Part shown: piece by piece, positions 1-64,000 of the stretch
Numbering within the stretch: the first letter of the stretch is position 1
Layout: each line of letters opens with the position of its first letter
Notes under the pieces: model-generated
Databases searched by the model: none
Told to the model about the DNA's origin: nothing
Seen by the model: only the letters and a program-made list of their open reading frames with translations
Assembly (NCBI RefSeq): GCF_001610835.1
Contig: NZ_CP011270.1
Location: 6,032,001 to 6,096,000, forward strand
Source of the DNA: Planctomyces sp. SH-PL14
GTDB lineage: Bacteria > Planctomycetota > Planctomycetia > Planctomycetales > Planctomycetaceae
Direction of reading: 5' to 3'
DNA: 64,000 nt
Made by a program: the position numbers and the translations under genes

Positions 1-1
1 G

Positions 2-793
2 CTCCACAACTACCTGGAGACGCACTCCTGCTTCCCCCGCAGCGTCTGCTTCTCGAACGGACCGTCCGGCGGCTCGTGCACGACCGCCTTCAACGGCATG
101 AGCTGGATGGTCCTGATCCTTCCCTACATGGACCAGAAGGCCCTCTACGACCAGGTCGATTTCAACAAGCCGATCAGCGACAACGCGGGCTCCCCTTCGA
201 ACCTCTCGATCGCCCGCAAGTCGATCCCGGCCTATACCTGTCCGAGCGATTCTTACGGCCCGATGAGCCGGACAACCGATCCGTACCTGTGGTCCAACTG
301 GTGCTTCCCGCAGGCGACCTGTCCCCGCGACCAGCCGCTGGGAGTGGCGCACTACAAGGGGATCAACGGCTACGCCTTCGACATCCCGCTGACGACTTCC
401 GCTTATCCGCACGGGATGTGGGACCGCCGCACCGGTCCGCCGCTCATGCCGCGGGACCTGGTGGATGGCATGAGCAACGTGATGGCGGTGGCCGAGGTCA
501 GCCCCGAGTTCCATGCCTGGCCTTCGTGGGCGTCTTGGCACGTCGCGATGAGCACCGAGCGGGGGCCGAACTACACGGTCCGCGTCTACGGCGGCAAGCT
601 CGGTGCGCGGACGGCGACGGAGCACGGCTACTCGGCGAACATCACGGCGAACAGCTTTCACGGCGGCGGCGTGAACGTCCTGATGGCGGACGGGAGCATC
701 CAGTTCGTGAGCGAGAGCATCGACCTGCCGACCTATCAGCAGCTGGGGCATCCCCGCGACGCGCGGCCGCTGGGCGGGTTCGTTCCTTACTAG
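2..793 (+). CDS. DUF1559 prepilin-like protein, 5' end outside window
   Basis: C-terminal about 263 residues of a DUF1559 family protein; the frame is open from base 2, so the start and the N-terminal prepilin-type cleavage/methylation helix lie upstream. Near the C-terminus it carries the family hallmark H-X9-DG (FHGGGVNVLMADGSIQFV). It also has the usual early motif around SWMVLILPYMDQKALYDQ and several Cys residues. Proteins of this family occur in large paralogous sets in planctomycetes and are thought to be pseudopilin-like surface or export proteins; the actual role is unknown. The next gene, a small lipoprotein, follows after about 120 bp in the same direction, a very common planctomycete pairing. 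Confidence 0.9.
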   Translation, partial: LHNYLETHSCFPRSVCFSNGPSGGSCTTAFNGMSWMVLILPYMDQKALYDQVDFNKPISDNAGSPSNLSIARKSIPAYTCPSDSYGPMSRTTDPYLWSNWCFPQATCPRDQPLGVAHYKGINGYAFDIPLTTSAYPHGMWDRRTGPPLMPRDLVDGMSNVMAVAEVSPEFHAWPSWASWHVAMSTERGPNYTVRVYGGKLGARTATEHGYSANITANSFHGGGVNVLMADGSIQFVSESIDLPTYQQLGHPRDARPLGGFVPY

Positions 794-914
794 ACCGCTT
801 GACCTTTTCGATTCAGCCGTCCGCGGTCGGACGTGGGCCAGGTTCGACCCGGGCGGCGTTTCCTCTCCTGGATCCCGTTCAATCGGGATCCATCCTCCAT
901 CCCTTCGCCCCGCC

Positions 915-1361
915 ATGCTTTCGTTCTGCCGGATGCCCGTTGCCGTCGCGCTCCTGACTGTCCCGTTCCTGGTGAGCGGATGTGGAAAGAAGCGGGATCC
1001 CCGTTTGCCGCAGACGGTGGGGGTGACGGGGAACGTGATCTATCGGGATGTTCCCCTGGAGAAGGGGACGATCACGTTTCATCCGCAGGGGGGGAAGGGG
1101 AACCCGGCGGATGGCCGGTTGGTGGAGGGAGGGTCTTTCTCACTGTCGACTTACTCGACGGGGGATGGAGCGGTGCTGGGTCAGCACAAGGTGACGATTC
1201 AGTTGCCGCCGCGTCTGGATGGGGAGCCGGCGGGTCCGATGGATACGGTGCCGGTGGAGTATACGTCGGTGGAGGAGACGCCGTTGTCGGCGGAGGTGAC
1301 GGAGGGGGGGAAGAACCACTTTGAGTTCAAGGTGGTGGTGGAGAAGAAAAAGAAGAAGTGA
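915..1361 (+). CDS. small lipoprotein, transthyretin/carboxypeptidase-regulatory-like
   Basis: 148-residue predicted lipoprotein. The N-terminus is a short signal peptide ending in a lipobox LVSGC with the lipidated Cys at about residue 23. The mature part looks like one beta-sandwich domain: VTGNVIYRDVPLEKGTITF, then FSLSTYSTGDGAVLGQHKVT and a final beta strand, the pattern of the small carboxypeptidase-regulatory-like lipoproteins that planctomycetes encode next to DUF1559 genes. The C-terminus ends in a run of five lysines. It lies directly downstream of the DUF1559 gene and is probably co-transcribed. Function unknown; envelope location inferred from the lipobox. Confidence 0.8.
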   Translation: MLSFCRMPVAVALLTVPFLVSGCGKKRDPRLPQTVGVTGNVIYRDVPLEKGTITFHPQGGKGNPADGRLVEGGSFSLSTYSTGDGAVLGQHKVTIQLPPRLDGEPAGPMDTVPVEYTSVEETPLSAEVTEGGKNHFEFKVVVEKKKKK

Positions 1362-1390
1362 GTGAGAGTCGCCCAGGGCACCGTGAGATC

Positions 1391-1710
1391 CGGGGTCCAG
1401 GGGGTCACCCCTGGTGGGGAGTGCAGAGGGGCAACGCCCCTTTGCCCGCCGGAGGCCCTCTCGTCGAGAGATGTCTGAAGGAGCGCGTGTCCAAGCGCGG
1501 ACAGCGTGTCGGATGCCCCTTTACCAACCCGCGGGGATTCCGAGGCGAGCGGGGAGTCCTCAACGCGGGTGACACAAAGCGGACGTCCGTTGTGTCCCAC
1601 GGTTCCTCATGGAAGTGCCTCCGGCGGCAAGGGGGCGAGGCCCCCTTGACCCCAGGCTGCCGTGGCACGTTGGGTTTGAGCTGTCAGCGCTGTGCTGGCT
1701 AGGACGCGGG
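1391..1710 (-). repeat. repeat A, copy 1 (complete)
   Basis: Full-length copy of the dispersed family A, read on the minus strand from the CCTAGCCAGCACAGC end to the CCTGGACCCCGG end. It fills the gap between two convergent genes. Its outer end overlaps the stop codon of the leftward DUF1501 gene: the TAG at 1701-1699 is the TAG of the repeat's own CCTAGCC. Confidence 0.9.
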
Positions 1711-3051
1711 GGGAGTTCGCACGACCTCCGCAATCGGCTTCCCCTCCGCAATCTTGAACGGACGACCGATATCGGAAACGTTCTGCCGCTTGGGGTCGAT
1801 CCCCAACGCCCCGCACAACGTCGCCAGCAGATCCCCCACGCCAATCTTCCCCTCCTCCACCGTCATCCCGTCGGCACTCGTCCGCCCATAAGCCTGCCCG
1901 CCCCGGATCCCACCTCCCGCCAGAACCGCCGTCCACGCCCCGGGATAATGATCCCGCCCCCCGCCCCCATTGATCTGCGGCGTCCGGCCAAACTCTCCCA
2001 TCCAAAGAATCGTCGTCGACTCCAGCAGCCCCCGGTCCGCCAGCTCCTCCATCAGCGAACCCCACCCGGCATCAAGCTCTGTGGAAAGCTGCTGGACCGC
2101 ACTGAAGTTGTCATTGTGCGTGTCCCACCGCCCCGAGTCCCCGAGCGACACCTCCACGAACGACGCCCCCCGCTCGATCAACCGCCGCGCCAGAAGACAC
2201 CCCTGGCCGAACGTCCCCGGCCCATACTTCTCCCGGACCGCCGCCGGCTCGTCCGACAGATCGAACACCTTCCCCGCATCGCTGCTCATCAGCCGGATCG
2301 CCCGCTCGAGCGTCGCATGGTGCGAGAGCAGCGGCCCCGTCGGCTTGACCCCCACCTGCTCCTCCTGCAGTGAACCGAGAAGATCAAGACGCTCCCGCGC
2401 GTTCTTCTTCGAAACCCCGCCGGGGAGACGAAGGTGATCCACTCCCAGCTCCGCAAACGGACCACTGTCGGCCGTCTGCAGCCGGGGCCGAACAGTCAGC
2501 GGGGCATAGCGGGGACCAAGGAACCCCGACTCGTATGCGGAGGAGTCGAACTCGAGGAACGGATTCACGCTGACATAGTCGGGCAGCGGAGAGCGGGCGG
2601 CTTCCTCGGCGGCGAGTTCCTTGGAGAGAAGCGAGCCGAGCGTGGGATAACGGATCTCCGCCTCAGGGCGGCGACCGGTCCGCATCAGGAACGTCCCGCG
2701 GCCGTGGTCCCCCTCGGCGGTGCTGAGACCGCGAAGGACGGCGAGATGCTCCGCCTGCTTCGCGAGCCGCGGCAGGTGCTCGCTGAACCGCAGACCGGGG
2801 GCGGAGGTCGCGATCTCCTTGAAGGTCCCGCCATTGGCGTGGCCGGGTTTCATGTCGAAGGTGTCGGTCTGCGATGGTCCGCCGGTCATCCACAGGAGGA
2901 TGCACCGCCGCGGCTTCCCGGCTTCGGCCGCGGCTTTGGCAAGAGACGGAAGCCACGGAGCCATCCCGACGCCGGCGAACGTCGCCGCCAGCCCGGACAG
3001 AAACCGCCGCCGCCCGGCGGGAACACGCATCAGATCGGAGAAGGGATTCAT
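1699..3051 (-). CDS. DUF1501 domain-containing protein, Tat-exported
   Basis: 450-residue DUF1501 protein, a sulfatase/alkaline-phosphatase-like fold that is abundant in planctomycetes. The N-terminus has a twin-arginine type signal (GRRRFLSGLAATFAGVG). Family motifs are visible: CILLWMTGGPSQTDTFDMKP near residue 50, a GEFGRTPQ motif in the second half (LWMGEFGRTPQINGGGGRDHYP) and a C-terminal GLLATL-like segment. It is the last gene of a leftward run of EF-hand protein, DUF1549/1553 protein and DUF1501 protein; DUF1549/DUF1501 pairs are standard in this phylum and are suspected to act together in the periplasm. A 119-bp gap with a C-type palindrome separates it from the DUF1549 gene. Its stop codon lies inside repeat A. 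Confidence 0.93.
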   Translation of the reverse strand: MNPFSDLMRVPAGRRRFLSGLAATFAGVGMAPWLPSLAKAAAEAGKPRRCILLWMTGGPSQTDTFDMKPGHANGGTFKEIATSAPGLRFSEHLPRLAKQAEHLAVLRGLSTAEGDHGRGTFLMRTGRRPEAEIRYPTLGSLLSKELAAEEAARSPLPDYVSVNPFLEFDSSAYESGFLGPRYAPLTVRPRLQTADSGPFAELGVDHLRLPGGVSKKNARERLDLLGSLQEEQVGVKPTGPLLSHHATLERAIRLMSSDAGKVFDLSDEPAAVREKYGPGTFGQGCLLARRLIERGASFVEVSLGDSGRWDTHNDNFSAVQQLSTELDAGWGSLMEELADRGLLESTTILWMGEFGRTPQINGGGGRDHYPGAWTAVLAGGGIRGGQAYGRTSADGMTVEEGKIGVGDLLATLCGALGIDPKRQNVSDIGRPFKIAEGKPIAEVVRTPPAS

Positions 3052-3083
3052 GGCAGGACTCCCAACGGAATCGGGACTGGTTC

Positions 3084-3130
3084 CCTGGGCGTTGCCCCAG
3101 GCTGATTTGTTTGACGCCTCAGGCGTCCCT
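3084..3130. repeat. repeat C, short copy between DUF1549 and DUF1501 genes
   Basis: Contains the hairpin CCTGGGCGTTGCCCCAGG (3084-3101) followed by TTTGTTTGACGCC and GGCGTCC, the same order as at 6537-6586. It sits inside the operon, in the intercistronic gap. Confidence 0.7.
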
Positions 3131-3170
3131 CAGTGACTGAAAACTGAGAACTTGACGACTGACAACTTCC

Positions 3171-4772
3171 CTACCTGTTCAGCACAAACTCGCTCGAATT
3201 GACGAGCCCCCACAAGAGGTCCGAGAGGGGCTGCGTTGCGTCGCCGTTCTGGGCGTGGGACTCGACCCACTCGCCGATCCTGGCCCGCTGCCGCGAGTCC
3301 GGGAGGCGGGTCAGGGTGGCGAGGTAGAGCGTGTCGATCCGGTCGTCGCGCGAGAGGAACGGACTGTCTTCGAGGGCCGCCACGAGGTCGCTGGACCAGG
3401 AACTCGTGAGCTCCGTCACGAGGGGGCCGTTCAGCATCGTCAGGGTCTGCGGGATCCCCCCCTGGAAGTCGGTCGGCTCGCGGGTCGGGGCTTCGATCTG
3501 CTTCAGGAACTCCAGCCGCTGTTCCAGCACGCGGCCATTGTCCGCGGCGGCAGGCTGGCGGCGGCCGGTCGCCTGGACGAGGCAGTCGTAGACCTGCTTG
3601 GCGGAAAGGCTCCGGACCGGCATCACGGCGTAATCGGCGAGCCGCTCCGGTTCTGCGTGAGGGGAACTGGCGAGCTGATAGACCTTCGTCCCCGCGAGGA
3701 TCCGGAACATCCGCTGCAGGTCGAAATGGGACCGCGCGAAGTCCGCGGCCAGTAGATTCAGGACTTCGGGGTGCGAGGGGGGATTGTTCTCGTCAAGATT
3801 GTCGACCGGATGCACGAGGCCGCGGCCGAAGAGCAGGCTCCAGACCCGGTTCGCGGCGGCCCGCGCGAAGTAGGGATTTCCGTCGGCCGTCATCCAGTCG
3901 ACGATCTGCTTGCGCCGCGGCTCCAGCTTCGCCGACCCCTTCTCTGTCTTGGACTCGGCCTCCATCTTGGCAGCGGCGACGCCGAGGAACCGCGGCGGAA
4001 CCGTCTTCTTGGTGGTCGGGTTCCGGACCTCGCCGCTCGACGCGTCGGTCACGTCGGCCGCGCCCCCCATCTCGGAGGGGCCGCGGACCCGGGCGAAGAA
4101 CGCCGCGTAGCCCCAGAAGTCGTCCTGCTTCCACTCCGTGAAGGGATGGTCGTGACACTCGGCGCAGCGGATCTGGACGCCGAGGAAGACCCGCGACGAA
4201 CTGGCGGCGAGCTCCGACGGCTTGGAGTTGAGGGCCGCGAAGTAGAGCCCCTGCGGAGCATTGGCGAGCGGTCCCGACGTGAGCAGGATCTCGCGGACGA
4301 ACTGGTCGTACGCGACCCCCTCGCGGAAGCGGGTCTGCATCCAGTTCTGGAACGCCAGCGACGTCGATTCGGGGATACTCCGGGGGAGCAGAATCTCCCG
4401 CCACTGGTTCGCCAGGTGTGTGGCGTGCCGGGGACGGGCGAGGAGTTCGTCAACCTTCCGGGCCCGCTTGTCGGGCCGCGGGTCGGCCAGGAAGGCGCGG
4501 ACTTCGCCCACCTCGGGGATGATCCCGGTCAGGTCGAGCGAGAGCCGGCGGAGGAACGAGGCGTCGTCGGTCGGCGAGGCGGGCTCAACCCCCTGCTTCT
4601 GCCACGCCGCTTCGAAGATCCGGTCGATCTCCCGGCTCACCTCTTCGGGGGGCGGAACTGCCTCCTCGGCCGCGCGGCAAGGCGGCGCCGCGAGAGCCAC
4701 GAGACCGAGGCCGAAGAGGAGCGTACGGAGGACCGGCGACGTCGGCCGATGGGCGAGCACGGCAAGTCTCAT
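3171..4772 (-). CDS. DUF1549/DUF1553 domain protein with CxxCH motif
   Basis: 533-residue secreted protein with signal peptide (LLFGLGLVALAAPPCRA). The N-terminal half is DUF1549: FLRRLSLDLTGIIPEVGEV near residue 72 is the diagnostic helix-turn, and CAECHDHPFTEWKQDDFWG near residue 205 holds a CxxCH motif that could bind c-type heme. The C-terminal half is DUF1553 (NPYFARAAANRVWSLLFGRG, HPEVLNLLAADF, LPDSRQRARIGEWV). At 533 residues it is shorter than many DUF1549/1553 proteins and has no N-terminal cytochrome domain. Its ATG overlaps the TGA of the upstream EF-hand gene (ATGA, 4 bp), so the two are translationally coupled. It probably works with the DUF1501 product downstream; the biochemical role is unknown. 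Confidence 0.93.
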   Translation of the reverse strand: MRLAVLAHRPTSPVLRTLLFGLGLVALAAPPCRAAEEAVPPPEEVSREIDRIFEAAWQKQGVEPASPTDDASFLRRLSLDLTGIIPEVGEVRAFLADPRPDKRARKVDELLARPRHATHLANQWREILLPRSIPESTSLAFQNWMQTRFREGVAYDQFVREILLTSGPLANAPQGLYFAALNSKPSELAASSSRVFLGVQIRCAECHDHPFTEWKQDDFWGYAAFFARVRGPSEMGGAADVTDASSGEVRNPTTKKTVPPRFLGVAAAKMEAESKTEKGSAKLEPRRKQIVDWMTADGNPYFARAAANRVWSLLFGRGLVHPVDNLDENNPPSHPEVLNLLAADFARSHFDLQRMFRILAGTKVYQLASSPHAEPERLADYAVMPVRSLSAKQVYDCLVQATGRRQPAAADNGRVLEQRLEFLKQIEAPTREPTDFQGGIPQTLTMLNGPLVTELTSSWSSDLVAALEDSPFLSRDDRIDTLYLATLTRLPDSRQRARIGEWVESHAQNGDATQPLSDLLWGLVNSSEFVLNR

Positions 4773-6349
4773 CGCATTTCTCCTTCCGCCGGCGCCAGGG
4801 CAGGGGGGGCGACGGGAGCGAGGGGATCGGCCGCAATGGCCTGGAACTTCTGGTCGGCCGCGATCGCTTCCACGAGGTCGAGCCAGCCGTTCCCGTCGAG
4901 GTCGAGCTGGCGGAACAGGTCGGCGTCGCCGAGGAACTCACCCGCGTCGAGGTCGCCGTCGTGGTTCCGGTCCGCCCGGACGAACCACGGCGGGCCCCCT
5001 TCGGGAAGGGACGTCCCTTCAGTGGCGAACGGCCCGCGCTGAAGGACGATCCGCGTCAGGGAGGGGAGGGCCTTGCGATCGATCGGGGCCGGGGAGGCAG
5101 GCTGCGATCCGAACAGCAGCGGGACGAGACGGGCCAGTTCGCGGGGGCTGAGGCGGTCGTCCAGGTTGGCGTCGCACAGGCCGGTCAGGTCGTTGCGGGG
5201 AGCGAAGAGGGTCAGCTTCAGTTGCGATGACTCAGCCGTCATCCACCGCGTGACATAGTCGGCGACGCAGGTGGTCAGCTCGTTTCGCGTCAGCGTGCCG
5301 TCGCCATCGTGGTCGGCGACGGGAAAGAGGTTCCGCAGCGGTTGCGGGAGGCTGGCGGCATCGCGGATCCCGCCGAGGTCTTCCTCGGCCGCGGCGTCGA
5401 ACTGGCGGACGATCGCCTCCGCGAGATGCTCCTGCCGGCGAAACATCGACGGCACGAGGCGGAACTCGACGAGGTGCCCGCCGATCCGCAGATCGAGAGC
5501 GTCCGGCCCGGTCTCGACCTGCACGCGTCCCTCGCCTTCCGTCGGGAGCCGGTTGGCGACGATACGGACCGGCGAGGATCCGTTCACTGACTGTTCCGTG
5601 AGTTCGAACCGGAGGACGAGGTCTGCCGGAGGCGCGGCCGATGTTGTGGTGGCTGAGTCGGTCGAGGCGAGTGCGACCGTGAGGCCTTCCTGAGGTGCGG
5701 CGCGGCGGAGCGGTTCGGCCACGAACTCCTGTCCCGTAAAGCTTGCGCTCGGCTTGGTGAGCTCGTCTCCAGCCAGCACGCGGTCGCCGTCGCGGTCGAG
5801 CCCCCACAGGGCGGTGACGGCCACCGCCTCCTCCGCGGTCAGCCGGCTGTCGCGATCGGCATCGAGCCGGGAGAAGAGATCGTCGCGGCTTCCGCCGCTC
5901 TTGCGGCCGGCCGGAACGGTGGTCGAGACGAGCGGCCGGCCGAGGAACCGGAGGAGGTATCGGGACATCTCTTCCGGGGAGACCTTGCCATCCCGGTCGG
6001 CGTCCAGGACGAGGTAGTTGAAGGCGACGTGCTGCTCCGTGTCCCCCAGCCGCGGGATCAGTCCCCCCGGCGACGGGAACCGTTTGGCCTCGGCCCGCGA
6101 GAGGAACCCGTCGCCGTCTCCGTCGAGCTGCTGGAACAGGGCCGCGACCTGACCCTGTCGGGTCTGGCGGACGTGTTCCCGCCACGGGACTCCGTTCAGG
6201 ACCGCTTCGACACGGACATGGATCGTGTCATTGCCGTCACGAATCGTGAGATCCGTGAGGTGAGCGTCGTCCTCTCCCGCCCCCGCCTTCCCGGTAGGAA
6301 GAGCGAACAGCGCGGCGACGATCGCGAGCAGAGAGAGCCGGGTGTTCAT
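4769..6349 (-). CDS. secreted EF-hand repeat protein
   Basis: 526-residue protein. Start set at the ATG at 6349 because it begins a clean signal peptide (MNTRLSLLAIVAALF...) while the longer frame runs back into repeat DNA. About eight EF-hand-type calcium loops are visible: LDGDGDGFLSRAE, LDADRDGKVSPEE, LDADRDSRLTAEE, LDRDGDRVLAGDE, ADHDGDGTLTRNE, CDANLDDRLSPRE, ADRNHDGDLDAGE and LDLDGNGWLDLVE, with DxDxDG spacing. The protein is probably a periplasmic or surface calcium-binding structural component. First gene of the leftward operon, with a 4-bp ATGA overlap into the DUF1549 gene. No clear Shine-Dalgarno precedes the start, so the exact start is the least certain part. Confidence 0.88.
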   Translation of the reverse strand: MNTRLSLLAIVAALFALPTGKAGAGEDDAHLTDLTIRDGNDTIHVRVEAVLNGVPWREHVRQTRQGQVAALFQQLDGDGDGFLSRAEAKRFPSPGGLIPRLGDTEQHVAFNYLVLDADRDGKVSPEEMSRYLLRFLGRPLVSTTVPAGRKSGGSRDDLFSRLDADRDSRLTAEEAVAVTALWGLDRDGDRVLAGDELTKPSASFTGQEFVAEPLRRAAPQEGLTVALASTDSATTTSAAPPADLVLRFELTEQSVNGSSPVRIVANRLPTEGEGRVQVETGPDALDLRIGGHLVEFRLVPSMFRRQEHLAEAIVRQFDAAAEEDLGGIRDAASLPQPLRNLFPVADHDGDGTLTRNELTTCVADYVTRWMTAESSQLKLTLFAPRNDLTGLCDANLDDRLSPRELARLVPLLFGSQPASPAPIDRKALPSLTRIVLQRGPFATEGTSLPEGGPPWFVRADRNHDGDLDAGEFLGDADLFRQLDLDGNGWLDLVEAIAADQKFQAIAADPLAPVAPPALAPAEGEMR

Positions 6350-6401
6350 GGGAGGAGTTGTCAGTGGGTCGCTGAGTTGATGGTCGGCCGTTTTCTCCAC
6401 A

Positions 6402-6586
6402 CCCTGAAGGGGTGATACATTCCAGCCTGGGGCAACGCCCCAGGTTGGCGGCTGTCGTCCGTGAGCCCTGAAGGGGCGACACAATGTCGGGGTTGTTGCG
6501 CCCCTTCAGGGCTTGGGATCGGTCGCGCCGATCGTTCCTGGGGCGTTGCCCCAGGCTAGGTTGTTTGACGCCTTCGGCGTCCTTCC
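6402..6586. repeat. repeat C cluster, nested inverted repeats
   Basis: Hairpin CTGGGGC-AAC-GCCCCAG (6427-6443) is matched in inverse orientation by CTGGGGC-GTT-GCCCCAG (6538-6554). Between them lies a perfect 14-bp inverted pair, GCCCTGAAGGGGCG (6465-6478) and its complement (6499-6512). A flanking CCCTGAAGGGG (6402-6412) and a GACGCC-TTC-GGCGTC hairpin follow. The whole cluster fills the gap upstream of the EF-hand operon, so it may lie in that promoter or leader region. Confidence 0.8.
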
Positions 6587-6622
6587 AAGGCAACTGAAAA
6601 CTGACGACTGATCACTGAGAAC

Positions 6623-8914
6623 TCACTGCATCTTTTTCAGCAGCTCCTTGATTTCCTGGATCTCATCCCGCAGTCCCTTGAGTTCCTGGACCGCCTGCTT
6701 CAGTTCCTGGATCTCCATTTCCATCTTCTGGTAGTCGACCGCCGGGACGTTGATAAACGTCGTCGTGGGGACCCCGCCTCCGACCAGGGTGGCGTAGGTG
6801 GAGCTCGCTTCGACCTCGGCGGCCCAGGCGGTCTGACCTTCGGCGTTTCGCAGGCCGACGGCGTCGATCTCGTTCCAGCCCGGCACGGAGACGGAGTCGA
6901 TGTAGACCTTGATCCGCTTCGTCGGGAAGGCGAGCTTCACCGGGAAGACCGAGACGCCGCGGGGCTGGTCGCGGGGGGTGGGGTCTTCCCCTTCCCACGC
7001 GATATGCTCCGTTCCGTCCTCGTCGAAGGCGGTGATCTTGGTGACCGCTCCGGGGTTGTAGGTTTCGTGGATGACGATTTCCGTCGGTTGCTGCAAGGCA
7101 GCGTAGTTGCAGATCAACCACTCTTCCTGCCCGTCGACGGAGGCCGAGGCCCAGGCGGTGATGGCGTCCCCCGCCTGCGGCGTGTTCGGCTCGCCGGCGG
7201 CTTGGGCCGGGCCCCAGGAGGCGAGGTCCGGCGTTGTGGATGAGCCGGCCGGTTCGGCGAAGGTCGTGCTGGCGGTCGCGGCGACGGTCCAGTTGATCGT
7301 CCCGTCGGCGTCGGCGAGTCCGACGGCGTCGATCTCGTTCCAGCCGGGGAAGGCGACGGAGTCGAAGTAGAGCTTGATCCGCTTGACCGGCTTCTCGGGG
7401 TTTACCGGGATGATCGAGATCCCCTTCGGCTGGTCGCGGGGGGTGGGGTCTTCCCCTTCCCAGGCCAGGGTCTCTTCGTTCTTCTCGTCGAGGAACGTGA
7501 TCTTGATCAGCGAGCCGGGGTTATAAGTCTCATGGACCCGGACCGTGGCGGCGGCGACCTCCTTGCCGAAGTCGCAGATCAGCCATTCCTCCTGGCCGTC
7601 CTGCGAGAGCGAGGCCCAGGCGGTGATCTGATCTCCGGCGATCGCGGTATCAGGGGCGCCGATCACCTGCTCGGGGCCCCAGTTCCGTTTGACGATCCGA
7701 GCGAGTTCCGTGAGCCGCTTGTCGATCTCGGTCGTGACCGCGGTGCGGTTGTTGAGGGCGGTCGCCTCCTGGGCGATCTGGCCGAGAGTCTTGTTCCCCG
7801 CGAGGTAGGCTTCGAACTCCCGGGGGGTCGGCTGCCGGCCGGTCAGGTCGATGAGGACCCGCCGGAGCATCGAGGCCTGGACCGACTCGATCGTCGTCGT
7901 GTCGGGAAGGGTCTGGGGCGTTGGCTGGGCGACGACCGCTGTGGGTTGTTCCGCGCCGGCGCCGTCGGGGAGGAGGAGCAGGCACCAGAGGGCGCCGCAG
8001 GGGAGGGCGGCGGCAATCTCGCGAGCGCGGGGACGGAACATCATCGACTCCTCACGGAAAAGGATCCGCCGGATGCGGAGCTGAAGGGGTTTTTGATTGA
8101 GCGAGATCCCGGCCAGGAGTGCCGGCTGGGGCGCGGACGCCAGGGCCAGGAGCGTAGCGGCGTAGTCGTGCGGGTCGTGGGTGACGGCCAGGACGAACTC
8201 GTCGCAGCAGTGCTCGCGGTCTTCGTCGAGCCAACGTGAGACGGTCCAGACGACGGGGTGGAACCAGAAGGCGGTCTCGAGCAGCCGCTGACAGAAGATG
8301 ACGAGGAGATCCTGCCGGCGGATGTGTCCGAGTTCGTGGATCAGGACGTGGTCGATCTGCCGCGGGGACCATTCGGCGGCGGAGCGGGGGAGGAGGATCA
8401 CGGGATGCAGCACGCCGATGGCGCAGGGGACGCGGACGCGGTCACTGAGAGTAACCCGGATCGTGTGCGAGAGCCGGAGAACGTCCTGCCAGTGCCGCGA
8501 GGCTTCGAGGATCGGGGCGGGTGTCTCGCCGGAATCACGGCGGCCCAGTCGGACCGTCCCCCACAGACCGCACAGAAGGGTGCCGGTCGACAGGAGAACG
8601 CCCCCCAGCCAGAGGAGGGAGATCGCGCTGAAGAACGCGGTTCGTCCGGGGGACATGACAGCGGACGGAGACGTCGTGGCTGCCAGCGTGACCGCGACCG
8701 CCGCGGCGCCGATCAGGCTGCCGAACGTCATGAGCGCGATCAGGTATCGCAGCTCCGGTCCGGCGGAGCGCATGGCGACCCGCAGCAGGGCTCCGGCCAC
8801 GCCGACGAGCGTGCTGAGCCAGAGCATGTGCCACAACAGCAGGACAAGCAGCGGTCCTCCGGTGAGGGAAAACCCACCCGGCAAGACCCACGGAAAGAGC
8901 GACATCACTCTCAC
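6623..8914 (-). CDS. M56 (BlaR1-type) metallopeptidase with duplicated discoidin-like domains
   Basis: 763 residues. Four N-terminal membrane segments (about 20-45, 56-80, 92-120 and 300-318) flank an M56 peptidase domain with zinc motif HELGH at 193-197 and the downstream EHCCDE at 234-239. After the last membrane segment comes an IDLTGRQPTPREFEAYLAG stretch (355-373) resembling the start of DUF1549, then two copies of a roughly 120-residue beta-domain (413-537 and 568-688). The copies share DGQEEWLIC, HETYNPG, WEGEDPTPRDQP and PGWNEIDAVGL, like discoidin or coagulation-factor-type carbohydrate-binding modules. The C-terminus (730-763) is a coiled coil. The start is GTG in a GTGA overlap with the blaI-like stop; ATG at 8905 is an alternative. 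Probably a membrane sensor-protease that senses an extracellular ligand and inactivates the BlaI-type repressor. Confidence 0.9.
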   Translation of the reverse strand: MRVMSLFPWVLPGGFSLTGGPLLVLLLWHMLWLSTLVGVAGALLRVAMRSAGPELRYLIALMTFGSLIGAAAVAVTLAATTSPSAVMSPGRTAFFSAISLLWLGGVLLSTGTLLCGLWGTVRLGRRDSGETPAPILEASRHWQDVLRLSHTIRVTLSDRVRVPCAIGVLHPVILLPRSAAEWSPRQIDHVLIHELGHIRRQDLLVIFCQRLLETAFWFHPVVWTVSRWLDEDREHCCDEFVLAVTHDPHDYAATLLALASAPQPALLAGISLNQKPLQLRIRRILFREESMMFRPRAREIAAALPCGALWCLLLLPDGAGAEQPTAVVAQPTPQTLPDTTTIESVQASMLRRVLIDLTGRQPTPREFEAYLAGNKTLGQIAQEATALNNRTAVTTEIDKRLTELARIVKRNWGPEQVIGAPDTAIAGDQITAWASLSQDGQEEWLICDFGKEVAAATVRVHETYNPGSLIKITFLDEKNEETLAWEGEDPTPRDQPKGISIIPVNPEKPVKRIKLYFDSVAFPGWNEIDAVGLADADGTINWTVAATASTTFAEPAGSSTTPDLASWGPAQAAGEPNTPQAGDAITAWASASVDGQEEWLICNYAALQQPTEIVIHETYNPGAVTKITAFDEDGTEHIAWEGEDPTPRDQPRGVSVFPVKLAFPTKRIKVYIDSVSVPGWNEIDAVGLRNAEGQTAWAAEVEASSTYATLVGGGVPTTTFINVPAVDYQKMEMEIQELKQAVQELKGLRDEIQEIKELLKKMQ

Positions 8915-9309
8915 CTGCGCGGTTTGGGGGAGGATGAGCGACCCGAATGCTCATCCAGCAACTTCCTCAACTCTTCCACTTCCGCCGTGCTCAGCGGATG
9001 CGATTCCACCAGATGGGCCACCAGACGTTGGGCCGACCCGTCAAAGACTGTGTTCAGCAATCGGTCGAGCAATCCCTCGCCCGTGCTTCGCCGCGACAGG
9101 ATCGCTTTCCAGCGACGGTCCGCGGTCCGCTCCACCTGACCCTTATCCGACATGATCTTCAGCATCGACGCGACGGTCGTGGCGGCCACCGGCCGGTCCT
9201 GCGACAGCGTTTCGCGAATTTCACTCAGTGAGGCATCCGTCCGGTCCCACAGGATCTGCAGGATCTCCATTTCCCGGTCGGTCGGATGTTGCCCACGGAC
9301 GCGCGCCAT
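8911..9309 (-). CDS. BlaI/MecI/CopY-family transcriptional repressor
   Basis: 132-residue winged-helix repressor. The N-terminal helix-turn-helix reads PTDREMEILQILWDRTDASLSEI, followed by ATTVASMLKIMSDKGQVER and the wing strand RRWKAILSR, the usual BlaI/MecI order and length. The C-terminal dimerisation helix ends in a basic tail. It overlaps the M56 metallopeptidase gene by 4 bp (GTGA), the standard repressor/sensor-protease operon arrangement. A perfect 6-6-6 inverted repeat just upstream (9327-9344) is the likely operator, which implies autoregulation. The effector signal is unknown; planctomycetes have many such pairs with no beta-lactamase link, and none is visible here. Confidence 0.93.
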   Translation of the reverse strand: MARVRGQHPTDREMEILQILWDRTDASLSEIRETLSQDRPVAATTVASMLKIMSDKGQVERTADRRWKAILSRRSTGEGLLDRLLNTVFDGSAQRLVAHLVESHPLSTAEVEELRKLLDEHSGRSSSPKPRR

Positions 9310-9326
9310 CGGTCACCTCGACGGGC

Positions 9327-9344
9327 ATTCTAATACTATAGAAT
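9327..9344 (-). promoter_or_regulatory. putative BlaI-type operator
   Basis: Inverted repeat ATTCTA-ATACTA-TAGAAT, perfect in both arms, 18 bp upstream of the BlaI start and in an AT-rich island within GC-rich DNA. On the minus strand it includes TATAGTAT, which could double as a -10 box. Position and symmetry fit an autoregulatory repressor site; binding is inferred. Confidence 0.55.
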
Positions 9345-9444
9345 TCGAACGCAAGAGCATTCAGTCCCGATTGTAGAGCGTCGAGTGTTGGGCGCGGAGC
9401 GTTTAGAGTAGGGCGCGAGAGGCCGATGACGTCGGGAGAGAGAC

Positions 9445-10992
9445 ATGAGGCGGATGCTGGCGCTGCTGGTGGTGCTGTCGCTCGGGAGTGGTTGGGGGCG
9501 GACGTTGTCAGCGGCCGAGGCTCCGGCGAAGCGGCCGAACATCCTGTTCATCCTCGTCGACGATCAGTCGCCGTTTGACCTGCGGCTCTACAACCCCCGC
9601 TCGACGCTGCGGACGCCGAACATCGACCGCTTGGCCGCCCGCGGCGTGGTGGTCGACGGGGCGTATCACATGGGCTCGTTCAGCGGGGCGGTCTGCATGC
9701 CGTCGCGGCACATGATCATGAGCGGACGGACCGTATGGCATCTGCCTCCCGCGCCGTTCGGGGCGAAGACTTCGCCGTCGCACCTGGAGCTCCAGACGAT
9801 CCCGGCCGTCTTCAACCGCGCGGGCTATGCCACGATGCGGACCTGCAAGCAGGGGAACAGCTACGAGGCGGCCAACCGGCAGTTCACGGTCCGCCACGAT
9901 GAGACGAAGCGGGAAGGGACCGTCGATGGGGGGAGCGCCTGGCACGCGGACCGCGTCCTCGACTACCTCCGCGACCGGCAGGCGGCGAAGGACGAGCGGC
10001 CGTTCCTGATCGACTTCGGCTTCTCCCACCCGCACGACACCCGTGACGGGACGCCTGAGCTCCTGGCCCGCTACGGCGCCGTGAACCACACCGATGAAAA
10101 CGCACCTCCGCCGCTGCACCCGCACCAGCCATCGCTGCCGGTGAATTACCTGCCGCGCCATCCCTTCAACACGACCGACTCCGAAGTCCGGGACGAGATC
10201 GCGGTGAGCGGCGTCTGGCGGCGGCGGGACGAGGCGAGCGTCCGCAACGAGATCGGACGTCAGTACGCCTGCAGCGAGAACATCGACATTCAGATCGGTC
10301 GCGTTCTCGAGCGGCTCCAGGAGATGGGCGAACTCGACAACACCTACATCGTCTACACCGCCGACCACGGGATGTCGATCGGCCGGCATGGGCTGATGGG
10401 GAAGCAGAACCTCTACGAGCACACGTGGCGGGTTCCGTTCGTCGTCGCCGGGCCGGGGATTCCCGCCGGGCGGCGCGTGCAGGGGAATGTCTATCTGCTC
10501 GACGTTCTGGCGACGCTCTGCGACTTCGCGGGAATTGAGCCGCCGGAGACGAATGAAGGGCTGAGTATGCGGCCGGCCCTCGAAGGGCGTCAGCCGACGA
10601 TCCGCGACGTTCTCTACGGGGCCTACAGCGGCGGGGCGAAGCCGGGGATTCGCTCCCTGAAGCACGGCGATTGGAAGCTCATTGAGTATGAAGCCGCCGA
10701 TCGGGGCGTTCGGGAGACACAACTCTTTCAGCTTGAGTCGAATCCCGAAGAACTGCTCCCGCAGCACCGGGAGGCGGAGACCGTTCGGCTGGTCGGCTCG
10801 AGCCCGGAACCGCAGCAGACGAACTTGGCCGGCGATCCGCAGCATGCGGCGAAGCTGGAAGAAATGCGGGGATTGCTGCTGGCCGAGATGCGGCGGCTCA
10901 ACGACCCGTATCGGTTTTCGAATCAGCCGGGGGATGATCTGCCGCCGGTCCCCGGGCCGCCGATGAGACGCGCGGCGGGCAAAGCGCGATGA
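9445..10992 (+). CDS. Cys-type sulfatase, secreted
   Basis: 515-residue sulfatase with N-terminal signal peptide (MRRMLALLVVLSLGSG). Metal-binding start PNILFILVDDQSP (31-43) and the formylglycine motif C84-M-P-S-R88 within FSGAVCMPSRHMIMSGR. TADHGMSIGRHGLMGKQNLYEHTWRVP, split here over residues about 310-335, is the second metal/substrate region typical of choline-sulfatase/iduronate-sulfatase-like enzymes. It would hydrolyse sulfate esters, probably from polysaccharides, after Cys84 is converted by a formylglycine-generating enzyme encoded elsewhere. It is divergent from the BlaI gene with 135 bp between. Substrate cannot be read from the sequence. Downstream it faces a palindromic B element. 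Confidence 0.93.
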   Translation: MRRMLALLVVLSLGSGWGRTLSAAEAPAKRPNILFILVDDQSPFDLRLYNPRSTLRTPNIDRLAARGVVVDGAYHMGSFSGAVCMPSRHMIMSGRTVWHLPPAPFGAKTSPSHLELQTIPAVFNRAGYATMRTCKQGNSYEAANRQFTVRHDETKREGTVDGGSAWHADRVLDYLRDRQAAKDERPFLIDFGFSHPHDTRDGTPELLARYGAVNHTDENAPPPLHPHQPSLPVNYLPRHPFNTTDSEVRDEIAVSGVWRRRDEASVRNEIGRQYACSENIDIQIGRVLERLQEMGELDNTYIVYTADHGMSIGRHGLMGKQNLYEHTWRVPFVVAGPGIPAGRRVQGNVYLLDVLATLCDFAGIEPPETNEGLSMRPALEGRQPTIRDVLYGAYSGGAKPGIRSLKHGDWKLIEYEAADRGVRETQLFQLESNPEELLPQHREAETVRLVGSSPEPQQTNLAGDPQHAAKLEEMRGLLLAEMRRLNDPYRFSNQPGDDLPPVPGPPMRRAAGKAR

Positions 10993-10994
10993 GA

Positions 10995-11218
10995 AAGTCC
11001 CGGTAGGGACGACAGAAAATAGCCCCCCGTTTCAACGGGGGGGACAGGGAAGCGCCGTTGTCGAGTCCCGTCAGGGACGAAAGAGGCCCGGTCAACAACC
11101 AATCTTCGCGTCTTGCCGATCGGATTCTTTCGTCCCTGACGGGACTGCGCGATCGAGATGCGGGCCGCCAACCCACCCTTGAAAGGGTGGGCTATTTTCG
11201 GCCGTCCCTCCGGGACTT
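10995..11218. repeat. repeat B, large nested palindrome
   Basis: The outer arms (about 10995-11042 and 11172-11218) are imperfect inverted copies: each has a GTCCCGG.AGGGAC hairpin, then GAAAATAGCC and a C-run/G-run hairpin. Inside is a perfect 21-bp inverted pair at 11064-11084 and 11126-11146 (core GTCCCGTCAGGGACGAAAG). It starts 3 bp after the sulfatase stop codon, between convergent genes. Confidence 0.85.
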
Positions 11219-11239
11219 CCTGGTGTGAGAGCTCCTCTA

Positions 11240-11414
11240 CACCGCACCGCTGGCTTTGCAATCGCCACGGGTTGGTGAGGGGGCATCCGGCACGGTGTCC
11301 GCGCTTGGACACTCTCTCCTTCAGACATCTCCCGACGGCCAGGCCTCCGGCGGGCAAAGAGGCGTTGCCCCTCTGCACTCCCCACCAGGGGTTACCCCCT
11401 GGACCCCGGTGAGG
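11240..11414 (+). repeat. repeat A, copy 2 (3' module only)
   Basis: Begins in the variable linker (GCTGGCTTTGCAATC) and runs through GTGTCC-GCGCTT-GGACAC, the GGGCAAAGAGGCGTTGCC hairpin and CAGGGGTTACCCCCTGG. The 5' module is absent and its place is taken by repeat B. Convergent intergenic position. Confidence 0.85.
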
Positions 11415-11465
11415 TGGAACGGCGGTGAGGTCGTGGGCTGGGGGCGGTGAAGTGGGTTGACGTTC

Positions 11466-12626
11466 TTACTCGGCTTTCGCTTCGCAGTTCGTCAGCACCA
11501 CGAGCACATACGCCGTCACCAGATTCGGATCCCCCTCAAACCAACGGTCCGTCTGACTGTTCACCCAGCTCCCGTTCTCCTTCTGCGTCGACAACAGGTG
11601 CTCCGCCAGCTCCTTCCGCCAGTCGTGCTTCTTCCCCTCCGCATCCTCCAGCATGTCGATCTTCGAAGCCGTGAGCGCCTTCGAGAACAGGTAGTAGTAA
11701 TAGTAGAGCCCGCTGTTCTCCATCCCCGGGTTCTCTTTCACCGTGTAGTTCTTGCGGATCCACTCCAGCGCCGCCTTCACCCGCTTATCGTCCTTATCGA
11801 CCCCCGCATACAGCAGGCTCTTGAAGCCCGCATAGGTCATGCTCCCATACGACCGCAGCCCCCCTTCGCTGCCGCGACCGGCCGCGGAATTCCCCTGCCC
11901 GCCGCTCGAAATCGAGTAGAAGAACCCGCCGTCATTGATCTTCGCTGCGTCCGGCGACGTGTTGTGCTCGCTCTCCAGATTCTGGCACCGCGACACGAAC
12001 ACCACCGCCCGCTGCACGGCCGGATCGTCCGACTTGGCTCCCGCCGCCTGCAGCGCCTCCAGGAAGAAGGTCGTGTTCGACAGGTCCGGCCGCCCCCCAT
12101 TGGGACCGTATCCCGCACCGCCGTACCGCGGATCGGATTTCTCGACCTGCTTCGACTCGTCGAACTGAATCCCGCGGAGGAACTTGTCCCCCTTGGTGAT
12201 GATGTCGGTGTACTGTCCCGACTTGTTCGCCGCCGAAAGAGCCATCATGGCGATCGCCGTCTCATAGGCCGGGATGCGGCCGTTCGGCGGAGAGATCCGG
12301 CCGTCCGCCTGGGCGGAATCGGCGAGTTTCTTCAGCGCCTTGGCGACGACCGGATCATCGGCCGGGACGCCGGCGGTCAGGAGGCCATAGGTCACGAGGC
12401 CCGAGATGCCGAGCGCCTGCGGAGAGGTCCAGGTGCCGTCCTCGGCCTGCGTCTTCTTCAGGAACGCGATACCGTCGCTCTTGGCCTTGGCGACCTTCGC
12501 CGCGTCGGGACCGAGATCGGCCGCTGCCGCGGGAGACGGAGCGAGGAGGCACACGGCGTTGAGGGACACGGAGCTCACAAGAACCGGGGCACTCAGCAGA
12601 CAGAGAGCGCGGGGAAGCCACTTCAT
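11466..12626 (-). CDS. prenyltransferase/squalene-oxidase repeat protein, secreted
   Basis: 386 residues. Start placed at ATG 12626, which opens a strong signal peptide (MKWLPRALCLLSAPVL...); the longer frame upstream is low-complexity and lacks support. The mature protein is an alpha/alpha-barrel made of repeats of the squalene-hopene cyclase/prenyltransferase-beta type: IAFLKKTQAEDGTWTSP, ALKKLADSAQADGRISP, ALEWIRKNYTV and LLSTQKENGSWVNSQ, with QW-like DGTW and NGSW ends. The catalytic DxDD motif of true cyclases is not visible, so it is probably a structural or binding member of the fold. Such exported proteins are common in planctomycetes; function unknown. The gene stands alone between a repeat block and a 356-bp gap. 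Confidence 0.88.
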   Translation of the reverse strand: MKWLPRALCLLSAPVLVSSVSLNAVCLLAPSPAAAADLGPDAAKVAKAKSDGIAFLKKTQAEDGTWTSPQALGISGLVTYGLLTAGVPADDPVVAKALKKLADSAQADGRISPPNGRIPAYETAIAMMALSAANKSGQYTDIITKGDKFLRGIQFDESKQVEKSDPRYGGAGYGPNGGRPDLSNTTFFLEALQAAGAKSDDPAVQRAVVFVSRCQNLESEHNTSPDAAKINDGGFFYSISSGGQGNSAAGRGSEGGLRSYGSMTYAGFKSLLYAGVDKDDKRVKAALEWIRKNYTVKENPGMENSGLYYYYYLFSKALTASKIDMLEDAEGKKHDWRKELAEHLLSTQKENGSWVNSQTDRWFEGDPNLVTAYVLVVLTNCEAKAE

Positions 12627-12982
12627 CGTTCGCCTTCGAATCCAGCAGGAGGAGAGGGAAGAGCAACAGAGACGCGGGACAGCGCGAGGCCGCGACGACG
12701 GCGAGCACCGGCCGGAGGCGAGGCACCCTGGGGAGGTGTTTGCCTCGCGACGGACGTTGCCACCATGGTCGCGCCCCGCGAAAAACTCAAGCGGCAAAGG
12801 ATGTGCCGCCCGCCGGATCACCGGGATTCCCCGGCAATCCCTCGCGACGGCTCCGCCGCTCCCCGCCAGGGGGCGAACGATTGGCCGGGGGTGGCGATTC
12901 TTCGGTCGCTCGACCGACCGAGCCGGAGCGGTAGCGATTCCGGCGAACGTGTAGGGGGCATGAAGACGGACGGCATCGCCTC
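12627..12982. other. intergenic, no gene seen
   Basis: 356 bp of GC-rich DNA that must hold the promoter of the leftward squalene-cyclase-like gene. Only short symmetries are visible, for example CGGTCG-CT-CGACCG (12903-12916) and CCGGG-ATT-CCCCGG (near 12827). Open frames across it lack any coding signature. Confidence 0.5.
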
Positions 12983-14176
12983 TCAGCTCTTCCCCCGGAC
13001 GGCGAAGATCCAGAGGACGATCAGACCGCCGCCGCCGCACAGGACGAGGGCCCAGGTGGGGAGAGGGGGCGGATGCGGATCGTCCGGCGGCGCGGGAGGA
13101 GCGGCCTGCTGTTCGGCCAGCCTCTTCGCCCGCCGCTCCGCCATCATCACCTGGAAGTTGTCGTGCAGCTTGTCGTAGAGTCGTCGCCCTTCTTCGCCTC
13201 CGGCGATGAAGTCGGGACGCGTTTCCGCCGTCACCGCAGTCCCGGACGGAAACGCCGGTTGGAACTGTTCGATGTCGACCGAGTCGGGCAGCCGCGCGTC
13301 ATCGACCTGGATCGGCCAGGTCTCGTGGTTCGACTCCCGGACGGCGGAGCGGGGGAGCCAGACCGGAGCCTCCCCTTCGGCCGCCAGGTTCTGAAACTCG
13401 CGGACCGTGAGCTGCCACTCCCAGCCCGACGTGGCGGAGCCGGAGAGGGGAGACCAGTTCAGGTCGATGAACTCGATCCGCGACGGCAGCCCGCCCTGCG
13501 CCAGGTCGAGCCACGCCGCGATCTGGTAGCGGGGACCGCTCCCCTGCTCCCCCCGGATCGCTCCCGAGCGGATCCGCGCGGCGGGGGACCCTCCGTACAT
13601 CCCGGCCTCCTCCAGCTCCGTCATCGGATCGGCGAGGACCGACGAAAGAGACGTCTTCTCCCAGATTCGTAGCCCCAGGAGATCGCGGATTGTCAGGAGG
13701 TGCCGGTCCCGAGGCTGGAAGCTGATGGAGCCGGTCGGCGGCTGGAGCCAGTTCAGGCTGTGTCGCGTCGTGTGCCACCATTCTCCGTGATGCTTGCCGT
13801 CGAAGCCGATCCAGTGGTCCCATTCGGTCCGGCCGGTGTCGCTTCTCCCGTGTTCCGCATGGGCGAAGCGGTCTCCATCGAGGAGCGAGCGGACATCGAA
13901 CCGCGTGCCGAGCTCCAACCCCGGCTCCATGAAGTTCGGAGGAAGTGGTTCGCGACGCGCCTTTTCATAATGAACGACGCACTCCAGCCGGCTCAACCGG
14001 ACGAGGCTGGCCTCGTAGGCCTCCCGCACCTGGGCGAGCGTGGTTCCGGTTGGCTCGGCCGCCGGGGCGACGGAGGGGAAGAGGAGACAGAGCAGAAGGA
14101 ACGTCGCGAGCCGTCCGGTCGATGCGGCGGTGCGAGGACCCGAAGGGCAATCCGGTGCGGCGACGGTCGAGAGCAT
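12983..14176 (-). CDS. membrane-anchored exported protein, paralogue 2 of a tandem pair
   Basis: 397 residues from ATG 14176; an earlier in-frame start would overlap the upstream gene, and this one leads into a hydrophobic signal (LATFLLLCLLFPSVAPAAE). The mature region opens with VREAYEASLVRLSRLECVVHYE, continues with mixed beta-strand segments (FDVRSLLDGDRFAH, DHWIGFDGKHHGEWWHTT) and ends in one transmembrane helix (ALVLCGGGGLIVLWIFAV) plus a short basic tail. The order resembles an outer-membrane lipoprotein-sorting LolA-like sheet, but I cannot assign a family. It is a clear paralogue of the gene just upstream, 28 bp away in the same direction, so the two arose by duplication and are likely co-transcribed. 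Function unknown. Confidence 0.8.
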   Translation of the reverse strand: MLSTVAAPDCPSGPRTAASTGRLATFLLLCLLFPSVAPAAEPTGTTLAQVREAYEASLVRLSRLECVVHYEKARREPLPPNFMEPGLELGTRFDVRSLLDGDRFAHAEHGRSDTGRTEWDHWIGFDGKHHGEWWHTTRHSLNWLQPPTGSISFQPRDRHLLTIRDLLGLRIWEKTSLSSVLADPMTELEEAGMYGGSPAARIRSGAIRGEQGSGPRYQIAAWLDLAQGGLPSRIEFIDLNWSPLSGSATSGWEWQLTVREFQNLAAEGEAPVWLPRSAVRESNHETWPIQVDDARLPDSVDIEQFQPAFPSGTAVTAETRPDFIAGGEEGRRLYDKLHDNFQVMMAERRAKRLAEQQAAPPAPPDDPHPPPLPTWALVLCGGGGLIVLWIFAVRGKS

Positions 14177-14204
14177 AGACGCGGGATCCTCTTCGACGGG
14201 CCAC

Positions 14205-15386
14205 TCAGTTCGCCGACCGGGTCGCGAACTTCCACAGGACCAGCACACCGAGCCCTCCGCACAGGACGAGAGTCCAGGGAGGGAACGACGGCGCGTCGGG
14301 AGCCTTTCCGGATGCCGAACCGGGCCGCTCGCTCCTGGCGCGGTTGCGGGCCTGCACTTCCTTCAGGACCGCCTGATAGCGTTCTCGCTGTTCGGCGTGG
14401 AGACGCTCCCCCTCGGGGCCGCCGACGATGGAGTGGCCGCCGAGATCGTCCTGCACCCGGGTCCCCGGCTGGAACGCCGGACGAAAGCGTTCGATCGGAA
14501 GGATCTCGGGGAGCCGAGCCTCCTCGACGCGGATCGACCAGTTCTCATAGCGAAGCCGTTTCGCCCCCCGTCGCGGAAGCCACGTGGCGTGGTCCGAGTC
14601 CTCCGTCAGGTTCTGGAACTCCGAAACGGTGAGCCGCCACTCGTTCACGGAGGTGGGTGAGTTGGCCGCGGGGATCCATTCCGGGTCGACGTAGTCCAGC
14701 CGGCGGGGAAGTCCGCCGTGCGACAGATCGAGCCAGGCGACGATCTGGAACTGGTGACGGCTCCCCTCGGGGAGTCTCATCGTCCCCGAGCGAATCCTCG
14801 CGCACGGCGCGCCCTCCACCTCCTCGACCTGTTCGAGAACGGTCTCCGGATCCTGGAGGATGGTCGAGAGCGTGATGGTCTGGAGGATCGGCGATCCCAG
14901 CAGATTGCGGATCGTCAGGACGGGCGGATCGCGCGACTCCACGCCGGCGTAGCCGTTCAGCGGCGGAATGAGATCCTGACTGTGTCCGAGGGTGTGCCAC
15001 CACTCTCCGTAGTGGGAGCCGTCGAAGCCGGTCCAGTGGCGGATCTCGGTCCGCCCGGAGTCGCTCTTGGTGATCTCGTCGTGGGCAAACCGATCGCCGT
15101 CGAGGAGCGTGTAGACGGTATGGAGCGGGACCTGTTCTGTCTCCGCCTCCGTCGCGTTCTGCGGGTGAGGCTCGCGCGGCCTCTGCTCGAAGCGGATGGT
15201 GCATTCGAGCCGGCTCAGCCGGGCGAGGCTGGCTTCGTACTGATCGCGGACGGACGCGAGCGTGACATCGGGGGCGTCGGCTCGTGTCGCGGAGGTCCAG
15301 GCGATCGACAGCAGAAGGACGAAGAACCGCCAGCCCGGGGGAGCGGTTCCGGTCTCACGACGACCATCGAGCGCGACGGCGGACAT
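14205..15386 (-). CDS. membrane-anchored exported protein, paralogue 1 of a tandem pair
   Basis: 393 residues. Signal segment WRFFVLLLSIAWTSATRA, then VRDQYEASLARLSRLECTI, which aligns directly with VREAYEASLVRLSRLECVV of the neighbour. Further matches are the YTLLDGDRFAHDE, HWTGFDGSHYGEWWHT and LTIRNLLGS segments, AWLDLSHGGLPRRLDYVD, and a C-terminal transmembrane helix TLVLCGGLGVLVLWKFA. The shared YEASL.RLSRLE start suggests a domain that contacts the envelope, as in several planctomycete proteins of unknown role. First gene of the pair; 115 bp separates it from the leftward coiled-coil gene upstream. Confidence 0.82.
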   Translation of the reverse strand: MSAVALDGRRETGTAPPGWRFFVLLLSIAWTSATRADAPDVTLASVRDQYEASLARLSRLECTIRFEQRPREPHPQNATEAETEQVPLHTVYTLLDGDRFAHDEITKSDSGRTEIRHWTGFDGSHYGEWWHTLGHSQDLIPPLNGYAGVESRDPPVLTIRNLLGSPILQTITLSTILQDPETVLEQVEEVEGAPCARIRSGTMRLPEGSRHQFQIVAWLDLSHGGLPRRLDYVDPEWIPAANSPTSVNEWRLTVSEFQNLTEDSDHATWLPRRGAKRLRYENWSIRVEEARLPEILPIERFRPAFQPGTRVQDDLGGHSIVGGPEGERLHAEQRERYQAVLKEVQARNRARSERPGSASGKAPDAPSFPPWTLVLCGGLGVLVLWKFATRSAN

Positions 15387-15501
15387 GGCGGCTCTGCAAC
15401 GGTTTTTGAAGTCGCCGTGACTCCTGTCGGCGGACGCATCCCACTCGATCGTTCGGCAGCGGCGGCCTCGCCGGCTCGCGGCGAGGCTCTGCGCGGTCGC
15501 C

Positions 15502-16227
15502 TCAATAGGTCGGCAACCGGTTTCCGGACGCCGGCTCGGACGGGAAAGGGACCGCAGTGGTCGGCGGGATACCGCGGCTGTTCGATGGGACGTACGGCGA
15601 GGACGGGAATGTTGCGGGCATGCCGGGGGCAGCGGCGATTGGCTGGTCCGTCTCGGGGATGATCTGAACCGCCCCGATGGCGCTCCGGGCGGCCATCGTT
15701 TCCGGGTACTCCGTCATCAAGTCCTTGAGTTGTTTCCGAAGGGCCTGGAGCTTCGTCCAGCTCTCCTGTTCCCGCTGATGGGCTCGTTCCGCGTCGAGTT
15801 CCTTCACCAGATCCTCGGGAGAGAGGGCGTCGATCCGCTGTTCACGGAGGGCTTTGAGCTCGCCCCGCAACTTCTCAAGCTCTTCGGGGTTGGTCGGAAG
15901 CGGCAGGTTCTTGTCTTCATAGGCGACCCGGATGACGGCGACCTTCTGTGTCTTCATCCCCGCAACGGGGCGATCCTCATAGACGACGTGGGGGATCGCC
16001 TTGCGGATGACGACGCGAGGATTCGGCTGGTCCTCGGGGCGGTTGGTTGTCTCTTTCGCCGGCGCGGAGCGATTTGCAGGAATACCGTCCGGCTCGCCCG
16101 GGGCGGAGCTGCGCGCTTCGTCCTTTGGATTGTCTGCCATCAGGGGGGATGTCCTGAAGCCCAGCAGGCCGCCGCCCGCCGCGATCGCCGCGCCGCACAC
16201 CATCGACGTCAGAAGCATCCGTCGCAT
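15502..16227 (-). CDS. exported coiled-coil protein
   Basis: 241 residues. Start at ATG 16227, preceded by a strong Shine-Dalgarno (GGAGGTG); the longer open frame upstream is repeat A. Signal-like N-terminus MRRMLLTSMVCGAAIAAGGG, a low-complexity Pro/Asn region, a beta segment (VAVIRVAYEDKNLPL), then a long coiled coil from about residue 125 to 190 (EELEKLRGELKALREQ, AERAHQREQESWTKLQALRK). The C-terminus is Pro/Ser-rich. No catalytic motif is seen. Likely a periplasmic structural or scaffold protein. It could be the first gene of a leftward operon with the paralogue pair downstream. Confidence 0.8.
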   Translation of the reverse strand: MRRMLLTSMVCGAAIAAGGGLLGFRTSPLMADNPKDEARSSAPGEPDGIPANRSAPAKETTNRPEDQPNPRVVIRKAIPHVVYEDRPVAGMKTQKVAVIRVAYEDKNLPLPTNPEELEKLRGELKALREQRIDALSPEDLVKELDAERAHQREQESWTKLQALRKQLKDLMTEYPETMAARSAIGAVQIIPETDQPIAAAPGMPATFPSSPYVPSNSRGIPPTTAVPFPSEPASGNRLPTY

Positions 16228-16322
16228 TTGCCCACCTCCGTTTTGGGACCCGATTGAGGGGGCATGGTCGCATGCCGGATGTGTTCGGAGCAAGAGCGGG
16301 TGTGGAGGAGGACGAAGCCTAG

Positions 16323-16648
16323 CCGGGGTCCAGGGGGTACCCCTGGTGGGGAGTGCAGAGGGGCAACGCCCCTTTGCCCGCCGGAGGCCTGGCCGTCGGA
16401 CACTGTCTGAAGGAGAGAGTATCCAAGCGCGGACACCGTGCCGTATGCCCCTCACCAACCCGCGGGGATTCCAGGGCGAGCGGTGAGTCCTCAACGCCGG
16501 TACCACAAAGGGGACGTCCGTTGTGTACCACGGTTCCTCACAGGAGTGCCTCCGGCGGCAAGGGTCTGTGTTGTTTTTCTGGCCCTTGACCCCGGCTGCC
16601 GTCGCACGTTGGGTTTGAGCTATGGAGGTCGCGCCGGCAAGAACACGG
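16323..16648 (-). repeat. repeat A, copy 3 (complete, A-rich loop type)
   Basis: Complete copy on the minus strand in a divergent intergenic gap. The first hairpin loop carries the A-rich AGAAAAACAACACAG variant seen also in copies 7 and 13, instead of the short GC loop. Confidence 0.9.
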
Positions 16649-16863
16649 TTCCAGTCCCTCCTCCTCTTCCCTCAATTCCTCCCATCAGAGGTCACTTCCC
16701 GGTCGGCCCCGGCTACAATGACCCCGCAAGCAGTCCACGATGGTGTGTGCGGCGATCTCCCTCGCGGCATCCCCCTTTCGTCCCCGAAGGGTCTTCGATA
16801 CCCGCAGGGACGGCGGCGCGGGTGCAGGAGCCGGGCGGAGCGCTCGAAACCTGGAGGAGATCT

Positions 16864-18390
16864 ATGACCGATTCGAACAGTCGTCGTCAGTTCCTGAAGT
16901 CCACCGCGCTCGGTGGCATGGCGTGGTCCGCCGCAGACTGGGGATTCCTCGGCCGCCTGCCGGTCGCCTCCGCCGATGAGCTCAAGGCGAGCGGCGGACG
17001 CGTGACCTTCCAGCCCGACATCGAACCGCTCGTCCGCCTCCTCGAAGAGACCCCCCGCGAACGGGTCCTCGAACAGGTCTCGCAACAGATCCGCGGCGGC
17101 GCCACCTACGCCCAGGTCCTGGCCGCCCTCCAGCTCGCCGGCATCCGCAACGTTCAGCCCCGGCCATCGGTCGGGTTCAAGTTCCACAGCGTCCTCGTCG
17201 TCAACTCCTGCCACCTCGCCGCGATGGCCGGACCGGAGAACGAACGCTGGCTCCCGATCTTCTGGGCCATCGACTACTTCAAGTCCGCCCAGGCCGAAGA
17301 GAAGTCCAAGACCGGCTGGCAGATGCCGGCCGTCAACGAATCCCGCGTGCCGAAGGGACCGGCCGCCGTCGCCCAGTTCACCGAGGCGATGGACCAGTGG
17401 GACGTCGAGAAGGCGGACGCCGCGACCGCCGGCCTCGTCCGGTCGCTGAAGCCGCAGGAGATCTTCCACCAGTTCGCCCGCTACGCCGCCCGCGACTTCC
17501 GGTCGATCGGCCACAAGGCGATCTTCCTCGCCAACGCCTGGCGGACGCTCGAAGTCATCGGCTGGGACCACGCCGAGCCGATCCTCCGCTCGCTCGCCTT
17601 TGCGATGCTCTCGCACGGCAACGAGCCGAACCCCGGCCAGAGCGACCTGGAGGCGGACCGCCCCTGGCGGCAGAACGCCGGCCTGGCGGTCGGGACGTGG
17701 GAGCCGGGTCGAGTCGACGCCGCCGCAAGCCGCGACCTGATCTGGACGATGCGGACCGCGTCGCCGGTTGAAGCCTCGAAGGCGGCGGTCGACGTCTTGA
17801 AGTCGGGAGCCGATCTCGCCAGCGTGTGGGACGGGATCTTCCTGGGAGCGGGCGAGCTCCTGATGCGGCAGCCGGGGATCGTCGGCCTGCACGGGCTGAC
17901 GACCGCCAACGCCGTCCACTACATCTGGCGGAACGTGAAGGACGATGAAGTCCTCCGCCAGCGGCTCGTCCTCCAGGCCTGCTCGTTCAACGCCATGTTC
18001 CGCGACGCGGCGTCCGGCCGCGGCAAGCTGGCCGAACTGCGGATCGAAGACGTCGCCCCGCAGGGGGGCGTCTCCGGCGGACCGTTCACCGTCGAAGAGA
18101 TCCTGAGCGACATCTCGTCCGACCGCCTGCGGGCCGGACGCAAGCTGCACGACTACCTGGCGCAGGGGGGCGATGCGAAGTCGGTCATCGACGCCGCCCG
18201 CCGCCTGATCTTCCAGAAGGGCCGCGACGCCCACGACTACAAGTTCAGCTCCGCGGTCCTGGAAGACTTCCATCATGTCAGCCCGGCACTGCGGAACCAG
18301 TTCCTGGCGCTGGCCGTCTTCAACCTCAAGGGGACCGGCGACCGCGACAGCAACCTGATCGATCGGACCCGGTCGGCGCTGACTTCGTAG
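16864..18390 (+). CDS. Tat-exported conserved protein of unknown function
   Basis: 508 residues. Start at ATG 16864 behind a good Shine-Dalgarno (GGAGGA, 8 nt upstream). Twin-arginine signal SRRQFLKSTALGGMAW. The remainder is predicted to be almost wholly alpha-helical. Features include FHSVLVVNSCHLAAMAGPEN near residue 100, DFRSIGHKAIFLANAWRTLE near 215 and LRSLAFAMLSHGNEPNPGQ near 245, with several conserved-looking His and Trp that could ligate a cofactor; Tat export would fit a protein folded with a cofactor in the cytoplasm. A distant resemblance to questin-oxidase-like all-helical proteins is possible but unproven. I do not recognise the family. A hairpin follows the gene. Confidence 0.78.
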   Translation: MTDSNSRRQFLKSTALGGMAWSAADWGFLGRLPVASADELKASGGRVTFQPDIEPLVRLLEETPRERVLEQVSQQIRGGATYAQVLAALQLAGIRNVQPRPSVGFKFHSVLVVNSCHLAAMAGPENERWLPIFWAIDYFKSAQAEEKSKTGWQMPAVNESRVPKGPAAVAQFTEAMDQWDVEKADAATAGLVRSLKPQEIFHQFARYAARDFRSIGHKAIFLANAWRTLEVIGWDHAEPILRSLAFAMLSHGNEPNPGQSDLEADRPWRQNAGLAVGTWEPGRVDAAASRDLIWTMRTASPVEASKAAVDVLKSGADLASVWDGIFLGAGELLMRQPGIVGLHGLTTANAVHYIWRNVKDDEVLRQRLVLQACSFNAMFRDAASGRGKLAELRIEDVAPQGGVSGGPFTVEEILSDISSDRLRAGRKLHDYLAQGGDAKSVIDAARRLIFQKGRDAHDYKFSSAVLEDFHHVSPALRNQFLALAVFNLKGTGDRDSNLIDRTRSALTS

Positions 18391-18410
18391 TCAAGGTTCC
18401 CGCGACGATG

Positions 18411-18448
18411 TGGCAAGGGCGTTCAACGTGTGTGGACGCCCTTTGCCA
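18411..18448 (+). terminator. hairpin after Tat-exported gene
   Basis: TGGCAAGGGCGT pairs with ACGCCC.TTGCCA (one bulged base) across a 13-nt loop, 20 bp after the stop codon. There is no T-run, so it could be a processing or Rho-assisted 3' end. It overlaps the earliest possible GTG of the next frame, which argues for a later start there. Confidence 0.55.
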
Positions 18449-18501
18449 TTGGATGCGCGGAAACTGCCAAGATCTCGCCCGAGACGATATGGAGTGTCGC
18501 G

Positions 18502-18969
18502 GTGGATGATTTGTCATCGGCCCGAACTGACGTAGCTCGGGGGCTTCGTGCCTACGGATTGCTGGCAGTCATCGGAGTGTTTCTTGGGCCTGTGGTCTCG
18601 GTCATCACCGGAATCATCGTCTTCCGTCAGACCGTCCCGGATGCTGTTCTGTTGTCCAATCGACTGTGGTGGCGGTCAATGATCTTGGTGGCCATCAGCA
18701 GCTCATCCGTTCTGTCGGCGAGCGGATGGGCGACGTATGCAGTGAGATCCCAGGTTCCATTTGCCGCCAACACTGTGATCGTGTTTGCGGGGTCAGTCGT
18801 GGCGTGGTTCAGTCTCCGCGAGTTGTCGCCGTATGCACATCGCTACTGGTTGTCGCAGGATCCGCTTGTCGCCCATCAGGAACTCGTGGTTTTGTGGTTG
18901 CCCTCGTTCGTCATTGGGATCTTGATTTCAGCGATGTATGCAGCCGGCTCAAAGGGGACATTGAAGTAG
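18502..18969 (+). CDS. small integral membrane protein
   Basis: 155 residues with GTG start at 18502, chosen because GGAG lies 7 nt upstream and because the earlier GTG at 18430 falls inside a terminator-like hairpin. Four hydrophobic segments are visible: YGLLAVIGVFLGPVVSVITG, ILVAISSSSVLSASGW, TVIVFAGSVVAWFSL and VLWLPSFVIGILISAMY. No known motif. Base composition is clearly less GC-rich than the neighbours (many A/T third positions), suggesting more recent acquisition or relaxed constraint. The HEAT-repeat gene follows 62 bp later. Function unknown. Confidence 0.6.
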   Translation: MDDLSSARTDVARGLRAYGLLAVIGVFLGPVVSVITGIIVFRQTVPDAVLLSNRLWWRSMILVAISSSSVLSASGWATYAVRSQVPFAANTVIVFAGSVVAWFSLRELSPYAHRYWLSQDPLVAHQELVVLWLPSFVIGILISAMYAAGSKGTLK

Positions 18970-19031
18970 GGAAGTCGAATCATCGGCCCGCTGGCGGGGC
19001 CGGAGGATTCGATCTCCAGGAGATCGTGATC

Positions 19032-19889
19032 ATGATCCCGCAGCAGATCGCGGAGTTTCTGGAGGCCCGGCGCGGGGCGTACCAGGATCCGGAAGCCTAC
19101 CGGCGGATTCGCCAGGCGCTCCGGGCGCTCGATCGGGCCGACGTCCTGCCCCACTTCGAAGCCCGGATGCGGGATCCCGACCTAGAAGTCCGCGCCCAGG
19201 CGATCGAAGGCCTGACGTTGCTGTATGGAAACGACGCCACTCCGACCATCCTGCCGCGGCTGGACGACGAGTCCGAGACCGTCCGGTGGGTCGTGTGCGG
19301 ATGCCTGCATGACTATGGCGATGGCCGCGCGCTGGCGGGTTTGCTGGAACGGCTGCGGCGCGATCCCGACGCTTCCGTGCGCGGTGCGGCGGCCAGCGCG
19401 CTGGGGCAGATCGGCGATCCCGCGGTGCTTCCACAGCTCTTCACGGCGTGGCAGTCCGACCATGAGGTGGACCCCCTGGGGTATACGCCGTCGGGTCAGG
19501 CGGGCGGGGCCATTTCGGACCTGTTGCGACGCTGGGTGATCCGGCATGTTCAGGGGGCGTCTCCCAGGCTCTTCGACGAGACGACGCCGACGGGACGTCT
19601 CGAGGGGCGCGTCACCGCCGAGGCGATTCCGTTCGACGAGCAGGGCCGCCTCTTCCACACCGCACGGTATCGGCACCTGACCCCTTCCGAGTGCGGATAC
19701 GGTTTGAGCACGAAAATGGACCTGGTGACGCCGCTGGTCGCTCCCTTTGAAGTCGAGGTCGTGTCCGACGATCCCCATTGCCGTCTCGGTCGAACCTTCG
19801 TCTTTCAGGAACTCCCCGACGACGACGAGACCAACTGGGCGGTCCACACGATTCTCTCCGCGCCCATGCGGACTCCGGACGGGAATTGA
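19032..19889 (+). CDS. HEAT-repeat protein
   Basis: 285 residues; ATG 19032 has AGGAG about 9 nt upstream. The N-terminal half is a stack of HEAT-like helical pairs: LPHFEARMRDPDLEVRAQAIEGL, LPRLDDESETVRWVVCGCLHDYGD and LLERLRRDPDASVRGAAASALGQIGDPAVLPQL (positions about 38-160). Each has the Pro/Asp..VR..A..AL pattern. The C-terminal half (170-285) is a different, beta-rich region ending in TNWAVHTILSAP. Such proteins are protein-protein interaction scaffolds; phycobilisome-lyase-like or regulatory roles are possible. No signal peptide, so probably cytoplasmic. A bidirectional-looking terminator follows. Confidence 0.85.
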   Translation: MIPQQIAEFLEARRGAYQDPEAYRRIRQALRALDRADVLPHFEARMRDPDLEVRAQAIEGLTLLYGNDATPTILPRLDDESETVRWVVCGCLHDYGDGRALAGLLERLRRDPDASVRGAAASALGQIGDPAVLPQLFTAWQSDHEVDPLGYTPSGQAGGAISDLLRRWVIRHVQGASPRLFDETTPTGRLEGRVTAEAIPFDEQGRLFHTARYRHLTPSECGYGLSTKMDLVTPLVAPFEVEVVSDDPHCRLGRTFVFQELPDDDETNWAVHTILSAPMRTPDGN

Positions 19890-19934
19890 CCGGAGAGCCG
19901 GGCGGCATGGGACAAGTTCGCATCCCAAACGGAA

Positions 19935-19974
19935 CGAGGGCGTCCGCAACCGCGAACGCCCTCGTCTTCGTTGA
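19935..19974. terminator. hairpin between convergent genes
   Basis: CGAGGGCGT pairs with ACGCCCTCG, with an inner CGC/GCG pair, followed by TCTTCGTT. It lies between the HEAT-repeat gene (plus) and the oxidoreductase gene (minus) and could end transcription from the left; the T-rich tract is weak. Confidence 0.6.
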
Positions 19975-20011
19975 TCCCTAGTCTCTAGACCCGAGTCCCT
20001 CGAACTTCTCT

Positions 20012-21289
20012 TCAGGCCTTCGGTTCCCAGCCCTTCTCGTAGCTGCGGGTCCAGTACTTCATGGCTTCGGGATCGTCCTGGATGCGGCCGGTCGCCGGGT
20101 CGCAGTGGAGCGTGCGGCCGGTGCGGTGGGCGATGTTGCCGAGGTGGCAGAGCATCGTTGTCCGGTGGCCTTCCAGGATCTCGGAGTTGAGGGCCAGCGG
20201 CTTGTCGTTGCGGATCGCCTCGACGAGGTTCAGGGCGTGCTCCGTGTCGTTCCGCTTGTGGGTCTTCTCTTCGATGACCTTGTCGTTCTTGTCGTAGATC
20301 CGGTACGTCCCGGACTCGTCGATCTCCATCGAGCCCGCTTCACCGTAGACGTGGACGAAGCCTTTGGCGTGCTTGTTACAGCTCAGGCCTTCCCAGGTGA
20401 TCGAGCCGGCGTCGCCGAACTCGTAGGTCACGGTCTGGGTGTCCGGGGTCTGCTGGTCGTCCTTGAAGCGGTAGCGGCCGCCGGCGGAGAGGACCTTGGT
20501 CGGGAGGTCGACGCCGAGGGCCCAGCGGGAGATGTCGATCGAGTGGACGCCGTTGTTGCCGAGCTCGCCGTTGCCCCAGTCCCAGAACCAGTGCCAGTTG
20601 TAGTGGATCCGTCCTTCGACGTACGGGGCGCGGGGAGCGGGGCCCTGCCAGAGTTCGTAGTCGAGGGTCTTGGGGGGCGTGGTCTCGGCGCCGAGGACGG
20701 TGGTCGGGCGGAGGTTGCTGTACCAGGAACGGGAGTGGTACGGGCGGCCGATCGCTCCGTCCTTGATCTTGGCGATCGCTTCGATGAAGCCGGGGGCGCT
20801 GCGGCGCTGGTTCCCCATCTGGACCGCCCGCTTGTGCTTGCGGGAGGCTTCGACGAGGACTTCCCCTTCGTGCGGGTTGTGGCTGCAGGGCTTCTCGACG
20901 TAGACGTGCTTGCCGGCGGAGCAGCCGAGGATGGCGGCGGGGGCGTGCCAGTGGTTGGGGGCGGCGACGACGAGGATGTCGACGGACTTGTCGTCGAGCA
21001 TCTTGCGGAAGTCGCTGACCGGTGTGGCGGTTTGTCCGGTGTTCTTTTCGATCTCCTTATGTCCGGCGGCGAGGCGTTCGCTGTCGGTGTCGCAGACGTA
21101 GGCGACGACGACGCCGGGGATCTTGGCGAAGCTCTGGGCGACGGAGCGTCCGCGGCCCATGCCCATGACGCCGATGCGGATTTCGTTGGAGGGGGCCTGG
21201 GCGTGGAGGAAGCCGGGGGTGGTGGCGGCCATGGCTCCGAAGGCGAGGGAGCGGGTGAGGAATTCGCGGCGCGGGAGGGGTTGGGACAT
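20012..21289 (-). CDS. Gfo/Idh/MocA family oxidoreductase, Tat-exported
   Basis: 425 residues from ATG 21289, which is preceded by GGAGA and opens a twin-arginine signal (PRREFLTRSLAFGAMA). The NAD(P)-binding Rossmann domain starts with IRIGVMGMGRGRSVAQSF (about 37-54), followed by VVVAYVCDTD. The EKPCSHNP motif near residue 135 holds the Lys of the family's conserved EKP, and the C-terminal alpha/beta domain has HYNWHWFWDWGNGELGNNGVH near 230. Planctomycetes encode dozens of such Tat-exported members, probably acting on sugars or inositol derivatives with tightly bound NAD. Substrate unknown. The gene is alone, with repeat A upstream. Confidence 0.93.
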   Translation of the reverse strand: MSQPLPRREFLTRSLAFGAMAATTPGFLHAQAPSNEIRIGVMGMGRGRSVAQSFAKIPGVVVAYVCDTDSERLAAGHKEIEKNTGQTATPVSDFRKMLDDKSVDILVVAAPNHWHAPAAILGCSAGKHVYVEKPCSHNPHEGEVLVEASRKHKRAVQMGNQRRSAPGFIEAIAKIKDGAIGRPYHSRSWYSNLRPTTVLGAETTPPKTLDYELWQGPAPRAPYVEGRIHYNWHWFWDWGNGELGNNGVHSIDISRWALGVDLPTKVLSAGGRYRFKDDQQTPDTQTVTYEFGDAGSITWEGLSCNKHAKGFVHVYGEAGSMEIDESGTYRIYDKNDKVIEEKTHKRNDTEHALNLVEAIRNDKPLALNSEILEGHRTTMLCHLGNIAHRTGRTLHCDPATGRIQDDPEAMKYWTRSYEKGWEPKA

Positions 21290-21466
21290 GGGGAGATCTC
21301 CGGGATCGGTGTCGGCGCGGGGCGCGACGGAGGATGGCAGGGAGCGCGAAGGGGCGGGACGAGGCGTTCTGGTCGAAGGAGGCGTTCGCGGCAGGCGCTC
21401 TTGGTTCACACCTTACGCAACAGTGCTGGCTGATGCCACCGGCGGGGCGTGATTTCGGGGGGCTCG

Positions 21467-21750
21467 AACCGCGTCCCTGCCGGCACGGCTCTGCCACGTC
21501 AAACCCATCGTGCGACGGCAGTCTGGGGTCAAGGGGGCCACGCCCCCTTGCCGCCGGAGGCGCTTCCATGAGGAACCGTGGTAAGTAACGGACGTCCCCT
21601 TTGGAATCCCCGCGGGTTGGTGAGGGGCATCCGGCACGGTATCCGCGCTTGGCTACTCACTCCTTCAGACATCTCTCGACGAGAGGGCCTCCGGCGGGCA
21701 AGGGGCATTCTGCCCCCTGCACCCCCTGACCAGGGTGCCCCTGGACCCGG
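21467..21750 (+). repeat. repeat A, copy 4 (linker shortened)
   Basis: Both modules are present, but the variable linker is reduced so that CCCCTTTGG runs directly into AATCCCCGCGGGTTGG. The 3' hairpin is GGGGC-ATTCT-GCCCC, different from the GTT triloop type. Divergent intergenic position. Confidence 0.88.
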
Positions 21751-22094
21751 ATAACGTGGTGAGACCAGAGGGCCCGGTATCAGGAGGGATCGTAAGTCGC
21801 TGATGTCAGACCAACAACGCGGGGTCCGCTTTGGGATGAGGTGGCAGCCTTGACTCGCTCCGTAGTCCTTCTTCGCTGGCGACCGATCGGCGTTTTCTCA
21901 TCCGAAGGACGGCGCGACGGCATCCATCACCGCTGATGAATGGGGTGCGCCCGAAGCGATCATTTTGGGGGCTACTGCACCAACAGTTGGCGACCCATCC
22001 GACGAACGCCGATGCGTCCACTCCCCCCATTTTGCACGCAACGACCGGTTGATTCGACACTTTGGGAATCCGTCCCCGCGCGACATCTTCAAGC

Positions 22095-22295
22095 ATTGAA
22101 ACCCAGGCACGCTTGTTGCAACATCCCGCTCCCGTGGTCGGTTCTAGACTCTACGACGAATCGACGTTGGCTGATGAATTGCAGGGGTTCGTGAGAATTC
22201 CTCCGCATGTTCATCGGGGCCACACGAAGGACGGATGGAATGTCCGCCTCGTCACACTGGTCTTCGAGGAATCAGGGATGGTTCAACAGAAGTAG
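22095..22295 (+). pseudogene. possible remnant of a beta-hydroxylase-like gene
   Basis: An open stretch encodes HPAPVVGSRLYDESTLADEL, then an H..H and KDGWNVRLVTL pattern reminiscent of aspartyl/asparaginyl beta-hydroxylase N-termini (YDE..LA.EL and DGW). It has no convincing start and stops after about 66 codons, well short of a domain. The flanks (21751-22094) are lower in GC and hold nothing recognisable. It may equally be chance similarity. Confidence 0.2.
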
Positions 22296-22340
22296 TGGAA
22301 AAAGGCGCGCGGACCGCGCCCTGTGTCAGGAGAATTGCGG

Positions 22341-22529
22341 ATGCCATCACTTACCGATCTTCGCCGTCGTATCGCTGTCCCTCGTGCTGCTCTTGAACAA
22401 CCCGCCGGGACCGAAGAGTCCCTGGTGACTGACACCCGCTGCCGCATCTCGCCGATCCAGGCCGTCGAGTCGAAGCTCTCCTCGATCCTTCGCCGCGCTG
22501 AAGAACGTCTCTCGCAGAGCGTCCGGTAA
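22341..22529 (+). CDS. 62-residue hypothetical protein
   Basis: Short gene supported by context rather than homology: AGGAG lies 8 nt before ATG 22341 and a textbook Rho-independent terminator starts 30 bp after the stop. The product (MPSLTDLRRRIAVPRAALEQ...) is Arg-rich with a helical C-terminal half (AVESKLSSILRRAEERLSQS) and two Cys/Ser-containing positions between. No signal peptide or membrane segment. The region upstream has a small GGCGCG/CGCGCC hairpin (about 22302-22318). It ends 235 bp before the cyclic glucan synthase but is separated from it by the terminator. Function unknown. Confidence 0.55.
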   Translation: MPSLTDLRRRIAVPRAALEQPAGTEESLVTDTRCRISPIQAVESKLSSILRRAEERLSQSVR

Positions 22530-22558
22530 CGCCGGGCCGCTCTCCAATTCGAATGTCT

Positions 22559-22592
22559 CAAGAGCCACGTGTTCGCGCGTGGCTCTTGTTTT
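22559..22592 (+). terminator. Rho-independent terminator
   Basis: AAGAGCCACG and CGTGGCTCTT pair over a short loop and are followed by GTTTT. It is the strongest canonical terminator in the window and closes the 62-residue gene. Confidence 0.85.
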
Positions 22593-22764
22593 AGGGGCTG
22601 ACCGGATATGCGGGTGTTGTCGCCACATTGCGTGGGGATGGCACGGCTTGCGCATGAGCGGGAGGCGTGTCCTCCCCCCATTCGGACGACCGATCCGGTC
22701 GCCCCGCCCGACCTGCCGGCGAAGTGCCTCGGCCCGGCGGGTCCCGCCCCTCTGATGGATCGAC

Positions 22765-25700
22765 ATGACCAGCGCCCCCACCGTCTCCGGTCCCCAGGCA
22801 GACGACACGCTCTACATTCACCCCAGCGACTTTGCTTATCGCGGCGAGCTCTACAGCTTTGAGCACCTGATGGCCCACGCCGTCGACCTGGCGGGGTCGC
22901 TCAAGACCGACGCTTCGGTCCAGGATGCTCCCGAGTTCCGCTCCCGCTTCTCCGAGAATGCCGAGTTCCTCAAGGAAGCGAACCGGACTCTCGCCCGCGG
23001 CGCGCGCGATGGCGACCCGGTCACCCCCGACACCCAGTGGCTGCTCGACAACTTCTACGTCGTCGAAGAGCAGCTCCGGCAGATCCAGGAGGACCTTCCC
23101 GCCTCCTACTTCCGCGAACTCCCCAAGCTCTCCAGCGGCGAGCCGCGGATCCATCGCCTGGCCCTCGAACTGGTGACGCACACCGACAGCGTTCTCGACC
23201 AGGGGACGATCGTCGAGTTCATCCGCCGCTTCCAGGCGGTCGCCCCGCTCTCGATCGGCGAGGTGTGGGCCATTCCGATCATGTTCCGGCTGGTGCTCGT
23301 CGAGAACCTGCGGCGGCTCTCCGCCCAGATGCTGAAGATGAAACGCTGCCGCGAGCTGGCGCACCGGCTGGCGGACGAGTGGCAGGGGGGAGACCGCCTG
23401 CCGCCGGCGCTCGACACCGACCGCCGCAACCCGCAGCTCATCCTGCAGGTCCTGGGGGTGGTCCGCGAGTGCGCGCCCGACCAGATCGTCCGGCTGGCGA
23501 CGCTCGAACAGCTCGTCCATCACCGCTTCCCCGGGACGCACGACCTCCTCCGCGAAGAGCATCAGCGGCAGGCGGTCAATCAGGTCTCGGTCGGCAACGT
23601 CATCACCAGCATGCGGCTGTTGTCCGCGACCGACTGGGAGACGTTCTTCGAGGAGACGAGCCTCGCCGAGCAGATCCTGCGGCGCGATCCGGCGGGGGTT
23701 TATCCCCGGATGGATTTCGAAAGCCGCGACCGCTACCGGCACATCGTCGAGCGGCTGGCGAAGCGGTCCGGACGGACCGATGCCGAAGTCGCCGAGATGG
23801 TCGTCCGGCGGTCCGCCTCGATCGTCGGAGCGGCGTCGTCGGTCGGCGTCACGCCGGTCGGAGCGTCGCCCGCTGTTGTCCATGACGATCCCCGCTCGCA
23901 CGTCGGCTACTGGCTGGTCGGCGAAGGACAGGATGCGTTCGTGGAGCAGGTCGGCTACGCGCGGAAGTTCGGCGAACGGATCCTCCGGACCTTCGCCCGG
24001 AAGCCGTCGGCCACCTTCTTTACCTCCGTCATCGGGATCACGGTCCTCGGCACGCTGCTGACCGGGATCGTCGCCGCCAAACTCCTCGGCGGACCGTGGA
24101 TCGCGCTGCTGCTGGCGATCGTCTCGATCCTCCCGTGGTCGGAAGTCGCGGTGCTGGCGACGAACCTGTTCGTCACGCACGTCATGCCGCCGCGGGTCCT
24201 GCCGAAGCTCGAGCTCAAGGACGGGGTCCCGTCCGAGTACCGGACGATCGTCGTCATCCCCTCGATGCTGAGCGGAGCGGGGGAGATCGACTCGCTCGTC
24301 AGCCGGCTCGAGATGCACGCCATCGCCAACCCCGAGCCCAACGTCACCTATGCGCTGCTGACCGACTTCACGGACGCCGATGCCGAAAGCCTCCCCCGCG
24401 ATGCCGACCTGGTCCGCCGGGCGGTCGAGGGGATCCGGACGCTCAATGAGCGGTACGGCCAGGACGGACGGGGACCGTTCTACCTGTTCCACCGCAGCCG
24501 CCGCTGGAACCCCGTCGCCAAGGTCTGGATGGGCTGGGAGCGGAAGCGCGGCAAGCTGATGGAGTTCAACGCCCTCCTCCGCGGCGCGAAGGAGACCACG
24601 TACACGACGATCGAAGGGGATCTCCCCGCGCTTCTCGGTCCGAACGGCGTCTCCGACATCCAGTTCGTGATTACGCTGGACGCCGATACGCAGCTGCCGT
24701 TCGGCACCGCGCGGAAGATGATCGGGACGCTGGCCCACATCCTGAACCGCCCGCAGGTCAGCCCGGACGGGAGCTGCCTCAAGCACGGCTACACGATCCT
24801 TCAGCCCCGCGTCAGCGTTCATCTCGCGGACGGCAACCGCTCGTGGTACTCGCGGATCTTCGCCCACGGCAAGGGGCTCGACCCCTATGCCTCGGCCGCC
24901 TCGGACGTCTATCAAGATCTCTTCGGCGAAGGGAGTTTCACGGGGAAGGGGATCTACGACCTCAACGCCTTTGAGACCGTCCTCCACGGGGCGTTCCCCG
25001 AGAACACGATTCTCAGCCACGACCTGATCGAAGGCTGTCACGTCCGGGTCGGGCTCGTCTCGGACATTGAGCTGATCGACGGCTTCCCGATGCGGTACGA
25101 CGCCGACCTGCGGCGGCAGCACCGCTGGGTCCGCGGCGACTGGCAGATCGCGCCGTGGCTCTTCGGCCGCGTGCCGTCGCTCACCGGCGACCGCGCGAAC
25201 CGGCTGTCGCTCCTCTCGAAGTGGAAGATCTTCGACAACCTCCGTCGCAGCGTCGTGGCGCCGCTCGTGATGGCGCTGCTGATCCTCGGCTGGTTCCTCG
25301 CTCCGCAGGGGGCGTGGTGGTGGACCGGGATCGGGGTGCTGACGATCGGGTTCCCGCTCTTCGGCGGTCTTGCGACGTCGCTCTGGGGACTGTTCCGCAC
25401 GAGCGAGCCGCTCTCCCATCTCCGGTCCTCGGGGCTCGACCTGGGACGGTCGTTCGTCCGGACCTATATCCACATGAGCCTGCTGCCGCACCGCGCGCTG
25501 CTCATGGTCGACGCCATCGCCCGCACGATCCACCGCGTGACGCGGTCCCGCGCCCGGATGCTCGAATGGGAGACCGCGGCGGCGGTCGACCAGCGGCTCG
25601 GACAGAGCCGCAAGCCGATCTACGTGAAGCTCTGGCCGCTCCCGGCCCTGGCGATCGCGCTCGCCTTCCTGCTGCCGACCGCGGCGCTCGTCCCCGCGGC

Positions 25701-28700
25701 GATCTGGCTCGTGGCGTGGCTGACCGGGCCGCTCGTGGCGCATGTCATCAGCCAGCCGCTCCACCGGAAGGCTCCCGAGTTCACCGCGGAGCAGAAGCTC
25801 TGGCTGCGGCACATCGCCCGCAAGACCTGGTTCTGGTTCGAGTGCATGGTCGGACCGCGGACGAACTGGCTCCCGCCCGACAACTTCCAGGAGTACCCGC
25901 AGGCGAAGCTCGCCGAGCGGATCTCGCCGACGAACGAAGGCCTGTACCTCACGTCGGGGCTCGTCGCCCGGGACTTCGGCTTCCTCGGCCTGCACGGGCT
26001 CGTCGAAGGGTGGGAGAAGAACCTCGCCACGTGGTCGAACCTCGAGAAGTTCCACGGCCACTTCTACAACTGGTACGAGACCAGCAACGTCCAGCCGCTC
26101 CGGCCGCGATACATCTCGACGGTCGACAGCGGGAACCTGGCCGCCTGCTTCCTCGTCATCAAGACCGGGACCGCCGACCTCCTCCAGGCTCCGGTCTTCA
26201 GCCCGGCCCAGTGGGACGGGCTGAAGGACACGGCGTTCCTGGTGGCGGACAGCATCCGGCACCTGCGGCGGTCGCTCGGGAAGGCGCATCCGCCGGCGTT
26301 CGACCGGATGGCGAACGCCTTCGAAGAGTTCCAGGGGACCTTCCAGACCTGCCCCGTCTCGCTCGTCGAGTGGAATACGACGGTCAAGGGGTGGAAGACG
26401 CACCGGGCGGCCCTCAACGTCGCCAACCTGGCGCTGCTGAGCGACGAGTCATTCCCGGCCGACGACCTGCGGACCGCGGTCGACATCCTGATCCAGCATC
26501 TCGACGGCCTCGAAGAGGACCGCCTGACGCTGCTGGCCTGGGCCGATGCGCTCCCCGCCGCCCTGCCGCTGCACGACGGTCCCGAAGTGGAGGCGGCGGC
26601 CGATGCCGTCACCCGCTGCTGGCTGCGGCTGCGGAAGGAACTGAGCCAGGCGAACTCGCCGCAGCGGCTCGCCGCGATCGCCGGCGTCACGGCGCCGCTC
26701 GTCTCGGAGCTGGAGAGCCTCACGTCGGCCCAGCCGCAGGAAACCCGGGCCGCGCTCCACACGCAGTTTGAGACCCTGAAGACCGCTCTCGAGCGGACCT
26801 CGCAGGGGGCGGCCGCGCTCGTCGCCCGCTATGACGCCGTCGCGGCGCACTGCGAGTCGCTCGCGCTCGGGATGCAGTTCGAGTTCCTCTACAACCCGCA
26901 GCGGCGGCTGTTCGCCATCGGCTACAACCTCGAGGACGACCGCCTCGACCGCTCGCACTACGACATGCTCTGCTCGGAGGCCCGCCTCACCAGCTTCGTC
27001 GCCATCGCCAAGGGGGACGTTCCGGCCCGGCACTGGTTCCAGCTCGGACGCTCCGCCACCTACTCCGCCGGACAGCTCGGGCTGCTCTCGTGGGGGGGGA
27101 CGATGTTCGAGTTCCTCATGCCGGTCCTGTTCCAGAAGTGGTACCCCGGCTCCCTCATCGCCCAGGCGTGCCAGACCGCGGTCGCCCGGCAGCGGCAGTA
27201 CGGGAACAGCCTCGGCATTCCGTGGGGAGTGTCGGAGTCCGCCTTCGCGTCGCTCGCCACGAACCTCGACTACCAGTACCAGTCGTTCGGCGTCCCGGGG
27301 CTCGGCCTCAAGCGGGGGCTCAGCGACGACCGGGTCGTCGCGCCCTACGCCACGCTGCTCGCGCTGCCGATCGCGCCGCAGGAGGCGTACGCCAACCTGC
27401 ACCGCCTGGAGGCCGAAGGGGGCCTGGGGGTGTGGGGCTTCTATGACGCTATCGAGTTCACGCCGGAGCGGGTTCCGGTCAACCGCCGCTCCGTCCCGGT
27501 CCGCTGCTACATGGCGCACCACCAGGGGATGGGACTGAACGCCCTGGCGAACGTCCTGATGGACAGCTCGCTCCCGCGGCGGTTCCACGCCCATCCGCTG
27601 ATCCGCGCCAGCGAGCTGCTGCTCCAGGAGAAGGTTCCGGACGGTCCGCCGATCATCATGCCGCACGAGGACGAGACCGAAGTGGTCCACGTCGCTCCGG
27701 CGAGCGTCGAGATCGTGGCCCGCCGGATGGGGGGCTGGGACTCGGCCCGGCCGCGGACGCACCTGCTCTCGAACGGCCGGTACTCCGTCATGGTGACCGA
27801 CACCGGCGGCGGATCGAGCACGATGGGGGACGTGGCGGTGACCCGCTTCCGCCCCGACAACACCCGCGACCAGTGGGGACAGTTCCTCTATCTGCGGGAC
27901 CTCGCGACGAACCGCGTCTGGTCCCCGACGTACCAGCCGACCTGCGCGACGCCGGACGCGTACGAGATCACCTACGCCATCGACAAGGCGGAGTTCCGCC
28001 GCCTCGACGGCGAGCTGGAGACGCTCTACGAAGTCACGGTCTGCCCGGAGAACCAGGTCGAGGTCCGGCAGCTGCGGCTCGTGAACCACGGCTCCGAGGA
28101 GCGGGTGATCGAGATCACGAGCTACGCCGAGATCGCGCTCTGCCCCCAGGCGGCGGACCTGGCGCATCCCGCCTTCCAGAAGCTGTTCGTCGAGACCGAA
28201 TACGTTCCCGGCGAGACCGCGCTCATCGCCCGCCGCCGTCCCCGCGACTTGAAGCAGCAGCCGCTGTGGGGGGTGCATGTCCTGTCGTGTGCGGACGCTC
28301 ACGGCCAGGACATCCAGTTCGAGACGAGCCGGGCGAACTTCCTCGGCCGGGGCTGCACGCCCCGCGCGCCGCAGGCGCTCGACCCCGGAACGCGGCTCAG
28401 CGGGACGGTCGGGATCGTTCTCGATCCGATCTTCTCGTTGCGGTGCAAGGTCCGGGTTCCGGCCGAGAGCAGCGTCGTCGTCGCCTTCACGACCGGCGTG
28501 GCCCAGACGCGGGATGAGGCGCTCCGCGTCGCCGACCAGTACCACGACCTCCGCGGCGTGCAGCGGGCCTTTGAGCTCGCGTGGGCGTACAACCAGGTCA
28601 ACCTGCACCACCTCCAGATGACGGCGGCCCGCGCCCAGCGGTTCCAGCGGCTGGCGTCGTCGCTGATCTTCCCCGATCCGATCCTCCGCGGACCGCAGCA

Positions 28701-31700
28701 GTCGATCCGCCTGAACCGGCAGGGGCAGAACGGCCTGTGGCGGTTCGGGATCTCCGGCGACCGGACGATCCTCCTCGTTCGCGTGAGCGAGCAGGACCAG
28801 GTCGAGTTCGTGCAGGAGCTGGCCCAGGGGCGGCGGTACTGGGAGTCGCTCGGACTCCATATCGACCTCGTGGTCCTCAACGAGCTGCCCGGCAGCTACT
28901 TCGACGAGCTTCAGGAACAGCTGCAGCGGCTGGCGGGGGACTCGCATCGTCCCGGCGGCGGAACGGCGGTCTTTACGATCCGCGCTGCGCAGATCACGGC
29001 GGAGGACCGCTACCTCCTCGAATCGGCGGCGGCGATCGTGGTCGATGCCCGCCGCGGGTGGGCCAACTTCACCCCCGCTCCCGCTCCCGCGGCCGCGCCG
29101 AAGCCGGCCGAGAAGACCGAGGGAGCGAAGCCGGCCGTCAAGGGACCGCATCGCAACCTTGCGATCGGCTCGCAGTCGCCGATCAAGGAGTTCGCTCCGC
29201 ACGAGCGGGCCGCCACCACGGGCCGCGGATCGGAATCCGGTTCTCGCTCGGAAGCCCGCGAGTCCCTCCAGTTCTGGAACGGGACGGGGGGCTTCACGGG
29301 GGATGGCCGGGAGTACCGGATGTTCCTGGAAAGCCGGGCGGTCCCGCCGATGCCGTGGTCGAACGTCATCGCCAACCCGCGGTTCGGCTGCCTCGTGACC
29401 GAGTCCGGCGGCGGCTACACGTGGGCGGAGAACAGCCGCGAGAACAAGCTCACGGCGTGGTCGAACGACCCGGTCATCGATCCGCCGGCCGAGCAGATCT
29501 TCATCCGCGACGAGAAGTCGGGCGACCTGTGGACCGCCGTTCCCGGCCCGCGCTCCGCGCACCGGTCGGTCGAGGTCCATCACGGACAGGGGTATTCGCG
29601 GTTCCTGCACTCAGCGCAGGGGCTGGAGCATGAGCTGCGGATCTCGATCGCGCCCGACGCGCCGGTGAAGTTCAGCTGCCTCAAGCTCCGGAACCGGTCC
29701 GATCTTCCCCGCGAGCTGTCGGTCACCTGTTACGCCGAGTTCGTCCTCGGGGTGACGCGGGACCAGTCGCGGATGTTCCTCGTGACGGACGTCGATCCCG
29801 AGACCCGGGCGCTCCTCGTCCGCAACTCGTACCATCCGGACTACCCGGATCAGGTGGCGTTCCTGCAGGTCCTCTCGCTCAACCGCTCGGTGACCGGCGA
29901 CCGCGAGGAGTTCTGGGGCCGCAATGCGCATCCGCAGCGTCCGGCGGCGCTCCTCCATCCGGGCGAACTGGCAAGGAAGATCGGACCTGGCTTCGATCCC
30001 TGCGGGGCGATCCAGACGACCGTTTCGATCCCGGCCGGGGAAGAGGTGGAGGTCGTGTTCCTGCTCGGCAGCGGTCAGGACCGGGCGGAAGCGCAGTCGC
30101 TGCTGCACCGGTTCAACACGCCGCACGCCGTTCACTCCGCGATGCAGCAGACCCGCGAGGTGTGGACCGACGTGACCGAGACGGTGCAGGTCAAGACGCC
30201 GAGCCCGGCGCTCGATCTCCTGGTCAATCACTGGCTGGTCTATCAGGTCCTGAGCTGCCGGGTCTGGGGGCGGTCCGCCTTCTACCAGTCCGGCGGGGCG
30301 TACGGGTTCCGCGATCAGCTCCAGGACGTAATGGCGGCGGTCTACAGCCGGCCGGGCGTGGCGCGGGAGCAGATCCTGCGGGCGGCCGCGCGGCAGTTCG
30401 TCGAAGGGGACGTGCAGCACTGGTGGCATCCGCCGGGGGGACGGGGGACGCGGACGCGGTTCTCCGACGACCTGTTGTGGCTGCCGCTCGTCGTCGCGCA
30501 CTACGTCGGTGTCACGGGGGACCGGACGGTTCTCGACGAGATCGTTCCGTTCATCCGTTCGCCGCTCCTCCGGCCGGACGAGCACGAGCGGTATGAGCAG
30601 CCTTCGCCCGCGGGGGAAGAGTCCTCGGTCTACGACCACTGCCTGCGGACGCTCGACCGCGGCTTCACGAGCGGCCCGCACGGCCTACCGCTCATGGGGT
30701 GCGGCGACTGGAACGACGGGATGAACAAGGTGGGCGAAGGGGGGCAGGGGGAGAGTGTGTGGGTGGGGTGGTTCCTGCTCGTGCTGCTCGACCGCTTCCT
30801 TCCGGTGATGGAGGAGCGTGGCGATCACGAGCTGGCGCAGCAGTACCGGCAGAAGACGGTGGCGCTGCGGCAGTCTCTGGAGAGCCAGGCGTGGGATGGC
30901 GAGTGGTATCGCCGGGCGTTCTTCGACGACGGGACGCCGCTGGGCTCTCGGGAGAACGACGAGTGCCAGATCGATTCGCTGGCCCAGACGTGGGCGGTGT
31001 TCGCCGAGGCCGATCCGGAGCGGACGGACCAGGCGCTGTCGGCGGTGCTGGAACGTCTTGTCGATGAGCGGCTGAAGCTGGTGAAGCTGTTTGATCCGCC
31101 GTTCGACAAGACGGAGCTCGATCCTGGCTATATCAAGGGGTATCTGCCGGGGGTGCGGGAGAACGGCGGCCAGTACACGCACGCGGTGCTGTGGCTGATC
31201 CAGGCGCTCGTCCAGAAGGGGCGGGGGGCGGAGGCGATGCGGATCTTTGATCTCATCAATCCCGTTCGCCACGCGGCGAGTCCCGAGGGGGTCCGGACGT
31301 ATCAGGTGGAGCCTTACGTAGTGGCGGCGGATGTGTATTCCGTCGATCCGCATGGCGGGCGCGGGGGGTGGACGTGGTACACGGGGTCCGCGGCGTGGAC
31401 GTATCGGGCGGCGCTGGAGTCGATTCTGGGGCTGCGGGTGCGGGAGGGGACGGTTTCGTTCGAGCCTTGTGTTCCGCCGGAGTGGGGTGAGTTTGAGGTT
31501 CGGATGCGGCGGGGGACGACGACCTGGGTGTTCAAGGTGGTCCCTGGTCATGATGAGGAGTCGGCGGAGGCGTTTGATCCGGCGAGCAATCGGTTCACGT
31601 TGGTGGAGGATGGTCAGGAGCACCGGATTACGGTGCATGTGCCGAATGGGCGTGGGGGGGATGTGCGTCGGGACGGGGAGGAGTCCGCGGATGCGGTGAG

Positions 31701-31722
31701 AGCGGAGGAGCGCGGAAGTTAG
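22765..31722 (+). CDS. ndvB: cyclic beta-1,2-glucan synthase (NdvB/ChvB family)
   Basis: 2985 residues, the usual size class for cyclic glucan synthases (about 2800). N-terminal cytoplasmic region, then membrane helices near 418-470. The GT84 glycosyltransferase domain has FVITLDADTQLP near 634 and LSHDLIEGCHVRVG near 751, with more membrane helices at about 830-880 and 958-990. The glycoamylase/GH189 cyclising domain follows (WFWFECMVGPRTNWLPP near 1019, YDMLCSEARLTSFVAIAKGD near 1395, MAHHQGMGLNALANVL near 1582). Two beta-sandwich domains (near 1670 and 2203) are separated by an Ala/Pro/Lys linker (about 2103-2160). The C-terminal GH94 phosphorylase-like (alpha/alpha)6 domain holds GCGDWNDGMN near 2646. 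It would use UDP-glucose to build, cyclise and trim periplasmic beta-1,2-glucan. It stands alone, with no exporter gene (ndvA) nearby. Confidence 0.94.
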   Translation: MTSAPTVSGPQADDTLYIHPSDFAYRGELYSFEHLMAHAVDLAGSLKTDASVQDAPEFRSRFSENAEFLKEANRTLARGARDGDPVTPDTQWLLDNFYVVEEQLRQIQEDLPASYFRELPKLSSGEPRIHRLALELVTHTDSVLDQGTIVEFIRRFQAVAPLSIGEVWAIPIMFRLVLVENLRRLSAQMLKMKRCRELAHRLADEWQGGDRLPPALDTDRRNPQLILQVLGVVRECAPDQIVRLATLEQLVHHRFPGTHDLLREEHQRQAVNQVSVGNVITSMRLLSATDWETFFEETSLAEQILRRDPAGVYPRMDFESRDRYRHIVERLAKRSGRTDAEVAEMVVRRSASIVGAASSVGVTPVGASPAVVHDDPRSHVGYWLVGEGQDAFVEQVGYARKFGERILRTFARKPSATFFTSVIGITVLGTLLTGIVAAKLLGGPWIALLLAIVSILPWSEVAVLATNLFVTHVMPPRVLPKLELKDGVPSEYRTIVVIPSMLSGAGEIDSLVSRLEMHAIANPEPNVTYALLTDFTDADAESLPRDADLVRRAVEGIRTLNERYGQDGRGPFYLFHRSRRWNPVAKVWMGWERKRGKLMEFNALLRGAKETTYTTIEGDLPALLGPNGVSDIQFVITLDADTQLPFGTARKMIGTLAHILNRPQVSPDGSCLKHGYTILQPRVSVHLADGNRSWYSRIFAHGKGLDPYASAASDVYQDLFGEGSFTGKGIYDLNAFETVLHGAFPENTILSHDLIEGCHVRVGLVSDIELIDGFPMRYDADLRRQHRWVRGDWQIAPWLFGRVPSLTGDRANRLSLLSKWKIFDNLRRSVVAPLVMALLILGWFLAPQGAWWWTGIGVLTIGFPLFGGLATSLWGLFRTSEPLSHLRSSGLDLGRSFVRTYIHMSLLPHRALLMVDAIARTIHRVTRSRARMLEWETAAAVDQRLGQSRKPIYVKLWPLPALAIALAFLLPTAALVPAAIWLVAWLTGPLVAHVISQPLHRKAPEFTAEQKLWLRHIARKTWFWFECMVGPRTNWLPPDNFQEYPQAKLAERISPTNEGLYLTSGLVARDFGFLGLHGLVEGWEKNLATWSNLEKFHGHFYNWYETSNVQPLRPRYISTVDSGNLAACFLVIKTGTADLLQAPVFSPAQWDGLKDTAFLVADSIRHLRRSLGKAHPPAFDRMANAFEEFQGTFQTCPVSLVEWNTTVKGWKTHRAALNVANLALLSDESFPADDLRTAVDILIQHLDGLEEDRLTLLAWADALPAALPLHDGPEVEAAADAVTRCWLRLRKELSQANSPQRLAAIAGVTAPLVSELESLTSAQPQETRAALHTQFETLKTALERTSQGAAALVARYDAVAAHCESLALGMQFEFLYNPQRRLFAIGYNLEDDRLDRSHYDMLCSEARLTSFVAIAKGDVPARHWFQLGRSATYSAGQLGLLSWGGTMFEFLMPVLFQKWYPGSLIAQACQTAVARQRQYGNSLGIPWGVSESAFASLATNLDYQYQSFGVPGLGLKRGLSDDRVVAPYATLLALPIAPQEAYANLHRLEAEGGLGVWGFYDAIEFTPERVPVNRRSVPVRCYMAHHQGMGLNALANVLMDSSLPRRFHAHPLIRASELLLQEKVPDGPPIIMPHEDETEVVHVAPASVEIVARRMGGWDSARPRTHLLSNGRYSVMVTDTGGGSSTMGDVAVTRFRPDNTRDQWGQFLYLRDLATNRVWSPTYQPTCATPDAYEITYAIDKAEFRRLDGELETLYEVTVCPENQVEVRQLRLVNHGSEERVIEITSYAEIALCPQAADLAHPAFQKLFVETEYVPGETALIARRRPRDLKQQPLWGVHVLSCADAHGQDIQFETSRANFLGRGCTPRAPQALDPGTRLSGTVGIVLDPIFSLRCKVRVPAESSVVVAFTTGVAQTRDEALRVADQYHDLRGVQRAFELAWAYNQVNLHHLQMTAARAQRFQRLASSLIFPDPILRGPQQSIRLNRQGQNGLWRFGISGDRTILLVRVSEQDQVEFVQELAQGRRYWESLGLHIDLVVLNELPGSYFDELQEQLQRLAGDSHRPGGGTAVFTIRAAQITAEDRYLLESAAAIVVDARRGWANFTPAPAPAAAPKPAEKTEGAKPAVKGPHRNLAIGSQSPIKEFAPHERAATTGRGSESGSRSEARESLQFWNGTGGFTGDGREYRMFLESRAVPPMPWSNVIANPRFGCLVTESGGGYTWAENSRENKLTAWSNDPVIDPPAEQIFIRDEKSGDLWTAVPGPRSAHRSVEVHHGQGYSRFLHSAQGLEHELRISIAPDAPVKFSCLKLRNRSDLPRELSVTCYAEFVLGVTRDQSRMFLVTDVDPETRALLVRNSYHPDYPDQVAFLQVLSLNRSVTGDREEFWGRNAHPQRPAALLHPGELARKIGPGFDPCGAIQTTVSIPAGEEVEVVFLLGSGQDRAEAQSLLHRFNTPHAVHSAMQQTREVWTDVTETVQVKTPSPALDLLVNHWLVYQVLSCRVWGRSAFYQSGGAYGFRDQLQDVMAAVYSRPGVAREQILRAAARQFVEGDVQHWWHPPGGRGTRTRFSDDLLWLPLVVAHYVGVTGDRTVLDEIVPFIRSPLLRPDEHERYEQPSPAGEESSVYDHCLRTLDRGFTSGPHGLPLMGCGDWNDGMNKVGEGGQGESVWVGWFLLVLLDRFLPVMEERGDHELAQQYRQKTVALRQSLESQAWDGEWYRRAFFDDGTPLGSRENDECQIDSLAQTWAVFAEADPERTDQALSAVLERLVDERLKLVKLFDPPFDKTELDPGYIKGYLPGVRENGGQYTHAVLWLIQALVQKGRGAEAMRIFDLINPVRHAASPEGVRTYQVEPYVVAADVYSVDPHGGRGGWTWYTGSAAWTYRAALESILGLRVREGTVSFEPCVPPEWGEFEVRMRRGTTTWVFKVVPGHDEESAEAFDPASNRFTLVEDGQEHRITVHVPNGRGGDVRRDGEESADAVRAEERGS

Positions 31723-31737
31723 AGGGGGTCAAAGAGC

Positions 31738-31900
31738 CGGGGTCCAGGGGGTCACCCCTGGCGGGGAGTGCAGAGGGGCAACGCCCCTTTGCCCGCCGGA
31801 GGGCTGGCCGTCGAGAGATGTCTGAAGGAGCGCGTGTCCAAACGCGGACGTAGTGCCGGATGCCCCCTCACCAACCCGCGGCGATTGTGGAGTGAGCGGT
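31738..31900 (-). repeat. repeat A, copy 5 (3' module only)
   Basis: Minus-strand copy of the 3' module, starting 15 bp after the glucan synthase stop codon. It decays after the CAACCCGCGG position, where the variable linker would begin. Confidence 0.85.
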
Positions 31901-32081
31901 GAAGGGTGAGGGACTCCCTGTTGGAATTCAGCCTTCAGGCTGTCCGCTGCGTGGTCTTCGAACAGATTGCGTCCAGCGGGGTACGCTGAAGCGTGAACTT
32001 CAACGGCGGTTGCAGCCCGTTTGGTCACTCCGGAGATTGGACCTTCTCCGTCGGGGCTCAGACGCCGGGTAATGCTTTCGC

Positions 32082-32516
32082 TCACGAGGAAGTCTGGACA
32101 TTGAGTCTGGTCAATTCGCCTCTATACCGACTCACCAACTCCACCAAGCATTCTTCCATCGACCGAAAGTCGATCTTTTTCGCCAACTTGGGCTTCACGG
32201 ACCGGATGTACTCCATGCTGAACAGGAGCCCTTCACAAATGACGTCCGCAACTCGCCCGCGATCGTCCCTTTCAATCCCGATGTCGACCGACAAATACCT
32301 TCCACGTCGATCGACATCCAGATAACCGATCCCCGAGAGTTCGTACTGATTGACCTCACCGTCCACCCTGAGGATGAAGGCCAACTCGGGATAAGGAAAT
32401 CCCTCGAATCGCAGTCCTTGGCTGGCGACCTGCAAGGCTTTGAAATGAGGTAGCACAGCCGTTGCCGCATCCTGTCCACCGAACTGCGCAGAGAATCCGA
32501 TTTCCGATGAAGTCAT
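32082..32516 (-). CDS. possible immunity protein (Imm12-like)
   Basis: 144 residues, no signal peptide, predicted alpha+beta. The central part FPYPELAFILRVDGEVNQYE, followed by GIGYLDVDRRGRYLSVDIGI, has the RVDG..... and K.RY..VDIG layout I associate from memory with the Imm12 family of polymorphic-toxin immunity proteins; I hold this loosely. The C-terminal helix has ECLVELVSRYRGELTRL. The DNA around it (about 31.9-32.6 kb) is noticeably less GC-rich than the rest, consistent with horizontal arrival. No toxin gene is visible next to it, so it would be an orphan. Otherwise: hypothetical protein. Confidence 0.7.
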   Translation of the reverse strand: MTSSEIGFSAQFGGQDAATAVLPHFKALQVASQGLRFEGFPYPELAFILRVDGEVNQYELSGIGYLDVDRRGRYLSVDIGIERDDRGRVADVICEGLLFSMEYIRSVKPKLAKKIDFRSMEECLVELVSRYRGELTRLNVQTSS

Positions 32517-32875
32517 GATCGTTACCCTTGCAGAGCCCTTCGCGCCTGCCTGCTCACGTCCGACCGGCTTCGTCGCCTTGCCATTCCCTCTCGATGGCGC
32601 TTCGAGCTAGGGAGTTTAGAGATTGAGGGGGGCGTTTCCTCAGGAGATTGGCATCTTCGGATTCTCTGCAAACCGGTCAGGGAAGGCCACGATGTCCAGA
32701 CGCCACACTCTCACCGACGCGCCGTGGAACCAGATTGCCGGTGTTGTCTGGCTCGCCGCCCTCATCATGGACATCTTGTGATTGTCCACACCGCCTCGCT
32801 CGAAACGCGAACGAGGGAATCCACACTTCATACCCTCGCTGGCGCGTCGGGCTGGTGTGCGGGGCCACTGAGAAC
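32517..32875. other. intergenic, no gene seen apart from a short dispersed repeat
   Basis: 359 bp between two leftward genes. It includes the short planctomycete repeat at 32832-32859. A frame across it is open by chance and encodes the TPARRASEG peptide that this repeat gives in many planctomycete annotations. Confidence 0.5.
32832..32859 (-). repeat. short dispersed planctomycete repeat (CCAGCCCGACGCGCCAGCGA type)
   Basis: ACCCTCGCTGGCGCGTCGGG on the plus strand followed by CTGGTGTG. From general knowledge this sequence recurs in very many planctomycete genomes, where it is often mistranslated as ARRASEG. Single copy in this window. Confidence 0.6.
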
Positions 32876-33724
32876 TCAGTTCCAGCGGGCGACCATGCGG
32901 TGCGCTTCGTCGATCATCAGATTGACCGTCGAACGCTCTCCTTCCGGAGCATTCGTAAGGCACTCTTCGAGCATGTCGATCGCCGCACCCGGACGGCCGG
33001 ACTTCATCGTCGCGTAAGCCAGATCGCGACGGGCGGCGTACGAGCAGGGGTTCAGAAGCACGAGCCGGTGCTGCACCGTCCGCAGCCCGCGCCAGTCCTT
33101 CCGGCAGAGGAACAGGTTCCGGAGATTGTTGAGCATCCGCTCAATGATCGTCCGGGCGGAGGCGACCCGCAGCGTCGGCTTAATCCGGGCTACGGAAAGA
33201 CCGGTCAATTCTTTGAGCCACGAGACGCATTCGATCTGCGTCATCGTCCGGCCGGCATGGAACGGATCGACGAAGATCGGCCCCGCCGGAGAATCGTCGC
33301 AACGACAGAGGAAATGCTGCGGGCTCGAGACCCCCTGCAGACTGATCCCGACCTTCTCCGCCAAGGCGATGTAGAGGATCGACAGGGAGATCGGCAGGCC
33401 GAAACGGTTGGCGATCACCGAGTCGAGAAAGCTTCCCTCGGCGGTGCAGGTGGCCATGGCCGAACCGCGGAAGCCGAGTGTCTCGGTCATGAAGACGCAG
33501 AACGCCTGCAGGCCTTCATCGGCGTCGGCCGTGCGGAGGATCTGGGGACGCAACGTCTGGGCCTGCTGGTCCAGCCATGCGTCGACCCCCTCGAAGTCGA
33601 TGTCGTTGTGGAAATCGCGGGCGACCTCAAGGGCCGCCTCGGTCAGATCCACGTTGGCATCATGCCGAAGGAGACGTTGGAACTGCACATCGCGATCGAA
33701 GGATGAGCTGTCGAGCGGATCCAT
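32876..33724 (-). CDS. SirB1/transglutaminase-like protein with TPR
   Basis: 282 residues from ATG 33724; the much longer frame upstream is repeat A and intergenic DNA. Motifs of the SirB1 N-terminal transglutaminase-like family: VDAWLDQQAQTLRP, LQAFCVFMTETLGFRGS, SFLDSVIANRFGLPISLSIL, then YIALAEKVGISLQGVSSPQHFLCR, with the conserved Arg-Gly/Pro-Ile-Ser region and an acidic FVDPFHAGR stretch. The C-terminal third (about 205-280) holds TPR-like helices (LRTVQHRLVLLNPCSYAARR, DLAYATMKSGRPGAAIDML). Family members are thought to be non-catalytic or peptidase-like regulators; role unproven. No signal peptide. Confidence 0.9.
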   Translation of the reverse strand: MDPLDSSSFDRDVQFQRLLRHDANVDLTEAALEVARDFHNDIDFEGVDAWLDQQAQTLRPQILRTADADEGLQAFCVFMTETLGFRGSAMATCTAEGSFLDSVIANRFGLPISLSILYIALAEKVGISLQGVSSPQHFLCRCDDSPAGPIFVDPFHAGRTMTQIECVSWLKELTGLSVARIKPTLRVASARTIIERMLNNLRNLFLCRKDWRGLRTVQHRLVLLNPCSYAARRDLAYATMKSGRPGAAIDMLEECLTNAPEGERSTVNLMIDEAHRMVARWN

Positions 33725-33937
33725 AATTCCAGGACGAAGGACGCAGGACGGACATCCGGAGTGATACCGCCAATTGTAGACCTCCGCCACGGCGATCTCG
33801 ACTGGAAAAGTCCGGGAGGGCAGAACTTGCCGTAGTGTTAAGAAACTCGCGGCTGTGGCAGTTCGTGCCGATGGTTGCTCGGGCTTGTTCGGAGGTCCGG
33901 GTTTGTCCGGAGTTTTTGGGGGGGCGGTGACATCGCG

Positions 33938-34098
33938 ACGCTCGCCCTGAAATCGTCGCGGGTTGGTGTGGGGGCATACGGCACGGGGGCCGCGCTTGGG
34001 CACGATCTCCTTCAGACATCTCTCGACGAGAGGGCCTCCGGCGGGCAAAGGGGCGTTGCCCCTCTGCACTCCCCACCAGGGTGCCCCCTGGACCCGGT
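33938..34098 (+). repeat. repeat A, copy 6 (3' module only)
   Basis: Plus-strand 3' module in a divergent gap. The first stem reads GGGGCC-GCGCTT-GGGCAC here. The remaining 160 bp up to the kinase start is GC-rich without clear features. Confidence 0.85.
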
Positions 34099-34262
34099 GA
34101 GGGCCAGCGAGGCTGCGGTGCGCGTATGCTGCGCTTCTCCGTTGCCTTCACATTGGAAGGCGCGCGCACAGCCATCCGACACACAGGAGAGGCATCCACC
34201 CGCCATCCACGGTAGACTATCCAGACTGCAAAACGCGGCCGTGCGGGAATTGATCGGGAGAC

Positions 34263-37200
34263 ATGACGACCAGAGCGGGCCAGCGCCCCCGCTCCGCCGG
34301 TGACCATCTCATGCCGATGACGTTCGACGAGTTCTGTACCGAACTGATCGAAAGCGGACTGCTTTCGAAGGAAGACGTCGCGCGCACCTGGGAGTCCTCC
34401 GGAGCCGCCGACGCCGAGACGATGGCCCGCGTGCTCGTGAAGGCCAAACTTCTCACCGCCTACCAGGCCCAGCAGGCCTACGCCCGCCGCGGCAAGTCCC
34501 TGATCCTGGGGAACTACCTCATCCTGGACAAGATCGGCCAAGGAGGGATGGGGATGGTCCTCAAGGCCCGCCACCGCCGCATGGACCGAATCGTCGCCCT
34601 CAAGGTCCTCTCCCCCAACCTGGTGAAGCTCCCCGAACTCCTCTCACGCTTCCACCGCGAGGTTAAAGCGGCGGCCCGGCTCGAACACCCCAACATCGTC
34701 ACCGCCTACGACGCCGACGAGTCCCGCGGGACGCACTTCTTCGTCATGCAGTTTGTCGACGGCAGCGACCTGCAGTCCCTCATCAAGAGGAAGGGGGCCG
34801 TCTCCGTTGAAGAGGGAATGAACTGCATCCTCCAGGCGGCCCGAGGCCTGGAGTTCGCGCACAAACAGGGAGTCATCCACCGCGACATCAAGCCCGCCAA
34901 CCTGCTCCTCGACCACAACGGGACCGTCAAGATCCTCGACATGGGGCTGGCCCGCATCGAAGGGGACGTCGGGACGCAGGCGGAACTCACGAGCACCGGC
35001 GCCGTGATGGGGACCGTGGACTACATGGCCCCCGAACAGGCCCTCAGCACCAAGAACGCCGACGCCCGCAGCGACATCTACTCCCTGGGTGTGACGCTCT
35101 GGTTCCTGCTGACCGCCCGGCCGCTCTTCGGCGGGGACTCGGTCATGGCCCGGCTGCTGGCCCACCGCGAGTCCCCCATCCCCTCGCTCCGCGGTTCCCG
35201 CGGAGACGTCCCGCCGGCGCTCGACGCGGTCTTCCAGCGGATGGTTGCCAAGAAGGCGACGGACCGCTTCCAGACGATGACCGAAGTCATGACGGCGCTC
35301 GAACGGGCCCGCGAGAAGCCGAATGAGGTGGCCAGCGGGAATCCGTCCGACATCGTCCCGATCCTGACGGTCCCGCCATCGGAGAGCGAGAAGTTCAACG
35401 ACTTCCTGGGGATCTTCGACGGCGGGACCGACTCGCCGCCGACCGCTCAGGGGACCGCCGGTGCGACGAAGGCGGCCGCGGGGCGGGGAACCGGTAAGAA
35501 ACGGGCGGCGGCATTCGACGTCACCTCGATGGCGGGGCAGGCGACCGACACCGACCCGACGACGCTCACCCGGATGGCACCGGCCGGAGCCACGGGACGG
35601 TCGAGCACCGCCCTCGATCCGTGGCGGCAGAACCGGGCGATCCAGGCGGTCTCCGCCGTGGCCGCGCTCGGACTCATCGTCGGTTTTGTCCTGTGGGTCC
35701 GCGGTCTCAGTTCGCGGGGACCAGCGGCGCCTGGCAACGGCGCGAACGTCGCCTCGGCTGGGGCGACGCCGAGCGGCGCAGTGACCGTTCCCGCCGGCGC
35801 GGGAGCGAACGATGGCTCATTGGCGGCCGGTACGCCCTCGACCGCCCCCTCCGCGGGAAGCGGCACGCCGGGGGCTGACTTCTCCCTGGCGTTCGACGGC
35901 CGCAGCCACGTGGCCCTGCCGGACTTCGACGTGACGAGCACCGGCTCCCTCACGATCGAGCTGACGGTGCAGGTCGACGCTCCGCGAAACGCCGACTCGC
36001 AGGGGAACCGGATGGGGTCGATCCTCTCGAACAAGCAGGGGCCCGGCCTGGGGTTCGTCGCCAAAGAGCAGGGGCTGATGTTCGAGTGCGGCAACCCGAT
36101 GGGGCAGATCGTCGCCACCGACATCCTGACCTACCCGGGGCTCCCCTGGCAGCGCGGGACGCTGCGCGTCGCGGCGGTCGTCGACGGCGCGGCAAAGGTC
36201 ATCCGGCTGTTCGTCGACGGCAAGCTCGTGGAGTCGAAGCCGCTCGCCGCTCCGCTGGCCAAAGCCAGGTTCCCGTTCATGATCGGGGCCGATCCCAACG
36301 ACAGCGGCAACGCCGGCCTCCAGCTCGTGGGGCGGGTCGACGAGATCCGGATCTCCAACACGGCCCGCTATCGCGAGGACTATCCGGTCGTGAATCGGTT
36401 CGAGCCGGACTTTGCGACGCTGGCGCTCTATCACTGCGACGACGGGACTGGGACCCAGCTTCAGGACTCGTCCGGGCGGGGGAGGCATGGCCGTCTCTTC
36501 GGCGCGATGTGGAACACGGGGATGTCGACCGCGGCCGCCTCGCCCTCGCCGCCGCCCTCCTCCGCGGTCGTTGCGACGCCGGCTCCAGCCACCCAGACGC
36601 CGCCTCTCGGCGCCGGCTGGAAGGAGCTGTTCGATGGCCGGTCGGTGTCCGGCTGGCGGGGAGACACCTCGCTCCTCAAGGTCGAGAACGGCGTGCTGGT
36701 CAACGAGAACCGCCGCGGGGTCGTCATGGTTCCCGGGCAGTTCGACGACTTCGAGGTGTCGATCGACTTCCGGCTGTCGTCGGGGGGGAACAGCGGCCTG
36801 GGGATCCGTTATGGCGGGACGGGCGACCCGGCCTTCACCGGGCTCGAGGTCCAGATGCTGGACGACGAGTCGTACAAGGCGATCACGCCCGATCAGCGGT
36901 GCGGCTCGATCTTCCGTCTCGCCGCGGCGCGGACGGGGTTCTATCGCCGCTGGCCGGAGTGGAACACGATGGCGGTGTCGGCCATCCGCGACGATCTCAC
37001 GGTGCGGATGAACGGGACGGTCGTCGTCCAGACGACCCGTACGGCGCTGCAGGGGACGAATCCCCGTCATGCCGGGCTGGCGGCGGTGTCGGGGGCGATC
37101 TGTCTGTGTCCGATCGCGGGGCGAAGCGAGTACCGGAACTTCCGCGTGCGGCCGGCCGATTCTCAGGCCGCTGCTCCCGGGGGCTCGCTGCCGCGGCTGG

Positions 37201-37877
37201 CGGCGGGGGACTATGCCCTCGAGTTTGACGGGGCGACGTCGAGCGTGTGGATCCCGGCGCTTCGCTATCAGGGCGCGACGCCGCTCACCCTGGAAGCTCG
37301 GGTGCGGCCTCTTCCCTTTGCTCCCCTTCCGGGCGAGCCCAAGTACACGGTGGTCGGCGACATCCAGAAGGGCGGGGTCGGCCTGCAGACCTGGCGGGGA
37401 ACGGGTTGGACCTTCATGGTGAACGACGGCAACCCGGGCAGTTCGCTCGGGTACCGCCATGTCCACTCGGACGTGAAGCCGGAGGATCACCGGACGGTCC
37501 ATCTTGCCGGGACGCTGGAGGGGGGACAGTTCCGGCTGTATGTCGACGGGAAGCTGCAGGCGCAGCGCGGGTCGCTGGGAGGTCGACTTATCCCCTCTCC
37601 CTTTCCGATGGTCATCGGTGCCGATCCGTTCGATGACCGTTCCGCTCAACACTTCTTTTGCGGGCTGATCGACGAGGTCCGGTTTTCGAAGGTGGTTCGT
37701 TACCGGGGGGACTTTGAGCCGCTTCCTCCTGACGGGCGGTTTGCTGCGGATTCGGACACGCTGGCGCTTTATCACTTTGATGAGGGGACGGGGGCGGTGG
37801 CGATGGATTCGTCGGGGAATGGTCTGCACGGGCAGGTCCGTTCCGCGACATGGAGGAATGCGGCGGTCATGCGCTGA
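34263..37877 (+). CDS. Ser/Thr protein kinase fused to LamG-DUF1080-LamG
   Basis: 1204 residues; ATG 34263 has GGGAG 4-8 nt upstream. Residues 19-80 form the planctomycete kinase N-terminal helical domain. The kinase domain (85-345) has GQGGMG (92-97), ALK with Lys114, HRDIKPAN (206-213) and [10 protein letters not shown]; the usual DFG is DMG (226-228), a substitution frequent in this family. A single membrane helix lies near 463-483 ([14 protein letters not shown]) after a Pro/Ala/Thr-rich stretch. Outside are a LamG-like concanavalin domain (about 540-750), a DUF1080/3-keto-disaccharide hydrolase-like domain (783-966, [17 protein letters not shown]) and a second LamG domain (980-1200). It is probably a transmembrane kinase that senses sugars or surface ligands. 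Its stop codon abuts repeat A. Confidence 0.93.
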
Positions 37878-38207
37878 CCGCGTCCTTGCCGGCACGGCTC
37901 TGTTAGCTCAAGCCCATCGTGCCACGGCAGCCTGGGGTCAAGGGGCCAAAAAACAACACAGGACCCCTTGCCGCCGGAGGCGCTTCCATGAGGAACCGTG
38001 GTAAGCAACGGACGTTCCCTTTGTGGGAGCGGCGTTGAGGACTCCCCGCTCGCTCTGGAATCTCCGCGGGTTGGTGAGGGGGCATCCGGCACTGTGTCCG
38101 CGTTTGGACACGATCTCCTTCAGACATCTCTCGACGAGAGGGCCTCCGGCGGGCAAAGAGGCGTTGCCCCTCTGCACTCCCCACCAGGGGTTCCCCCTGG
38201 ACCCCGG
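37878..38207 (+). repeat. repeat A, copy 7 (complete, A-rich loop type)
   Basis: Begins with the first base after the kinase TGA and ends 8 bp before the end of the convergent glycosyltransferase gene, so it fills the whole gap. The first hairpin has the AAAAAACAACACAGG loop. Confidence 0.92.
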
Positions 38208-38215
38208 TATGGATG

Positions 38216-39367
38216 TCAGCGCATTGCTGCCGCATAAACTTCGCGAATCCGTCGCGTCATCGACTCATGACGGAATTGATCCGTGAATCTCGCCCGCCCC
38301 GCCTCACCCATCCGCTTCCGCATCTCCGGATCGCGAACCAGCGTCACCAACGCCTCCACCAACGGATCAACCGAATCCCTTGGCAACAGAAAACCGGTCT
38401 CCCCCGGAATCACCACCTCCCGCGCCCCACCCACGTCATAAGTCACCACCGGCTTCCCGGCGATCAACCCCTGCGGCAACACCCGCGCCAACCCCTCCCA
38501 CTGGCTCGTGTGAACCACAATGTCCATCGCCCCCACCAGCTCAGGAATCCGCGTCGGCGGAACCAGGCCTGAAAACGCGAAGTGCCGGCTCAGCCCCATC
38601 GCGGCAATCTCGTCTTCATACTTCCCCCGCAAGAGCCCATCCCCGACAAACAGGAACCGCACCTCCGGACACGCATCGACAACCCGCCGCGCGGCGGCGA
38701 GAACGAACTCGTGCCCCTTGAGGTGAAACAGCCGCGCGATCTTGCCGATCACGATCTCCCCCGGCCCGATCCCCAGCTCCCCCCGAACCTCGTCCCGCCC
38801 GCGCGGCGGATGCAGGAACGGCTCGACATCGAACCCGCTGTAGACCGTCGTGAACTTGTCCCGGGGGGCGACCCCCTCCCGTACGTACTCGTCGGTCATC
38901 GCATCCGCCACGGAGATAAACCGCGCCGTCCGCCGCGCCGCCCACCGCTCCGCCGCCACGTAGGCCCGGTATGCCGCCCATCGCTGCCCGTAGTGGAACG
39001 CCGCTCCATGAACCGTGTGGACGCACGGAATCCCCGCCGCCTCCGCCGCCGCCCGGCCCACGATCCCCGCCTTCGAGCTGTGGGTGTGGACGACATCGGG
39101 CCGGATCTCCCGCAGGAGGGCGGTGAGCCGCCGGTACGCCCGCCAGTCGGTCCACGGCCGGATGCTGCGGACGAGCTCGGGAACGATCCGCAGGTCGTAC
39201 CCCCCGCCGCGGGCCCGTTCTTCGAGGGATCCCTCCGGACCGAGCCCCGGCCCGGTGATGAGTGTCACCTCGTCGCCGAACAGGCGGTGCTGGTCCTCGA
39301 CGTTGTGGAGCGTGTTCTCCTGCGCACCGCCGATGATGAGCCTGGTAATGATGTGGGCGACGCGCAT
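38216..39367 (-). CDS. GT4-family glycosyltransferase
   Basis: 383 residues, start at ATG 39367 (MRVAHIITRLIIGGAQENTL), the classic N-terminus of GT4 enzymes of the WcaL/PimB type (GGAQ). The N-terminal Rossmann lobe has PDVVHTHSSKAGIVGRAAA near 90. The C-terminal lobe has GKIARLFHLKGHEFVLAAAR near 200, FLFVGDGLLRGKYE near 240, and the nucleotide-sugar site HTSQWEGLARVLPQGLIAGK with the E..A...QG pattern near 300. It probably transfers a sugar from a nucleotide-sugar donor to a surface polysaccharide or lipid. No signal peptide; membrane-associated at most. No polysaccharide cluster surrounds it. Confidence 0.93.
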   Translation of the reverse strand: MRVAHIITRLIIGGAQENTLHNVEDQHRLFGDEVTLITGPGLGPEGSLEERARGGGYDLRIVPELVRSIRPWTDWRAYRRLTALLREIRPDVVHTHSSKAGIVGRAAAEAAGIPCVHTVHGAAFHYGQRWAAYRAYVAAERWAARRTARFISVADAMTDEYVREGVAPRDKFTTVYSGFDVEPFLHPPRGRDEVRGELGIGPGEIVIGKIARLFHLKGHEFVLAAARRVVDACPEVRFLFVGDGLLRGKYEDEIAAMGLSRHFAFSGLVPPTRIPELVGAMDIVVHTSQWEGLARVLPQGLIAGKPVVTYDVGGAREVVIPGETGFLLPRDSVDPLVEALVTLVRDPEMRKRMGEAGRARFTDQFRHESMTRRIREVYAAAMR

Positions 39368-39612
39368 GAACACTCGCAAAACTGGACGTCGGAAACCGCT
39401 CCCGGGGACCGGCGGCAGTGTCCCGCGGGGGCCCCTCAAGAGGGACCTGATTTCCCTGACCGTCAGAGTTTCCGGAAATGCGTCCGGTGATACCACAAAC
39501 CGGCGGAACCTTCACGGGGGTTAAAGGTTAAAGAGCTAGCATGGTGGGCCCGCGCCGCTGCGGCCGGGGATCCGTCCACCTCTTCAACCGTCCCGCTTCG
39601 GGGAGAACGTCC

Positions 39613-40359
39613 GTGAAACTCCATCGTCTTGTCCTGTGTGCCGCGTTGTTGTTTGCATCCCCGGTCCTGGCCCAGCCCGGCGGCGGTGGAGGAGGAGGCC
39701 GTGGCGGCTTCCGTGGAATGGGTGGGGGCGGCGGTGGAGTCGCCGGTCTCGTGGGTATGGAAGCGGTTCAGAAGGAGCTCTCGATCACCGATGAGCAGAA
39801 GGCCGCTCTCGGGAAGATCCAGGAAGAGATGCGGGCTTCGTTCCAGGGGTTCGACTTCCAGGCTCTCCGCGACCTGAGCGAAGAAGAGCGGAACAAGAAG
39901 ATGGAAGAGTTCCGCAAGAAGGGGCAGGAGTCCGCCAAGAAGGTCGAAGGGCAGGTCAAGGAGCTCCTCAATGAAGAGCAGTGGGCTCGCCTGGGCGAAC
40001 TGCGGATCCAGCGGGAAGGTGTTTCCGCTCTGTCCCGCGAAGAGGTCGCCAAGGACCTGGCTCTGACCGATGAGCAGAAGGAAAAGATCGCCAAGCTGAG
40101 CGAATCGCTCCGTCCGCAGTTCGGCCGCGGCGGCCCGGGCGGCGGTGGGGGCGGGGGTGAGCGGCCCAACTTCGAAGAGATGCGGGCTCAGCGCGAGAAG
40201 ACCGAAGGCGAAGTCATGGCGGTCCTGACGGACGACCAGAAGGCCAAGCTCGAGAAGATGAAGGGCGAGAAGTTCGAATTCCCGCGTCCGATGTTCGGCG
40301 GCGGCCAGGGTGGCGGACAGGGCGGCCGCGGCCGTCGTCCGGCTGGCGACAGCAACTGA
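39613..40359 (+). CDS. Gly-rich exported Spy/CpxP-like protein
   Basis: 248 residues. GTG start at 39613 with GGAG 8 nt upstream; it opens the signal peptide VKLHRLVLCAALLFASPVLA, whereas the longer frame has no signal. A Gly-rich segment follows, then three related helical repeats: LSITDEQKAALGKIQEEM, LALTDEQKEKIAKLSESL and VLTDDQKAKLEKMKGEKF, each with the LT(D/E)EQK.K...L pattern of Spy/CpxP LTXXQ-type periplasmic proteins. A second Gly-rich run lies between repeats 2 and 3 and the C-terminus is Gly/Arg-rich. Possibly a stress-related periplasmic chaperone or surface component. A strong terminator follows. Confidence 0.85.
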   Translation: MKLHRLVLCAALLFASPVLAQPGGGGGGGRGGFRGMGGGGGGVAGLVGMEAVQKELSITDEQKAALGKIQEEMRASFQGFDFQALRDLSEEERNKKMEEFRKKGQESAKKVEGQVKELLNEEQWARLGELRIQREGVSALSREEVAKDLALTDEQKEKIAKLSESLRPQFGRGGPGGGGGGGERPNFEEMRAQREKTEGEVMAVLTDDQKAKLEKMKGEKFEFPRPMFGGGQGGGQGGRGRRPAGDSN

Positions 40360-40398
40360 GTCGGCTCTCCCCGTCGGGGAGACTCGGAAGATCAACCG

Positions 40399-40443
40399 CT
40401 CGCGGGTTCGGGACTTTCTCCCGGACCCGCGAGTTTTGTTTTG
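40399..40443 (+). terminator. Rho-independent terminator
   Basis: CTCGCGGGTTCGGGA pairs with CCCGGACCCGCGAG and is followed by TTTTGTTTTG, directly after the Spy-like gene. Confidence 0.88.
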
Positions 40444-40482
40444 CGCGGACCTGGAGAGCGCTGCTGGCGACTTCCGCGCTGT

Positions 40483-41040
40483 TCAGACCGTCATGAGCCA
40501 GACGTCTTTGCCCGACTTCATGATCCGCCGCATCCAGGGTTCGGCGTCGCGGAAGCCGACGTTGGCGCCGAACGCCGGAGTCTTGAGGAGCAGTTCGAAG
40601 AGGGCCGTCGCCTCGGCGCTGGTGAGGTAGCTGTAGAGGATCCCTTCGGGATCGAGCGACTTGCCGAAGAGTGGGCGTCCGCGGACGAGGTGATCGAGCG
40701 TTGTCCGGAACTCGGGCGGGTATCGGAGCCGGCCGGCCCGCAGGCTGAGGATGAAGGTTTCCCAGAAGACGCTGCCGGAGACGTCGTGGATCTGTTCGAA
40801 CTCGGAGAGGCAGCCGACGACGTATTGCAGCAGTTCGTCTTCGACTTCCGGGTGGACCGCTTCGCGCCCCTCCATGATGATCTGGCGGGCGAGCACGCTT
40901 CCCGCGTCCAGATCCGGGCCGGGGTCGAACCGGCGGGTGAACATCTCCAGGCAGCGGTCGACGGACGCCTCGTCGCGGCATCCGATGAGGGACGTCAGGC
41001 TGGGGAGATGAAATCCGGAAATACGCTGTCGAATCGCCAT
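40483..41040 (-). CDS. hypothetical protein, DUF7691-like
   Basis: 185 residues, no signal peptide. The N-terminus LTSLIGCRDEASVDRCLEMF has the L..L.G.RDEA pattern I associate from memory with DUF7691; the middle (ARQIIMEGREAVHPEVEDEL) and the C-terminal helices (LYSYLTSAEATALFELLLKT) agree in layout. The family has no known function; members are often near toxin or effector genes, but nothing of the sort is next to this one. It ends head-to-head with the terminator of the Gly-rich gene. Low confidence on the family name, high on the gene being real. Confidence 0.8.
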   Translation of the reverse strand: MAIRQRISGFHLPSLTSLIGCRDEASVDRCLEMFTRRFDPGPDLDAGSVLARQIIMEGREAVHPEVEDELLQYVVGCLSEFEQIHDVSGSVFWETFILSLRAGRLRYPPEFRTTLDHLVRGRPLFGKSLDPEGILYSYLTSAEATALFELLLKTPAFGANVGFRDAEPWMRRIMKSGKDVWLMTV

Positions 41041-41230
41041 GACACCACGAATCTGACGGCCCGGCAGTCGGTTGGGGAGCCGGGATTCTCCACGGCGATG
41101 CGAGGGTTCGCAACTGACCGGCTGCGGGATTGTGGTGGCAGGACGGCGAAGGAGATGCGTCGTTAAGAGATCACGAAGCCAGGATTTGTGATCGGAAAAG
41201 CATCGGGCGAAACAGAACCGCCCGCTCGAC

Positions 41231-41830
41231 CCGCATCCTCGCCGGCACAGCGATGCTCGCTCAAACCCAACGTGCGACGGCAGCTGGGGTCAAGGGGGTC
41301 TCACCCCCTTGCCGCCGGAGGCACTTCCATGAGGAACCGTGGCACACAACGGACGTCCCCCTTGAAAGTTGGGCTATTTGGGGCCGTCCCTTGGCCGGGT
41401 CTCTTCGCCTTGGACGCTGGTGTGCGTGGAGATGTCGGCCCGAAGGGCTATCCGTTCCTCCAGCCAGGGCCAGCGGCCCTGGTGACACCGACGAACAACA
41501 ACAACGACGGCCCAACGGGCCAACCGTTCGCCTTGAGAGGACGACAACCGACGATCAGCACGTCGGAACCGAATGGCCGGCCCTTCAGGCCTGTTTCCCT
41601 GTTCGATGCCCAATCCAGGGCCGGTGGCCCTGGCTGGGGGAATCGCTGGCCCGTTGGGCCGAACAGCCGAGTGCGGCCCGGTGAGCAACGACGAGGTGAG
41701 GGGGGCATCCGGCACGGTGTCCGCGCTTGGATACTCACTCCTTCAGACATCTCTCGACGGCCAGGCCTCCGGCGGGCAAGGGGGCGTCGCCCCCTTGCAT
41801 CCCCTGACCAGGGTGCCCCTGGACCCGGTA
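41231..41830 (+). repeat. repeat A, copy 8, split by an inserted hairpin cluster (repeat D)
   Basis: The 5' module runs 41231-41362 and the 3' module 41691-41830. About 330 bp of other DNA (41363-41690), including a fragment of repeat B (41361-41402) and repeat D, sit in the variable linker. The 3' hairpin reads CAAGGGGGC-GTC-GCCCCCTTG (41777-41797). Confidence 0.88.
41440..41670. repeat. repeat D, four GC-clamped hairpins
   Basis: Two hairpins CCAGGGCC-AGC-GGCCCTGG (41464-41482) and CCAGGGCC-GGT-GGCCCTGG (41615-41633), and two more, GGCCC-AAC-GGGCC (41509-41521) and GGCCC-GTT-GGGCC (41648-41660). The first pair are inverse copies over 23 bp with one mismatch. An internal AACAACAACAAC run lies at about 41493-41505. 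Confidence 0.8.
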
Positions 41831-41861
41831 TGGCGAAGCACGGTCGGGCGGCCAAGCGATC

Positions 41862-43262
41862 TCAGCCTGCTTCAGCCGACTCACCCGTCGCGTACTGATT
41901 GAGCTTGTTGTACAGCGTCTTGAGAGCGATCCCCAGCTCCTTGGCAGCCGACGGCTTGTCGCCATCGTACTTCTCCATGGTCTGGACAATCACCTCTTCC
42001 TCAATCTCACGCAGCGTCAGCGGCCGCGGGAACTGCGTCACCAGGAACGGCTTCCCACTCGCATTCGACGTCTTACCGCCCACGCTCGACGGCAGATGCT
42101 CAGGAAGAATCGGCTCGCCATCGGAGAGAATCACCGCGTGCTCAATGGCGTTCGCCATCTCGCGAACGTTCCCCGACCACTCATGAGCCTTAAGCAGCGC
42201 CACCGCCTCCGGCGTGATGATGTCCGGCGAAACTTCCCGCCGCTTCAGGTGCCGGGCAATCAGGAACCGGGCCAGCTGCGGAATATCGTCCTTCCGCTCC
42301 CGCAGGGGAGGGAGGCGGATCTCAAAGGTGTTGACGCGGAAGAAGAGGTCCTCGCGGAACGTCCCCTCTTCGACCATCTCCTGCAGGTTGCGGTTCGTCG
42401 CGCACACGATCCGGACGTCGACGAAGATCGGGTCGTTCTCGCCGACCCGCCGGACTTCGCCCGACTCCAGAACGCGGAGCAGCTTCACCTGCATCGACTT
42501 GTCGAGCTCGCCGAGTTCGTCCAGGAACAGGGTCCCGCCGTTGGCGACTTCCAGGAGTCCCTTGCGGGGAGCGTCGGCCCCCGTGAAGGCACCCTTCTTG
42601 TGTCCGAACAGCTCGCTCTCGACGAGGTTCTCCGGGAGAGCCCCGCAGTTGACCGCCACGAAGGGCATCTGGGCCCGCAGGCTGGCGTCGTGGATGCGCC
42701 GGGCGACGAGTTCCTTCCCGGTCCCGGTTTCGCCGAGGACGAGGACGCTGGAGTCGGTCGGGCCGATCTTCTCGATCAGCTTCTTGACGCGGAGCATCGA
42801 CGGGGATTCGCCGATGATGTCGACGGTCCCGCGGACGGCGACGAGCTGCGTCTCAAGGGCGATCGCCTTGTTCTTGAGAGTCTTCTTCTCGGCGATCCGG
42901 TTGAGGGCGGTCGCGAGGTCCGGGAGGGTGTAGGGCTTTTTGACGAAGTCGTACGCCCCTTGGCGGAGCGCCTTGATGGCGTCGTCGAGGTGGCCGTGCC
43001 CGGTGGCGATGATGAAGTCGGTGTCGGGCGCGGACTTCTTGAGCTGTTCGATGACGCCCCAACCGTCGAGGTTGGGCATCTTGAGGTCGATGATCGCGGC
43101 GTCGAAGGAGTGTTCTTCCAGGGCCTTGACCGCCTTGGCTCCGTCCTCGCAGACCACGACATCGTGGCCGAGCTTGGGGAGTTCCCGCTGGGCGATCAGA
43201 CGGAGACCGAGTTCGTCTTCGGCGAAGAGGACCCGCAATCCGCTGGCTGGCTTCTGATTCAC
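41862..43262 (-). CDS. sigma-54-dependent response regulator (NtrC family)
   Basis: 466 residues from GTG 43262, preferred because AAGGAG lies 7 nt upstream; ATG 43283 is the alternative (473 residues). The receiver domain (about 8-122) has acidic EDE at 15-17 and the phospho-acceptor Asp59 in AAIIDLKMPNLDGWG. The AAA+ domain has Walker A GETGTGKE (177-184), the sigma-54 contact loop GAFTGAD (224-230), and Walker B GTLFLDELGEL near 243-253. The C-terminal Fis-type helix-turn-helix is LREIEEEVIVQTMEKYDGDK, with AAKELGIALKTLYNKL after it. It would activate sigma-54 promoters on phosphorylation. No histidine kinase is adjacent, so it is an orphan regulator. Confidence 0.94.
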   Translation of the reverse strand: MNQKPASGLRVLFAEDELGLRLIAQRELPKLGHDVVVCEDGAKAVKALEEHSFDAAIIDLKMPNLDGWGVIEQLKKSAPDTDFIIATGHGHLDDAIKALRQGAYDFVKKPYTLPDLATALNRIAEKKTLKNKAIALETQLVAVRGTVDIIGESPSMLRVKKLIEKIGPTDSSVLVLGETGTGKELVARRIHDASLRAQMPFVAVNCGALPENLVESELFGHKKGAFTGADAPRKGLLEVANGGTLFLDELGELDKSMQVKLLRVLESGEVRRVGENDPIFVDVRIVCATNRNLQEMVEEGTFREDLFFRVNTFEIRLPPLRERKDDIPQLARFLIARHLKRREVSPDIITPEAVALLKAHEWSGNVREMANAIEHAVILSDGEPILPEHLPSSVGGKTSNASGKPFLVTQFPRPLTLREIEEEVIVQTMEKYDGDKPSAAKELGIALKTLYNKLNQYATGESAEAG

Positions 43263-43470
43263 GCCGTCACTCCTTGACACCATTCGACATCCCTGTCGGA
43301 CGACTGAAACTGGTCGCAGACGCTCCCGTCGCGGGAACCCTCAGGGTTCCGCTCCAGTCCTCGGTCGGACCGGGGTGATAACACAAAAGTTCGGAACGGG
43401 GCAATCGGCGTTTTCTGCGAGTTTTCGCGTTCCGGCGGGCATTGTGGGCGTTTTTTTTGTGGAATGGATT

Positions 43471-43566
43471 GAGCCACGGATGAACACAGATGGACACAGA
43501 TAACGACCGATCGGTGGTTCCGTCCGCCGCCTCCTATCAGTGTTGATCCGTGTTCATCTGTGGCTC
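43471..43566. repeat. inverted-repeat element with 21-bp arms
   Basis: Left arm 43471-43491 (core CCACGGATGAACACAG) and right arm 43546-43566 (core TGTTCATCTGTGGCTC) are inverted copies with two mismatches. Such GGATGAACACAGAT elements recur in planctomycete and verrucomicrobial genomes (general knowledge). A T8 tract (43451-43458) flanks it. Located in the leader region upstream of the NtrC-type gene. Confidence 0.75.
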
Positions 43567-43685
43567 AAATTCAACTCCGCAGGTGAACCCAGGTTTACGC
43601 GCACGGGCGGCGACAGATCGGCCGCCTTTGAGCAGTCCGCGCGAGAAGCCTCTTCCCGTTTCGGGCGGGCCTCGGCGGGGTGCGG

Positions 43686-44303
43686 TCACCGCGGCCGGCG
43701 CTGATCCTGATCAGAGAGGGCCTGTACGTCTTCAGGAGCGAAGGTGACGTTGGCGTAGATCTCGCGGGTCGGAATCCGGATGTCGAGCACGGAGACTTCC
43801 AGGAAGCCCTCCAACCCTTCCACGCGGGTGAACGTCCACTGGTTGTCCTCCCCGAGGACGAAACGCTCGACCGAAGGGACATCCTGGGAGATCAGGATGT
43901 ATTCCTTCAGCGACGGGATCGTTCCGTAGTGCCGGAACTTGGCACCGCGGTCGTAGGCTTCGGTCGACGGCGACAGGACCTCTACGACGACCATGGGATT
44001 GAGGAGGATGTCTTCGGCCTTCCCCTCGAAGCGGGGCTCGCCGCACAGTGCCGACAGATCCGGGTAGGTGTAGAGTCCGGAGGGAGCTTTGACCCGCATG
44101 TCGCTGTTGAGCGTCAGGCACGGACGACCTTTGAGAGCGAGGCTGAACTCGCGTCCGAGGTTGACCGAGATCGTGCTGTGAAAACGCGACCCTCCGGACA
44201 TGGCGAACATCTCGCCGTCGTAGAACTCGCTCTTCTGGTCGGCCGCGCGCTCGATCTCCAGATATTGCTCGACGGTCAGACGTTTGTACGCGGCGGAGTT
44301 CAT
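43686..44303 (-). CDS. Uma2 family (DUF820) PD-(D/E)XK endonuclease-like protein
   Basis: 205 residues from ATG 44303; an earlier TTG adds only six residues. Uma2 motifs: LTVEQYLEIERAADQKSEFY near the N-terminus, FHSTISVNLGREFSLAL, MRVKAPSGLYTYPDLSALCG, and the catalytic-type segment NPMVVVEVLSPSTEAYDRG followed by KFRHYGTIPSLKEYILI. The PD and the E-L-S of VVVEVLS supply the expected Asp and Glu of the PD-(D/E)XK fold. The family is greatly expanded in cyanobacteria and planctomycetes; cellular role unknown, and a link to mobile DNA is only suspected. Single gene; repeat A lies upstream. Confidence 0.92.
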   Translation of the reverse strand: MNSAAYKRLTVEQYLEIERAADQKSEFYDGEMFAMSGGSRFHSTISVNLGREFSLALKGRPCLTLNSDMRVKAPSGLYTYPDLSALCGEPRFEGKAEDILLNPMVVVEVLSPSTEAYDRGAKFRHYGTIPSLKEYILISQDVPSVERFVLGEDNQWTFTRVEGLEGFLEVSVLDIRIPTREIYANVTFAPEDVQALSDQDQRRPR

Positions 44304-44405
44304 GGGCCCCCCAATGTCCAAAAATTGTGGCCACAGTTTACCCCGAGTCGGATGCGTCCGGTAGAACGGCCCCTCGGCGTCCGCTGCCCGCAGGCATCGC
44401 CGGAT

Positions 44406-44732
44406 CGCGTCCTTGCCGGCGCAGCTCTGTTAGCTCAAGCCCAACGTACTACGGCCGCTGGGGTCAAGGGGGTCTCACCCCCTTGCCGCCGGAGGCGCTT
44501 CTATGAGGAACCGCGGTACACAACGGATGTCCCCTTTGTGGAACCGGCGTTGAGGACTCGCCCACATCACACAGCTTGCATTGCAATCCCCGGGGGTTGG
44601 TGAGGGGGCATACGGCACGGTGTCCGCGCTTGGACACTCACTCCTTCAGAGATCTGTCGACGGCCAGGCCTCCGGCGGGCAAAGGGGCGTTGCCCCTCTG
44701 CACTCCCCACCAGGGTACCCCCTGGATCCGGT
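44406..44732 (+). repeat. repeat A, copy 9 (complete)
   Basis: Complete plus-strand copy in the divergent gap between the Uma2 gene and the PQQ-repeat gene. Its 3' tip reads CCAGGGTACCCCCTGG with a GGATCC variant (GGATCCGG rather than GGACCCCGG). Confidence 0.9.
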
Positions 44733-44852
44733 TGGAGTGCGCCGTTGGCGCTGGATCAACGCATCACTTGTCGCGAATGCGTCTCCCGTGGAGAATTTCA
44801 TGGTCCGATCCGCTGCCTTCGCCGCGGACACACTGACAATGAGATCTGAACG

Positions 44853-46106
44853 ATGGCGAGAGTGTCTCTCTGGTTCCTGCCTCTGGCCGTCGCGGTTCTG
44901 GTCGCTCTCTCCTCGCCGCCCCTTCACGCCGAGAACTGGCCCTGCTGGCGCGGACCCCGCGGCGACGGCACCAGCCTCGAAACAAACCTCCCCGTCACCT
45001 GGAGCGCCGGCAAGACGACCCAGAACATCCGCTGGTCCGTCCCCGTCCCGGCCGAAGGACACGCCTCCCCCGTCGTCTGGGAAGACCGCATCTTCTGCGT
45101 CGGCGCCCGCCCCGCCGACCAAGCCCGCATGCTCCTCGCCTACGACCGCCGCACCGGCGACCTCCTGTGGGAGAAGGCGGTCCTTCAGTCCCCTCTCGAA
45201 AAGATCCACAAGCTCAACAGCCACGCCTCAAGCACCCCGGCGACCGACGGCGAGCGGGTCTATGTCAGCTTCCTCAACGAGAAGCGGATGCACGTCGCCG
45301 CCTACGACTTCGCCGGCAACGAGCTCTGGACCGCCGAGCCCGGCGGCTTCTCGAGTGTCCACGGCTACTGCAGCTCGCCGGTCGTCTTTGAGGACTCGCT
45401 CATCGTCAACGGCGATCACGACGGCGACGCCTACATCGTGGCCCTCAACCGCGCGACCGGCGAGACGAAGTGGAAGACCCCCCGCGAGAACAAGACCCGC
45501 AGCTACTGCACGCCGATCATCCGCGATGTCGCCGGGCGGACGCAGATGATGCTCAGCGGCAGCAAGAGTGTTGCCAGTTACGACCCGCGGTCCGGAGTGC
45601 AGCAGTGGGTCGTCGACGGCCCGACCGAGCAGTTCGTCGCCTCGCCGGTCTACGGCCACGGCCTCTTGATCATCACGGGCGGCTTTCCGGACAAGCACAT
45701 CGTCGCCTTCGACCCGACCGGGACCGGCAATGTGACCGGTGCGCGGGAGACGTGGCACCATGAACGGAGCGGCGTCTCCTACGTCCCGTCGCCGATCCTT
45801 GTCGGCGACTACTTCCTTATCGCGTCGGACAACGGGTTCGGGACGTGCTTTGAGGCGAAGACCGGAAAGATTGCGTGGCAGGAGCGGATGGGGCGGCATT
45901 ACTCCGCTTCGCTCGTGGCGGCGAACGGTCTCGTGTACTTCCTTGATGATGATGGGATCACGAAGGTGGTGCGGCCGGGGGCGAAGTATGAGCTCGTTTC
46001 GACGAATGAGCTGAACGCGGAGTGTTACGCCTCACCGGCCTTCTCGGGTGGTGATCTGTTCGTCCGGACGAAGGACGCCCTCGTCTGTATTCAGGGGATG
46101 GAATAG
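44853..46106 (+). CDS. PQQ-binding-like beta-propeller repeat protein, exported
   Basis: 417 residues with signal peptide (MARVSLWFLPLAVAVLVALS). WPCWRGPRGDGTS just after cleavage is the hallmark start of the planctomycete PQQ-like propeller family. Blades are visible as AYDRRTGDLLWEKAV, AYDFAGNELWTAEPG, ALNRATGETKWKTP, SYDPRSGVQQWVVDG and CFEAKTGKIAWQER, each with the A.(D/N)..TG...W pattern. At 417 residues it contains one propeller and no alcohol dehydrogenase active-site region, so it probably binds ligands or has a structural role rather than using PQQ as a cofactor. Exported. No partner gene is evident. Confidence 0.92.
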   Translation: MARVSLWFLPLAVAVLVALSSPPLHAENWPCWRGPRGDGTSLETNLPVTWSAGKTTQNIRWSVPVPAEGHASPVVWEDRIFCVGARPADQARMLLAYDRRTGDLLWEKAVLQSPLEKIHKLNSHASSTPATDGERVYVSFLNEKRMHVAAYDFAGNELWTAEPGGFSSVHGYCSSPVVFEDSLIVNGDHDGDAYIVALNRATGETKWKTPRENKTRSYCTPIIRDVAGRTQMMLSGSKSVASYDPRSGVQQWVVDGPTEQFVASPVYGHGLLIITGGFPDKHIVAFDPTGTGNVTGARETWHHERSGVSYVPSPILVGDYFLIASDNGFGTCFEAKTGKIAWQERMGRHYSASLVAANGLVYFLDDDGITKVVRPGAKYELVSTNELNAECYASPAFSGGDLFVRTKDALVCIQGME

Positions 46107-46137
46107 TGGCGCGTTGGTGGAATGGTCGTCCCCCAAA

Positions 46138-46181
46138 CCGGGGTCCAGGGGGTAACCCCTGGTGGGGGATGCAAGGGGGCT
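46138..46181 (-). repeat. repeat A fragment, copy 10a (3' tip)
   Basis: Only the final hairpin and part of the next remain (CCGGGGTCCAGGGGGTAACC), then the match breaks in GCAAGGGGGC. Confidence 0.75.
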
Positions 46182-46255
46182 GTGAGGGAGGCGGAAGGGG
46201 TTCAGGCTGAAGGCGGAAGGTAGAGCAGCGCAACTCAGGGTCATTTGGCTCTCAT

Positions 46256-46474
46256 CGGGTCCAGGGGCACCCTGGTCGGGGAGTGCAGAGGGGAGAATCC
46301 CCTTTGCCCGCCGGAGGCTTGGCCGTCGAGAGATGTCTGAAGGAGATCGTATCCAAACGCGGGCGCCGTGCCGGATGCCCCCTCACTAACCCGCAGAAAT
46401 TCCAAAGCGAGCGGTGAGTCCTCAACGCCGGTTCCACAAAGCGGATGTCCGTTGTTTGCCCCGGCAAGGGGGCG
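46256..46474 (-). repeat. repeat A, copy 10b (5' module truncated)
   Basis: Minus-strand copy with an intact 3' module; the 5' module is cut by an internal deletion that joins GTTTGCCCC to GGCAAGGGGGCG. The 3' hairpin is GGGGA-TTC-TCCCC, a compensated variant. Confidence 0.85.
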
Positions 46475-46616
46475 GTCCGTGCCAGCGGGACGAGACATTT
46501 CGCCTCAGAGGGGAATGCAGGATCGGCGCTTCGTGCGGAAACCGACGGCGTTGGAACGGGGTAAAGCGGACGCCGCCGCTCGTGCGGCGATGTTTCGGCC
46601 ATCAGCGGAGTCACAG

Positions 46617-47669
46617 ATGTCGGACGTTCGTCTTCCTCGCCGGGCCTGGCTCTATCGTGTCGCTCTGATTGCGATGGCGGTCGGACTTTCGGATGTCCTG
46701 GTTGCCGCCGAGCCGGTTGCTCAGCGGGCCGCCGCGCGGGACTCCTTTACGGAGTGGAAGGACGCGAATCCCGACGCTCAGACGATGCTCGACACGATCG
46801 TCTGGAAGCCCGTGGCGTTTGAGGTCACCTGGACCGAGTGCGAGGGGCGGGAGTACGAGCGGCTGGTTCGTTTTCCGTCGCCGTGGGAGAGCGGGAGTGC
46901 GATCAATGACTCGGTCGCGCTGGCGTGGTATCGGCCGGAGGAGGCGAAGCGGGACGGCGGCGCTATGAAACGGCCTGCCGTGGTCGTCATTCATGAGTCC
47001 GGCTCGGCGATGCCGGTGGGGAAGGCGGTCGCGGAGGGGTTTCGATCGCGGGGGCTCAATGCCTTTCTGATTCATCTCCCGCGGTACGGTGAGCGGCGCG
47101 AGCCGGGGATCCGTCGCGATCCGGCCGAGATGCTCAAGATGATGCGGCAGGGGGTCAGTGACGTTCGCCGCGCCTATGACGCGGTTCGGGTTCTGCCCGA
47201 GGTCGATCCGGAGCAGGTGTCGCTGCAGGGGACGAGTCTGGGGGGCTTCGTGGCGGCGACGGCTGGGTCCCTTGATGGCTGCTACCGGCAGGTGCATATC
47301 ACGCTGGCGGGAGGGGACCTCTACAGCATGATTCAGAATGGCGAGAAGGATGTCGCCAAGGTTCGTGAGGAGCTGGCTCGGGGGGGCTTTACCGGGGAGG
47401 CGCTTCGGGACCTGTTGCGGCATGCGGAGCCGTTGCGGGTGGCGCATCGGCTGGACCCGCAGCGGACCTGGATGTACTCGGCCCGGCAGGATGAGGTGGT
47501 GCCGATTGCGAACTGCCGGAAGCTGGCGGCGGCGATTGGTCTTGATAAGTCGCACCAGGCGGAGCTGTACGCCGGGCACTACACGGGCATTCTGTACCTG
47601 CCTGCGATTCTCGACATCATGGCGGAGCGGGTGAAGGCTACGGTTTCTGACTCACCCGTGAAGCGGTAG
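46617..47669 (+). CDS. alpha/beta hydrolase, exported
   Basis: 350 residues from ATG 46617 (MSDVRLPRRAWLYRVALIAM), which gives a signal-like N-terminus; the longer frame starts in repeat A. Alpha/beta hydrolase features: oxyanion region AVVVIHESGSAMPVGKAVAE near 125, nucleophile elbow G-T-S-L-G-G in SLQGTSLGGFVAATAG near 220, an acid in MYSARQDEVVPIANC near 300 and the His in LYAGHYTGILYLP near 328. This Ser-Asp-His order fits a carboxylesterase or acetyl-xylan-esterase-like enzyme. Substrate unknown. Convergent with the sialate esterase gene. Confidence 0.88.
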   Translation: MSDVRLPRRAWLYRVALIAMAVGLSDVLVAAEPVAQRAAARDSFTEWKDANPDAQTMLDTIVWKPVAFEVTWTECEGREYERLVRFPSPWESGSAINDSVALAWYRPEEAKRDGGAMKRPAVVVIHESGSAMPVGKAVAEGFRSRGLNAFLIHLPRYGERREPGIRRDPAEMLKMMRQGVSDVRRAYDAVRVLPEVDPEQVSLQGTSLGGFVAATAGSLDGCYRQVHITLAGGDLYSMIQNGEKDVAKVREELARGGFTGEALRDLLRHAEPLRVAHRLDPQRTWMYSARQDEVVPIANCRKLAAAIGLDKSHQAELYAGHYTGILYLPAILDIMAERVKATVSDSPVKR

Positions 47670-47690
47670 CGATCAATCAACGGTCCTAGC

Positions 47691-48006
47691 CGGCGCAGCT
47701 CTGGCAGCTCAAACCCAACGTGCTACGGCAGCCGGGGTCAAGGGGGCCTCGCCCCCTTGCCGCCGGAGGCGCTTCCATGAGGAACCGTGGTACACAACGG
47801 ATGTCCCCTTTGTGGTACCCGCTATGAGGACTCCCTCAATCGACACCGCTGGCTTTGCAATCCTCGCGGGTTGGTGAGGGGGGCATCCGACACGATGTCC
47901 ACGTTTGGACACGCATTCCTTCAGACAGTGTCCGACGGCCAGGCCTCCGGCGGGCAAAGGGGCGTTGCCCCTCTGCACTCCCCACCAGGGTGCCCCTGGA
48001 CCCGGT
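47691..48006 (+). repeat. repeat A, copy 11 (complete)
   Basis: Complete copy between convergent genes, 21 bp after the hydrolase stop codon and 16 bp before the end of the sialate esterase gene. It starts CGGTCCTAGCCGGCGCAGC, matching copy 1. Confidence 0.92.
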
Positions 48007-48022
48007 GACCCGTCATGGTGCG

Positions 48023-49609
48023 CTACTTCTTCGGCTTCGCCACTTCCTCCACCAGCGGCCAGTCGTCCGTCCGGAACGGCGATGCCGGCAGGCCATTCGT
48101 CCCAAACAGATTCGCCTCGGGATTCTCGCCCCACGCATAACGGACCGCCGTCGGGCTCGGGACCGCTCCGCTCTGCACCACAATGTGGTCCCCTTCCATC
48201 TTCGCCTCCGCCCGATGCCACTGCTTATCGGCCCCGGCGATCGCAAACCCCTTCACAAGACCGTTCGGAACCTGCATTCCGTCCGCCGCGTAGCGGAACC
48301 GGATCGTCACCTTTCCGCCCTCAATCTGATGGCTCTCATACAGCGGACCGCACGCCTGCGGACCCTTGCGGTGGTAGATCGTTCCAAGAGCCCACATCGC
48401 CAGCCGCATCCCCACATCCTGCTTGTTCGTCGGGTGGATGTCCTTGGGGTCGCCGACATCGAGCGTCACCGCCATCCCGGTGTTGGGAAGCGCGAGCGTC
48501 TTCCGCATCTCGTCGCGGACAATCACCCAGCCGGTCGTCTGGACCGGCGTGTCGACCTGAATCCGGTAGTTCGGCAGCTGCACCCACGCAAACGGCAGGT
48601 CCGCCACGCCCCAGCGGCTCCGCCAGTCTTCGATCAGAGTCCGGAGCTGCAGACCATAGTTCTCCGGCTGCACGCTCGCCGCGTTGTTCTCCCCCTGGTA
48701 CCACAGGATGCCGCGGATCGTGTACGGAACGAGCGGCGCGATCTTGGCGTTGAACAGGACCGCCGGATGATGCGAGTCGAGCGTCGGATGGACCGGCTTC
48801 TTTGGCGCCCGCGGAGTCTCCTTGCCGGTCGCCTTGGCCGCCACCGCCCGCTCCTTCCACTTCGCGAGGGCCGCCTCGTACTCCTTCTGCGCCGCGTCCG
48901 GATCGTAGGTCTTCGCCTTCTCGTCCCAGCTCGAGAACAACGGGGTCAGTTCCGGCTTGTCCTTCTGCGCGTCCCAACTCGTCCAGGCCTCAACCGGCGT
49001 CCCTCCGACCGACGAGTTGATGAGGCCGACGGGAGTCTTGAGGACACGATGGATCTCCTTGCCGAAGAAGTACGCCGTCCCGGAGAACGTTCCCACGGTC
49101 ACCGGAGAGCAGATGACCCACGCCCCTTTCCCAACGGACTGCGGCTCCGTGGCGGGACCGGACTCCTCGCGGAACGTGCGGATCAGGGGAAGATTGGCCG
49201 TGGCGGTCTCCGCCTTGAAGTCTTTGCAGCGGCTGACCGCCATGGCCATGTTGGACTGGCCCGACCCAAGCCAGACTTCCCCGTACAGGACGTCCTGAAC
49301 CGTGAGGGTGTTCTTCCCCTTCGCGGTCATGACGTGCGGTCCTCCCGCCTTGTGGGCCGAGAGCTTCACCTGCCACTTCTTGTCGTCCCCCGCCGTCGCT
49401 TTGGCCTCCTGGCCATCGAGGGCCACGGTGACTTCTTCGCCCGGCTCCGCCCAGCCCCAGACCGCCACCTCCTGGTCCGCCTGGAGGACCATATGGTTCG
49501 AGAAGATGGCCGGAAGGGTGACGTCGGCCTGCAGGGACGAGCCGGACATTCCCGGCAGGGCGGCGACCGCCGCGGCGCCAAGGATAAGCGTGAAAATCGG
49601 TCGCGACAT
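48023..49609 (-). CDS. sialate O-acetylesterase-type SGNH hydrolase
   Basis: 528 residues from ATG 49609 with signal peptide (MSRPIFTLILGAAAVAAL); GGAGAG lies just upstream. Sialate O-acetylesterase family: N-terminal beta domain (LPAIFSNHMVLQADQEVAVW), nucleophile GSGQSNMAMAVS near 105, GTPVEAWTSWD near 200 and the second SGNH block with GILWYQGENNA near 298. Expected action: removal of O-acetyl groups from sialic acid or other acetylated glycans. It is divergent from the ThuA gene (223 bp). With the sulfatases and hydrolase nearby it suggests degradation of decorated polysaccharides. Confidence 0.94.
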   Translation of the reverse strand: MSRPIFTLILGAAAVAALPGMSGSSLQADVTLPAIFSNHMVLQADQEVAVWGWAEPGEEVTVALDGQEAKATAGDDKKWQVKLSAHKAGGPHVMTAKGKNTLTVQDVLYGEVWLGSGQSNMAMAVSRCKDFKAETATANLPLIRTFREESGPATEPQSVGKGAWVICSPVTVGTFSGTAYFFGKEIHRVLKTPVGLINSSVGGTPVEAWTSWDAQKDKPELTPLFSSWDEKAKTYDPDAAQKEYEAALAKWKERAVAAKATGKETPRAPKKPVHPTLDSHHPAVLFNAKIAPLVPYTIRGILWYQGENNAASVQPENYGLQLRTLIEDWRSRWGVADLPFAWVQLPNYRIQVDTPVQTTGWVIVRDEMRKTLALPNTGMAVTLDVGDPKDIHPTNKQDVGMRLAMWALGTIYHRKGPQACGPLYESHQIEGGKVTIRFRYAADGMQVPNGLVKGFAIAGADKQWHRAEAKMEGDHIVVQSGAVPSPTAVRYAWGENPEANLFGTNGLPASPFRTDDWPLVEEVAKPKK

Positions 49610-49832
49610 GCGTCTCTCCGGTAGGGGGCCAGGCACGCGCCCCGTTGTATCGCCGCCCGGGCGACAATTCGACCGACCGGTCGAGCGCGGACGCCCGGAG
49701 CCCGCCGGCCGGGACGGATGTTCGCCCCGCCGATGTGAACCGGTTTTTAACGGCGGACTTTGTCAGGAGTGTGGGATTTTGGTTAACTCCGTGTTTCGAT
49801 CTCCGATGTTCTCTCTCCCTGCGAGGCGCTCC

Positions 49833-50735
49833 ATGCAACGACGTTCGTTCCTGGCCGGTCTGACGGCCGTCCTGATCGGTCTGACCAGTCCGGCGGCAGA
49901 GGCCCAGGACAACGCCGCCGTCAAACCGCTGCGGATGCTGTTCGTGACGCAGAGCGTCGGCTTCAAGCACAGCTCGGTGACCCGCCGGGACCCGGGAATG
50001 CTTTCCCCCGCCGAGATCGCCCTCACGGAGCTCGGCCAGAAGACTGGGCTCTTCAAGGTCGACTGCACGCAGGACTGCGCGAACGACTTCAAGAAGGCGA
50101 TCCTCGAGAAGTACGACATCGTCGGCTTCTACACGACCGGCAACCTGCCGATCGCGGACGAGGACAAGGCGTACTTCTTCGGCGAGTGGATCAAGCAGAA
50201 AGGGCACGGCATCCTGGGCTTCCACTCCGCCGGCGACACCTTCCACGACTACGAGCCGTACTGGGACCTGATGGGGGGGACGTTCATCGGCCATCCGTGG
50301 GGCTCGGGGAACGTCGTCACGTTCACGGGGCATGATCCGGAGAACCCGATCGCGAAGCCGTTCGGGAAGGAGTTCACGATCAAGGACGAGATCTACATGT
50401 ACCGCCACTGGCAGCCGGAGAAGTGCCGCGTGCTGCTGAGCCTCGACTACTCCAAGAGCCCGACGGGCTCGGACGTGAACACCGGCTTCGGCTATCACGT
50501 CCCTCTGGCGTGGGTGAAGAAGGTGGGGGAGGGGAAGCTGTACTACAACAACCTCGGCCACAACGAGACGAGCTGGACGAATGCCGCCTACCTGGAGTCG
50601 ATCACGAACGCCGTGAAGTGGTTCCGCGGCGAGATCGAAGTCGACGCCACCCCGAACCCGGAGGTGTCCAAGGCCTATGAGGAGAAGTCGAAGAAGGACT
50701 TCGAGGCAGGCGAGTTCAAGGGGAAGGCAAAGTAG
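49833..50735 (+). CDS. ThuA-domain protein, exported
   Basis: 300 residues from ATG 49833 (MQRRSFLAGLTAVLIGLTSP), a Tat/Sec-like signal; ATG 49806 is an alternative 9 codons earlier. ThuA (trehalose utilisation) domain: LRMLFVTQSVGFKHSSVTRR near 35, a KYDIVGFYTTGNLPI segment near 88, GHGILGFHSAGDTFHDYEPY near 120-140 and GGTFIGHPWGSGNVVTF, then the region with GKLYYNNLGHNETSW near 240. The family fold resembles class I glutamine amidotransferases without its catalytic Cys; such proteins accompany sugar metabolism in planctomycetes. C-terminus Lys/Glu-rich. Confidence 0.92.
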   Translation: MQRRSFLAGLTAVLIGLTSPAAEAQDNAAVKPLRMLFVTQSVGFKHSSVTRRDPGMLSPAEIALTELGQKTGLFKVDCTQDCANDFKKAILEKYDIVGFYTTGNLPIADEDKAYFFGEWIKQKGHGILGFHSAGDTFHDYEPYWDLMGGTFIGHPWGSGNVVTFTGHDPENPIAKPFGKEFTIKDEIYMYRHWQPEKCRVLLSLDYSKSPTGSDVNTGFGYHVPLAWVKKVGEGKLYYNNLGHNETSWTNAAYLESITNAVKWFRGEIEVDATPNPEVSKAYEEKSKKDFEAGEFKGKAK

Positions 50736-50897
50736 GAGGGACGAGGTCTCAGGGGCCAGGTCTCAAGTATTCAGTCAGAGGCCGGCGGAGTCGGTGACTC
50801 TGGTCTGGCGAAGAGTCTGTGGGACTCGAACGGCTGAACCGTTCGAGCCCTCCCCTTGAGACTTGTCACTTGAGATTTCCGACTTCCCGCTATCCAG

Positions 50898-50983
50898 GGT
50901 CGCGTGGCGAAACAGGCAGACGCAAGGGACTTAAAATCCCTCATCCCGAAAGGGGTATACGGGTTCGATTCCCGTCGCGACCA
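50898..50983 (+). tRNA. tRNA-Leu (anticodon TAA)
   Basis: Acceptor stem GGTCGCG (50898-50904) pairs with CGCGACC (50976-50982), discriminator A at 50983. Anticodon arm AGGGA-CTTAAAA-TCCCT, with TAA at 50932-50934. A long variable arm (CATCCCGAAAGGGGTA) and the T arm ACGGG-TTCGATT-CCCGT complete a class II tRNA of 86 nt. CCA is not encoded. Confidence 0.96.
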
Positions 50984-51002
50984 TTGTCCGTGTTTGGGTT
51001 GT

Positions 51003-51467
51003 TCACTTCATCGGGGCGGGCTCGGTCTTCGTCGGTACTGGTGACGGCGCGGGGTATTGCTTCGGTCCGGCGGGTTCAGAGAACCGCATTCCCCAGTTGC
51101 CGTCGTCCCACGTGAGGGGCTGTCGTCTCGCTTCCGTGAACCGCTGGAGCCATTCCGCCTCCGTCATCTTCGGTTCCGACGGCGGCCGTCCCACTGGCAG
51201 ATTCAGGTGCATCTCGACGACCTCTTCGTCCTGGCAGACCGCTGCGGCGATGAGCGCGGCGTCGGCGCGGCTGGAGATCTGGCCGGTGATCGTGACGTTC
51301 CCGTCCTTGACGGCGACTTCCATTTCCCGCGTCCTGATCTTGCCTACTCGCTCAAGCTCCTCGAACGCCGTCGCGAGCCGTTTCGCCAAGGCCAGGTTGT
51401 CGGCCGCGGCGCTCTCCTGAAGACCCCAGGCGAGCGAGAACAGAATCAGGATCGTTGTGCGAAGCAT
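51003..51467 (-). CDS. exported BON-like domain protein
   Basis: 154 residues with signal peptide (MLRTTILILFSLAWGLQESAA). The middle region AFEELERVGKIRTREMEVAV followed by KDGNVTITGQISSRADAALI has the strand-helix order of a BON domain (K.G.V.L.G.V....). The C-terminal third is Pro-rich (PAPSPVPTKTEPAPMK) and may be unstructured. BON domains are thought to bind phospholipid or peptidoglycan, so an envelope role is plausible. It ends 20 bp after the tRNA, antisense to it; single gene. Confidence 0.78.
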   Translation of the reverse strand: MLRTTILILFSLAWGLQESAAADNLALAKRLATAFEELERVGKIRTREMEVAVKDGNVTITGQISSRADAALIAAAVCQDEEVVEMHLNLPVGRPPSEPKMTEAEWLQRFTEARRQPLTWDDGNWGMRFSEPAGPKQYPAPSPVPTKTEPAPMK

Positions 51468-51675
51468 GGGCGGCCTCCCTGTGGACTGCCGAAGAGTCTC
51501 CGCGAGCCAACCGCCGGGTCAAGAGCGACTTCGCGTCTCCAGCGACTCTGTCTGACCGTCGACGGGTTTCCGGCTCGTTCGGCCCGCTTGGCGTTCTGGC
51601 CCTCGGGATGCGCTTTCCGCACCATCGTGTCGGTAAGATGGAGTCCGCAGTCTCCCCCTCACCGAGGACAGTCCG

Positions 51676-51918
51676 ATGATCCCGAGTGCCAAAGCGTTCC
51701 CTTGCTGGCTTCCCATGGGTTTCTGTGCGGCGCTGTCGCTGATCGCGCTCGTCACGCACGTCGTCAGTTCGGACGCGTGGGTCACTCCTTTCCTCGCGTT
51801 CCTGCCGATGGCGTTCTTCATGTCGGGGGAGAGTGACCGGCAACTGCAGCTGCGGATCAGCGTTCTCGAAAAGCGGCTCGAGGAACTGGAAGGGGCCAAG
51901 TCGGCTGCGGCGATGTGA
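51676..51918 (+). CDS. 80-residue membrane protein with C-terminal coiled coil
   Basis: ATG 51676 preceded by GAGGA 8 nt upstream. Two hydrophobic stretches (FCAALSLIALVTHVVS and VTPFLAFLPMAFFM) are followed by LQLRISVLEKRLEELEGAK, a short coiled coil that should face the cytoplasm. No relative recognised. It lies divergently from the BON-like gene and converges with the propeller-like gene downstream (51 bp). Size and codon pattern support a real gene; function unknown. Confidence 0.65.
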   Translation: MIPSAKAFPCWLPMGFCAALSLIALVTHVVSSDAWVTPFLAFLPMAFFMSGESDRQLQLRISVLEKRLEELEGAKSAAAM

Positions 51919-51969
51919 ATCCGCGCGGTGGTGGCCATCCGAGGTCCCAGGGACGCAGCGCGGCCGGTC

Positions 51970-52884
51970 TTACTCTTTGGCCGCGGGGAGCCAGCGGACC
52001 TTGTAGAGCCGCTCTCCCGGGACGTCGGTCGTAGTCGGAGGCGTGAGGGACTGGAGGGATGCGGACCACCACTGTTCTTCGCCCGCCTGGATGAAGAAGG
52101 TCTTGCCGGAGGCGGGATGGATGGCGACCGCTTTCACGTGCGGCCGGTCTTTCAGTTCGGGGTGCGGGCGGAACTCGCGGGTGTCGCGATTGAACAGCGA
52201 GACCGTCTTGTGTGACGTCACCACGAGGTCGGCGGTGCCGGGGACCGGTTGCAGGTCGTGGCCCCCTTCGTCCGGCAGGGGCCAGGTCTGCTCCTGCTTC
52301 AGCGACGGAGTCTTCGAGTCCCACGCGTCGAGGCGATAGCGCCGCAGCTCATTGAGCCCGATGGCCCAGAGCGAGTCCCGATCGGCGTCCCAGACGACGC
52401 CGTGGGCGGAGAGGAGCGGGGTGGAGCCGATCGGTTCCTCGGAGCGGGAGAGATCGAACAGGACGAGACGGTTCCCTGCCGCGTTCGTCGAACTGGCGAC
52501 GACGACGCGGTCGGCCGGCAGCAGTTCGATCGAGTGGGCGTTCGGGACGCGGGCGGACCAGCGGACCGCGCCGGAGGGATAGTCGACCAGCGCGCAGCCT
52601 CCTCCCGACGAGGTGATGAGGATCTGCCGGCCGTCGCGGATCGGCTTGCAGTCGTCGGTCGTCCCGAACGCTTTCACGAGCGCTGCGGGAAGCGTCTTCT
52701 GATCGCGGGCCCGCCAGCTCCATCGCTTCTCCAGCTTCTCCGATGCGGTCGCCTCCGGAGCGATCACGAAGACCTCGTCCATTCCGCAAAGGAGGATGAG
52801 GTCGGCGTGCGCCGGTGAGCCGAGCAGGAGCAGCGGAACGAAGAGAACAAGAAACGGGAGAGGGAGGGGGAGGAACCGACGCAT
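51970..52884 (-). CDS. exported beta-propeller protein, DUF6528-like
   Basis: 304 residues from ATG 52884, with a strong signal peptide (MRRFLPLPLPFLVLFVPLLL). LILLCGMDEVFVIAPEA just after cleavage is, from memory, the signature start of DUF6528. Repeating strands such as RRQILITSS-like segments, VRWSARVPNAHSIELLPADR, HGVVWDADRDSLWAIGLNEL and GHDLQPVPGTADLVVTS indicate a seven-bladed-like propeller with LPADRVVVA.S turns. No catalytic residues evident. The gene has no same-strand neighbour within 900 bp. Function unknown. Confidence 0.82.
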   Translation of the reverse strand: MRRFLPLPLPFLVLFVPLLLLGSPAHADLILLCGMDEVFVIAPEATASEKLEKRWSWRARDQKTLPAALVKAFGTTDDCKPIRDGRQILITSSGGGCALVDYPSGAVRWSARVPNAHSIELLPADRVVVASSTNAAGNRLVLFDLSRSEEPIGSTPLLSAHGVVWDADRDSLWAIGLNELRRYRLDAWDSKTPSLKQEQTWPLPDEGGHDLQPVPGTADLVVTSHKTVSLFNRDTREFRPHPELKDRPHVKAVAIHPASGKTFFIQAGEEQWWSASLQSLTPPTTTDVPGERLYKVRWLPAAKE

Positions 52885-53447
52885 GCGAGAAGTCCTTGGG
52901 GATCGCTCGGCCGGGCCGGTGAGCCAACGGACGGAGTCGATACCGGATTTCTGCGTCTCGCGGCCGCGTTTGCAATCTCGACCGCCCAAATTTGATCGGG
53001 CACCGTGTCCGCCGAAGGGGCGGTGCGGCATCGCGGGCGGGATCAAAACGGAAGGACCTGCCGATCAGATCGGGACCGGACCGGCGGAAGCGAAGGAGAA
53101 ACGACGCCCGGAGACGGGAACAGAGCGTGTAGGGCCAACCACAGCTCCGCTCAACCATCCCCGGGCAGCTTACACTATCGACAAAACGGGGTCCGGGAAT
53201 CACCTGATGAACACCCGGACCCTCACAAACGGACAAACCGACCAACCGGTATGCCTGACGGACACGGCCCTCCGGACCGCGACGGTTCCGTGGGGCCGCT
53301 GGCCCGCGTGCCGTCAGGCATTCATTGCGGATCGGTAAGGTTTCTCATAGGTTGCTCGCTAATCGATGGGCCGCTCGACAACCCCGGCTTGGGGAGTCCG
53401 CTTCGCCCGCCGATCCCCTCTTCTGCTCCTGCGCTCGCGGCCTCTCC
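52885..53447. other. intergenic, one long-range inverted repeat
   Basis: 563 bp between divergent genes. Apart from the stem at 53251-53321 I see no gene, no repeat A and no clear promoter. Frames across the region have no coding signature. Confidence 0.5.
53251..53321. promoter_or_regulatory. possible structured leader of the zinc-ribbon hydrolase gene
   Basis: ATGCCTGACGG (53251-53261) pairs perfectly with CCGTCAGGCAT (53311-53321); GACAC and GTG extend the stem by three pairs with one bulge. The inner region holds smaller GC hairpins. It ends about 125 bp before the hydrolase ATG and could be an RNA leader or a protein-binding site. Confidence 0.4.
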
Positions 53448-54848
53448 ATGTCCATCTCTGTCTCCTGCGGCGATTGCGGCCGGGCGTATCGCGTGAGCGA
53501 CTCCCTGGCCGGACGGACGTTTCGCTGCAAGTCCTGCGGCGCGGCCGTGGCCGTCCGGTCCGGCGATAAGCCTCCTCTCGAAGAGACGGACTTCTCCTCC
53601 GACGAGTTCGAAGACATCCCCGCTCCCGCGCCGCCCCCTCGCAAGACGGTCTCGCGGAAGACGTCCAAGAAGGGGAAGAAGTCCGAACCGGCTCTCACCG
53701 TCCCGGTGCGGGTGGCGCTGGGATTGATCGGGGGCGGCCTGGGGGTGGCCGTCCTGATCGGCGTGCTGAACGGCCACGGCTCGTCGAACCGTCCGATCTT
53801 CGGTCCGGCTCCGTTCGCCACCGTGAACGCCCCGCCGCCCCCCCCGCCGGTTGCGGCGGGACCGGGACCGGGGGCGGTGGCCGCAGCGGTCCCGCAGTCG
53901 CAGTTCCGGGCGTTTCCCGAACTGGGGCCCGCTGGAGCGATCGGCGGATCGCCGGTCGGACTCCACCGCGTGGACTTCGCGAGCGTTCCGCAGACCCCCG
54001 GCGCGCCCGCCAGGACGATGAAGCTGCGGGTCTATCTGCCGGCGGGCGAGCTGGCCCCGCAGTCGATCCCGATGGTGCTCATCGCTCCCGCGGGGACGCC
54101 GATGATGTATGGCAACGACGTCGAGCTCGACAGCGACTATCACAAGGAGACGCTGCCGTACGCCGAGGCGGGGATGTGCGTCGTGAACTATTCGCTCGAC
54201 GGTCCGCTCAACACCGACAACCCGACGGGCTACCAGTTCCGGGCCGCCCACCAGCAGTTCGACGCGGCCCAGGCGGGGGTCCTCAACGCGCGGAACGCGC
54301 TGGAGTTCGCACTGGCCCGCATCCCGGCGGTCGATCCCCGCCGGATCTATTCGGCGGGGCACAGCTCGGCGGCGACCCTCTCGCTGCTGGTCGCGGCGCA
54401 CGAGCCCCGTGTCGCCGGCTGCATCGCGTACGCGCCCTGCACCGATGTCGCCCTGCATTGCCAGGAGGCCCTGCAGGACCCGGTGATCCGACGAGCGGTC
54501 CCCAACCTCGAGGCGTTCCTGGTCCGGTCGTCCCCGAAGACGCACGTCGCCGCGATCCGCTGCCCGACGTTCCTGTTCTACGCGAACGACGATTCGATCA
54601 CGCCGCTGGCCCGGAACCGCCCGTTCATCCAGGAGCTCCAGGCGAAGAATCCTCAGACGACCTTCGTCGACGTCCCCGTGGGGAACCACTACGACTCGAT
54701 GATCGACGAAGGGATCCCGCGGGCGATCGCCTGGCTGACCGAGAAGACGCCCGCCCTGCCGGCTCCGCCGGAGGCTCCCGCGTCGATTCCCCCTTCCGCT
54801 CCCGCGACCACGACGGCACCCACCCCGGCCGCCCCGGCCGGTTTCTGA
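53448..54848 (+). CDS. zinc-ribbon / transmembrane / alpha-beta hydrolase fusion
   Basis: 466 residues from ATG 53448 (MSISVSCGDCGRAYRVSDSL). The first 40 residues form a zinc ribbon with Cys pairs CGDC and CKSC. Residues about 40-80 are acidic then basic, and a single membrane helix lies near 87-106 (VALGLIGGGLGVAVLIGVL). After a Pro/Ala/Gly linker comes an alpha/beta hydrolase domain (from about 165): nucleophile elbow GHSSA in IYSAGHSSAATLSLLVAAH near 305, Asp in FLFYANDDSITPLARN near 382, His in VPVGNHYDSMIDEG near 412. The tail is Pro/Ala/Thr-rich. The zinc ribbon faces the cytoplasm and the esterase the periplasm. The fusion is unusual; substrate unknown. Confidence 0.87.
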   Translation: MSISVSCGDCGRAYRVSDSLAGRTFRCKSCGAAVAVRSGDKPPLEETDFSSDEFEDIPAPAPPPRKTVSRKTSKKGKKSEPALTVPVRVALGLIGGGLGVAVLIGVLNGHGSSNRPIFGPAPFATVNAPPPPPPVAAGPGPGAVAAAVPQSQFRAFPELGPAGAIGGSPVGLHRVDFASVPQTPGAPARTMKLRVYLPAGELAPQSIPMVLIAPAGTPMMYGNDVELDSDYHKETLPYAEAGMCVVNYSLDGPLNTDNPTGYQFRAAHQQFDAAQAGVLNARNALEFALARIPAVDPRRIYSAGHSSAATLSLLVAAHEPRVAGCIAYAPCTDVALHCQEALQDPVIRRAVPNLEAFLVRSSPKTHVAAIRCPTFLFYANDDSITPLARNRPFIQELQAKNPQTTFVDVPVGNHYDSMIDEGIPRAIAWLTEKTPALPAPPEAPASIPPSAPATTTAPTPAAPAGF

Positions 54849-55059
54849 CGCGATTCCGGGCGTCCCGGGACCGTAGCAATTTCATGCGGCGGCGGTCCGG
54901 ACGGATGCAATTCCCGGTCTCGGAATGGGTTGCGTCGTAATGTCTCTTCTTTCACTTCTGTAAGATATTGGCCTCGCGGCAAGGACCTGCGAGCTAGGCT
55001 TGAGGGCCGTGGGAACGCGGCGTTGCGCCTCTGCGCGTCAACACTTCCTTGAGCGTCGC

Positions 55060-56916
55060 ATGAACCTTCCACTCCCGACTTCCGAAGCCGAGGTTCTCCC
55101 GGTTTCGCCGATCACACGGACTGTCGTCGTCTGGTTCCTGGCGGCGACGGTCGTGATGTGCGGCCTCGGCCTGCTGATCCATCGCGGGGTTCAGCACCTG
55201 CTGGACGAGGCGGACCAGATTGCGAAGACGCACGAGTTCATTGCGCTCGTCAACGACACGATGTCGCACGTCAAGGATGTCCAGTCGGCCCAGCGGGGTT
55301 ACCTGCTGACGGGCGAGCGGGAGTATCTGGAGCCGTATCACGTCGCCTTGCCAGTGATTCTCCGCAACCTGGACCGGCTCCGCGAGAAGGCGGGCGGGGA
55401 TCCGGTGCTGCTCGACATGCTGGCCAAGTGGCGGACGCTGATCGACGATCGCGTCATCGTGGCCCGGAACATTCTGGAGACCTTCCGCGAAGACGGGGCC
55501 GAGGCGGCCGTGGCGGAGCTCCGTCTGGGGCAGGGACGGGCCAAGATGGCCGAGGTCCGGGCGATGGCGGCCGAGATCGAGGCGGCGCAGAGCAACCGTC
55601 TGGCGGAAGGGATCGCCACGACGGCGGCCTCGACCCGGATCACCTTTCTGATCTCGGTCGGCGGGTTCATCATCTGCCTGGGGATTCTAGGGGGCGTCTT
55701 CTGGGTCGTGCGTCGGGAGACGCTGCGGCGGACGCAGACCGAGGAGGTGCTGCAGCAGTCGCACCAGGAGCTCGAGGACTCCCTCGCCGACCTCCGCCGG
55801 CTGACGACCGAGACCGCCGTCGTCACGACGATGGCCGACTTCCTTCAGACGTGCCAGAGCCCTAAGGAGGCGTATGCGATCATCGGCCGGAACATCCCGC
55901 GGCTGCTGCCGGGGGTGTCGGGCTCGATCGGGATCATCAGCAACTCGCGGAACCTCGTGGAGATCGTTTACTCCTGGGGGGACGACACGACGTTCAGCGG
56001 CGACTTCCATCCGGACGACTGCTGGGGGCTGCGGCGGGGCCGGCTGCACAACGTGTCGGACACCGAAGGCTGCGAGCCGCTCTGCGGTCATCTTCTGACG
56101 GTCCCTCAGGGATACCTGTGCCTGCCGATGGTGGCGCATGGCGAGACCCTGGGAGTGCTGTCGATCACCTCCACCCGCAGCGGCGGATTGACGGATGAGG
56201 AGCAGAAGGCGGCCAGGACGATCGCGGAGCAGGCGTCGCTGGCGCTGGCGAACCTGCGGTTGCAGGAGGCGCTGCGGGTCCAGTCGATCCGCGATCCGCT
56301 GACGGGGTTGTTCAACCGGCGGTACCTGGAGGCGTCGCTGGAGCGGGAGCTGATCCGGGCGCGGCGGCAGGACCAGTCGGTGGCGGTGGTGATGATCGAC
56401 ATCGACCACTTCAAGCAGTTCAACGATACGCACGGCCACGAGGGGGGGGATGCGCTCCTTTCGAACTTCGGGAAGCTGTTGTCCCAGACCGTGCGGGGCG
56501 AGGACATTCCGTGCCGGTATGGCGGGGAGGAGTTCTGCCTGATCCTGCCGGGGGCGAACGAGAACGTGGCGGTTCAGCGGGCGGAGACGATCCGCGAGGC
56601 GCTGAAGAAGATGACGGTGCGGTATCGCCAGAAGCCGCTGGGGCCGGTGACGTTGTCGGCCGGCGTGGCGGTGTTCCCGGAGCACAGCGAGTTCGGGGAT
56701 GCGATCCTGCAGGCGGCGGACATGGCTCTGTATCGGGCGAAGAAGCTGGGTCGCGACCAGGTGATCGTGGCCGGGACGGAGGACGTGAAGCCGGTGGCGG
56801 CATCGGTGTCGCCGCCCGCTCCGAACGATCTTGAGAACGTGCTGCTGGCGGTCATGGGCCCGAACGGAAACGCCTGCTGCCACCACGAGGAGCTCACGGC
56901 AACGACGGCGGAATAA
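55060..56916 (+). CDS. diguanylate cyclase, CHASE3-GAF-GGDEF
   Basis: 618 residues from ATG 55060. Two membrane helices (about 19-41 and 193-218) enclose a CHASE3-type helical sensor region (FIALVNDTMSHVKDVQSAQR, GYLLTGEREYLEPY). A coiled-coil linker, then a GAF domain (about 265-405: SGSIGIISNSRNLVEIVYSW, GYLCLPMVAHGETLGVLSIT). The GGDEF domain (about 410-580) has DPLTGLFNRRYLEASLEREL, the active-site GGEEF at 488-492, and an RGED at 479-482, the spacing of an inhibitory I-site (RxxD five residues before). Predicted to make cyclic di-GMP from GTP with product feedback, in response to an envelope signal. The stop codon abuts repeat A. Confidence 0.94.
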   Translation: MNLPLPTSEAEVLPVSPITRTVVVWFLAATVVMCGLGLLIHRGVQHLLDEADQIAKTHEFIALVNDTMSHVKDVQSAQRGYLLTGEREYLEPYHVALPVILRNLDRLREKAGGDPVLLDMLAKWRTLIDDRVIVARNILETFREDGAEAAVAELRLGQGRAKMAEVRAMAAEIEAAQSNRLAEGIATTAASTRITFLISVGGFIICLGILGGVFWVVRRETLRRTQTEEVLQQSHQELEDSLADLRRLTTETAVVTTMADFLQTCQSPKEAYAIIGRNIPRLLPGVSGSIGIISNSRNLVEIVYSWGDDTTFSGDFHPDDCWGLRRGRLHNVSDTEGCEPLCGHLLTVPQGYLCLPMVAHGETLGVLSITSTRSGGLTDEEQKAARTIAEQASLALANLRLQEALRVQSIRDPLTGLFNRRYLEASLERELIRARRQDQSVAVVMIDIDHFKQFNDTHGHEGGDALLSNFGKLLSQTVRGEDIPCRYGGEEFCLILPGANENVAVQRAETIREALKKMTVRYRQKPLGPVTLSAGVAVFPEHSEFGDAILQAADMALYRAKKLGRDQVIVAGTEDVKPVAASVSPPAPNDLENVLLAVMGPNGNACCHHEELTATTAE

Positions 56917-57227
56917 CCGTCCTTGCCGGCGCAGCGTCTTAGCTCAAACCCAACGTGCCACGGCCGCCGGGGTCAAGGGGGCAACCCCTTGCCGCCGGAG
57001 GCACTTCCCTGAGGAACCGTGGTACGCAACGGACGGCCCCTTTGTGGGACCGGCGTTGAGGACTCACCGCTCGCTTCGCACTCCCCGCGTGTTGATGTTA
57101 GGGCATCCGGCATGGCGTCCGCGTTTGGATACGGTCTCCTTCAGACATCTCTCGACGAGAGGGCCTCCGGCGGGCAATGGGCATTCTGCCCCCTGCACCC
57201 CCTGACCAGGGTGCCCCTGGACCCGGT
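56917..57227 (+). repeat. repeat A, copy 12 (complete)
   Basis: Begins with the first base after the diguanylate cyclase TAA and runs to 30 bp before the end of the convergent sulfatase gene. Its 3' hairpin is GGGC-ATTCT-GCCC. Confidence 0.92.
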
Positions 57228-57256
57228 TCTTGGCGCGGACGCGATCGGCACTTTGC

Positions 57257-59455
57257 CTACTTCTCCTCCGCCTGAGGCAACACCTCAATCACCACGGACT
57301 CGATCCGACCCGAGAACGGATTCGGCGCCTCATACAAACCCACCGCCCCCCCGGCATCGCGGCCGACCTCAAGGCCATCCAGCGGCTTCCTGTCGATGAG
57401 CGTCGCAGCGACCGGACCACCCACTTCCTGACCGTCGATCGACAGCGTCAGGCGCCCCTTCGTCGTCAACAACCCCTCAAGCGTGTGCGGACCCTTCAGC
57501 GTCTCCGCCCCACTGACATCGAACGCCTGATTGTCCGCCCGGACACGGAACACCGGCTTGCCGTCCACGAGATAGAGGGCGAAACCGATCGCCGCGCCCC
57601 CTTGAGCGACAATCACCCCCTGGCCAGGCGCCTCCGCGACCTCGACCTTCGCGGTGACGCGAAGGCCCCGATTGCCGACGGCGGGCGAAGCGGCGCGGTT
57701 CAGCTTGTCCCCCGCCTTGAGCTCGAACCGCCGCCGCGAGGGGCCGGTCTCCTCCGCCGACTGCGCGCCGCGCCAGGTGCCGAGCGGCAGGACGTTGGCA
57801 CGGGCCGCATAAGCATCCCACTGGGCCGCCATCGTCCGGGCCCGCTCCGGCTCCGCGGCCGCGAGGTTGTTGGACTCCGTCCGGTCGCGGTCAATGTCGT
57901 ACAGCTCCCACGGCTGGTTCTCCTTGGCGACCAGCTTCCATCGGCCGTCCCGGACGGCGCGGTTCCCTTCGTGCTCCCAGAAGAGCGGCTGCGGTCGGTC
58001 AAGGGACCGGCCATGGAAGGCGGAGACGAGGCTCACGCCCTCGCGAGGCTTGATCGCATGCCCGTCAAATCCCGCGGGGTAAGCCGCGTTCGCGACATCG
58101 ACGCAGGTGGCCATGACGTCGATGAGGTGGCCGGGCTGACGTTCGAGCGCCCCCTTGCGGTCCGCGGCGACGGCGGCGGGCCAGCTCATGACGAGCGGGG
58201 TCGAGATCCCCCCTTCATGAACCCAGCGCTTGTACTCCCGGAACGGCGTGTTGCTGACGTTCGCCCAGCCGCGGCCGTAGGCGATGTAGGTGTCGGCCGG
58301 GCCGGGAAGGACGCCGGGGCCGGTCTTGACCCAGCGGCCGTCCCGGGTCTGCATCGGCGGGAGGATCTTGGGCTGGAGCCCGTCGTCGCCGAGCGGCTTG
58401 AGGTCCGACGGCCCGTTCCCGTTGGCATTCCGGCCGATGACCTCCGCGCAGCCGCCGTTGTCCTGCAGGAAGAGGATGATCGTGTTGTCGAACTCGCCGG
58501 TCTCCTTGAGGTGCGAGACGATCCGGCCGATGCCGGCGTCCATGTTGTCGACCATCGCGGCGAAGACCTCCATGCAGCGGGCCTCCCACGCCTTGTCGGA
58601 GACCGCCGACCAGTCCTCGGCCGGGGGGCTGAGCGGGGTCTCCTGCGGGACGAGGCCGCTCGCCTTCATCCGCTCCAGCCGGGCCGCGCGGTGCGGCTGG
58701 TAGCCGTCGTCGAACCGGCCGCGGTACCTGGCGATGTCCTTCTCCAGGGCATGCATCGGCCAGTGGGCGGCGGTGTAGGCGAGGTACAGGAAGAACGGCT
58801 TGTCGGCGGACTCGGCGTGGTGCTGGGCCAGGTAGCGGACCGCGTTGTCCGAGAGGGCGTCGGTGTAGTAGTAGGTCTCGGGGCGGTACTCGGGATCGTT
58901 GACCGGCGTGACGTACTGGTTCTGGCGGCAGAGGGTCGTGGGGTCGTAGAAGCTGCCGGCGCCGGTGATGGTGCCGTAGAACTTGTCGAAGCCCCGCTGG
59001 ACCGGCCAGTTCGACTTGTCCCCGTTGGGGGCGATCTGCTCGGTGACGTGCCACTTGCCGCACATGTAGGTGCGGTAGCCGGCGGTGCGGAGGACTTCCG
59101 CGATGGTGACCGACTCGCGGTTCAACGTGCCGCGGTAGCCGTCGTGGCCGCGGTCGTTCGTCATGTGCCCGATCCCCGCCTGGTGGGGATAGAGTCCCGT
59201 CAGGAGGGAGGCGCGGGTTGGGCAGCAGCGGGCGGTGTTGTAGAACTGGGTGAAGCGAACACCCCCGGCGGCGAGGGCGTCGAGGTTCGGCGTCTGGATC
59301 TCTCCGCCGTAACAGCCGATGTCCGAGTAGCCCATGTCGTCGCCGAGGATGACGATGACGTTGGGCCGGCGGGGCGGGGCGGCGGCGGCGGCGTTGGCGA
59401 TCGGGGCGACGGCTGCGATCAGGGCGAGGCAGATCGTCGGAAAGGGAATTCGCAT
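57257..59455 (-). CDS. arylsulfatase with C-terminal LamG-like domain
   Basis: 732 residues from ATG 59455, with signal peptide (MRIPFPTICLALIAAVAPIA); the longer frame upstream lacks one. Sulfatase domain: PNVIVILGDDMGYSDIGCYG (31-50) and formylglycine motif C77-C78-P79-T80-R81 in NTARCCPTRASLLTGLYP, with MCGKWHVTEQ near 135. At 732 residues it is longer than the 515-residue sulfatase at 9.4 kb; the extra C-terminal 200 residues read as a beta-sandwich (IVAQGGAAIGFALYLVDGKP, LTLSIDGQEVGGPV) like LamG/concanavalin, probably for substrate binding. Last gene of a leftward set with the symporter and a small protein. Likely acts on a sulfated glycan. Confidence 0.94.
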   Translation of the reverse strand: MRIPFPTICLALIAAVAPIANAAAAAPPRRPNVIVILGDDMGYSDIGCYGGEIQTPNLDALAAGGVRFTQFYNTARCCPTRASLLTGLYPHQAGIGHMTNDRGHDGYRGTLNRESVTIAEVLRTAGYRTYMCGKWHVTEQIAPNGDKSNWPVQRGFDKFYGTITGAGSFYDPTTLCRQNQYVTPVNDPEYRPETYYYTDALSDNAVRYLAQHHAESADKPFFLYLAYTAAHWPMHALEKDIARYRGRFDDGYQPHRAARLERMKASGLVPQETPLSPPAEDWSAVSDKAWEARCMEVFAAMVDNMDAGIGRIVSHLKETGEFDNTIILFLQDNGGCAEVIGRNANGNGPSDLKPLGDDGLQPKILPPMQTRDGRWVKTGPGVLPGPADTYIAYGRGWANVSNTPFREYKRWVHEGGISTPLVMSWPAAVAADRKGALERQPGHLIDVMATCVDVANAAYPAGFDGHAIKPREGVSLVSAFHGRSLDRPQPLFWEHEGNRAVRDGRWKLVAKENQPWELYDIDRDRTESNNLAAAEPERARTMAAQWDAYAARANVLPLGTWRGAQSAEETGPSRRRFELKAGDKLNRAASPAVGNRGLRVTAKVEVAEAPGQGVIVAQGGAAIGFALYLVDGKPVFRVRADNQAFDVSGAETLKGPHTLEGLLTTKGRLTLSIDGQEVGGPVAATLIDRKPLDGLEVGRDAGGAVGLYEAPNPFSGRIESVVIEVLPQAEEK

Positions 59456-59553
59456 GGCGGCGCTCGTGGGGCGTCGGGAATCAAAAGTGCGTTCCGCGTC
59501 AGGATGATTCCTGGCGGTTCGGGACGCCACCGTGGAGGGAGAGGATCGCCCCC

Positions 59554-60078
59554 TCAACCCTCGTCGGGATACTCGATCATCGCGAGCTCCCGCGTGTCCC
59601 CTTCGATCAGCACCTTGAGATAGATGTACTCCTTGAGGAGCCGGCCCCCTGGCAGCATGCGGCGCATCACGTTCGGAGTCGCAAAGTAGACCTCTTTGCC
59701 CTGCGTGATCCGATTCGGAATCCGCAGCGGGATCTGCCCGGCGGTCGTCTGCTGCTGGAGCGCCGCGCCGATTTTCAACTCGTCCTCGTCGTCGCTCTGC
59801 GGCTGGAAGCCGTCCAGGCGTTCGCAGATCGTGCGGAGGGACTCGAGGTGCGCGGGAGAGGTGTCGGCGCTCATGGTGAAGACGACGAAGGCGGCCGAGA
59901 ACGTCGCCCCGTTGTTCCGGTCATAGAGGACCGGATCGGCGAACAGGATACGGGCGACGACGGTCCGTCCCCGCTCCTTCAGCCGCGCCTGCTGCCGGCC
60001 GAACTGCCAGGTGATGTAGGCCAGGAAGGCGGCCAGCGCGGCCGGGAGACCGAGACAGACCCACCCCCAGATCGGCAT
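59554..60078 (-). CDS. single-pass membrane protein of unknown function
   Basis: 174 residues. One N-terminal membrane helix (GWVCLGLPAALAAFLAYITW), then a basic stretch (GRQQARLKERGRTVVAR) and a soluble domain with ILFADPVLYDRNNGATFSAA, FVVFTMSADTSPAHLESLRT and a C-terminal LLKEYIYLKVLIEGDTRELA. No family recognised. It lies 98 bp upstream of the arylsulfatase and 169 bp downstream of the symporter, all leftward, so co-transcription is plausible. Function unknown. Confidence 0.75.
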   Translation of the reverse strand: MPIWGWVCLGLPAALAAFLAYITWQFGRQQARLKERGRTVVARILFADPVLYDRNNGATFSAAFVVFTMSADTSPAHLESLRTICERLDGFQPQSDDEDELKIGAALQQQTTAGQIPLRIPNRITQGKEVYFATPNVMRRMLPGGRLLKEYIYLKVLIEGDTRELAMIEYPDEG

Positions 60079-60247
60079 ACGTCACCCCGAGGCACTCAGG
60101 TTTCGTTCGATCGCCCGACAGCACGCACCAGAACTACCGGAGTCGGCGCGCGGTTTCCAGTGGGTTGACGACGGGGCTCGCTTCGTGGACTCATTGTTGT
60201 TCATCGCCGGGTTCAGAAGGGCGGTCGGTGATCCAGGGGCGCGGCTG

Positions 60248-61912
60248 TTACGAGCGCTCCGGCGGGAGCTTCACGTCGCGGAGGATCGATCGCCAGGTGT
60301 AGGCCTGGCCGAGGTGCGGGCGGCCGTCTTCGACGAACAGGCTCAGCAGGGCTGCCGTGAGGAATGTGGTTACGCAGGGGAGGGGAATCGAGAGCAGGAT
60401 CGTCGGGCCGCGCGGCATCTGGAACGACTCGCTTGTGATGCCGAACAGTTCGCGGGCCACGGCAACCAGTTCCCGCGCCCAGCTCCATGAGACCGAGACC
60501 GCGAGGCCCACGGCGACCGCGATCGCGACCGATCGGCTCGTGCACCGCGGCAGGAACATCCCGATGAAGAACATCGCCGCCAGAGGGCCGACGAACAGAT
60601 TGAAGAACTTCGGCATCATGTCGATGATTGTCAGGTTCTGCGACTGCGAGATGTAGGCGATGAACCCCGCGTTGAGCGACACCGCCAGCGCGATCCACAG
60701 GCTGAGCTGCCGTACGAAACCGAGCTGACGCTTTTTCCCCTCGTTTCCTTCATCGCCGGTTTCGTTCGATCGCAGGAGGTCGGTCGTCACGACGGCCGTG
60801 ATCGAGTTCGCTCCCGACTCCAGCGTCTGGATGGCGTCGCACAGGAAGGCCGAGATGATGAGGCCGGCGCAGCCGACGGGGAGGTGCGTCGCCAGGAACG
60901 TTGGAAAGAGCTTGTCGGCTGAGCTCTCGAGCGTCCATCCGCTTGGCAGCTGCCCGGCGTTCATTCGGTAGTACTGCAGCAGGGCCAGACCGCAGAGCGA
61001 GAGGAGCAGGATCATCAGGAGGTCGGTGGCGACGTTGATGTAGTAGCTCCGTCGGGCCGCCCCGAGAGAGGGGGTGGAAAAATATCGCTGGAGCACGACC
61101 TGGTCGGAGCCGTGCGTGCAGATGGTCCAGAAGAAGTTGTGAAGCATCGCCGTCAGGAGCGTCACTCGGACGGTCAGGTCCATGCTGTAGAGCGGCAGCG
61201 GCGGGTGGTGGATGCCGTTCGAGCGGGCGGTCTGGATCCAGTCGACGGGGCTGGTCCCCGTGGCGGCAATGACGCCGCCGATGACCATCAGGGCTCCCAG
61301 GACCAGGAGGCCGCACTGGAGGACGTCGGTCCAGATCACCGCCTGGATCCCGCCGACGGCGGTGTAGACCGCGGCCACGATCCCGACGCAGCCGATCCAC
61401 CAGTAGAGGTCGGGACCGGGGAGCCATTCGAGGTCGGGCCCTTTCACGCGGTCGAGGGCCATTGAGGCGGCGTAGACGACCATGCTCATCCAGCCCATCC
61501 GCAGCAGAACGAACAGCGTCGCCCCCAGGGTCCGCAGCCGGCGGCTGAAGCGCCGTTCCAGGTACTCGTAGGCGCTCGTCAGCCCCAGTCGCATGTAGAA
61601 CGGGATCCACAAGCGCGTCACGACGAGGAGCGAGAGGGGGAGGGCGAGGTACCCGGCGTAGAAGCCGATGCCGTTCTTGATGACTTCTCCGGGCGCGCCG
61701 AGGTAGGAGAGCGTGGAGAAGAGGGTTGCCAGGATGCTCAGGCCGACGGCGAACCACGGGATCCGGCGGCCGCCGACGAAGAAGTCCTCGGCCGATCCCT
61801 GCCGGCGGCTGAACCAGACGGCGATGCCGAAGGTCACCGCGAGGTAGAGCACGATGGCCGCGAAGTCGAGTCCCCGGAGACCGGTCTGAAGCGGGAGTTC
61901 CGACTCCGGCAT
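60248..61912 (-). CDS. sodium:solute symporter (SSS family)
   Basis: 554 residues with about 13 membrane helices. SSS signatures: LDFAAIVLYLAVTFGIAVWF at the start, RRQGSAEDFFVGGRRIPWFA (residues 36-55), TLFSTLSYLGAPGEVIKNGI, TAVGGIQAVIWTDVLQCGLL near 185, and HGSDQVVLQRYFSTPSLGAA near 265. The fold is the LeuT-like SLC5 type. It probably imports a sugar, sialic acid or other organic solute with Na+. First gene of a leftward set ending with an arylsulfatase, suggesting uptake of a sulfatase product. Confidence 0.93.
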   Translation of the reverse strand: MPESELPLQTGLRGLDFAAIVLYLAVTFGIAVWFSRRQGSAEDFFVGGRRIPWFAVGLSILATLFSTLSYLGAPGEVIKNGIGFYAGYLALPLSLLVVTRLWIPFYMRLGLTSAYEYLERRFSRRLRTLGATLFVLLRMGWMSMVVYAASMALDRVKGPDLEWLPGPDLYWWIGCVGIVAAVYTAVGGIQAVIWTDVLQCGLLVLGALMVIGGVIAATGTSPVDWIQTARSNGIHHPPLPLYSMDLTVRVTLLTAMLHNFFWTICTHGSDQVVLQRYFSTPSLGAARRSYYINVATDLLMILLLSLCGLALLQYYRMNAGQLPSGWTLESSADKLFPTFLATHLPVGCAGLIISAFLCDAIQTLESGANSITAVVTTDLLRSNETGDEGNEGKKRQLGFVRQLSLWIALAVSLNAGFIAYISQSQNLTIIDMMPKFFNLFVGPLAAMFFIGMFLPRCTSRSVAIAVAVGLAVSVSWSWARELVAVARELFGITSESFQMPRGPTILLSIPLPCVTTFLTAALLSLFVEDGRPHLGQAYTWRSILRDVKLPPERS

Positions 61913-62125
61913 GCTGACGCTCTCTTCGGAAGAGTGTCCCTTCCCGTCGGCGTAGGGGAGAGGGGAGGGCAGGATACGGCCGCGGCAGACGAGCGAGCTG
62001 ACGCAGGGGCGATTCTGACGAGTCGCTGCCGATTTGCACCTCTGAAGGGGAACCTCCAGTCGGCGGGGGGATTGGCCGAGGCGGGGGTGGTGAGGGCAAA
62101 GTCTCTCGTCGCGCTGGCTCGAACC

Positions 62126-62467
62126 GCGTCCTTGCCGGCGCAGCGTCTTAGCTCAAACCCAACGTGCCACGGCAACTGGGGTCAGGGGTCAAGAAAACAA
62201 CACAGGCCCCCTTGCCGCCGGAGGCGCTTCCATGGGGAACCGTGGGACACAACGAGCGTCCCCTTTGTGGTACCAGCACTGAGGACTCCCTCAACCGACA
62301 CCGGTTGCCTTGCACTCCCCGCGTCATAGGTGAGGGGGCATCCGGCGCGGTGTCCGCGCTTGGACACGATCTCCTTCAGACATCTTCCGACGGCCAGGCC
62401 TCCGGCGGGCAAGGGGGTGTGACCCCCTTGCATCCCCTCACCAGGGGCTGGGCCCCTGGACCCCGGT
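62126..62467 (+). repeat. repeat A, copy 13 (complete, A-rich loop type)
   Basis: Complete plus-strand copy. The first hairpin loop reads AAGAAAACAACACAGG. The 3' hairpin is CAAGGGGGT-GTG-ACCCCCTTG (62410-62430), a compensated change relative to copy 8. Confidence 0.92.
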
Positions 62468-62511
62468 TCGGCTGGGCACGGATGTGAGGCCCCTGCAACG
62501 GTCGCTTTGGA

Positions 62512-62874
62512 TCAACGAGAGATGCGCTGAACCGAATACGAACCGGACGACGACGGCGACCACTCCCTCACCGTATGAGGCGTCGGCAGGAGCGGCGGCT
62601 CGGCGATGAACGTATCCAGCCGCCGCTCGACCAGAGTCTTGGTCGCATCCGCCTGCCGCGCACGCTCGATCCGGATCACACGGCTCCGGTATCCATAAAA
62701 CAGCAACCCGATCGCCCCCGCGCTGCCCGAGAGCAGCTCCAGGGGCTCGGGGAGCGGGTCCCCCAGACTCATCCCGACCAGGACGCTGGAGACCAGCGCA
62801 ATACTGAAACGGGAGACCAACGGGCCGTCCGGGGCGCCATCGGCAGCGGCATGGGACGAGGCGGTTGAGATCAT
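62512..62874 (-). CDS. small membrane protein, unknown function
   Basis: 120 residues; ATG 62874 has GAGGAAG 3-9 nt upstream. A hydrophobic stretch (FSIALVSSVLVGMSLGDP, then LLSGSAGAIGLLFYGYRS) suggests one or two membrane helices, followed by a charged helical tail (VIRIERARQADATKTLVER) and a Ser-rich C-terminus. No relative recognised. The G-rich tract just upstream lies on the template strand. Expression and role unknown. Confidence 0.62.
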   Translation of the reverse strand: MISTASSHAAADGAPDGPLVSRFSIALVSSVLVGMSLGDPLPEPLELLSGSAGAIGLLFYGYRSRVIRIERARQADATKTLVERRLDTFIAEPPLLPTPHTVREWSPSSSGSYSVQRISR

Positions 62875-63784
62875 GGACTTCCTCTTCGGGGGGCAGGGGG
62901 AAGGGGGCGGGCGGGGCGGAACATCGGCGCGGAACGCAGGGACGGCGCAGCGAAGGAGACAGGCCGGCGATGCTCACCGGTCTCTTCGAACGCGGAATCT
63001 GGGCTGGCCGTCGGCGCGCAACGGGAGCGCCGGCACGATTCTCATCGGACTTCAGGAATCCTGGGACAGGGCCGCGGGCCGGTCACCAGCGATCAGGGGG
63101 ATTCGGATCCTTCCGAAATCGGCACGGTCTCCCTCGCCACGGCACAGAGTCCGCGGTCGGCGAGAAAGGAGGCCGGCGGGTCAAACGCGATCCAGGTTCG
63201 CTCCTTGAACGGGATGGCAGGACGATCGCAACGACCGTCGCCCGGGTGGAGGCTGTCGGCATGCAGCCTGACGACAGGAATGAGCGATCGGAATCAGGCC
63301 CACTCCGTCCCCGAGCGGAAACCTCTCAGGATTTCCGTCGGCTTTCCCTTGCTTCAAGGAGAACACCTCCAACGTAGATCCTGTTTGAAGTCGATGTCGC
63401 GGCGTCTAGCACAATTCTTCAAACCGGGCCAAAAAATCCCTCCAGAATTTCCCGGAGGTTCCGGGTCTTTACGGATTCCCCGGCTCGCACGAGTGAAGGT
63501 TGGAGAGTCGGCCGTCACCTCCTCCCGGCCGATGTCTGGGCCCGGGGCGTGAAGGAGCCGCCGCGGATGCCTGCCGACGACCTGCCGGAGGGGCCACCGG
63601 CGAGGGATCGGCAACTCCGAATCCATCGACGCGGGGTGCCGCTCCTCTGGGCAGCGGTGCTGAAAAGAGGGGGGACGGCGGACAGCCCCGGCGTCTGCGG
63701 CGAGAAGAATTGCAGGGTTCCGGGAATGTTCCTCCGGCGGCGCGGGGTTTGCTTCTCGCGAGGGCGACCCTTTGGAGTATGGGA
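62875..63784. other. intergenic, no gene seen
   Basis: 910 bp between divergent small genes. Starts with the G-rich tract (62887-62917), then GC-rich DNA, then a more AT-rich stretch near 63390-63480. Frames in it are short or lack codon bias. No repeat A copy is present. Confidence 0.5.
62887..62917 (+). other. G-quadruplex-type G-rich tract
   Basis: GGGGGGCAGGGGGAAGGGGG followed by CGGGCGGGG: five G-runs with 1-2 nt loops, 13-43 bp upstream of the small membrane protein start, on its template strand. A fold is predicted, not shown. Confidence 0.6.
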
Positions 63785-63958
63785 ATGAATTGGCGAGTCC
63801 TGACCTGCGGAATCCTGCTCGGCCTGATGGTCTGCCGGGTCGACACGCGGCTCGGCGCCCCCTCTCCGACCTGCATTGAGATCAAGATCGACGAATCGCT
63901 GTTCCAGGGCGATCCGCTGGACCCCGCCCCGGTCTATGACCTGTGGATGTGGGTCTGA
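63785..63958 (+). CDS. 57-residue exported peptide, hypothetical
   Basis: ATG 63785 has GGAG 7 nt upstream (ATG 63779 is an alternative two codons earlier). A short signal peptide (MNWRVLTCGILLGLMVCRV) is followed by about 37 mostly acidic residues ending in PAPVYDLWMWV. No family recognised. Small exported peptides like this are often missed in annotation. It is the last feature in the window; what follows is cut off. Confidence 0.5.
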   Translation: MNWRVLTCGILLGLMVCRVDTRLGAPSPTCIEIKIDESLFQGDPLDPAPVYDLWMWV

Positions 63959-64000
63959 CGAGGCCTGGGGCCCGGCTTCTTCCGGAGCCCCGCTGTTCTG

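Follow-up and report, generated by a model that had tools for sequence, protein, structure and literature searches.

Rhizobia, Agrobacterium and Brucella are the best-known sources of cyclic beta-1,2-glucans. A gene for a cyclic glucan synthase (CGS) in a planctomycete raises the questions whether the enzyme is complete, where it came from and how its product would leave the cell. They are addressed here for a stretch of 64,000 nucleotides (G000:C1:6032001-6096000; hereafter the window), which had been ascribed to a planctomycete in a sequence-only reading. This assignment agrees with the position of the genome in the same family as G223, whose own CGS is located on the Schlesneria contig L003.

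The synthase gene and its catalytic residues

The CGS gene is a complete ORF on the forward strand of the window (22765..31722) that starts with ATG, encodes 2985 aa and is identified by PDB and Pfam matches. A search of the genome, which is a single contig of 8.44 Mb, found no second copy. The third-position GC content of the frame is 0.91, and two long ORFs on the opposite strand, of 1270 and 1053 aa, are read as high-GC mirror frames. A scan for promoters and terminators returned signals that are no commoner than in shuffles. Further downstream, the window encodes a fusion of a protein kinase with a 3-keto-disaccharide hydrolase domain and with LamG-like domains (34263-37877, +).

The phmmer search against the PDB matched the NdvB/ChvB structures of A. 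tumefaciens (8rf0/8rf9) over residues 57-1169 and 1355-2914 with 1976 bits, and the GH189 domain 8wy1, whose residue numbering fits that of T. italicus, with 425 bits. Pfam detected the GH94 supersandwich in two stretches (best at 2195-2435), the GH94 catalytic domain at 2467-2889 and PF10091 at 1398-1610, i.e. over the GH189 region. A GT84 model is absent among the Pfam matches, so that this assignment rests on the PDB alignment; no NCBIfam model matches the protein. In terms of coordinates (all +), the GT84 region that served as input of the GT84 tree comprises residues 480-835 (24202..25269; alignment to 8rf9/8rf0), the cyclising GH189 domain residues 1008-1626 (25786..27642; alignment to 8wy1), and the second GH94 supersandwich together with the GH94 catalytic domain residues 2195-2889 (29347..31431; PF06165, PF17167). 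The hydropathy scan located five hydrophobic segments flanking GT84 (residues 416-443, 445-466, 826-850, 951-972 and 974-992; 24010..25740, +) versus six expected, the Agrobacterium enzyme having six transmembrane helices (PMC10901819, excerpt).

Published sites were taken from excerpts of PMC10901819, PMC10834661 and PMC11842490; their numbering was moved by hand on alignments, and the corresponding positions were then read in an alignment that comprises 103 CGS. This alignment admits only frames of more than 2550 aa that reach both ends, and five duplicate rows were removed; reduced members of the family thus lie outside the residue count. All 16 checked catalytic, priming or active-site residues are present in the window CGS, and 15 of these sites are invariant in 103/103 aligned sequences; the remaining one, the UDP-binding aspartate, is found in 102 of 103 (exception L042). 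The conserved GT84 sites include D534, D639, D641, D753 and R787. Alignment identifies Asp753 (25021..25023, +) with the GT84 catalytic base Asp739, and the invariant Tyr708 (24886..24888, +) with the priming Tyr694 of the Agrobacterium enzyme. In the GH189 domain, Glu1405 (26977..26979, +) is the equivalent of the acid/base (T. italicus E1356, Agrobacterium E1300) and Glu1491 (27235..27237, +) that of the nucleophile (E1442 and E1386, respectively), whereas Asp2651 (30715..30717, +) corresponds to the GH94 catalytic acid Asp2528.

The low identity to enzymes already tested leaves some room for a synthase that is inactive or makes linear beta-1,2-glucan or another product. We regard this alternative as improbable, given that the priming tyrosine and the catalytic residues of all three domains are retained, including both GH189 glutamates, which mutation has shown to be needed for cyclisation in T. 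italicus (PMC10834661, excerpt). The sequence-only reading had described a complete synthase composed of GT84, GH189 and GH94, and had named the loss of catalytic residues as evidence to the contrary. The structural and Pfam matches confirm its description, and none of the residues checked has been lost. We conclude that the window encodes an ordinary, intact and apparently working cyclic glucan synthase; the activity of the enzyme and the linkage and ring size of its product are what we infer from the protein sequence.

The same reading had drawn attention to a repetitive Ala/Pro/Lys linker at about residues 2103-2160 (29071..29244, +). Stretch-length comparison shows that the segment 2085-2185 comprises 100 residues in the window CGS versus a median of 69 in the 103 homologues (range 67-119), which documents a real insert of about 30 residues; the Ala/Pro/Lys richness, in turn, is confined to the first third of the proposed span. 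The long linker is a clade trait, with 100 residues in G203, 93 in L003 and G185, and 85 in G024 and G063, but it is not strongly common to G008 and G092 (74 each) and long stretches also occur outside the clade in L009 (119), L151 (85) and L034 (80). Another variable stretch is located between the two conserved GH189 halves (window residues 1165-1355), where the CGS alignment ranges from 0 residues in G039 to 216 in G217.

Distribution and origin of the synthase

The scan of the genome collection detected at least 586 stretches encoding CGS relatives, the best 80 loci of which were retained. At least 13 named phyla are represented among the alignment rows, many of which are metagenome bins, and this breadth makes it unlikely that the function of CGS is chiefly host interaction. 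Within the class of the window, a GH189/CGS match is present in 84 of the 297 sampled genomes and in 50 of 155 genera. The frame that contains the GH189 match reaches 2600 aa in 61 of these 84 genomes; further weak matches in frames of about 540-780 aa resemble separate GH189-like genes. The apparent two-gene CGS of G036 (frames of 1202 and 1722 aa) was dismissed as an assembly break, since both contigs end there. Frames of about 2,100 aa in G034:C68 and G038:C2 (L099, L100) resemble CGS in its GH94 part alone, with 34-36% identity, and the rhizobial-order genome G496 (Chelativorans) harbors two CGS that are placed apart in the tree (contigs C98 and C111).

Phylogenies were calculated for GT84 (103 rows) and with FastTree for the full-length protein (102 rows, without the long-branched Pantoea row L049). 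Both trees recover the same nearest rows, namely G203, G024, G063, G185 and Schlesneria L003, followed by G008. In the full-length tree, the addition of G092 results in an eight-row planctomycete clade that includes the window and is supported by a value of 100; 12 more planctomycete rows join with a support of 99. The GT84 phylogeny, which had been suggested as a check, likewise groups the window with planctomycete rows, but its support is weaker than that of the full-length tree and the larger groupings are weakly supported (73-94). The planctomycete rows require five to six label changes on the trees, thus indicating that planctomycetes hold several deep CGS lineages.

The patchy occurrence of CGS in the class could be taken as a sign that the gene was recently transferred from an alphaproteobacterium, rhizobial or not. 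Such a transfer is supported by neither tree and is extremely improbable in the light of the nested planctomycete clades, while the rhizobial rows are placed elsewhere. The earlier claim that finding the gene in a planctomycete poses the question of its origin is weakened by this placement, by the spread over at least 13 phyla and by the several deep planctomycete lineages. A planctomycete CGS from the Isosphaeraceae was, moreover, already listed in print in 2017 (PMC5352709, excerpt), in whose text the term "ABC transporter" is absent. What is new and useful is a candidate exporter of the rings.

Search for a ChvA/NdvA exporter

According to the sequence-only reading, no exporter is adjacent to the CGS gene. 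This observation holds locally: ten frames neighbouring the CGS were scanned and contained no transporter, and none of the genome's 63 ChvA-profile matches is located in the window. The proposed genome search for ndvA/chvA was negative as well, with no match in the genome over the curated ChvA cut-off (best 315 versus 585 bits). The best-scoring match, G000:C1:1133050, was rejected as a glucan exporter, because it represents a cyanophycin-associated ABC transporter (NF052233, 1108 bits versus a cut-off of 880) with a DUF1854 gene after it. The ChvA cut-off was passed in none of 20 CGS genomes, and the search of 199 genomes of the phylum at E 1e-120 returned neither ChvA nor any control match at that threshold. 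The model itself works, as documented by scores over cut-off in seven of 61 genomes of the rhizobial order, six of which 61 have a CGS match. Even there the pairing is loose, because only two of the seven (G532 and G536) have CGS; a third CGS genome of this order, G543, reaches a ChvA score of 529.

A candidate planctomycete exporter family

The local view is nevertheless incomplete, because the genome encodes a representative of an exporter family whose genes adjoin CGS in many relatives. This candidate glucan exporter is an ABC half-transporter of 641 aa (G000:C1:2926277-2928199, -). It groups with nine CGS-linked exporters with a support of 100 and shares 57% identity with the copy of G272. 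No model was over cut-off among the 25 best NCBIfam models listed, and the scores for ChvA/NdvA are far below the thresholds (218.5 versus 585.4 bits for TIGR01192; 262 versus 733 for NF010178). The distance of 3.1 Mb between exporter and CGS in the window genome, where the two genes are not adjacent, was counted against the assignment. The frames scanned near the exporter encode a primase/Toprim protein, sigma-70, a sigma-54 activator, RNA methyltransferases, T2SS-F and EPSP synthase, with no glucan gene among them.

Full-length ABC exporters were sought in the flanks of the 103 CGS, which differ greatly in length, and were found at 13 loci, ten of which belong to the 20-row clade of the window; G024 and G008 add two linked exporters, resulting in 12 of 20 rows. 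Nine of these 12 exporters represent the candidate family and are located downstream of the CGS on the same strand. The exporter of G008 also belongs to this family, but is divergently oriented, 423 bp from the CGS by match coordinates. The spacer that separates CGS from exporter was also inspected for a small conserved gene; close relatives show some nucleotide similarity there, with no convincing shared ORF. Outside planctomycetes, the best match to the family scored 222 bits in 20 CGS genomes from other phyla plus two rhizobial ones, which is the level of any ABC exporter.

The family was counted across the class at E 1e-90, and the class searches, whose totals and handles coincide, were accordingly taken to cover one set of 297 genomes. 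It is present in 44 of the 297 genomes and in 23 of 155 genera, and all 23 are among the 50 genera with a GH189/CGS match. Such a match was found in 43 of the 44 exporter-family genomes compared with 84 of 297 overall (Fisher p 4e-27, with genomes treated as independent, so that their shared ancestry is ignored in this and the following p value). The single exception, G130, is an assembly of 89% completeness whose genus-mates have both genes. With CGS counted only as frames of at least 2600 aa, the association comprises 29 of 44 exporter genomes (p 5e-13, genomes again treated as independent); four of the other 15 were opened, two showing frame breaks in their CGS (G054, L192; G153, L193) and two a reduced CGS. 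Exporter and GH189 match are at most 12 kb apart in 24 of the 43 genomes; both genes run in the same direction in 22 of these, the exporter is downstream in 22, and 21 combine the two features; six further pairs are more widely spaced on one contig and 13 lie on different contigs.

The association could alternatively reflect lineage co-inheritance, with the glucan leaving the cell via, for example, an ABC-DUF1854 fusion or a general MsbA-like exporter and the CGS being as described. This scenario draws on the absence of the family at E 1e-90 from 41 of the 84 CGS genomes, including G203, G223 and G092, whose CGS are close to that of the window, although broken copies in fragmented assemblies could escape this search. 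It also draws on fusions adjoining CGS, which are located downstream in G024 and G063 and on the opposite strand in G253 from another lineage. We consider it possible, if rather unlikely, because just one of the 44 family genomes, which span 23 genera, is devoid of a GH189/CGS match, and because of the adjacency in 24 of 43 genomes; a control exporter of the same genome coincides with a GH189/CGS match in only 17 of 36 (at least about 45% identity, among the matches listed). DUF1854 as such was discarded as the key, since its association with CGS is weak (38/87 for any DUF1854 and 13/23 for frames of at least 920 aa, the ABC-DUF1854 fusion being confirmed by Pfam for three of the latter). The fusions beside CGS in three planctomycetes have 940-967 aa (L123 15834-18659, +; L116 3748-6648, -; L164 2082-4901, -), and no mention of DUF1854 was found in the literature searched, which mostly did not extend to subscription journals.

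We propose from these comparisons that the planctomycete family represents a non-ChvA exporter of cyclic glucans that is not universal. For the organism under study, the preferred reading is a working CGS whose glucan is quite likely exported by the unlinked ABC half-transporter G000:C1:2926277-2928199. Homology, residue conservation, phylogeny and the genomic association of exporter and CGS underlie this reading, in which the transporter would carry the glucan. No paper on a planctomycete glucan exporter was found by title or abstract opening in a search with subscription journals mostly outside its reach. It is the pairing with the exporter that deserves to be followed up, while the CGS itself is an ordinary member of a widespread family. 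A dedicated non-ChvA family would, if true, offer a concrete starting point for asking how planctomycetes export the rings, and for what purpose.

Reduced synthases

Two reduced synthases, each known from a single assembly, accompany exporters in other planctomycetes. The first one is encoded in G209 (L190, G209:C96:18001-34000) by a frame of 1,419 aa (6023-10279, -) that ends soon after GH189, with 14/14 GT84/GH189 sites present and no GH94 domain after the frame. The first ATG of its exporter (4132-6009, -) is located 22 bases past the stop codon of the synthase. The second one, from G167 (L191, 5096-12529, -), comprises 2,478 aa and has kept the GH94 supersandwich, but the catalytic domain is missing; its exporter lies upstream of the CGS. 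In A. tumefaciens, the removal of the GH94 half abolished function, whereas little changed upon point mutation of the GH94 acid (PMC10901819, excerpt), so that much could be learned from a GH94-less form that works. The same source, as excerpted, contains the idea that length control by GH94 mainly serves the transporter, which could be tested with a natural GH94-less variant. A bolder scenario, on which our judgement is evenly balanced, is that planctomycetes recruited their own non-ChvA exporter family, planctomycete-only in our searches, which became fixed beside CGS, and that at least one lineage, G209, shed the entire GH94 half, so that the exporter or GH189 may set the ring size.

Proposed mechanism and comparison with known systems

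Following the published mechanism, GT84 would glucosylate Tyr708 from UDP-glucose and extend the chain, GH94 would trim it, and GH189 would close the ring by retaining transglycosylation. The ring would be made on the cytoplasmic side and require an exporter, for which the candidate half-transporter, below the ChvA/NdvA cut-offs and of the same domain order as these proteins, may be responsible.

One close reference is Agrobacterium Cgs/ChvB (8rf0, 8rf9; PMC10901819, excerpt), which has the same domain order as the window CGS and whose residues D527, R586, D624, D626, Y694, D739, R773, R776, D1104, E1300, E1386, D2393 and D2528 are all matched. Differences are the linker, about 30 residues longer in the window, and the location of the CGS, which is not beside its candidate exporter. 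Between the GH189 halves, the window CGS has 190 residues versus 88-101 in five of six rhizobial rows, with 172 in L155. The T. italicus GH189 domain (8wy1; PMC10834661, excerpt) shares the nucleophile, the acid/base, the neighbouring Glu and the His pair with the window. Its CGS belongs to a Bacillota lineage, and in its close relatives L052 and L074 the CGS is directly followed by an ABC ATPase-like frame rather than a full exporter. In these two Bacillota, the frame starts 57-118 bases past the CGS (L052 16583-17638, +; L074 16668-17678, +). The candidate exporter differs from ChvA/NdvA (TIGR01192, NF010178) by scores below the cut-offs and by a clade separate from three ChvA in the tree, but it shares with them the architecture of an ABC half-transporter and, among relatives, the pairing with CGS.
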